Shown here piece by piece: positions 1 to 32,681 of a stretch of 32,681 nucleotides of DNA (within the stretch, counting starts at the first letter, position 1; the number at the start of each line of letters is the position of its first letter). Source of the DNA: Rhodoblastus sphagnicola (GTDB lineage Bacteria > Pseudomonadota > Alphaproteobacteria > Rhizobiales > Beijerinckiaceae); assembly GCF_002937075.1 (NCBI RefSeq), contig NZ_NHSJ01000111.1:1-32681 (forward strand), read 5' to 3'. The translations under genes were made by a program, and so were the position numbers. Below the pieces are notes generated by a model, which was not told where the DNA came from, did not search any database, and saw nothing but the letters and a program-made list of their open reading frames with translations.

Positions 1-40
1 GTATCCCTCCGCCGTGGGCCGCAGGGATCGGCGTTTGAGG

Positions 41-415
41 CTATACAGCGGGGTGCAGGACGCCATCGGACTTGAACGTCTTTATGGCTTCGGCGAGAGT
101 GAGGCCACGATTAAGGCAATGCAACTGTCCGGTGTGGCGATGCCACTGGATGTTGAAGCGATCGCGGCTGATCCAGTCCAGGCGCGCGAAAGGAGCATCG
201 AACTCCTCGCCAAGGTTGTCCTCGAATCCGGAGCGATAGCGAACGATGAAGCGATAGTTGGCTCCGCGTCACTTGCCGAGGATGTCGATGGGATAGTTGA
301 ACTCCGTCGACCGGATCGCGGGCAGGAAACGCGGCCGAAGGTATTCGGCAATCAATCGTTCACAAGCCGCCGTGACGCTGGCTTTTTCAGTCTGGGAGAT
401 TGTGGCTGCTGGCAT
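41..415 (-). pseudogene. Small conserved protein downstream of IS66 tnpC, interrupted by a stop
   Basis: An ATG at 415 sits just after the tnpC stop (418). Translation runs 48 codons to a TGA at 269-271, and the same frame then stays open for another 75 codons to a TAG at 41-43. The part after the stop (ANYRFIVRYRSGFEDN... to ...FKSDGVLHP) reads like ordinary protein, so the intact product would be about 124 aa. TGA lies between Lys and Arg-Gly, where a TGG Trp codon is a likely ancestor. I do not recognise a function; I recall similar small proteins next to IS66-type transposases. Read-through or a sequencing error are alternatives to true decay. Confidence 0.55.
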
Positions 416-417
416 GC

Positions 418-2031
418 TCAAGCCGCCCCCTGAGCGGAAATCGCCTTTGTTCCTGGCGTCCAGTTCCAGGGCAGCAATTCCTCCAACCGGTGCGCGGGGT
501 GGCCTGCGATGCGGGCGAGGACGTCGGCCAGCCAGGTCTGCGGATCGACGCCATTCATCTTGCAGGTGGCGATCAGACTGTACATCGCCGCGGCGCGCTC
601 GCCCCCGCGATCCGAACCGCAGAACAACCATGATTTTCTTCCCAGAGCGATCCCTCTCAAGCCTCGTTCGGCGGCGTTGTTGGACATGCAAACGCGGCCA
701 TCTTCGAGGAAAAGCGTGAAGGCGGCCCAACGCTTGAGAATGTAGTTGATCGCCTTGACCAGATCATGCCCGCGCGACAGCCGGGCGGCCTGCTCGCGCA
801 TATAGGTTTGGAGATCCTCGACCAGCGGCCGGCTCCGTTCTTGTCGAACCGCCAGACGCTGCGCGGCGCTCTTGCCGTTGATTGACCGCTCGATCTCGAA
901 CAGCGCGTCGATGCGGCGCACGACCTCGATGGCGATCGGCGACAACGGGATTTCCTTCTTGCCGGCAGCCTTGCGACGGGCGTTTTCCTCGATGTCGGCC
1001 ATGGCGAAGAACGGGCGCCGCGCGTGCGTCCAGCACGCCGCCTCTCGGATCGGGCCGGGCCTTCGGCCAGCCTCATAGAGCTTGCCGTAGCCGTCATAGG
1101 CGTCGGCTTGCAGGATGCCGGCATAGTTCGCCAGATGCGCCCGCGGATGCTCGCCCCGGCGATTGCGCGAGTAATAGAACATCGCCGCCGGCGCCCCGGC
1201 GCCGCCGAAGGGCTTGTCGTCGCGCACGTAGACCCAACATCGACCTGTGTCGGTCTTGCCAGCGGCCAGAACGGGCACGGTCGTATCGTCGCCGTGCAGC
1301 CGCTCGGCCGCCATCACGTGTTTCTCCACCAGCCGCCGGATCGGCGCGAGCGCCGCGCAGACCGACCCCACCGCGTCCGCCATGGTCGACAGCGCGATCG
1401 GCACGCCCTCCAGGGCGTAGCGTTCGGCCTGACGGTTCAACGGCTGGTGCTGGCCGAACTTCTCGAACACGATCATCGCCAGCAGGCTCGGCCCGGCCCA
1501 TCCCCTCGGGATGGCGTGGAAGGGCGCGGGCGCCTGGCTGATCTTCTCGCAATCGCGGCACGTGAACTTCTCGCGCACCGTCTCGATCACCTTCCATTGG
1601 CGCGGCTGCGTTTCCAGCGTCCGCGTCACCTCCTCGCCGAGCTTGCGCAGCCGTTTGCCGCCGCAGCAGGCGCAGGTCGTCGGGGCTTCGATCACCACGC
1701 GCTCGCGCGGGAGATGGTCGGGAAACGTGTTGCGGTCGGGGCGCTTGCGCGTGAATGCGCGCACGGTCGTGGTGTGGGCGACGGCTTTTTCCGCCGCCAG
1801 TTCGTCTTCCGTGGCGCTGGCCTCCGCCTCTTCGAACGCCAGCGCCAATTGATCGACCAGGCGCGCCGAGCGCTCCGACTTTTGTCCGTAGACCTGGCGC
1901 TCCAGCAGGGCGATCCGCAGCTTCTGCTGCGCGATCAGCGCCGTGTCTTCCGAGGCTTTCGCCCGCGCCACCGCCAGTTCCGCTTTCAGCGCGGCGTTTT
2001 CTTCGGCAAGGGCGAGGCTGGCGGCGTCCAT
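418..2031 (-). CDS. tnpC: IS66 family transposase TnpC
   Basis: This 537-residue DDE transposase carries out IS66 strand transfer. An N-terminal leucine/alanine-rich coiled coil (about residues 1-80) leads into a basic region with QVYGQKSERS. A zinc-finger-like CACC ... CRDC motif follows (about 118-160). Catalytic acidic residues are visible in GDDT, in QADAYDGY, and in the NNAAERGLR segment that carries the glutamate. The C-terminal IS66 tail (CKMNGVDPQTWLADVL..., LLPWNW) is complete. Length matches the family, and the frame has no interruption. The ATG at 2031 lies 70 bp downstream of the tnpB stop. Confidence 0.95.
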   Translation of the reverse strand: MDAASLALAEENAALKAELAVARAKASEDTALIAQQKLRIALLERQVYGQKSERSARLVDQLALAFEEAEASATEDELAAEKAVAHTTTVRAFTRKRPDRNTFPDHLPRERVVIEAPTTCACCGGKRLRKLGEEVTRTLETQPRQWKVIETVREKFTCRDCEKISQAPAPFHAIPRGWAGPSLLAMIVFEKFGQHQPLNRQAERYALEGVPIALSTMADAVGSVCAALAPIRRLVEKHVMAAERLHGDDTTVPVLAAGKTDTGRCWVYVRDDKPFGGAGAPAAMFYYSRNRRGEHPRAHLANYAGILQADAYDGYGKLYEAGRRPGPIREAACWTHARRPFFAMADIEENARRKAAGKKEIPLSPIAIEVVRRIDALFEIERSINGKSAAQRLAVRQERSRPLVEDLQTYMREQAARLSRGHDLVKAINYILKRWAAFTLFLEDGRVCMSNNAAERGLRGIALGRKSWLFCGSDRGGERAAAMYSLIATCKMNGVDPQTWLADVLARIAGHPAHRLEELLPWNWTPGTKAISAQGAA

Positions 2032-2101
2032 GACGCGAGTGAATCATAAATCGCGCGATTCGAGGCGCCCCAAAATGCGTTCGACCCCAGAATTTTCCGC
2101 C

Positions 2102-2449
2102 TCATCCGGCGCTGGTCGGCCGCCAGGTCAATTGCGGATTTCGCCAGTCAATTCCCTCAAGCATGCAGGCCATCTGAGAGGCCGAGATCGAAACCACGCC
2201 GTCTTTCGCCGAAGGCCAGACGAACTTTCCGCGGTCCAATCGCTTCGCATACAGAGATAGGCCGACGCCATCATGCCAAAGAATTTTCGCCAGATCTCCT
2301 CGGCGCCCCCTGAAGACGTACAGGTCGCCGGCATGGGGGTCACGCTTCAACTGCTCCTGCACCTGAAGCGCCAAGCCCTGCATGCCCCGGCGCATGTCGG
2401 TGTGGCCCATGGCGATCCAAACGCGGCATCCCGAGGGGATTGGGATCAT
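2102..2449 (-). CDS. tnpB: IS66 family accessory protein TnpB (Orf2)
   Basis: This 115-residue protein is the typical IS66 TnpB. It begins MIPIPSGCRVWIA, contains the hallmark TDMRRGMQGLALQVQ and RGDLAKILWHDG segments, and ends in the usual GIDWRNP region. TnpB is needed with TnpA and TnpC for IS66 transposition, but its biochemical role is not well defined. Its ATG overlaps the tnpA stop codon by four bases (ATGA at 2446-2449 on the minus strand), which implies translational coupling. Confidence 0.93.
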   Translation of the reverse strand: MIPIPSGCRVWIAMGHTDMRRGMQGLALQVQEQLKRDPHAGDLYVFRGRRGDLAKILWHDGVGLSLYAKRLDRGKFVWPSAKDGVVSISASQMACMLEGIDWRNPQLTWRPTSAG

Positions 2450-2814
2450 GATCGCAAAGCCTTCAAGGCCGCCGCGATCGCCGACGACGGCGCGCCGGCG
2501 TGGATGCGCACGCGCGCGTCCTTCATCTCCACCTCGATGACGGCGGAAGCCGAGTTGCTCAACGATATCGGCGAGGGCGCCGCCGCCGGCGCCGGCTCAA
2601 TGACGATCGGCGCAAATCCACCGGCATCCGCTTCAACTGCTTCGCGCATCTCGCGGCGCCATTTGAAGACAAGGCTCGTGCAAACGTCTTCGCGACGCGC
2701 CACTTCCGCGATCACCGCCCCGGGCTCGGAAATGGCAGCAAGAATCCGCGCCCGGTCTTCGTCGCTCCACCGCCGGCGCCGCTCGGCGCCGGAAATCACC
2801 GTCATACGTCCCAT
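2446..2814 (-). CDS. tnpA: IS66 family accessory protein TnpA (Orf1, HTH)
   Basis: This 122-residue protein has an N-terminal helix-turn-helix of the IS3/IS66 OrfA type: RRRRWSDEDRARILAAI followed by AEVARREDVCTSLVFKWRR (about residues 11-55). The C-terminal half is Ala/Pro-rich and ends in a beta-strand-like VRIHAGA segment. It should bind the IS ends. It is the first gene of the tnpABC set and its stop overlaps the tnpB start. The short DNA upstream (2815-2915) would hold the promoter and terminal repeat. It contains two copies of a GCTGCGCAG-like sequence (2816 and 2852 areas) that might be protein-binding sites. Confidence 0.9.
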   Translation of the reverse strand: MGRMTVISGAERRRRWSDEDRARILAAISEPGAVIAEVARREDVCTSLVFKWRREMREAVEADAGGFAPIVIEPAPAAAPSPISLSNSASAVIEVEMKDARVRIHAGAPSSAIAAALKALRS

Positions 2815-2951
2815 GCTGCGCAGCTAACCTCGCTCATAAAGCCGATATAGCTGCGCAGAATCGCTCCGCGGGCCTGAATCCCGCAAGGCGCGTCACGCCG
2901 GAAGGATACTGTGGGAGTGTCCGAAATTTTGTGTGTGGACCGGGTTGACCA

Positions 2952-3769
2952 TCACGCCGTGACGAACCTTTCGTCGAACGTGATGGCGAATTGGGTCGTA
3001 GCCTAGCGCCATTCGCGCGGTGGCATTTTTCCATTGTCCCGCGACCTGGCTTCAACGCTGCGTCGTCCGTCGGAAAATGGCCTCGCGTGCGCGCGGCGCA
3101 GCTTCGCGTTCAGGAATTCGATGGCGTTGGTCGTATAATGATCCTTCGCACCGCGACCGGAAAGGCAAAAAACGGGATGACATGCGCCCAGTTTCGTCTC
3201 CAGCTCTGGGCGATCGAAGGGTATTTCCGTCCCCATGGCCCGGCGTGGAAAGCGTCGAGCGCCGCTGCCGCCGCGTCGGCGTCGTTCGCCCGATAGACGG
3301 TCTTCAGCACCGCAGCGACCGCATTGCGGTCCCTCCATGACGCAAAATCCATCGAATTACGGATGAGATGCACGATGCAGGTCTGCACGATCGTTTGCAG
3401 AAACACCGCGTTGATCGCGTCCGGAAAACCTTTTAGGCCATCGACAACGGCGATGGGAATGTCGTCAACGCCTCGGTCTTTCAGCTCATTCGTCGCACGC
3501 AGCCAGAATTTGGCGCCCTCCGAAGTCTCGAGCCACGGGCCCAGAATATCCTTGGTTTCATCAGGCCGGACGCCAAGTGCGACATAGATGGCTTTGTTGG
3601 GAACCAGCCCCTCGTCGCAGATTTTGAAGCGCAGGTCGTCGAAGAAAACCAGCGGATACATGCCTTCCAGAGGGCGGTTCTGGCATTCTGCGACTGTTTC
3701 CGGAACCGCATCGGTGACCGTCGAAATCAGGTCCGACGAGACTTCCAGCCCATAAAGCTTGTCTTATGC
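2952..3769 (-). pseudogene. IS256-family transposase remnant (C-terminal two thirds, broken)
   Basis: The minus strand encodes a recognisable IS256-type transposase from KLYGLEVSSDLIS... near 3766, through PLVFFDDLRFKI, IAVVDGLKGFPDAINAVF, QTCIVHLIRNS and QSWRRNWAHVIPFFAFP. Around 3120 the frame shifts; YTTNAIEFLNAKLRRA appears in another frame. A deletion then removes part of the C-terminus. The last part (EWR-stop-ATTQFAITFDERFVTA) ends at a natural TGA at 2952 but also contains an in-frame TAG. The N-terminal third is missing, cut at about 3770 where a different transposase relic begins. The sequence near 2918-2938 (TGTCCGAAATTTTGTGTGT) resembles IS256-family terminal sequence. Confidence 0.85.
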
Positions 3770-3772
3770 TGA

Positions 3773-4281
3773 CCTTCAGCTGGCAGTGCTGCCGCGTCCA
3801 ATTCGCATGGTTGCACTTCACGGCCCTTCGGGTCATGAGGAATGTGCTGGCTAACGCCACCAAGAGCGGGCGACGCGTCCTCTCGGCGTTCATCGCCACC
3901 GCCTTAGCCCAGGACGACGCCGAGGCCGCCCGCGGCCAATGGCGCAAGGTCGCCGACCAGTTGCGGCCAAAGACGCCCAAACTCGCCGCCTTGATGGACG
4001 AGGCCTAAGCCGACGTGCTCGCCTACATGGCGTTCCCGGCGGCGCATCGGACCAAGTTGCACTCGACCAATCCGATCGAGCGCCTCAACGGCGAAATCAA
4101 GCGGCGCACCGAAGTCGTCGGCATCTTTCCCAACGAAGACTCCATCACCCGCCTGATCGGCGCGATCCTGCTGGAAGCCAACGATGAATGGGCGGTGCAG
4201 CGAAGCCGTTACATGACGCTTGAGACAATGGCGCCATTGAGCGATGATCCGCTCGTCAGCCTGCCCGTCGCGGCCGCTTGA
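3773..4281 (+). pseudogene. Second, different IS256-family transposase remnant (C-terminal third)
   Basis: The plus strand encodes the C-terminal third of a Mutator-type transposase of a subfamily distinct from its neighbour. It contains [65 protein letters not shown] and [22 protein letters not shown], and ends with SLPVAAA and a TGA at 4281. An in-frame TAA at 4006-4008 breaks it. About ten extra residues (AWLHFTALRV) lie between the SWQCCRVQF block and MRNV, where I expect the family to be continuous. The 5' two thirds are absent. It abuts the minus-strand relic at about 3770. Confidence 0.85.
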
Positions 4282-4469
4282 CGCATCCCGGTTTCGCCAG
4301 GAAAACGACGGCGCCTACGGTCACCTGCGCCACGCGTGGGAGCACGATCGCAGAATTGGCTTTGCTTCTGTGACGTTCGATACCATACGGCTGTGTGAGG
4401 ACGCCCATGAACGGTGGTGTGGAAGAGGAGGAACTGCGAGGCTCCCCCTATCCCGATTTGGAGGACTCC

Positions 4470-5831
4470 ATGAAATTCGAACAAGAGCCAGAAACGATCT
4501 TCGCCTTGGCCACAGCTCACGGTCGGGCGGCGCTCGCAGTTGTGCGACTTTCAGGGAGCCAGACGTCAAAGATTGTTAATGCGATAGCAGGCAAACTTCC
4601 GAGACCAAGAACGGCGTCTTTGGTCCAACTCCGCGATCCGGCTTCGAATAGTATCATTGATCATGCTTTGGTCACTTGGTTCCCTGGGCCAGCTAGTTTT
4701 ACCGGCGAAGATTGCGCTGAATTTTCGGTTCACGGGTCGAGAGCAATCGTTGCCAAACTCGTCCAAGTTCTCGGTAAATTTTCCGGCGCCAGGATTTCCC
4801 AACCAGGTGAATTTAGCCGCCGCGCTCTCGAAAACGGCAAGATGAGTCTCATTGAAGTTGAATCGCTCGGTGATCTTATCTCCGCAGAAACCGAGCAGCA
4901 GCGAATATTGGGTATCAATGGCCTCTCTGGGAAATTCCAGCGTATACTCGACGAGTGGCGGACACAAATAATTGATGTGATTGCACATGTTGAAAGTAGC
5001 CTAGATTTTTCAGATCAAGAAGACATACAAATTTATGATGAGTCTTTTGTTATAAAAAGTTCACAAAATATAGTAAATTCTATATCAAATATAATATCTA
5101 ATAAAATTAGAGGAAGTATATTGCGTAGTGGTGTTACTGTTCTGCTATCTGGTCCACCAAATTCCGGAAAATCAACTCTTCTTAATGAGTTGTCGTGTCA
5201 AGATATCGCAATAGTATCAGAAGTACCAGGAACGACTAGGGATCTTATTGAAGTTCGTTTGGATATGAATGGATACCTAGTTAATATTATTGACAGCGCT
5301 GGTATTCGCAAATCTGATGATTTGATTGAATCAATAGGCATAAACCGCGCTATCGAGCGGGCGCAAACCGCCGATCTCATTCTTTGGTTGTGCGACCACC
5401 GCAATATTGTGTCTCCGGCGGCACATTTGGGTTCATCGTCGGTATGGAGGATATACACCAAGTATGACATCAAGGCTCAAGAACCACTGCTAAATGACAA
5501 TCTCAAAATTTCTGACGCAGATCATGATGACGGTGGCCTCTGCATTTCCGCGTTGTCAGGATATAACCTTGACGAGTTGGTTCGGCGCCTTAGCGAGTTT
5601 GTTGCTAGCAACGTTGTCGGCGAAACAAGCGACGTTATCGTAAACGAACGGCAGATGGCAGCGCTCGAGAGAGCGCGCAATTCGCTAAGCCAAATCTCCG
5701 TTGGAATGTTTCCCGAGGTAGTTGCGACCGCCCTTAGGGAGGCGATGTTCGAACTGGAAATTCTCATTGGAAAAATTGGTGTAGAAGACATACTAGGTGA
5801 GATATTCTCGCGCTTCTGCATAGGAAAATAG
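4470..5831 (+). CDS. mnmE: tRNA uridine-5-carboxymethylaminomethyl(34) synthesis GTPase MnmE
   Basis: MnmE works with MnmG to install the (carboxymethyl)aminomethyl group at U34 of certain tRNAs. The protein is 453 aa, the usual length. The N-terminal folate-binding domain has [21 protein letters not shown] and [13 protein letters not shown]. The inserted G domain has G1 GPPNSGKST (228-236), TTRD (255-258), DSAG (275-278), TKYD (330-333) and SAL (360-362). The C-terminal FCIGK keeps the functional cysteine. I chose the ATG at 4470 because GGAGG at 4460-4464 precedes it and the conserved family N-terminus starts there; a longer frame from 4395 adds unrelated residues. Codons 180-220 are strikingly AT-rich. 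The rho gene often found upstream in relatives is absent; IS relics lie there instead. Confidence 0.97.
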
Positions 5832-5841
5832 GCGCCAAACG

Positions 5842-7719
5842 TTGAAAATTCGAGAGTTCGATGTCGTCGTAATCGGTGGAGGCCATGCGGGCTGTGAAGC
5901 TGCAGCAGCGTCCGCGCGCGTAGGCGCGGCAACTGCATTGGTGACGCAAAGGGTAACAGCAATCGGCGAATTATCGTGTAATCCGGCTATTGGCGGCTTG
6001 GGTAAAGGTCATCTGGTTCGTGAAATTGACGCGCTTGACGGGTTGATGGCGCGCGCTGCCGACGCTGCCGGAATCCAATTTCGTCTTTTGAACCGTTCAA
6101 AAGGCCCAGCCGTAAGAGGACCCCGTGCCCAAGTCGATCGAATGTTGTATAGGCAAGCGATCGTAGCATTGTTGAAGAACGAAGCGAATCTTACCATAAC
6201 CGAAGGAACAGTCGTAAATTTGGAGCGTGGACGGGATCGCCAATTCACCGTGCAAATGCATGACGGTCAAGACTTGGTTTGTGACGCTGTTGTTGTGACG
6301 ACGGGGACTTTTTTGAATGGAAGGATATTCATCGGCGAGAAGTCCTGGCCAGCAGGGCGGATGGGTGACACATCGTCCGTTGATCTAAGCGCAACGTTGT
6401 CTCGATTTGGCTTCAAGATCAACCGTTTGAAAACTGGAACCCCGCCGAGGTTGGATCGCAATTCGATCGATTGGAATCTTATAGGACGCCAACCTGGCGA
6501 CGACCAACCGGAATTCTTTTCGGTCTTTTCCGATCGCGTTTTGCACGATCAAGTTTCTTGTGGAGTTACACACACCACACAAAAAACCCACGACATAATT
6601 AGGCAAAACATCCACCGAGCGCCCGTCTATTCCGGTCAAATTTCGGGTCGCGGGCCAAGGTACTGCCCTTCAATCGAGGATAAAGTTTGCCGTTTCAGTG
6701 ATCGCGATACTCATCAGGTATTTCTGGAGCCAGAAGGGCTAAACGACAACACTGTTTACCCGAATGGGATTTCGACATCCTTGCCGGAGAATGTCCAAGG
6801 TGAGTTTCTTCGTACGATTCCCGGCCTCGAACGTGTGAAAATACTGCGCCCCGGATATGCGGTCGAATACGATTTTGTGGATCCACGTGAGTTAAGGCCC
6901 ACGCTGGAGTCCAAGCAGGTAAAAAACTTATATCTTGCTGGCCAGATCAACGGAACAACTGGGTACGAAGAGGCGGCGGCGCAGGGACTTGTTGCTGGAC
7001 TGAATGCTGCTCTGCGTCTTACGAAATGTCAGGAAGCGACATTCAGTCGATCCGATGGATATCTCGGTGTCCTGATAGACGACCTGATCACGCACGGAGT
7101 GAGTGAACCCTATAGAATGTTTACGTCACGGGCGGAATTTAGATTGTCCCTGCGGTGTGACAATGCGGACGAGAGATTGACGCCACGCGGCATCGCTATT
7201 GGTTGCGTTAAGCCCCCGAGAGCTAAACTCTTTCAAGAGAGCCAAGAGCAGGCAGTCAGGCTCCGAACCATTCTAACAAACCACACGCTATCGCCTTCGC
7301 ACGCAAAAAAGCTAGATTTGCCCATCAATATGGACGGGGTTAGGCGGTCGGCATTTTCTATCCTATCATACCCAAGCATTGCATTTTCAGACTTGGCCGT
7401 GATATGGCCTGAACTCTGCGCTTTCAACAAAAAGGTGGTTAATAAAATAGAAAATGATGCAAAGTATTCAGTTTATCTTGAAAGACAAACGACAATGGTC
7501 TCGAATTTGCTACGGGACGAGGCGCTGAAACTATGCTCGGACATTGATTACGATTCTATAGTAGGCCTGTCAAACGAGGTGCGAGCGAGGCTAAAGGACA
7601 CCCGCCCGGTCAGTATTGGCCAAGCCAGCCGGATTGAAGGGGTCACGCCTGCGGCGCTAACGATTCTCCTTGCTTGGACGAAGAGGGAGGCTCTCAAAGA
7701 GAAGGCTTCGAAGCAATGA
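5842..7719 (+). CDS. mnmG: tRNA uridine-5-carboxymethylaminomethyl(34) synthesis enzyme MnmG (GidA)
   Basis: MnmG is the FAD- and NADH-dependent partner of MnmE in wobble-uridine modification. It has 625 residues, a full family length. The N-terminal Rossmann motif [13 protein letters not shown] binds FAD (residues 8-21). The MnmG signature [22 protein letters not shown] follows from residue 46, and further family motifs include [29 protein letters not shown] and a [13 protein letters not shown] block. The C-terminal helical domain that contacts MnmE is present. The start is a TTG at 5842, since no ATG or GTG precedes the conserved FDVVVIGGG; a weak AGGA lies upstream. Only 10 bp separate it from mnmE, and its stop overlaps the rsmG start. 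Confidence 0.97.
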
Positions 7720-8351
7720 GCGCTCAAGAGCAGAGAGTGAGGGATCACTTGCGATTGGCTCTGAGGGACGAGCAGCGCATGAGATTGGAAATATACGAAG
7801 CGATTCTCCGGAAATGGCAACGAACGGTAAATTTGGTCGGCAGTTCAACAGTTGATCGCATCTGGGAGCGACACTTCGCTGATTCTTTGCAGTTGGCCCC
7901 ACTTGCCGGAGCTTGGAATAATTGGATAGATATCGGGAGCGGCGCTGGTTTCCCTGGGTTGGTCATCGCGTTAACTGCCGCAGATTCAGGTCGAGTTGTT
8001 CATTTGGTGGAGTCGGATAGACGGAAAGCGGCGTTTTTGGCGGAAGTTTCACGTGAAACCGGCGCCTCCGTTCAAATTCACGTCGATCGAATTGAACGCG
8101 TAGTTCCTGAACTAATCTCTATGATAAGATTTGACATCATCTCGGCTAGGGCTCTCGCGCCGCTGAAAGTTTTGATAGGCTATGCTCGCCCCGTGCTCCT
8201 TCAAGGGGGGCGCGGGTTGTTTTTCAAGGGGAAAGAGTTGGCGGCTGAATTGACCAACCTCTCCGGTCGCGATAGCGTCACTTATGAGACGGTAACGAGT
8301 CTTACCGACCCTGCCGCGAGAATCGTAATCGTGCAGAGCTTGAAAAGTTAA
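7716..8351 (+). CDS. rsmG: 16S rRNA (guanine(527)-N(7))-methyltransferase RsmG (GidB)
   Basis: RsmG methylates N7 of G527 in 16S rRNA with S-adenosylmethionine. The protein is 211 aa, the normal size. It shows the family N-terminus ([34 protein letters not shown]), the SAM-binding glycine loop [10 protein letters not shown] (residues 72-81), the acidic [12 protein letters not shown] segment and the SARALAPL block. I chose the ATG at 7716, whose ATGA overlaps the mnmG stop and implies translational coupling. A TTG at 7674 would add 14 residues without support. A parS site lies within the coding sequence at 8046-8059, where it spells EVSRETG without disturbing the protein. Confidence 0.96.
8045..8060. 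promoter_or_regulatory. parS: parS centromere site (ParB binding)
   Basis: A perfect 14-bp palindrome, GTTTCACGTGAAAC, lies at 8046-8059. It matches 14 of 16 positions of the bacterial chromosomal parS consensus TGTTTCACGTGAAACA; only the two outer bases differ. It sits in rsmG, about 315 bp upstream of parA. ParB loads at parS and spreads to form the partition complex that ParA segregates. I saw no second good match in the window. Confidence 0.92.
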
Positions 8352-8373
8352 TACGCGCCGTCTGGAGCGAAAA

Positions 8374-9189
8374 ATGGAACATCAAGACTGTATTCGAGTT
8401 CTTGTGCTCGCCAATCAAAAAGGCGGTGTGGGAAAGACGACTACGGCAATCAATCTCGGAACCGCGCTCGCGGCAATCGGTGAGACCGTTTTAATTGTAG
8501 ATTTGGATCCCCAAGGAAATGCATCCACGGGCCTCGGCATTGACCCGTCGAAGAGAAAAGTGTCGACTTACGACGTGCTGACCGGTCAAAAAACACTAGC
8601 TGCCGCTATTCAGTCAACAGTTGTTCCACGTCTATATATCGTGCCATCCACGATGGACCTATTGGGTCTTGAACTGTCTATCGCCGATCATGTTGATCGT
8701 TCATTCAAGTTGAAACACGCTTTGGCGGTCTTCGCTAATGATAATAAAAGTCGTTCAGATAAGATCACGTATGTACTTATTGACTGCCCGCCTTCTTTAA
8801 ATCTACTAACGATAAATGGTTTGGCCGCAAGTGATAGTGTATTGGTTCCGTTGCAATGTGAGTTCTTTGCGTTAGAGGGTTTATCACAACTTTTATCTAC
8901 CGTTGAACATGTCAAGCGCAGCCTTAATCCTGCTTTAACAATTCATGGTGTCGTCTTGACTATGTTCGATGGGCGAAATAATCTTGCGAGCCAAGTCGTG
9001 GCAGATGTTCGCTCTTTCTTGGGTAAGAAAGTGTACGAAACTATTATACCGCGCAATGTTCGTGTTTCGGAGGCTCCATCATATGGCAAGCCTGTTCTGC
9101 TTTATGACCTGAAGTGTACTGGTTCTCAGGCCTACCTGAAGCTTGCTTCGGAGGTTATACAAAGAGAGCGCGAATTGCGCGCAGCGTGA
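8374..9189 (+). CDS. parA: Chromosome partitioning ATPase ParA
   Basis: ParA is the Walker-type ATPase that binds nucleoid DNA and moves ParB-parS complexes. It has 271 residues, typical for chromosomal (type Ia, short) ParA without the N-terminal HTH of plasmid homologues. The deviant Walker A KGGVGKTTT lies at 16-24, the A' motif VDLDPQGNAS at about 42-51, and the Walker B region VLIDCPPSLNLLTIN at about 133. The conserved PLQCEFFALEGLSQLL and IPRNVRVSEAPSYGKPV blocks are complete. The ATG at 8374 has GGAG at 8364-8367. It lies 22 bp after rsmG and 53 bp before parB, so an operon is likely. Confidence 0.97.
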   Translation: MEHQDCIRVLVLANQKGGVGKTTTAINLGTALAAIGETVLIVDLDPQGNASTGLGIDPSKRKVSTYDVLTGQKTLAAAIQSTVVPRLYIVPSTMDLLGLELSIADHVDRSFKLKHALAVFANDNKSRSDKITYVLIDCPPSLNLLTINGLAASDSVLVPLQCEFFALEGLSQLLSTVEHVKRSLNPALTIHGVVLTMFDGRNNLASQVVADVRSFLGKKVYETIIPRNVRVSEAPSYGKPVLLYDLKCTGSQAYLKLASEVIQRERELRAA

Positions 9190-9205
9190 TTGATACAGCT
9201 GGTTC

Positions 9206-9226
9206 ATCAAGGTGACTAACCTTGAT
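9206..9226 (+). promoter_or_regulatory. Perfect hairpin between parA and parB
   Basis: ATCAAGGT (9206-9213) and ACCTTGAT (9219-9226) form a perfect 8-bp stem around a 5-nt loop. It takes up much of the 53-bp parA-parB gap and ends 16 nt before the parB ATG, just ahead of the GGGG ribosome-binding site at 9232-9235. No U-run follows, so it does not look like a classic intrinsic terminator. It may protect or attenuate the downstream message, or affect parB translation. Its function is inferred from position only. Confidence 0.5.
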
Positions 9227-9242
9227 TATTCGGGGTAATGAG

Positions 9243-10103
9243 ATGATTGACGACGCGCGTCCTAGATTGGGACGAGGTCTTGCCGCCCTCATTGGAGAAA
9301 ATCTTCCAATTGAGGCTACGGGTGGCGCTGCTGGCCAGCGAACAGCCCCAATTGAATTCCTGCGACCCAACCCGCGAAATCCGCGGCAACATTTCCCCGA
9401 CGAGAGCCTTCAGGAACTTGCCGACTCAATCCGTGAACGTGGAATTATTCAGCCTATTCTCGTTCGTGAATTGCAAGGCGTTCATAATGCCTATGAAATC
9501 ATTGCTGGCGAACGACGTTGGCGAGCTGCGCAACGGGTGGGCTTACATGAGGTGCCGGTCGTTGTGGTTGAAGCAGACGATCGTCTGTCGCTTGAGCTTG
9601 CGATCATCGAGAATGTACAAAGATCCGATCTCAATGCAATTGAAGAGGCTATGGGGTACAATCGTTTGATTGACGAGTTCTCTTACAGTCAGGCCGACTT
9701 AGCAAAACTCTTGGGGAAAAGCCGAAGTCACGTCACGAACACCCTTAGATTGCTCAAACTGCCGGAAACTACGCAGGCTTTTGTGGTCGACGGCCGGATA
9801 TCCGCTGGTCACGCCCGAGCTCTGTTGTCGTTGGATGACCCCAGTTCGGTCATCCAGCGTATCGTTGATGGAGGTCTAAGTGTTCGCGACGTAGAGCGCT
9901 TGGTCGCCGCCAAGGGGGCAGAAAAGAAACCCTTGAAAAATCCGAGCGAAAAAGCTCCAGACATAAAGCGAATCGAAAAGGAAGTTTCCGATGCCTTGGG
10001 CGTCGCGTTCAGCGTAACCACGCGCGGTGAGGCCGGAACTATTACCTTAAAATTTACGGCGATCGAACAGTTCGATCTGATTACTAGCAAGCTGCTCTCT
10101 TAA
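9243..10103 (+). CDS. parB: Chromosome partitioning protein ParB
   Basis: ParB is a CTP-dependent DNA clamp that recognises parS. The protein is 286 aa, normal for alphaproteobacteria. The N-terminus RPRLGRGLAALIGE is the usual ParA-contact segment. The CTPase/ParB domain carries GIIQPILVR, the GERRWRA box (89-95) and the ENVQRSDLNAIEEA motif (123-136). The parS-reading helix-turn-helix is YSQADLAKLLGKSRSHVTNTLRLLKLP (from 148). A variable linker and the dimerisation tail follow. The ATG at 9243 with GGGG at 9232 fits the conserved N-terminus; a TTG at 9222 would lie inside the upstream hairpin and is less likely. Transposase debris follows directly. Confidence 0.97.
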   Translation: MIDDARPRLGRGLAALIGENLPIEATGGAAGQRTAPIEFLRPNPRNPRQHFPDESLQELADSIRERGIIQPILVRELQGVHNAYEIIAGERRWRAAQRVGLHEVPVVVVEADDRLSLELAIIENVQRSDLNAIEEAMGYNRLIDEFSYSQADLAKLLGKSRSHVTNTLRLLKLPETTQAFVVDGRISAGHARALLSLDDPSSVIQRIVDGGLSVRDVERLVAAKGAEKKPLKNPSEKAPDIKRIEKEVSDALGVAFSVTTRGEAGTITLKFTAIEQFDLITSKLLS

Positions 10104-10193
10104 TCGCACTGCCACATTGCGAAACGGGTCGCCGGGATTCGTCATCCGGGGTCATTCGGAGCCGCCGCGCGGATCATCCGATTCATGGATTAA

Positions 10194-10427
10194 CGCGACG
10201 CCAGCTCACAACTGGCGAGCGATATTCTCGACGATCATTGGATTGAACCCGTCGAAGACAATGGCGCCTCGCTGGAACGCAAGACCGCGCGCCAGAAAAA
10301 TCCCCATGAAGTCTGCTCATTGCCTTGGCTCGCGTGGACCGTCGCGCGTCTGGGGGATGGCATTGCCATTACAAACCACCACGACCGCGCCATCTATGCA
10401 CATATTTTCATAGCCATGGACACATGA
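10194..10427 (+). pseudogene. IS4-family transposase C-terminal remnant
   Basis: An open stretch of 77 codons without a start reads LASDILDDHWIEPVED..., then KTARQKNPHEVCSLPWLAWTVARLG. The order K-T-x-R-Q-K-N-P-H followed by L-x-W-x-x-W-x-x-A-R-L-G resembles the C-terminal end of many IS4-type transposases. After VARLG the reading appears to slip into another frame (GGWHCHY, then PPRPR), as expected for a decayed copy. There is no matching N-terminal part, because parB ends 90 bp upstream. The family call rests on memory of the motif rather than an alignment. Confidence 0.6.
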
Positions 10428-10453
10428 AGTCCCCCGGCTTGGCCGGAAAATCG

Positions 10454-12526
10454 TCACCGCTGCGAACTCCAGGATTCAGCAGACCCTGCAGAGACGCGAC
10501 GTGTTCTGTCTTCGAAACCGCGAACGGATAGAACCAGAAGCGCAGGCGCCACCTGTTGTTGCAGCAATGGCGCGATGACCGGCGTCATTGCCGCTGTAAA
10601 ATGATTGGAATCAAGAAAGTAACTGGTGCGGTCGTCGTGCAGCCGGCAAGAGCCCGTGGGGCAAACGATCGCCCTGGGGTCAATCAGGAGTGCGTCGCCG
10701 GCTATCTGGCGCAGGCTGTCCTGGAGGCGATCGCGCTCTCCGGCGCGAACCTCCCTCAATTGCGTCAACGCCGCTGTTATCTGCCGCGTGTCCGTAATGG
10801 GTCCGATGCGGTCCAGCGTCTCCGGAATGCCCTCTATTGTGAGCGGCGGCCCGATCATCACGACCTTTCCTGATCTGCGCGTGAGTTGCGCCAGCGTGCC
10901 GTCGATGATTTCCCGCCAGAGGGCGACGCCGTCTCCAGTGGCGGGAGCTACACCAGACCCGCGTTCAACGAAGAGTGTCCCGCCATAGCCGGCCCAGTTC
11001 TGCGCCCAGACAACCACATCGTAGCGCGACTTGCCGTGAAATATGGTATCGCGGAACAAGCGGCATTCCCGGTCAACTCCATGATTGACGATTCGCAACG
11101 CGCCCCATCCGAGCACGCATCCCCCGCGAGTCACGACAGTCACGTCGGCCGCTCGAAATTGCGGTATACCCATCAAAGCCGGAACGTAGTTTTGCATCAT
11201 CGAATCGCCGAATATCAGCACCTTCCTGCCGCTCTCCGCAGTTCCTTCCTTCAACACGCCGTCGCGATAGCCGCGCAGGAATGCGAATTCCACCTCCTCG
11301 GCGTAGTCCCGCTTCTCGGGAGCCAGCGCCATCCGCTGCGGCCAGCCATTGGTCATGACCAGCACGCCCGTTAGTGCGATTGCGGTGAAGCCGGCGAGTC
11401 CGACTCCCGCCGCCTCGCGCCATCGGCGTTCGCCGGCGCCGAGCCGCCATGGCTTTTCCACGCCGTAGTGCAGAAGCGCGCCCGCCGCAATCGAAGCGAC
11501 CAGGAGCAACCACTTCTCAATCGTCTCGAACTGATCCCCGTGGAGGTATCTCGCATAGACGACGATCGGCCAGTGGGCGAGATAGATGGAGTACGACAGC
11601 CTGCCGACCCATGTCAGCAGCGGCAGGATGAGGAGGCGATTGACGGCGTGCGCGGAGCCCGCGACGACGACCAGAAATGTTGCGAGCGCGGGCGCGGCGC
11701 TGGCGAACCCGGGAAACGGCGTGCTTTCGTCGAAGAGTACGGCGCACACCACCAATGCCGCGAGGCCGAGACCCGAGAGCCACTGAGCGGCGCTCGCATC
11801 AATTGGCCGCAGCCTGCGCTCGACCTCGACGGCAAGCGCCCCGATGAGCAACTGATGCGCCCGAAAGGGCAAGAGGAAATAGGCTTGGGCGGGATTGCGT
11901 CCGATCCAGAATTGCGAGAGCAGGAGTCCACAAACGCATGCCGCTCCGATCAGGACAAAAGAGAACCTCCGGAAGAGCCTGATCCTGTAAATGAGCCAAA
12001 ACGAAAGCGGCCAGACGAGATAGAACTGCTCTTCCACGCCCAGGGACCATGTGTGAAGCAGCGGCTTGAGCTTGGCCGCGGTCGCGAAATAGCCGCCGGC
12101 GCTCGAAAAATAAAAGTTGGAAACAGATAATAACGTCGCGATCGACGAAGACCCCAGTTCCTTCAAATGAGGAGGTGAGAGGATGATCACGCCCGCGACA
12201 ACGGTCAGGGCTGTGGTCGCCACGGTCGCCGGGTACAGTCGCCGGAGGCGCCGGATGTAAAACGCTTTCAGGGAAAACGCTTCGCTGTCGAGGTCGTGAA
12301 GCAGCAGGCGCGTAATGAGATAGCCGGAAATGACGAAGAAGACGTCCACCCCGACATAACCGCCCGCGCAAAGAGGAAAAGTGCAATGGTAGAGCAGAAC
12401 CAGCAGCACAGCGACGCCGCGCATTCCCTCGATTTCCGCGCGAAACGGCGGAGCCTGCTCCCCGCTCCGTGGCGCCGGAGCGATGCCGGGCTTATGGTCG
12501 GGCGTCGTTTGGAGCGGTCGAATCAC
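10454..12526 (-). CDS. Membrane O-acyltransferase of the OafA/YrhL type with C-terminal SGNH domain
   Basis: This 690-residue protein joins an acyltransferase-3 membrane domain (about 28-390) to a soluble SGNH domain (about 420-665). The membrane part has FRAEIEGMRGVAVLLVLLYH with the conserved His47, GGYVGVDVFFVISGYLIT, IRRLRRLYPA, HTWSLGVEEQFYLVWP and a final SYSIYLAHWP. The SGNH part has IFGDSMM (nucleophile Ser442) and a DSNHF block (Asp639, His642). Such proteins transfer acetyl or other acyl groups to surface sugars, so it probably decorates the polysaccharide made by the neighbouring genes. The start is a GTG at 12526 with only a weak ribosome-binding site; it could lie a few codons further in. 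It is transcribed away from the rest of the locus. Confidence 0.92.
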   Translation of the reverse strand: MIRPLQTTPDHKPGIAPAPRSGEQAPPFRAEIEGMRGVAVLLVLLYHCTFPLCAGGYVGVDVFFVISGYLITRLLLHDLDSEAFSLKAFYIRRLRRLYPATVATTALTVVAGVIILSPPHLKELGSSSIATLLSVSNFYFSSAGGYFATAAKLKPLLHTWSLGVEEQFYLVWPLSFWLIYRIRLFRRFSFVLIGAACVCGLLLSQFWIGRNPAQAYFLLPFRAHQLLIGALAVEVERRLRPIDASAAQWLSGLGLAALVVCAVLFDESTPFPGFASAAPALATFLVVVAGSAHAVNRLLILPLLTWVGRLSYSIYLAHWPIVVYARYLHGDQFETIEKWLLLVASIAAGALLHYGVEKPWRLGAGERRWREAAGVGLAGFTAIALTGVLVMTNGWPQRMALAPEKRDYAEEVEFAFLRGYRDGVLKEGTAESGRKVLIFGDSMMQNYVPALMGIPQFRAADVTVVTRGGCVLGWGALRIVNHGVDRECRLFRDTIFHGKSRYDVVVWAQNWAGYGGTLFVERGSGVAPATGDGVALWREIIDGTLAQLTRRSGKVVMIGPPLTIEGIPETLDRIGPITDTRQITAALTQLREVRAGERDRLQDSLRQIAGDALLIDPRAIVCPTGSCRLHDDRTSYFLDSNHFTAAMTPVIAPLLQQQVAPALLVLSVRGFEDRTRRVSAGSAESWSSQR

Positions 12527-13126
12527 CGCGATTGCCGCATTGTTCGGGGCAAGGCAAGGCTCCCATCACCAAGAGTTACAAGTCGGCAGAAGGCACTCTT
12601 TCGTTTCAGGCGCATCGCGCGTTCCGGTGAGGCGAACTGCGGAGCGACGTCGCGAGCACATCGAAACTCAGTGGCGGCATTCTCAAAAAACTCCAGCTTG
12701 AACCAAGCTTCGCCTTTTGCGCTTGTCTTTGCGCTATGAGACGCGGATTATTAAATATTAAATCGATCCCTGATTAAAATCAACTCGGAATATAAACATA
12801 AAATATTCACTCCCCTGCCTGGCGCGTCGCCGGCGAGAGAGAGCCTGGCGTGAAAAGCCACGATCATCTCGTTCTCCGGCAAATGATTTTGCGCTCGGTC
12901 CGGCTGGCCGGAAGCTGTCGTCGTATCGATGGCGACTAGGGGCGCCACTGGCGCGCCGCCGCGCCGGGCCCTCTGTCTTGATCGCGGAAAAGGCGCCCCT
13001 TTCAATGTAAAGATTTAATTTATCTTGATTTGAATTGACATTTAATAATGTGCGCCGCAAATTCATTCCAATTGACCTGTCGAGCGAACGACGGTGATTG
13101 GTTTCGGGTACGAGCGAGGGGACGAC
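12527..13126. other. Divergent intergenic region (600 bp)
   Basis: No convincing gene is present. The region separates the minus-strand acyltransferase from the plus-strand glycosyltransferase and should hold both promoters. Two AT-rich islands (about 12745-12810 and 13005-13055) stand out from GC-rich surroundings. A 9-bp inverted repeat AGGGGCGCC (12938-12946) / GGCGCCCCT (12992-13000) flanks a GC-rich stretch. I cannot assign a defined -35/-10 pair with confidence. Confidence 0.5.
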
Positions 13127-14197
<1,071 letters not shown>

Positions 14198-14241
14198 GTC
14201 GGTTCGGGCGGCTTGCGTCAGGCCGCGACATGAGGTGGATC

Positions 14242-15186
14242 ATGGGTATTGATTTGACGGGCCTTCGCGCGCTGAATTTTGCATATCGCGTCTATGATTT
14301 CGATTTTACGAGCACGGTGACGCTCGGCCGGCACGAGATCCATTTCTGGAAACAGGAATTCGATACGCTGCGAAACAATTTCGATTTCGCTTATGACGAG
14401 ACATTGGCGCTCGGCGACTTCTGCGAGCCTCTGCTGCAAAAACTCGGGGCCAGGACCATAACGTCCATAGACGCGTCCGCCTTTGAAGGCGCATCGTTCA
14501 TCCATGATTTCAATCGCCCGGTTCCGGAAAGCCTGCACAACCAATTCGATACATTCCTGGACTTCGGAACGATCGAGCACGTCTTCGATGTCGCGCAAGT
14601 GATCGAAAACATTGTGAAGATGATCAAACCGGGCGGCAAGATCCTGGTGGTCACCAATGCGAACGGTTTTCCCGCGCACGGCCTGTTTCAGTATTCGCCG
14701 GAGTTCTTCTATAGCGTCTTCAGTGAGCGCAATGGCTTCCGCAACACGAGCATTTTCCTGGTCGACACGTCCAGTCCGAAGCTTTGGCATCTGATACAGC
14801 GCCCGGCAGCGCTCAAGCGGCGCAGCGAAATTCCATTCGAAAAACAGATGATGATGGTGGTGTTTTCCACCAAGTCGCAAGACGTGGATCAGTTGAGCGT
14901 GATTCAGTCCGACTATGAAGACACCTGGACACGGTTTGAAGCCAAAGACTGGAGCCGATGGAACGCGCAGGACATACCGAAATGGAAGAAGGCTCTGCAC
15001 GAACTGGTTGGCCCTTACGCCTATCGCGTGGCCGCACAAAAGTTGCTCTCGTTCGGGGTCCGCCACAAATATAGGCTGGATCGCACCTTGATCAACCCGG
15101 ATGAGGTCGATCCCGGGAGTTTCGTCGGGAAGTTCGTCGCTTCGGCGACCGACATGTCGCTGCGGGCGCCAATTGAGATACATTGA
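14242..15186 (+). CDS. SAM-dependent methyltransferase (class I, methyltransferase-11-like)
   Basis: The 314-residue protein has a degenerate class I methyltransferase core: LGARTITSIDASAFEGASFIHDF supplies the acidic strand-2 region. FDTFLDFGTIEHVFDVAQVIENIVKMIKPGGKILVVTNANG matches strand 4 and the post-II motif of sugar and lipid methyltransferases. The glycine-rich motif I is not obvious, so activity is less certain than fold. The C-terminal third (residues 200-314) has charged and aromatic segments of no recognised family. The ATG at 14242 has GAGG at 14232-14235; an ATG at 14230 in frame is the alternative. It follows the glycosyltransferase by 44 bp, so it may methylate a sugar of the same polysaccharide. 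Confidence 0.75.
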   Translation: MGIDLTGLRALNFAYRVYDFDFTSTVTLGRHEIHFWKQEFDTLRNNFDFAYDETLALGDFCEPLLQKLGARTITSIDASAFEGASFIHDFNRPVPESLHNQFDTFLDFGTIEHVFDVAQVIENIVKMIKPGGKILVVTNANGFPAHGLFQYSPEFFYSVFSERNGFRNTSIFLVDTSSPKLWHLIQRPAALKRRSEIPFEKQMMMVVFSTKSQDVDQLSVIQSDYEDTWTRFEAKDWSRWNAQDIPKWKKALHELVGPYAYRVAAQKLLSFGVRHKYRLDRTLINPDEVDPGSFVGKFVASATDMSLRAPIEIH

Positions 15187-15319
15187 TTCGGCCGCGAGAG
15201 ACGCCGACTTATCAAGACAATGCGTCGGCCAGCGCACATTGCCAAAAGGTACGAGGTTTTCGGAAACGAATGTTGTTTCGAGTTGGAACCTGCTCCGGTT
15301 TCCCTAAGGGAGCGGCGTC

Positions 15320-16450
15320 TTGAAAGTATGCTCGATATCTCTTCGTGCTCTCTTCCGCAGGCTGATTTGCATGAAATCTGAATCCTGCGGCTGTCGTCTG
15401 TTAAGCGGAAAGTCTGGCCCGCGCCTATGGCGGATTTCGCCGCTGAAGGCCCTCGGACTGAGCATATCCGTGGCGGCGTTTTTGGGCTCGGCGCCAAGAA
15501 CGGCCAGCGTGGCTTCGGCGGCCGTGGCGATCGGGGATGGCTCGTCCAACGCGTCGGCCGGAGCGCCGCAAGTTCCGAACGTGCTGAAGTCCTACGGAGC
15601 GAATGTCCCGACATGGCGCGTCGCCGGCGTGCATTACCATGTCGGCGTCCCGGACGGGCTGATGCTGAAGGACCCTTCCACGATCTCGATGGCCGGGGTA
15701 TCGGTCGATGCGGTCCACCACATCGTCAAGGTGACCGGGAGCAACGTCACGCTGAACGGCTACGATTTTTCTGGCGGCGGCGGTTGGCAGGTCAATGTTC
15801 AGGCGGCAAACACGACGATCAAAAATTGCAACTTCGTCGTTGGCTCCAACAATCTGGTTCCGATCTACGGAACGTCGGGGGCGTCCGACCTGTTCGTCGT
15901 CTATTGCACGATCAACGGCGCCGGGCGCGACCCCAGTCCTTCGGGTGGGCTCATTACTTATAGTGGCGACAGCTTCACCGTCGACCATTGCTGGTTGCAC
16001 GATTCCGGCGGTGACATGATTCAGCAGGAGGGGGGCGGATCCGGCAGCACGATCACGATCGCACACAATCTGATCCAGAATGGCGGTCTGTCGCCCGGCT
16101 CGCACGGCGACTACACCCAGCTTCTCACGTCCGGCCCGGCCACGGTGGAGATCAACTACAATATGACCACTCAGGCCGGCGCCATGTCGCAGGGCCTTAT
16201 GACGGACGCCTACCAGCGCGGCGAGATCACCCACAATGTGATGATCGGCTCCTGCACTTTCTTCACGTCCATGGACATCAAAACCCTTTCGGGAACGATG
16301 ACGGTTCGGGACAACTATTACGACGCTTCCAAAGCCTATGGCTTCGTTTACCCGAACTCGGGGCCGGACGACTCGAGTCCGCTGTCCGTCTTCATTCATA
16401 ACGTCGATATGACCAACGGCGCAGTGGTGGAAGATAGTCGGCGCCAATGA
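15320..16450 (+). CDS. Secreted right-handed beta-helix protein (short form)
   Basis: The protein is about 376 aa. A basic N-terminus leads to a hydrophobic segment (PLKALGLSISVAAFLGSA, about 41-58) and an Ala-rich stretch, which suggests a long signal peptide. The rest (about 75-370) is a right-handed parallel beta-helix: short Asn/Gly-rich coils such as NVTLNGYDFSGGGGWQV, NTTIKNCNFVVGSNN, DSFTVDHCWLHDSGGDMI, STITIAHNLIQNGG and GEITHNVMIG. This fold is used by polysaccharide lyases and glycan-binding proteins. I see no safe catalytic assignment. The start is a TTG at 15320 with AAGGGAG at 15306-15312; ATG 15371 is the alternative. From about residue 61 to 372 it is a near copy of the domain in the giant protein at 30041. 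It ends where that protein's Ig-like repeats begin. Confidence 0.85.
   Translation: MKVCSISLRALFRRLICMKSESCGCRLLSGKSGPRLWRISPLKALGLSISVAAFLGSAPRTASVASAAVAIGDGSSNASAGAPQVPNVLKSYGANVPTWRVAGVHYHVGVPDGLMLKDPSTISMAGVSVDAVHHIVKVTGSNVTLNGYDFSGGGGWQVNVQAANTTIKNCNFVVGSNNLVPIYGTSGASDLFVVYCTINGAGRDPSPSGGLITYSGDSFTVDHCWLHDSGGDMIQQEGGGSGSTITIAHNLIQNGGLSPGSHGDYTQLLTSGPATVEINYNMTTQAGAMSQGLMTDAYQRGEITHNVMIGSCTFFTSMDIKTLSGTMTVRDNYYDASKAYGFVYPNSGPDDSSPLSVFIHNVDMTNGAVVEDSRRQ
15501..16435 (+). repeat. Beta-helix module, copy A of a 0.93-kb direct duplication
   Basis: This segment matches 30531-31462 almost base for base over long stretches. The offset is 15030 bp at the left end and 15027 bp at the right, because one codon differs near 16100 (SPGSHG against LSGHG). 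Similarity begins abruptly at CGGCCAGCGT and ends at the GAT codon before the stop region. By eye, protein identity is in the high eighties of percent. Confidence 0.93.
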
Positions 16451-16535
16451 GCGGCGCATCGGCCCTCGCGCGGCGCTCAACGCGTTCGAGCATTCGCCGC
16501 CGAGGGGAGAGCGCCTGCGCCATGCTTTCTCTCCA

Positions 16536-17867
16536 TCACTCCGCGGCCAGATCGCCCGCGGCCAATGGCGACATCCCCCCGGTCACATAGGCCCCGGCGT
16601 TCGTCCGCGCTGCGGCCGCGTCCTCCTTGAAGCCGGCGCGAATCCCAAGGATAACGCCCCAGAGCAGCCACATCGCGTTCCAGAAGTGAACGGTCAGTCC
16701 CACGAGCATGAAAACCCAGATGGCCAGCGTGAAGCCGGTTCCGAGGTTCTGCATGTCATCGTCTCTTGGCGGCTGACGGCCGCGTTTGCCGGCGCCGCCA
16801 AAATAGGCGCTTATATTGGCCAGCAGCAGCAGGGGGATGATGGGAATTCCAAACCTCAGCGGCATCACCAGCCAAACCGCGTCGACAGTCGCGATGTCGA
16901 AAACGTCCTTTTCCACGGAAAATCCAATTTCGTCGAAGCCATAACCCGTCAGTGGCGAAAGCCCGATGTTGTAAAAGGCCCGGTCCCACGTTCCCATGCG
17001 GAAATAGCCGGTCGCAGGATCGAACGTCAAATTCGCGATGATCCACGATAAAGGGTGCTCGGTGACAATCCAGATATAGGCAAAGAAACAGGCGACCATC
17101 GCCGTGAACGCACGCCATCGCCAAGCGTATCGGTGCAGAAGGGCATCATAGCAATAAACAGCAATGACGATGCCGAAGACAAGGAGCGGCGCCGACGACA
17201 TCGCCAGCACGCAACCCAAAATGGAGACGCCAACGAACGTCCATTGCCGAGCATAGATGAACAGGGCGCCCGACACGGTACAGAAGGCGCCGTAAAGGAT
17301 CGGATGCGGAAAAATCGACATGGCCCTTAGGAGCGATCCGCGATATTCCGGCTCCCACGCCAGATGCATGCCGATTATTGGCCCGATCAAGCTGTTGAGC
17401 AGCAGGCGTCCCGAAATATGGTCCAGCATCGCGGCCGCAACCGCTATCGCAACCAGAACTTTCAACGCCTTTACGAACCCTTCGACGGCCGCGCGTCCAA
17501 GAATGAAGCCGCGTGCGACGAAATATCCCCCCAAAAACTCCACCACGAGCGCCTGCGCGGACGACAGGGATTCATAGCGGCCACCGATGATCGGCGCTGC
17601 GACCATCCATGCGCCCACAAGGAGCGCGAACGCGTCGCATGCGACGAAACGCCGTCCCTTGCCAAACATTTGCAACAGCGCGGGGATAAAAAGGATCGAG
17701 ACCATAAGCCGGGCCGCGTAGAATTTGGAATCGCCGATATAAAATGTCAGGCTCGACGGAACCGCCATTGAAGTCATGATGAGAGCGACAACGCCGGCGT
17801 TCGCGTTCCTCGCGGGGACTGCGGCTTCGGAGACGTCGCCAAGGCGTAATTCCCGGTTTCTGCGCAC
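16536..17867 (-). CDS. Wzy-like polysaccharide polymerase / O-antigen ligase family membrane protein
   Basis: This is a polytopic membrane protein of about 443 aa with ten or more hydrophobic segments and no large soluble domain. Near the C-terminus a periplasmic-type loop carries FDPATGYFRMGTWDRAF...SPLTGYGFDEIG...VDAVWLVMPLRFG, a pattern common in Wzy polymerases and O-antigen ligases (the SxxxGxGF region). It probably joins lipid-linked repeat units in the periplasm, working with the flippase at 24081. Start choice is uncertain: GTG at 17867 has GGGAG upstream, whereas TTG at 17945 would add 26 Arg-rich residues and lacks a ribosome-binding site. It is convergent with the beta-helix gene and divergent from the GNAT gene. 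Confidence 0.8.
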   Translation of the reverse strand: MRRNRELRLGDVSEAAVPARNANAGVVALIMTSMAVPSSLTFYIGDSKFYAARLMVSILFIPALLQMFGKGRRFVACDAFALLVGAWMVAAPIIGGRYESLSSAQALVVEFLGGYFVARGFILGRAAVEGFVKALKVLVAIAVAAAMLDHISGRLLLNSLIGPIIGMHLAWEPEYRGSLLRAMSIFPHPILYGAFCTVSGALFIYARQWTFVGVSILGCVLAMSSAPLLVFGIVIAVYCYDALLHRYAWRWRAFTAMVACFFAYIWIVTEHPLSWIIANLTFDPATGYFRMGTWDRAFYNIGLSPLTGYGFDEIGFSVEKDVFDIATVDAVWLVMPLRFGIPIIPLLLLANISAYFGGAGKRGRQPPRDDDMQNLGTGFTLAIWVFMLVGLTVHFWNAMWLLWGVILGIRAGFKEDAAAARTNAGAYVTGGMSPLAAGDLAAE

Positions 17868-18133
17868 GCTGCTGCGCTCCCTTCCTCGGCGCGTTCGACG
17901 ACGCCGAAGTTCAACCTCTTCCAACAGATCGCCAAAATGGCACAAATAAATCTAATTAAATAGATGACAGTCGAAAAGATAAAATATACGAATCAAAATT
18001 AATCCATCGCTTCGCCGCAAGGCGCTGGAGGGCTGATCGGTCTGCCGCGTCTAACGGGTTCCGAATGACCAGCGTCAAAGCCCGTGAGCCGCGAGAGGCC
18101 GGTCGGGACCTCCTCACTGGAGCATGACCGCCA

Positions 18134-19399
18134 ATGACTCAGTTCAATCACGCGCCAGCGTTCCTTGATGAGACCGTTTCTGGCGCGTCCACGCGCGCGC
18201 GTCTCGCCAAGCCCGACGCGGAGCGCGGCGGCGCGACCCTGTCGGGCGACTTCCGCTTGCAAGTGCTGCGCAGCCGCGACGAAATCGAACCGTTCCGAGC
18301 CTTCTGGACCGCGTGTGCGCCCGGCCGCGACTGCGACCTCGACTTCTATCTATTCGTGACCGAGCACATCGAGGGCTGCCTCCGACCCCACGTCGTGGTC
18401 CTGTTCGACGGCGAAAGCCCGGTGGCGCTGCTCGCCGGCCGCATCGACGCGGCCAGGATTCCGGTCAGGGCCGGATATGTCTCGCTTCCCGTTCCCACGC
18501 TCAAGATCCTGCGCATCGTGCACGGCGGCTTCTTGGGAGATCTGAACCCGGAACACGCGCAAAGCCTCATCTCCAGCATCCTCGAAGCGCTCAAGGCGGG
18601 CGAGGCCGACGCCGCCATGCTGGAATCCATCGACCTGCGTTCGCCTCTGGTCGCATGCGCCCGCACCCTTGCGCCCTGGTTTTGCGCCGACCGACTGGTC
18701 CACCCGATCGTTCACCGCTTTCGCGACGTGACCGGCGCGACGGGCGCCTTCCTGGACCAGCTTTCCGTGAGTATGCAAGCGCGACATCGCCGTCGGAGGT
18801 CAAAGCTGAAACGCGCCTTCAAGGCGTTTGAGATCAAGCGGTATCATCAGCCCGATTGCCTGTCGGAATTCATGGCGACCGTCGAGAGCATCGCTGCGAA
18901 ATCCTATCAAAGGGGGATCGGCGTGGGTTTCTCGCGCTCGTCTTTCATTGAGGCGCGGCTTGCTTTCGAGGCGCGCAAGGGATGGCTGCGCGGCTTCGTC
19001 CTCTGTCTCGACGGACAACCCAGCGCCTTCTGGATCGGTTCGTTGCGCGACGAGGTCTTCATCAGCACTTATCTCGCGTTCGATCCGGCCCATGCGGACT
19101 ATGCGCCCGGCATGTATCTGCTGCTGGAGGCGATGGACGCGCTGGTCGCGGAAGCAGCGGGCGCGCGGCTGTTCGACTTCGGCCCCGGCGACGCGGTCTA
19201 CAAGGAGCAACTGTCGAACAGGTTCGTCGAGGAGTCGCCGGTCTACATATTTGCGCCGCGTCTGAAGCCGCTTGCCGTCAACGCGTTGCGATCGGCGGTC
19301 GGCGCCGCGAGCCATGCGGTTCGGCATTCGAGATGGCTGGCGCCGCTGGCGCAGAAGCTGAAGCGCTGGCTTCGCAGCAGGGCCGCCGAAGGCGCATGA
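18134..19399 (+). CDS. GNAT-superfamily acyltransferase of the CelD/BcsL (FemAB-like) type
   Basis: The protein has 421 residues. The first half (about 40-215) is a diverged GNAT fold with FRLQVLRSRDEIEPFRAFWTAC and VVVLFDGESPVALLAGR. A very basic stretch (RHRRRRSKLKRAFKAF) follows, then a second GNAT half with SYQRGIGVGF, GWLRGFVLCLDGQPSAFWIGS, and the signature DFGPGDAVYKEQL near the end. These proteins commonly sit in exopolysaccharide and cellulose loci and are thought to acylate or aminoacylate sugars, though few are biochemically proven. The ATG at 18134 begins a full-length protein. It is divergent from the Wzy-like gene across an AT-rich gap (17946-18133). Confidence 0.8.
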   Translation: MTQFNHAPAFLDETVSGASTRARLAKPDAERGGATLSGDFRLQVLRSRDEIEPFRAFWTACAPGRDCDLDFYLFVTEHIEGCLRPHVVVLFDGESPVALLAGRIDAARIPVRAGYVSLPVPTLKILRIVHGGFLGDLNPEHAQSLISSILEALKAGEADAAMLESIDLRSPLVACARTLAPWFCADRLVHPIVHRFRDVTGATGAFLDQLSVSMQARHRRRRSKLKRAFKAFEIKRYHQPDCLSEFMATVESIAAKSYQRGIGVGFSRSSFIEARLAFEARKGWLRGFVLCLDGQPSAFWIGSLRDEVFISTYLAFDPAHADYAPGMYLLLEAMDALVAEAAGARLFDFGPGDAVYKEQLSNRFVEESPVYIFAPRLKPLAVNALRSAVGAASHAVRHSRWLAPLAQKLKRWLRSRAAEGA

Positions 19400-19441
19400 T
19401 CGACCGACGCCACAGGCAAGGGTCGGGAGTTCCTGAAGCGA

Positions 19442-20347
19442 TCAGCGGTTCCAGGCCACCCGGGGCTCGCGGCGAAGCAACGACAGCATGGTCAAGGCCC
19501 GGTGCCACCGGACCGCGCCCATCACGGCGATGGCTTGGCGCCGCTCGCGCAACCCCTCGATCCGGTCGCTGGTCATGACGGTGAGCGCGCCGGCGAGCGG
19601 GGAGGCGAGCACGAGCAGAGCGCGAACAAACCAGCGCACGCGCCATGCCGGGTCGCTTTCCGCCATGCGCCGGTAATGCGCGATATGCCGATCCCACTTG
19701 GCGTAAAGCTCGGTCATTGAGGCGCGGGCAGGGTGGAACACCACCATTTCCGCCACGTAGCGGAATTGCACGTTGGCGGCGCAGGCGCGCTTGCCCCAAT
19801 CCATGTCCTCCGCGATCTCGATTCCCGCGAACGGTCCGACGCGGTCGAAATCCTCGCGATGCATGGCGAGGTTCAACGTGCCGGCATAGCCATGTTTCTC
19901 GATATAGAGCTGGGAGCGGTAGCCGAACACGCTCTCGTAAGCCTCGATGGCGCGGGGGCGGTTCGCGTTCGGGCGCCAGATGCGGACGTCGCCGCCCAGC
20001 ACGACGCCCGGCGGCGATGAGGCCAAAGTCGAGCTTATGCTCGCGAGCCAGTCCGGGTGGGCGCGGCAATCGGCGTCAATGAAGGCGAGAATATGGCCGA
20101 GCGCCCCGGCGACGCCGGTGTTCCGGGCCGGGCCGGGTCCAGGGCGCTTCTCTTCAAGCAGACGCACGCCCGGATGACGCGAAATCACATCGGCGGGCGG
20201 AGCCGAAGACCCATTGTCCACGACGACGATCTCGAACAGGTCGCGATCGAGCGACTGCGCCTCAAGACTGGAAAGGCAGGCGTCGAGCGCGTCGGGCTGG
20301 TTGAGATGCGGGATAATCACGCTTATCGCAAGCATATTTAATGACAT
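19442..20347 (-). CDS. Family 2 glycosyltransferase
   Basis: This 301-residue GT2 enzyme begins with ISVIIPHLNQPDALDACLSSLEAQ and has the nucleotide-sugar motif VVVDNGSS (42-48). ARNTGVAGALGHILAFIDADC contains the DxD (91-93), and the acceptor/base region is IEIAEDMDWGKRA (about 176-188). The C-terminus holds a hydrophobic segment (FVRALLVLASPLAGALTV) that may touch the membrane. It should transfer one sugar to the lipid-linked oligosaccharide. The ATG at 20347 has GGAG nine bases upstream; ATG 20335 is an alternative. It is divergent from the WecG-like gene across 224 bp of AT-rich DNA. Confidence 0.9.
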   Translation of the reverse strand: MSLNMLAISVIIPHLNQPDALDACLSSLEAQSLDRDLFEIVVVDNGSSAPPADVISRHPGVRLLEEKRPGPGPARNTGVAGALGHILAFIDADCRAHPDWLASISSTLASSPPGVVLGGDVRIWRPNANRPRAIEAYESVFGYRSQLYIEKHGYAGTLNLAMHREDFDRVGPFAGIEIAEDMDWGKRACAANVQFRYVAEMVVFHPARASMTELYAKWDRHIAHYRRMAESDPAWRVRWFVRALLVLASPLAGALTVMTSDRIEGLRERRQAIAVMGAVRWHRALTMLSLLRREPRVAWNR

Positions 20348-20468
20348 TTACAATACTCCGAATCTGCGCATGTCCCGCGATCATGGCAAGGCGCGCCACG
20401 CCACGGCTCCTGAACGATAAAAACCGAGCCCACCAATTAAAATTTAAATCTTGCCGGGTTGCAATTAA

Positions 20469-20486
20469 ATAATAATTGATTATTAT
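20469..20486. promoter_or_regulatory. Perfect AT-only inverted repeat in a divergent promoter region (possible operator)
   Basis: ATAATAAT (20469-20476), TG spacer, ATTATTAT (20479-20486) form an exact palindrome. It lies between the divergent GT2 (start 20347) and WecG-like (start 20572) genes, in an AT-rich island of an otherwise GC-rich locus. It could bind a regulator of both genes or be part of a promoter. No factor can be named from sequence. Confidence 0.4.
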
Positions 20487-20571
20487 CGTTCTTGTTAAAT
20501 CGGCTTAACCGGCTGCGCGCCGGACGCCCGGTTCTCATGCCAGACGCCAGCGTGAACGAGGGGGATAACGG

Positions 20572-21360
20572 ATGCGCTTGTCGTTCCTGGGATGTCCCAT
20601 CGACGTGCTTTCCATGGCGGAAACCGTGGAGCGGGCGCGCGATGCGATGCTAAGCCGGCGGCGCCTTCAGCACGTCGCGCTCAACGTCGCCAAGTTCGTC
20701 AACATGCGCTCGGACCCGACCCTCGCGGCCGATGTCGCAAACAGCGACCTCGTGGGCGTGGACGGCATGGGCATCGTCTGGGGGGCGCGCGCGCTCGGCC
20801 TGCCGGTCAAGGCGCGCGTCGCCGGCGTCGATCTGCTCACGGAGCTTCTCGAACTCTGCGCGCGCGAGGGGTTCAGGCCCTTCTTCCTCGGCGCCCGCGC
20901 GGATGTGCTGCAGCGCGCCGCCGCGCGCGCCGCCGAGCGTCATCCCGGTCTCGAATTCGCGGGCTTGCAGCACGGCTATTTCACGCGGGAGCAGGAGCCC
21001 GCCGTCGTCCACATGATCCGCGACAGCGGCGCTGACTGCCTGTTCATCGGCATGCCCACGCCGCGCAAGGAAAGGTTTCTCGCCGCGCATCGCGATGACC
21101 TCGCGACGCCTTTCGTCATGGGCGTCGGCGGATCGTTCGATGTGCTCGCCGGCGTCGTGCGCCGCGCGCCCCGGTTGGTGCAGCGGCTCGGCTTCGAGTG
21201 GCTGTACCGCGTCTTCCAGGAGCCGCGCCGCATGTGGTGGCGCTATGCCCGAACCAACACGCTGTTTGCGGCCATACTGGCGCAAGCCTTCATCCGCCAG
21301 CGGCTGAAATCGATAATGGACGGCGGCCTCGCGCCGCCCGCAAGTCGGGTCGGAGGCTGA
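20572..21360 (+). CDS. WecG/TagA/CpsF family glycosyltransferase (GT26)
   Basis: This 262-residue protein is a typical member of the WecG/TagA family, which transfers N-acetylmannosamine or its uronic acid to undecaprenyl-PP-GlcNAc. Visible motifs are VALNVAKFVNMRSDP, the catalytic-region NSDLVGVDGMGIVWGARALG, FFLGARADVLQRAA, the LFIGMPTPRKERF block with a conserved Pro-Arg-Lys-Glu, and GVGGSFDVLAG followed by RAPRLVQRLGFEWLYRVFQEPRR. The basic, aromatic C-terminus is the membrane-association tail seen in this family. The ATG at 20572 has a strong GAGGGGG upstream. It leads the run with wecB (2-bp gap) and wecC, which make the donor sugar, so a ManNAc or ManNAcA donor is likely. Confidence 0.92.
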   Translation: MRLSFLGCPIDVLSMAETVERARDAMLSRRRLQHVALNVAKFVNMRSDPTLAADVANSDLVGVDGMGIVWGARALGLPVKARVAGVDLLTELLELCAREGFRPFFLGARADVLQRAAARAAERHPGLEFAGLQHGYFTREQEPAVVHMIRDSGADCLFIGMPTPRKERFLAAHRDDLATPFVMGVGGSFDVLAGVVRRAPRLVQRLGFEWLYRVFQEPRRMWWRYARTNTLFAAILAQAFIRQRLKSIMDGGLAPPASRVGG

Positions 21361-21362
21361 AA

Positions 21363-22478
21363 GTGAAAGATCATATTCTCGTTCTGTTGGGAACGCGCCC
21401 GGAAGCCATCAAGCTTTTTCCGGTGATCCAGCGGCTGAAGGCGGAAAATGTCGCCGTGACGGTCTGCGCCACGGCGCAGCACCGCGAGATGCTCGACCAG
21501 GTGCTCAAACTCGCCCAGATTGCGCCGGACGTCGATCTGAACGTGATGACGCCGAACCAGACCCTCGACCATCTTTCGGCGCGCCTGCTGAACGAAATCG
21601 GCGAGGTTCTCGGTCGCGTGAAGCCGACGCGCGTCGTGGTGCAGGGCGACACCGCGACGGCCATGATCGGCGCGCTGGCTTCCTATTACCATCGCATTCC
21701 CGTCTCCCATGTCGAAGCCGGCCTGCGAAGCGGCGATATCTATGCGCCCTTCCCGGAGGAGGTGAACCGGAAAATCGTCTGCTCGATCGCAGACCAGCAT
21801 TTCGCGCCGACGCCGCGCGCCGCCAGCGCGCTGCGCTCCGAAAACGTGCCGGAAGAGCGCATCCACGTCACCGGCAACACGGTGGTCGACGCGCTGATTC
21901 TCGCCAAGGCGATGGTGGAGGCGGATCCCTGCATGTCGTCGCGCTGGGACGGCGTCAGGGAGCAGCACGGCAACCGGCGTCTCATCCTTGTGACCTGCCA
22001 CCGTCGCGAGAACTTTGGCGGCGGCGTGCTCAACATCGTCAAGGCATTGGAGACGATCCTGGCTCGGGAGGACGTCGCGATCGTGCTGCCCGTGCATCCC
22101 AATCCCAACGTCCGCGACATCTTCGCCTCGCGCCTCGCCCACCACCCGCGCGTTACCCTGATCTCGCCGCAGGAATACACCGACTTCGTCAGCCTGCTCT
22201 CGATGTCCTATCTGGTGCTGACGGACTCCGGCGGCGTGCAGGAGGAGGCGCCGACTTTCGGCAAGCCGGTGCTGGTGATGCGCGAGACCACGGAACGTCC
22301 CGAGGGTCTGGAAGCCGGCACGGCGCTGCTCGTCGGCGCCGACTACAACAAGATCGTCGGGGAAACCTTCCGGCTGCTCGACGACGAACAGAGCTACGCG
22401 GCCATGGCGCGGTCGCATAATCCGTTCGGCGACGGACACGCCAGCGAGCGAATTGTCAAGGTTCTCCTCCATGCTTGA
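21363..22478 (+). CDS. wecB: UDP-N-acetylglucosamine 2-epimerase (non-hydrolysing)
   Basis: WecB interconverts UDP-GlcNAc and UDP-ManNAc. The 371-residue protein is full length. It begins with ILVLLGTRPEAIKLFPVI and has VQGDTATAMIGALASYY, the HVEAGLRSGDIYAPFPEEVNRK block, and VTGNTVVDAL. VTCHRRENFGGGV follows, then LTDSGGVQEEAPTFGKPVLVMRETTERPEG, all hallmarks of the non-hydrolysing family. The GTG at 21363 is the start: GGAGG at 21352-21356 precedes it and the conserved N-terminus begins there, although the frame stays open upstream. Its stop overlaps the wecC start by eight bases. Confidence 0.96.
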   Translation: MKDHILVLLGTRPEAIKLFPVIQRLKAENVAVTVCATAQHREMLDQVLKLAQIAPDVDLNVMTPNQTLDHLSARLLNEIGEVLGRVKPTRVVVQGDTATAMIGALASYYHRIPVSHVEAGLRSGDIYAPFPEEVNRKIVCSIADQHFAPTPRAASALRSENVPEERIHVTGNTVVDALILAKAMVEADPCMSSRWDGVREQHGNRRLILVTCHRRENFGGGVLNIVKALETILAREDVAIVLPVHPNPNVRDIFASRLAHHPRVTLISPQEYTDFVSLLSMSYLVLTDSGGVQEEAPTFGKPVLVMRETTERPEGLEAGTALLVGADYNKIVGETFRLLDDEQSYAAMARSHNPFGDGHASERIVKVLLHA

Positions 22479-23790
22479 GTTCCAGAAGGTTTCCGTCATC
22501 GGACTGGGCTACATCGGCCTGCCCACCGCCGCCCTCATCGCCAGCCGGGGCATCCAGGTGCATGGCGTAGACACCAATGAGCATGTGGTGCGAACGGTCG
22601 CTTCCGGCACGATCCACATTTCGGAGCCGGACCTCGACGGTCTCGTGTCGAAAGTGGTGTCGAGCGGGGCGCTGACGACATCGACCAGACCGCAGCCCGC
22701 GGATGTGTTCATGATCGCGGTGCCCACGCCCGTCAACGCCGACAACCGCCCCGACCTTTCGATGGTCCGCGCCGCGGTCGACAGCATCACGGATGTGCTG
22801 GAGCCGGGCAATCTGGTGATCCTGGAATCGACTTCTCCCATTGGGACCACCGAAGGCGTGGCGACGCAGATCGTCGAGCGGCGGCCCGACCTCCACGTCG
22901 GAGCGAATGGCCACGGCGCCCGTAGCCCGAACGGCAACGGACATGCGAACGGCCATGGCCCCGATGAAACCGCCAACGCCACCATCAACGTCGCCTATTG
23001 CCCCGAGCGCGTGCTGCCGGGGCGCATCCTCACCGAACTCATCAACAACGACCGCTGCATCGGCGGCGTGACGCCCGCCTGCACGCGGCGCGCCCAGCGC
23101 TTCTACAAGAGTTTCGTGCGCGGCGCCTGCGTGCCCACCACGGCCCGCGCGGCCGAACTGGTGAAGCTGACGGAGAACGCCTTTCGCGACACCAACATCG
23201 CCTTCGCCAACGAACTGTCGATGGTGTGCGACCGCTTCGGCATCAACGTCTGGGAAGTGATCGATCTGGCCAACCGTCACCCGCGCGTGAACGTGCTGCG
23301 GCCCGGCCCCGGCGTCGGCGGCCACTGCATCGCCGTCGATCCCTGGTTCATCATCGATTCCGCGCCCGACCTCACGCGGCTGATGCGCACCAGCCGCGAG
23401 GTCAACAACAACAAGACGCAACAGGTCATCGAACGCGCCGAAGCCCTGATCGAGGAACGCCCCTACGCCGATGTGGCCTGCTGCGGCCTGGCCTTCAAGG
23501 CGAACATCGACGATCTGCGCGAGAGTCCGGCGATGGAGGTGGCGCGCCATCTCGCAGCCAAATACGGATCGCGGATCAAGGTCGTCGAACCGAACCTGCG
23601 GCGTCCGCTCACGGAGCTCACCGAACTCGGAGTCGAATTCATGGACATCGACACGGCGCTACGCCGCTGCGAGATCGCGGTGCTGCTCGTCGATCACGAT
23701 GAATTCAAGATGGTTCCGCTCGCCGACCGGCGCCACCTCGACGTCCTCGACACCCGCGGCGTCTGGCAGGATTTGCCAGCGCGCGCCTGA
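22471..23790 (+). CDS. wecC: UDP-N-acetyl-D-mannosamine dehydrogenase
   Basis: WecC oxidises UDP-ManNAc to UDP-ManNAcA with NAD+. The protein is about 439 aa. It shows the NAD-binding VSVIGLGYIGLPTAALIAS (residues 7-25), FMIAVPTPVN, the EST(S)PIGTTE loop, the catalytic-lysine helix ELVKLTENAFRDTNIAFANEL and the catalytic cysteine in GPGVGGHCIAVDPWF. A UDP-binding C-terminal domain follows (FKANIDDLRESPAMEVA). Residues 144-168 (DNA 22900-22977) form an Asn/Gly/His-rich insert between VERRPDLHVG and the conserved INVAYCPERVLPG; I do not expect this in the family. The ATG at 22471 overlaps wecB. UDP-Glc dehydrogenase is excluded by the gene pairing rather than by a single residue. Confidence 0.93.
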   Translation: MLEFQKVSVIGLGYIGLPTAALIASRGIQVHGVDTNEHVVRTVASGTIHISEPDLDGLVSKVVSSGALTTSTRPQPADVFMIAVPTPVNADNRPDLSMVRAAVDSITDVLEPGNLVILESTSPIGTTEGVATQIVERRPDLHVGANGHGARSPNGNGHANGHGPDETANATINVAYCPERVLPGRILTELINNDRCIGGVTPACTRRAQRFYKSFVRGACVPTTARAAELVKLTENAFRDTNIAFANELSMVCDRFGINVWEVIDLANRHPRVNVLRPGPGVGGHCIAVDPWFIIDSAPDLTRLMRTSREVNNNKTQQVIERAEALIEERPYADVACCGLAFKANIDDLRESPAMEVARHLAAKYGSRIKVVEPNLRRPLTELTELGVEFMDIDTALRRCEIAVLLVDHDEFKMVPLADRRHLDVLDTRGVWQDLPARA

Positions 23791-23819
23791 TGCGGAAAGC
23801 GATTGCGGGAGGACAGCGC

Positions 23820-24023
23820 ATGCATGCCAGCCAGATCGGCGCGGGTGTCGTGGGTAACTGCTACCGGACCCCAAACCTTGTTCGCGACCTCGCCGCCAGC
23901 GCTGGGCTGCGCGCGGTCGAAGCGCGGGAGGCGGCGGCGTCACCCATGGTCGCCGACGCCGGGCGGACGGTGGCGCCTGGAGGTCCAGTTCAGGCGCTCG
24001 CGTCGGAAAGAGCGAGGGCTTGA
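23820..24023 (+). CDS. Possible small protein between wecC and the flippase gene
   Basis: A 67-codon frame starts at an ATG with a strong ribosome-binding site (GGGAGG at 23808-23813, six bases before). A longer version could begin at 23790, where ATG overlaps the wecC stop (TGATG). The product (MHASQIGAGVVGNCYRTPN...) is Ala/Arg-rich, has no signal peptide or membrane segment and resembles nothing I know. The 290-bp wecC-flippase gap would otherwise be empty. Chance open frames are common in DNA this GC-rich, so the evidence is mainly the ribosome-binding site. Confidence 0.3.
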   Translation: MHASQIGAGVVGNCYRTPNLVRDLAASAGLRAVEAREAAASPMVADAGRTVAPGGPVQALASERARA

Positions 24024-24080
24024 GCCCGAAATGAACACGAGCCGCCTTGTCGGCGCCCGGCGCCAGTTCCGGAGTCCGCG

Positions 24081-25748
24081 ATGACCCCGCTCCACCGTTC
24101 CTTCGTCCTGTCCGCGGTCGAACGTTACGCCAATATTGTCATCTTGTTCTTTACAACGGCGGCGCTGGCGCGATTGCTGAGCCCAGAGGAATTCGGCGTC
24201 TATGCGGTCGTCGGCGCAGTGACGACGGTGATCGCGCTGACCACGCACGAATTCGGCGGCGCGAACAATATCATTCAAAAGGCGGAGCTCTCCGACCTTT
24301 ATGTAAGAACGGCCTTTACCGTTACCTTCGCCCTTTCGATCGCGATGGGCCTTGGGCTCTATCTGATGGCGGACGCCATCGGCGGATGGTTCAAGGTCGA
24401 GGGCGTGGGGGCTGGCGTCAAGATCGCTGCGCTCGGGTTCGCGGTCACGCCATTTTCGACGATAGCGCTCGCACTTTTTCGACGCGATCTCATGTTTGGC
24501 GTCATCGCGGTCGGCAATTTTGTGGGCAGCGTCGCCTTCGCCGCAACGTCGGTCGTGCTCGCGCTCAAAGGCTATAGCTATCTGGCGCCGGTCTGGGGCC
24601 AGATAGCGGGCAGCGCCGCACAGGCGCTCTATTTCATATGGGCGCGCCGGAGCCTCCGCATTTTTGCTCCTTCGCTGGAGGGGCATCGCGAAGTCATCCA
24701 CTTTGGACTTTATTCGAGCGGCCTCGCGCTCATCAACATGGTCTTCAACACTGCGCCGCAATTTCTTCTCGCGCGCATTCTCGGCTTCGGCGCGGTCGGC
24801 CTCTACAGCAGAGCGGTCACCATCACCCAATTGTTCGACCGCCTGGTGGGTCAGGCGATCGGTCCCGCAGTCATGCCGGCTGTCGCCTCGCAGACCCGCG
24901 CCGGCGAGGACCTCAAGCTCATCTACCTGAAGTCGATCGCGTTGATGTCGGCGCTGCAATGGCCGTTCCTGCTCAGCGTCGCAATTCTGGCGCGACCGCT
25001 CATCGAGCTTTGGCTCGGCCCGACGTGGCTGGACGCCGCGCCGCTGGTCGGCTGGCTCAGCGCCGGCTCTCTCGCGCTGTTCGCCGGCTACCTGACGTAC
25101 CCCATCCTCGTCGCCGCTGGCCACGTCCGCGACGCGCTGACTTCCGCGCTGATCTCGCTGCCGCCATCGCTGATGGTGATGTTCGCCTCGAGTTTCTTCG
25201 GCATCGAGGCGGTGGCGGCGTCTACCCTGCTGACAATGCCGTTCCAGGCGGCGGTGTCGATGTTCTTCATCTGCCGCCGGCTCGACGTCGAGGTGGCGGA
25301 GATCGCCAGAGCGCTGCGCAAGAGCGCGCTCGTCGCGACCGCCTGCGGTTGCGCCGCCGCCGTGGGCGCCGCGGCTTTGCAGGCCGGCTGGCTCGGCCCC
25401 CTGGCGAGCCTCGCGGTCGGCGGAGTTCTCGTCGCCTTTGCGTGGCTGGCCGCGCTCGCCGCCACGGATCACCCGCTGCTGACGGAGGTGGTTGCCGCGT
25501 GCGGCGGGTCGATCCCATCGTTCGGGCGCGCCGCCGCGTCTGCTCCGGCTCCGGTCGTCAGGCCGCAGCGAGACAAAGCTGAGGCTGGAGGACCCGGCAT
25601 GTCCAAAGAGACAGACGTCAACTCGGCCGCGACGCGCGGATCTCTCACCCCGACGACGTCTGAACCGAAGATAATCAGCTTGGCCGAGGCCTGCCGGACG
25701 CCTCGTCCAAGTTCTGGAGCCTTCAACACGGGAGAGCGTCGTGGCTGA
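24081..25748 (+). CDS. Wzx-type oligosaccharide flippase (MOP superfamily) with long disordered tail
   Basis: This 555-residue protein has about 12-14 hydrophobic segments over residues 1-470. It has the N-terminus of the polysaccharide exporter family: SAVERYANIVILFFTTAALARLLSPEEFGVYAVVGAV, with the typical R-L-L-x-P-E-x-F-G. It should flip undecaprenyl-linked repeat units across the inner membrane for polymerisation by the Wzy-like protein. The last 80 residues are hydrophilic, Ala/Pro/Ser/Thr-rich and probably disordered, beyond what the family needs. Inside this tail, Met507 (ATG at 25599) has its own strong GGAGGA ribosome-binding site and could yield a 49-residue peptide. The gene overlaps the SDR gene by eight bases. 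Confidence 0.88.
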   Translation: MTPLHRSFVLSAVERYANIVILFFTTAALARLLSPEEFGVYAVVGAVTTVIALTTHEFGGANNIIQKAELSDLYVRTAFTVTFALSIAMGLGLYLMADAIGGWFKVEGVGAGVKIAALGFAVTPFSTIALALFRRDLMFGVIAVGNFVGSVAFAATSVVLALKGYSYLAPVWGQIAGSAAQALYFIWARRSLRIFAPSLEGHREVIHFGLYSSGLALINMVFNTAPQFLLARILGFGAVGLYSRAVTITQLFDRLVGQAIGPAVMPAVASQTRAGEDLKLIYLKSIALMSALQWPFLLSVAILARPLIELWLGPTWLDAAPLVGWLSAGSLALFAGYLTYPILVAAGHVRDALTSALISLPPSLMVMFASSFFGIEAVAASTLLTMPFQAAVSMFFICRRLDVEVAEIARALRKSALVATACGCAAAVGAAALQAGWLGPLASLAVGGVLVAFAWLAALAATDHPLLTEVVAACGGSIPSFGRAAASAPAPVVRPQRDKAEAGGPGMSKETDVNSAATRGSLTPTTSEPKIISLAEACRTPRPSSGAFNTGERRG

Positions 25749-26763
25749 TCTGAAAGGCAAGCGAATTCTGGTCACGGGGGGCGCGGGTTTCCTCGGCTCC
25801 CACATCATCGACCTGTTGTGCAGCGAGGGCTGCATCGAGATCGTCGCGCTCGACAACATGACCAGGGGCCATCAGGAGAACCTTCAGCGGGCGTCGACGC
25901 GCGGTCCTATTCGTCTGGTCGAGGGCGACGTGCGCGACGTCGGCCTCATGGACTCGCTGGTCAGATCGGCCGACATCATCTTCCACATGGCGGCGCCGAG
26001 CATGGCGCAGTGCGCCGCCGAACCGCGCCTCGCCATGGAGGTCATGTCGCAGGCGACATTCAATCTGCTGGAGCTCTGCGTCCGGCACCATGTGGAGAAG
26101 CTCGTCGTGGCGTCCTCGGCCTCGGTCTACGGACTGGCTGACGAATTTCCGACCACCGAGCGGCACAATTCCTACAACAACCGGACCCTCTTCGGGGCGG
26201 CCAAGGCGTTCAACGAGGGCTTGTGCCGGGCCTTTGCCGACATGTACGGCCTCGACTACGTCGCGTTCCGCTATTTCAACGTCTTCGGGGAGCGAATGGA
26301 CGTTCAAGACCGCTACACAAAGGTTCTGATCCGCTGGATGGATCGGATCGATTCCGGCCTCCCGCCAATCATTTTCGGAGATGGCGGGCAGACCATGGAT
26401 TTGGTCCATGTCCGCGATGTCGCGCGCGCCAATATCCTTGGAGCCAAGGCCAAGGCGACCGACGAAGTGTTCAATGTCGCGAGCGGAACCGAGACCAGCC
26501 TGCTGCAGCTCGCGCGGGCGCTGGCCTCGGTGATGGGCCGTCGGGACCTCGCCCCCGCATTCGCTCCCGAACGCTCCCTCAATCCGACGCCGCGCTGCCT
26601 CGCCAGCACCGGAAAGGCGGAACGCCTGCTCGGATTCCGCGCCGCGATTCCGCTCGAGAAGGGGCTTGGGGAACTGGTCAAGTGGTGGCGAAGCGAACGC
26701 GCTCTCGGTCTGGCGGCCTCGCGCGACCCGGCGGCGGCTGAACCGGCGGCTGAACGCATTTGA
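25741..26763 (+). CDS. NAD-dependent epimerase/dehydratase (extended SDR)
   Basis: The protein is 340 aa. The Rossmann motif VTGGAGFLGSH (11-21) binds NAD, and the substrate half has YFNVFGERMDVQDRYTKVLIRWMDRI, IFGDGGQTMDLVHVRDVARAN and FNVASGTETSL. The serine motif VVASSASVYG (123-131) is present. Where the catalytic YxxxK is expected, the sequence reads NRTLFGAAK, with Phe151 (TTC at 26191-26193) in place of Tyr and Lys155 kept. The protein may act on a nucleotide sugar such as UDP-GlcNAc or UDP-ManNAcA, or may be impaired. Start GTG 25741 has GGGAGAG upstream and overlaps the flippase stop, so expression is probably coupled. Confidence 0.88.
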   Translation: MADLKGKRILVTGGAGFLGSHIIDLLCSEGCIEIVALDNMTRGHQENLQRASTRGPIRLVEGDVRDVGLMDSLVRSADIIFHMAAPSMAQCAAEPRLAMEVMSQATFNLLELCVRHHVEKLVVASSASVYGLADEFPTTERHNSYNNRTLFGAAKAFNEGLCRAFADMYGLDYVAFRYFNVFGERMDVQDRYTKVLIRWMDRIDSGLPPIIFGDGGQTMDLVHVRDVARANILGAKAKATDEVFNVASGTETSLLQLARALASVMGRRDLAPAFAPERSLNPTPRCLASTGKAERLLGFRAAIPLEKGLGELVKWWRSERALGLAASRDPAAAEPAAERI

Positions 26764-26780
26764 AGCAGGATGATCCCGTG

Positions 26781-27962
26781 ATGCGCTTATCCATTGGCGT
26801 GCTGATGCCGCTGCCGCTCAACGGCATGGGCGTTGGTTATACCTGCAGCTCGCTGATCGCGGGCATGGCGCGCGAGAATGTCCACGCGGAGGTGGTGACA
26901 TCGCGCTGCCGCCTGTCGCTGCCCTCCGTCGAGGTGGTGGAAGTTCTGCCGAAATGGGCGCGCCGCGCGCCCTACGGATGGGTCAGGAACATGGCCGCGC
27001 GGCGGCTGGAGCAGCACTTTCTCGACCGCGTCGCGTCGTGGCCTTCGCATGCGCGGGCCGCCTGGCTTTGGCCGGGCGCAAGCCTCGAAACCATCGCTGG
27101 GCTGCGGCGCCGGGGGGCGACCGTCATCCGGGAGCAATTCAACTGTTTCACCGGCGTGGCCAAGGTCATACTCGACGACGCCTATCGCAGCATCGGCGCC
27201 GAGCCCGCCCACGCGATCTCCGATGCGATCGTCGAGGCCGAACGGCGGGTTCTGGACGCCGTGGACCATGTGTTCTGCCCCGGACCCAATGTCGAGCGGT
27301 CGCTGGCGGAGAGCGGCGTGGACCTCGGCAAGCTGTTGCCGGCGAGCTATGGCTGGGACCCCTCGCGGCTGTCGACGACCCGTCGCGGGTTGCCGCCGGC
27401 CGCCGGGATGACGCTGCTGTTCGTCGGTTCAATCTGCGTGCGCAAGGGCGCACACCTCCTGCTGGACTCTTGGGCGCGCAGCGGCGTGAAGGGGCGGCTC
27501 GTCCTGGTCGGCGAGATGGAGCCGACGATCAGGGAGAAATGCGCGCATCTGCTGGCGCGCGACGACGTGATCGTGCTCGATTATTCGCGCGAGATCGGCC
27601 CGCTCTACCGTTGCGCCGACGCCTTCGTCTTTCCAACGCTGGAGGAAGGGAGCCCACTCGTCGCCTATGAAGCCTGCGGCGCCGGATTGCCGGTGGTGAC
27701 CACAAGAATGGGCGCAGGCGCCCTGGTGCGTCCGCGGCGCGAGGGTCTGGTCGTCGACGCTTATGATGCGCGGGGATGGATCTCGGCGATTCGCGAGTTG
27801 GCGGAGGACGGCGTGTTGCGCCGCCGCCTGGCCTGCGGGGCGCGCCGGCGCGCGGCGGATTTCACTTGGCCGGCTGTGGCCCAGCGGCGCCTTGCGCAGA
27901 TCGAGGGGCTTTTCGCCGACGAGACCCCCCGCCCCGTCCTCGATGAAGCGCTGCGGGCCTGA
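26781..27962 (+). CDS. Family 4 glycosyltransferase (GT-B)
   Basis: This 393-residue protein has the GT-B two-domain plan. The N-terminal domain has the glycine loop MPLPLNGMGVGYTCSSLIAGMA and several WPGASLET/VIREQFNCF segments. The C-terminal donor domain has MTLLFVGSICVRKGAHLLLDSW, LVLVGEME, IGPLYRCADAFVFPTLEEGSPLVAYEACGAGLPVVTTRMG with the E-x7-E pattern of GT4. ATG 26781 is preferred; GTG 26778 has AGGA at a slightly better distance. A TTG at 26760 overlapping the SDR stop is less likely. It is the last gene of the plus-strand run, and transposon relics begin 105 bp later. Confidence 0.9.
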   Translation: MRLSIGVLMPLPLNGMGVGYTCSSLIAGMARENVHAEVVTSRCRLSLPSVEVVEVLPKWARRAPYGWVRNMAARRLEQHFLDRVASWPSHARAAWLWPGASLETIAGLRRRGATVIREQFNCFTGVAKVILDDAYRSIGAEPAHAISDAIVEAERRVLDAVDHVFCPGPNVERSLAESGVDLGKLLPASYGWDPSRLSTTRRGLPPAAGMTLLFVGSICVRKGAHLLLDSWARSGVKGRLVLVGEMEPTIREKCAHLLARDDVIVLDYSREIGPLYRCADAFVFPTLEEGSPLVAYEACGAGLPVVTTRMGAGALVRPRREGLVVDAYDARGWISAIRELAEDGVLRRRLACGARRRAADFTWPAVAQRRLAQIEGLFADETPRPVLDEALRA

Positions 27963-28066
27963 ACATGAGCGCCTCCACGCGAGATCTGGCTCGGGGAAAC
28001 TGGACAGAACGATAAGCGGCTTTTCTGCCTGACAGCGTCGATGACCGCCGCGCATCAGGAGAGATT

Positions 28067-28331
28067 ATGCCCAAACGACCGCGCCGAAACCACACGGCGG
28101 CATTTAAGGCCGAGGTGGATCTGTCCGCCCTGAAGGGCGAGAAGACGCTGACGGAGTTGGCGCAACAAGTTCGATGTTCACGCCAACCAGATCACGCGAT
28201 GGAAGGCCCAGCTTCTTGAAGGCGCGGCCGGCGTTTTCTGGCATGGCGGGAGCGAAGCGTCCACGTCGATCGTCGACTTGAAGGCTCTGCATGCCAAGAT
28301 CGGAGCGTTGGCGCTGGAGAACGAACCGTAG
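28067..28331 (+). pseudogene. IS3-family transposase OrfA, frameshifted remnant
   Basis: An ATG at 28067 with a good AGGAGAG ribosome-binding site opens PKRPRRNHTAAFKAEVDLSALKGEKTLTELAQQ, a typical IS3 OrfA helix-turn-helix start. One extra G at about 28169 shifts the frame; FDVHANQITRWKAQLLEGAAGVF then continues in the next frame. KALHAKIGALALENE follows, and a TAG at 28329-28331 ends it. The expected OrfB (DDE integrase) is absent; IS630 sequence takes over within 50 bp. The element is therefore dead. Confidence 0.85.
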
Positions 28332-28377
28332 GTCCGCGAAGCGACTTGTGGAATGACCCGCCCCTCCTTCCGGCATT

Positions 28378-28560
28378 GTAATACCAAGTCCCCGAAAGGC
28401 TGACTCGGCGGGGAGGATTCCCGAATCGGCTTTTGTTTGATTCAACGAGCGAACCAGGAGGTTCGCCATGCCGATTGCTCTTCGAGAAGATCTTGACGCG
28501 CGTTCCATGCGATCTGCGGCGAAGCGGACGAAGGATGCGGCGCAGGCGCGGCGAATGGGC
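28378..28560 (+). pseudogene. 5' fragment of an IS630-family element
   Basis: ATG 28468, with GGAGG just upstream, begins PIALREDLDARSMRSAAKRTKDAAQARR. This matches the start of IS630-type transposases before the first helix-turn-helix. Homology stops after about 30 codons near 28558. The preceding 90 bp (ATACCAAGTCCCC... to ...TTTGATTCAAC) look like the terminal repeat and leader of such an element, next to a TA dinucleotide as expected for IS630 targets. The rest of the transposase is missing. Confidence 0.65.
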
Positions 28561-28599
28561 GCACGGGGCATAATCGGCGGGTGTTGGGATAAGAGGTCC

Positions 28600-28959
28600 A
28601 CGTCTGCCTGATGCGCGCCATGGCCGACGAGGCCCGGAGTCGTCTCAGTCTGGTCGCGCAGGGCGCTGTCGAAAGTCGGGCAAAAGCCCGCAGGCGCCGA
28701 GCGTCGCGTCGGAGCCGCAGGGGATTTTCGCCGAACAGGAACGGTCTTTCGCCGATCAGGCCGGCAACCGCGCGGCGCGCGAGTTCGGCTCGCCCCGCGC
28801 CGCCGATTCACGACAGCTTGCCATTGGGGCCTTGAACAGGTCGTTGCGATCCTCGTCGCAGGGCAGGCCCGCCATGTTCAGCAGGATCCTCGCCTCCGTC
28901 AGGAATGGGCCGCCGTCCGGCGGGCTGAAATATGGTCCGAATGCGTGGCGCGCGATCAT
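28600..28959 (-). pseudogene. Glutathione S-transferase family gene, decayed
   Basis: On the minus strand an ATG at 28959, with GGGAG eight bases before it, starts IARHAFGPYFSPPDGGPFLTEARILLNMAGLPC...NDLFKAP. This is the beta-alpha-beta thioredoxin-like N-terminus of a GST. One missing base near 28823 then shifts the frame; NGKLS, the usual P-N/K-G-K-L motif, resumes in another frame. The middle of the protein is deleted. GERPFLFGENP, CGSDATLGACGLLPDF and DSALRDQTETTPGLVGHG follow, like the GST C-terminal domain, with further single-base shifts near 28725 and 28680. It is surrounded by IS fragments and is clearly non-functional. Confidence 0.75.
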
Positions 28960-29009
28960 GGAATCGTCTCCCGGGCGTCAGCTTTGCGCAAGCTAGTCCA
29001 CTGTAAGGT

Positions 29010-29090
29010 CTAATCAGGGTTTCCGGAAAAGGGCCACCGGTTTTCGGACAAAAATCCTGCTCAAACAAAGGAGTCTGAGCAAACGTCCGT
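29010..29090. repeat. Interspersed intergenic repeat of the type common in Rhizobiales
   Basis: The stretch TTTCCGGAAAAGGGCCACCGG followed by TTTTCGGACAAAAATCCTGCTC and a trailing AAAGGAGTCTGAGCAAACG resembles a dispersed palindromic repeat seen between genes in many Hyphomicrobiales genomes. Family assignment is from memory. No gene is encoded here. Confidence 0.45.
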
Positions 29091-30040
29091 TGGCGCGCCA
29101 AAGACTGTTTGCTTAGCGCGGATCTTCACCGCCTTGAACATCAGGATGGCGCCCGCTCGAAGCTGCTGGCGGGGTCGCTCGCGCGGTTCCGAAGCTATGA
29201 GCCATCCTCACGTCCGTCACGGGGAGCGAAACGTTTCCACGAGCGAACTCACATCGGGGTGGGCGTGTAAAGTGAGGGCTGTCCGCATTATTCTATATAA
29301 TCTGCGGCCGGCCTGGCTTTTCGCGGGCGGGGGCTGTGAATCATTAATTACAAGTGGGAACAGCGCCTTGGTGGAGGCGAGTCCGCGTTCGCGCTGATCC
29401 GCGACATTTATCCAGTTTGAATTGCTTAAGCGAGTCAATTTCACGTCATTCGCAAATGATCAGGCATAAGCGCGGATGCCCGATTATCAGACTCTGATCG
29501 ACGCGACGACTGGGTTTTTGCGACCGGCGAATCGCTTAAACGCCGCCGCTGCGAGATGAATGTAAAGTACGTTGTATTTCAATGGCATACATGATCGCGT
29601 TCCTGCGCCGCTCTTGGCTTTACCCAGGCAATTTGCGAGCTGTTCTCTCGAAAGTTAAACTCGATCCGGGTGAGTTGTGGCAGCAAATAATTATCAAAAT
29701 AAAATAACACATAATATAGATGCGGAGGCTTTTATAATAATAAATGAATAACTGAGTATTTACTGCGATCATCAGGCTTGACATGGATCAAATTTGATCG
29801 CATAAACATTTGGAAATTAAGCTATAAATGTTTTTTATTAGTCACGGTTCAATATTTTGTCACGAAGCGGAAGGCCCGCCATTTTTTCGGCCTTCATTTG
29901 TGAATATAAAGTTGCCTTCGATCCTTGGTCGACTGAGTCGATGAAAGGATTGAAGTCGCCGCAGAGCCAGGACTCCGAAATGAATTGCGGAGGTCTCAAT
30001 GCGGTAATCGCCGGCCCCGGCTGAAGTATGGGAGAACGGA
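29091..30040. other. Long non-coding leader region upstream of the giant repeat protein
   Basis: No convincing gene is seen in these 950 bp; a 60-90 codon frame at 29134-29397 lacks a ribosome-binding site and protein-like composition. A TATATAAT sequence at about 29291 is a possible -10 element. From about 29680 to 29865 the DNA becomes very AT-rich with many TA steps, a likely promoter or silencer-binding zone. About 160 nt of GC-normal DNA then precedes the ATG at 30041. Confidence 0.5.
29870..29895 (+). promoter_or_regulatory. Stem-loop in the leader of the giant protein gene
   Basis: GAAGGCC (29870-29876) and GGCCTTC (29889-29895) pair perfectly around a 12-nt loop containing six Ts. 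It lies about 145 bp upstream of the start codon at 30041. It could be an mRNA leader hairpin or a weak terminator for upstream transcription. The T-run is in the loop rather than after the stem. Confidence 0.35.
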
Positions 30041-32681
30041 ATGACTATTTTTGGTGGCTCGCACGATGCGGTTGGGGAAGCGCCCCAACGGTCTTTCTTG
30101 TTCGCGGGGTATGCGGCTCGGATCTCCCGGCAGGTGACGGGGGGCGACTACGCGGCGGGCGTTCAACAGGACGTCACGCTGGTGATTCCCACGGCCAGTA
30201 ACCTCGCGATCGACTTCAGTCAGGCGACCGCCGCGCCCACGATCTCATCCTTGTCGCCGGAGACCAGCGTCGTCGTCGGCGATGGCGTCGCCGACGTGAA
30301 CATGCCGACGCTGAAAGGCTCGGCCGCGGCCAATTCCACGGTCGCAGTCGACGACGGCTCGACCGAACTTGGAGTCACCACGGCCAGTGCGACCGGCGGC
30401 GACAGTTCGGGCCATGTCAGCGCGGCCGAGACAGCCGTCGACGTCGTCGTGAACACGCAAGTTCTCACGGCCTCGGTCGAAGCAAGTGTCGCTCCCGCCC
30501 TTGCCGTGATGGCGACGGGCGCAGCCGCAACGGCCAGCGTGGCTTTGGCGGCCGTGGCCATCGGGGATGGCTCGTCCAACGCGCCGGCCGGAGCGCCGCA
30601 AGTTCCGAACGTGCTGAATTCCTACGGAGCGAATGTCCCGACGTGGCAGGTCGCCGGCGTGGATTATCATGTCGGCGTCCCGGACGGACTGACGCTGAAG
30701 GACCCTTCCACGATCTCGATGGCCGGGGTATCGGTCGATGCGGTCCACCACATCGTCAAGGTGACCGGGAGCAATGTCACGCTGAACGGCTACGATTTTT
30801 CTGGCGGCGGCGGTTGGCAGGTCAATGTCCAGGCGGCAAACACGACGATCGAAAATTGCAACTTCGTCGTTGGCTCCAATAATCAAACGCCGATCTACGG
30901 AACCTCGGGGGCGTCCAACCTGTCCGTCATCGCTTGCACGATCAACGGCGCCGGGCACGACTGCAATCCTACGGGTGGGCTAATTACTTACAGTGGCGAC
31001 AGCTTCACCGTCGACCATTGCTGGTTGCACGATTCCGGCTCTGGCATGATCCAGCAGCAGGGTGGCGGATCCGGCAGCACGATCACGATCGAACACAACC
31101 TGATCCAGAATGCGGGCCTGTTGTCCGGCCACGGCGCCTATACCCAACTCTTTACGTCCGGCCCTGCCACGGTGGAGATCAACTACAATACGACGACGCA
31201 GTCCGGCTCCCTTTCGCAGGGGCTGATGACGGACGCCTACCAGCACGGCGAGATCACCCACAACGTGATGATCGGCTCCTGCACTTTCTTCACGTCCATG
31301 GACATCAAGACCCTTTCGGGAACGATGGCGGTGCAGGACAACTATTACGACGCCTCCAAAGCCTATGGCTTCATTTACCCGAACGCGGGGCCGGACGACT
31401 CGAGTTCGCTTTCTATCTTCACCCATAACGTCAATATGACAAACGGCGCCGTACTGCAGGATTCGACGGCCGCGCCCACGATCTCGTCCTGGTCGCCGGA
31501 CACCGGCGTCGTCGGCGACGGCATCACCGATGTGAACACGCCGAAGCTGTCAGGCTCGGCCGCAGCCAATTCTACGGTCACCGTCTATGACGGCTCGACC
31601 AAGCTTGGCGTCGCGACCGCAGATTCGACGGGCGCCTGGAGCTTCACCACCGCGAAGCTGAGCGACGGGATCCATTCCGTGACCGTGACGAACACCAACA
31701 GTTCGGGCCTTGTCAGCGCGGCCTCGAAGGCCGTCACCATCACCGTGGATACACATGCCCCCGCGGCCCCGGTCGAGAGCGGCTATTCCATCGTCAACGG
31801 CAATCATGCGCTGGTTTCGGGAACCGCCGAAGCCAACAGCGCGATCGCCGTGTATGACGGGACGACGGTCGTCGGCGCGGCCACGACGACCGCAAGCGGA
31901 ACTTGGAGCCTGACCACGACGGCGCTTGCGAGCGGCGCCCACGCCCTGACCGCGACCGCGACGGACGCCGCCGGAAACAAGAGCGCGGTTTCGACGGCGC
32001 TCGGCCTGGCGATCGTCTCGCCTCCCGCCGCGCCCACGATCTCGTCCTGGTCGCCGGACACCGGCGTCGTCGGCGACGGCATCACCGATGTCAACACGCC
32101 GAAGCTGACAGGCTCGGCCGTGGCCAATTCCACGGTCACCGTCTATGACGGTTCGACCAAGCTTGGCGTCGCGACCGCCGATTCGACGGGGGCCTGGAGC
32201 TTCACCACCGCGAAGCTGAGCGACGGGACCCATGTCCTGACCGCGACGGACACCAACAGTTCTGGCCTTGTCAGCGCGGCCTCGACGGCCGCCACCATCA
32301 CCGTGGACACACATGCTCCCGCGGCCCCGGTCGAGAGCGGCTATTCCATCGTCAACGGCAATCATGCGCTGGTTTCGGGAACCGCCGAAGCCAACAGCGC
32401 GATCGCCGTGTATGACGGGACGACGGTCGTCGGCACGGCCGCGACGACCGCAAGCGGAGCTTGGAGCCTGACCACGACGGCGCTTGCGAGCGGCGCCCAC
32501 GCCCTGACCGCGACCTCGACGGACGCCGCCGGCAACAAGAGCGCGGCTTCGACGGCGCTCGGCCTGGCGATCGTCTCGCCTCCCGCCGCGCCCACGATCT
32601 CGTCCTGGTCGCCGGACACCGGCGTCGTCGGCGACGGCATCACCGATGTCAACACGCCGAAGCTGACAGGCTCGGCCGCGG
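30041..32681 (+). CDS. Giant surface/secreted protein: Ig-like modules plus beta-helix domain (partial, runs off the right edge)
   Basis: One frame stays open for 880 codons to the window end without a stop. ATG 30041 has GGGAG at 30030-30034. Residues 1-64 lack a clear signal peptide, so type I-like secretion is possible. Residues 65-140 hold a degenerate Ig-like module (APTISSLSPE...) lacking about 20 residues of its middle. Residues 164-474 are a right-handed beta-helix domain nearly identical to the protein at 15320. From residue 477 come alternating Ig-like modules (APTISSWSPDTGVVGDG..., then SGTAEANSAIAVYDGTTVVG...), with GAWSFTTAKLSDGTH and SLTTTALASGAHALTAT strands typical of bacterial Big-type adhesin repeats. 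Such proteins act in adhesion or biofilm matrix. Its C-terminus, with any secretion signal, lies outside the window. Confidence 0.88.
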   Translation, partial: MTIFGGSHDAVGEAPQRSFLFAGYAARISRQVTGGDYAAGVQQDVTLVIPTASNLAIDFSQATAAPTISSLSPETSVVVGDGVADVNMPTLKGSAAANSTVAVDDGSTELGVTTASATGGDSSGHVSAAETAVDVVVNTQVLTASVEASVAPALAVMATGAAATASVALAAVAIGDGSSNAPAGAPQVPNVLNSYGANVPTWQVAGVDYHVGVPDGLTLKDPSTISMAGVSVDAVHHIVKVTGSNVTLNGYDFSGGGGWQVNVQAANTTIENCNFVVGSNNQTPIYGTSGASNLSVIACTINGAGHDCNPTGGLITYSGDSFTVDHCWLHDSGSGMIQQQGGGSGSTITIEHNLIQNAGLLSGHGAYTQLFTSGPATVEINYNTTTQSGSLSQGLMTDAYQHGEITHNVMIGSCTFFTSMDIKTLSGTMAVQDNYYDASKAYGFIYPNAGPDDSSSLSIFTHNVNMTNGAVLQDSTAAPTISSWSPDTGVVGDGITDVNTPKLSGSAAANSTVTVYDGSTKLGVATADSTGAWSFTTAKLSDGIHSVTVTNTNSSGLVSAASKAVTITVDTHAPAAPVESGYSIVNGNHALVSGTAEANSAIAVYDGTTVVGAATTTASGTWSLTTTALASGAHALTATATDAAGNKSAVSTALGLAIVSPPAAPTISSWSPDTGVVGDGITDVNTPKLTGSAVANSTVTVYDGSTKLGVATADSTGAWSFTTAKLSDGTHVLTATDTNSSGLVSAASTAATITVDTHAPAAPVESGYSIVNGNHALVSGTAEANSAIAVYDGTTVVGTAATTASGAWSLTTTALASGAHALTATSTDAAGNKSAASTALGLAIVSPPAAPTISSWSPDTGVVGDGITDVNTPKLTGSAA
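30531..31462 (+). repeat. Beta-helix module, copy B of the 0.93-kb direct duplication
   Basis: This is the partner of 15501-16435 in the same orientation. It is one codon shorter. Most differences are scattered single-base substitutions, many changing residues at coil turns (for example LVPIYG to QTPIYG, DPSPSG to DCNPTG). It is embedded between Ig-like modules, whereas copy A stands alone behind a signal-like sequence. Confidence 0.93.
31472..32681 (+). repeat. 558-bp in-frame tandem repeats encoding paired Ig-like modules
   Basis: Units begin with GCGCCCACGATCTCGTCC at 31472, 32030 and 32588, an exact 558-bp (186-codon) period. The first two units are complete and nearly identical by eye; the third is cut by the window end. 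Each unit holds two different Ig-like modules of roughly 94 and 92 residues. High similarity at the DNA level implies recent duplication or ongoing homogenisation. Confidence 0.95.

Follow-up and report, generated by a model that had tools for sequence, protein, structure and literature searches.

Why should one polysaccharide locus of Rhodoblastus sphagnicola encode the same domain both as a small protein with a signal-like N-terminus and as a module of a giant immunoglobulin-like (Ig) repeat protein? The question arises from a stretch of 32,681 nucleotides, here called the window, which is the first part (bases 1-32681) of contig C111, 45,676 bases in length, and in which the two copies of the domain flank a set of polysaccharide genes. 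We analyzed the window and the adjoining contig, and compared them with related genomes. We consider it probable, with real room for doubt, that a single polysaccharide-directed beta-helix domain is exported by two routes and acts on the polymer made by its own locus.

The Window Contains Two Highly Similar Copies of One Domain

The preliminary description of this DNA reported highly similar direct repeats that differ in length by one codon. Our best local alignment agrees on both points: the copies lie on the same strand, 842 of 924 aligned columns are identical (91%), and the only gap is 3 nt long. The alignment defines the repeat blocks listed in Table 1, which are spaced by 15030/15027 nt; the repeat ends given previously, 16435 and 31462, overshoot it by ~13 nt. 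Between these copies the dN/dS ratio, a comparison that the description had proposed, is 0.36 (dN 0.072, dS 0.198).

In the free gene, a hydrophobic, signal-like stretch precedes the domain, and the repeat block begins within this stretch. The fused copy lies, as previously proposed, inside an Ig-repeat protein, in a frame that runs from its ATG into the Ig-like repeats, and it retains the last residues of the signal-like stretch even though a signal of this kind would be superfluous there. We read this, together with the starting point of the repeat, as a hint that the free gene was the source of the fused module, part of which may be so derived. A third domain copy lies just beyond the window (C111:33358-34251) and shares 77% amino acid identity with the free copy; no fourth was found in the whole genome at an E-value of 0.001. 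The genome holds these three copies, all at this locus, rather than the many unlinked copies that would have spoken against a connection with polysaccharide genes.

Table 1. Features of the locus. Positions refer to the window, or to the whole contig where prefixed with C111.
Feature	Position	Strand	Remarks
Methyltransferase-like gene	14230..15186	+	Start provisional; 1/5 Pfam models above cut-off
Free beta-helix gene, signal-like N-terminus	15374..16450	+	ATG 15374; frame open from TTG 15320
Repeat block, free copy	15499..16422	+	Starts within signal-like region
wzy-like polysaccharide polymerase gene	16536..17945	-	Adjoins free copy; 7 hydrophobic segments by simple scan
Acetyltransf_6 (GNAT) protein	18134..19399	+	PF13480
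Family 2 glycosyltransferase	19442..20347	-	PF00535
WecG/TagA/CpsF family glycosyltransferase	20572..21360	+	TIGR00696, 147 bits (cut-off 69)
wecB, UDP-GlcNAc 2-epimerase	21339..22478	+	TIGR00236, 461 bits (cut-off 210)
wecC, UDP-ManNAc dehydrogenase	22453..23790	+	PRK11064, 548 bits (cut-off 459)
wzx-like flippase	24081..25748	+	PRK10459, 136 bits, below cut-off 273
Sugar-nucleotide epimerase/dehydratase	25741..26763	+	Best model galE, below cut-off
Group 1 glycosyltransferase	26760..27962	+	PF13692, PF00534
Large gene: Ig fragment, beta-helix module, Ig repeats (Big_13/Big_6)	30041..32681	+	ATG 30041; open at window end
Repeat block, fused copy	30529..31449	+	
Ig-like repeats, 558-nt period	31469..32681	+	
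PrtD-type ABC transporter	C111:34979-36946		After tail of large gene; TIGR01842, 703 bits (cut-off 510)
HlyD adaptor	C111:36934-38247		After ABC gene; TIGR01843, 373 bits (cut-off 209)
Sugar transferase	C111:43046-44674		PF02397; outside window

The Large Protein Resembles a Type I Secretion Substrate

At the end of the window the large gene runs into a 96-N assembly gap (C111:32682-32777), past which Ig repeats resume in another frame and are followed by the third domain copy and a tail ending in ..DFHFA. A change of frame is expected across a gap of estimated length, and we infer that the pieces on either side form one gene; single frames carrying two domain modules exist in G238, G592, and L095. 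With this C-terminus, and with the genes for a PrtD-type ABC transporter and an HlyD adaptor next to it, the large protein looks like a substrate of a type I secretion system (T1SS). The tail occurs once in the window genome, and DFHF[A/G] terminates all 18 tail-bearing frames surveyed (18/18; one DFHFG). An assignment as an RTX protein was rejected, GGxGxD nonapeptide repeats being present in 0/18 of these frames. The earlier label "anchored" for the large form is not supported: its C-terminus is of the T1SS type, T1SS genes lie next to it, and we found no anchor in it. A T1SS product can remain on the cell, as the accessible part of one report describes for PlyA of Rhizobium leguminosarum (PMC1403797).

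Ahead of the domain, 15/18 free frames contain a signal-like stretch, as judged by simple hydrophobicity, and the fused frames contain none except the window's own, which is weak and internal. The earlier description of the free form as soluble and secreted may not hold, since in a cell with two membranes a signal at the N-terminus would by itself take a protein no farther than the periplasm. A basic tail (net charge of at least +2 over the last ten residues, e.g., ..PKPKPSRP) was observed at the other end of 15/18 free forms, the window's not among them.

The Copies Enclose Genes for Polysaccharide Synthesis

The enclosed genes had been named wecG-like, wecB, wecC, and wzx. The first three names hold, with scores above NCBIfam cut-offs, and the fourth is weakened to wzx-like, its match to the MOP flippase model being below cut-off. 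The wzy-like gene itself has no match in Pfam or NCBIfam; a relative in L120, aligned at 48% identity, passes the Wzy_C model PF04932 at 32.1 vs. 31.7 bits. As markers of a Wzx/Wzy locus, there are a wzx-like gene below cut-off, a wzy-like gene recognized through its relative alone, and a PF02397 sugar transferase that is present. The methyltransferase-like gene narrowly passes one Pfam cut-off (21.9 vs. 21.2) and fails four.

Upstream of the large gene, ~1.2 kb (28812-30040) lacks a long frame and has a GC content near 49%; Rfam gave no RNA element at gathering score anywhere in the window, this region included. Toward the other end of the window lie an IS66 transposase gene (418-2031, minus strand; four IS66 Pfam domains above cut-off) and a segment (4395-10103) with a GC content of 45-51%, below that of its surroundings. 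From reading their translations, we take the frames of this segment to resemble mnmE, mnmG, rsmG, parA, and parB, a block of genes usually located near the replication origin. Carriage on a plasmid was rejected after a plasmid collection gave no match, and neither the free protein nor the T1SS tail matched anything in PHROGs.

The Domain Is Predicted to Form a Beta-Helix Outside the Tested Enzyme Families

The free copy matches the PF13229 profile at 30.9 bits (cut-off 25.9; same DNA as L005), as does the fused copy at 28.9 bits when scanned alone; the profile is not listed for the fused copy when the whole 880-aa piece is scanned, and the third copy does not match it. Structure prediction with AlphaFold2 yielded a strand-rich model of the free copy (pLDDT 92.6, pTM 0.93), and the domain is, as a high-confidence prediction, a right-handed parallel beta-helix. 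A Foldseek search gave nothing at an E-value of 0.001 or better: the best solved structural neighbors were GH136, PL6, GH55, GH87, and K1-capsule lyase structures with TM-scores of about 0.2-0.45, and viral neighbors, namely tailspikes and pectate-lyase-like proteins, were equally weak. No sequence relative of the domain was found in the PDB. Neither Pfam nor NCBIfam gave a match to polysaccharide lyase families with a beta-helix fold, such as PL1 and PL6, the GH16 catalytic domain is absent among the Pfam matches, and the AlgE-type motif YG.DPH occurs in 0/42 domain rows. Judged by these comparisons, the domain belongs to none of the tested enzyme families. Across the same 42 rows, the fully invariant polar residues are few (Q16, W31, Y38, D81, H194, N213, N238, and N264).

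That no catalytic family or motif was matched would suit a domain that binds the polymer without catalysis, in which case the small form would assist folding or export as a chaperone or export factor next to Wzy and the large form would be a matrix protein that holds polymer with its Ig repeats. The proteins with extra modules (G238, G592, L095) would likewise suit multivalent binding, and reports available to us in part describe the T1SS-secreted Rap proteins of R. leguminosarum as binding polysaccharide (PMC9298526) and the T1SS-secreted ExpE1 of Sinorhizobium meliloti as required for EPS II production (PMC1403797). Such a binder nevertheless seems rather unlikely to us, given that the weak structural neighbors are mostly polysaccharide-active enzymes and that Asp81 and His194 are invariant in 42/42 rows.

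The Free and Fused Forms Occur Together in Other Genomes

We searched for the domain at an E-value of 1e-8 in genomes of the order, of Bradyrhizobium (the genus of G106), and of the window's family. There were matches in 4/397 order genomes, 16/195 Bradyrhizobium genomes, and 5/298 family genomes, which amount to 21 distinct genomes; the window's genus was represented by ten further genomes, of which G009 alone had a match. The earlier claim that two forms of one domain are tied to a polysaccharide locus is borne out here, since the free form, the fused form, and a nearby wzy-like gene were all present in 18/21. The exceptions were G842 and G009, with one match each, and G378, with two weak matches outside the pattern.

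The arrangement of the 18 paired loci is similar. Genes for a T1SS ABC transporter and adaptor directly follow the fused gene in 17/18 (they are ~35 kb away in G046), the free copy has a wzy-like gene within ~6 kb in 18/18 and as its direct neighbor in 10, and the free and fused genes are on one contig within ~18 kb in 16/18, with separate contigs in the drafts G526 and G527. A co-occurrence with wecBC, which had been suggested as a check, was observed for a part of the set: both genes are present in 6/18 (G000, G106, G046, G512, G556, G592) and partly so in two, namely G238, where the stretch starts inside wecB and shows wecC, and G568, where it is cut inside wecC. None were seen in the remaining ten, for which the stretches examined may be too short.

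A scan of named genomes returned no relative with a single-sequence query and 42 loci with a 24-row alignment. Among these loci are further pairs in a Telmatospirillum MAG (L095), a Hyphomicrobiales MAG (L096, L100), B. manausense (L099), B. japonicum SZCCT0231 (L103, L108), genosp. SA-3 (L112), and ARR65 (L128, L129). Rhodopila globiformis (L117) has a free frame and a two-module frame, the latter without a DFHF[A/G]-type tail, and one form alone was seen at several named loci (L121, L122, L125, L126, L130-L132). Two irregular cases were also observed: at Afipia loci the domain is split over two frames in both the fused (L115) and free (L118) genes, which were left uncounted, and at L147 (3594-4611) two T1SS-tail frames overlap on opposite strands, which may reflect an inverted duplication or an assembly error.

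Free and Fused Copies Share Their Descent

On a tree of the 42 domain rows, the free and fused labels must switch nine times or more along branches with good support. We ran IQ-TREE on 16 rows forming 8 pairs, one chosen pair per lineage, with G592, the second modules of G000 and G238, and close relatives left out. Free and fused forms were sisters at 100% support in 7/8 of these lineages, and a single clade of free forms was rejected (p-AU 1.9e-69); an earlier AU test, in which the likelihood deficit was 1877, had given p 0.157. By identity, the fused copy of the same genome is nearest to the free copy in G000 (87% vs. 62%), G046 (58/32), G106 (67/61), G238 (93/43), G521 (97/42), G578 (62/55), and G568 (95/92), and a close orthologue is nearer in ten other genomes. 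The free copy of G592 has nothing close to it, its own fused modules included, and the second module of G238 is closer to that of G106 than to the free copy of G238.

Near-identical free/fused blocks extend over 987 bp at 99.8% identity in G521 and 874 bp at 99.9% in G568, and both stop near the domain edges. In G568, dS between the free and fused copies is 0.045, vs. 0.22 and 0.26 to their G522 counterparts. As sequence patterns, these block identities and dS values are what gene conversion gives. Identities of the domain and of Wzy correlate at 0.95 over 18 genomes and weakly among distinct lineages (0.61 for nine, 0.46 for eight, 0.19 for seven); this correlation stems from close relatives and outliers and was therefore given no weight.

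The near-identical blocks show recombinational copying, and the window's fused copy, whose repeat starts in the signal-like region, may partly stem from the free gene. Duplication and copying without any shared role, with the locus linkage merely inherited, might produce as much. We nonetheless find it improbable that this is the whole explanation, as such pairs are found repeatedly, in distinct lineages and also for other types of domain (see below), and as dN/dS is 0.36 in the window, though the three youngest pairs, which have few changes, give 0.8-1.15. It is very improbable that the domain targets foreign polymers, of plants or competitors, as secreted beta-helix enzymes often do in the case of plants, given that its genes sit within an own-polymer locus beside wzy and that one form is probably retained in the periplasm.

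Other N-Terminal Domains Are Carried on the Same Secretion Chassis

A clear orthologue of the T1SS adaptor was found in 49/195 Bradyrhizobium genomes (at least 534 bits; next best 441), and all 16 domain-bearing Bradyrhizobium genomes are among them. We examined the loci of the remaining 33 adaptor genomes, leaving out seven with a cut or absent fused frame. The 26 complete fused frames have the same tail and Ig repeats and a different N-terminal domain, which is of type B in 17 and type C in 9; types were sorted by motif, with five undecided cases settled by sequence matches. A free copy of the matching domain is present in 17/17 type B genomes (11 in the locus stretch, six known by frame length alone) and in 6/9 type C genomes, no free type C partner being found at an E-value of 1e-10 in G626, G567, and G536.

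The types do not mix. Type B occurs in 0/9 C genomes and type C in 0/17 B genomes; in the 18 genomes with the window's domain type (type A), type B occurs in none and type C in one (a short frame in G238). PF13229 matches were also obtained for those free B and C members that were scanned, and three C members are recovered by a broader type A profile, from which types A and C are probably distant kin.

A Model of One Domain Exported by Two Routes

In the reading that we prefer, an activity on the locus's own polymer, the small form would cross the inner membrane by way of its N-terminal signal and meet new polymer in the periplasm or at its exit. The large form, with the domain on Ig repeats and a T1SS tail at the C-terminus, would pass straight to the outside via the adjacent PrtD/HlyD pair. 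Both forms would most likely cut or otherwise modify the polymer of their own locus, thereby setting its chain length. Repeated copying between the genes would keep the two forms alike, we propose because both must fit one polymer, and a change of domain from strain to strain would hit both together. Within this model, the copies, their pairing, the association with a T1SS, and the common descent are observed, whereas the compartments, the substrate, catalysis, and the reason for the similarity are proposals.

The closest precedents, by analogy, appear to be ExoK/ExsH and AlgG/AlgE. ExoK uses a signal peptide, and ExoK and ExsH are both GH16 proteins. In the available parts of the S. meliloti reports, they are two glycanases that act on the strain's own succinoglycan, with ExsH secreted via the PrsDE T1SS (PMC1403797, PMC4916376). 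On this account, the present pair is similar in having two proteins for the strain's own polymer, one of them exported through a T1SS, and differs in fold, which is GH16 in theirs and a predicted beta-helix here; no report of copying between those two genes was found in our literature searches. The AlgG and AlgE alginate epimerases have a beta-helix fold and the epimerase motif YG.DPH. For Azotobacter vinelandii, the accessible text describes a periplasmic AlgG and extracellular, modular, T1SS-exported AlgE1-7 that act on the same polymer (PMC4432689). So described, that system shares with ours a combination of periplasmic and T1SS-exported modular forms for one polymer; unlike it, the 42/42 domain rows lack YG.DPH, and the locus here is putatively of the Wzx/Wzy type.

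Further likenesses, drawn by description only, are with R. leguminosarum and Sphingomonas. In R. leguminosarum, PlyA, PlyB, and PlyC are PrsDE substrates, plyA precedes prsDE, PlyA is cell-bound while PlyB diffuses, and pRL90140, a protein with parallel beta-helix repeats, is likewise secreted through a T1SS; the available portions of these reports describe no free matching partner (PMC2275737, PMC1403797). Sphingomonas WelR is a lyase of the strain's own welan gum, encoded in the cluster for that polymer, with parallel beta-helix repeats and without a signal peptide; it differs in its Laminin_G_3 region and in the single form described in the part of the report available (PMC7899989). Among the open-access papers listed in our searches, none described such a free/fused pair in its title or the opening of its abstract.

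Tentatively, and as something quite possible, we suggest a general cassette of surface-polysaccharide loci: one polymer-specific domain in two export forms, held identical through gene conversion and swapped jointly upon a change of polymer (at least three types on one constant Ig/T1SS chassis), with periplasmic and outside processing always matched to the polymer. If true, a domain found both beside wzy and at the head of a T1SS substrate would provide a rule for finding strain-specific polymer enzymes or binders. It would also explain why a single activity is repeatedly found on two export routes, ExoK/ExsH being an example, and would make these Bradyrhizobium genomes natural matched sets for studying polymer length control, which is relevant to biofilm and symbiosis.

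A minor observation concerns the window's own free copy (15524-16438). At domain positions 37 and 214 it carries H and M, where 41/42 rows have D and T, and its function may be altered.
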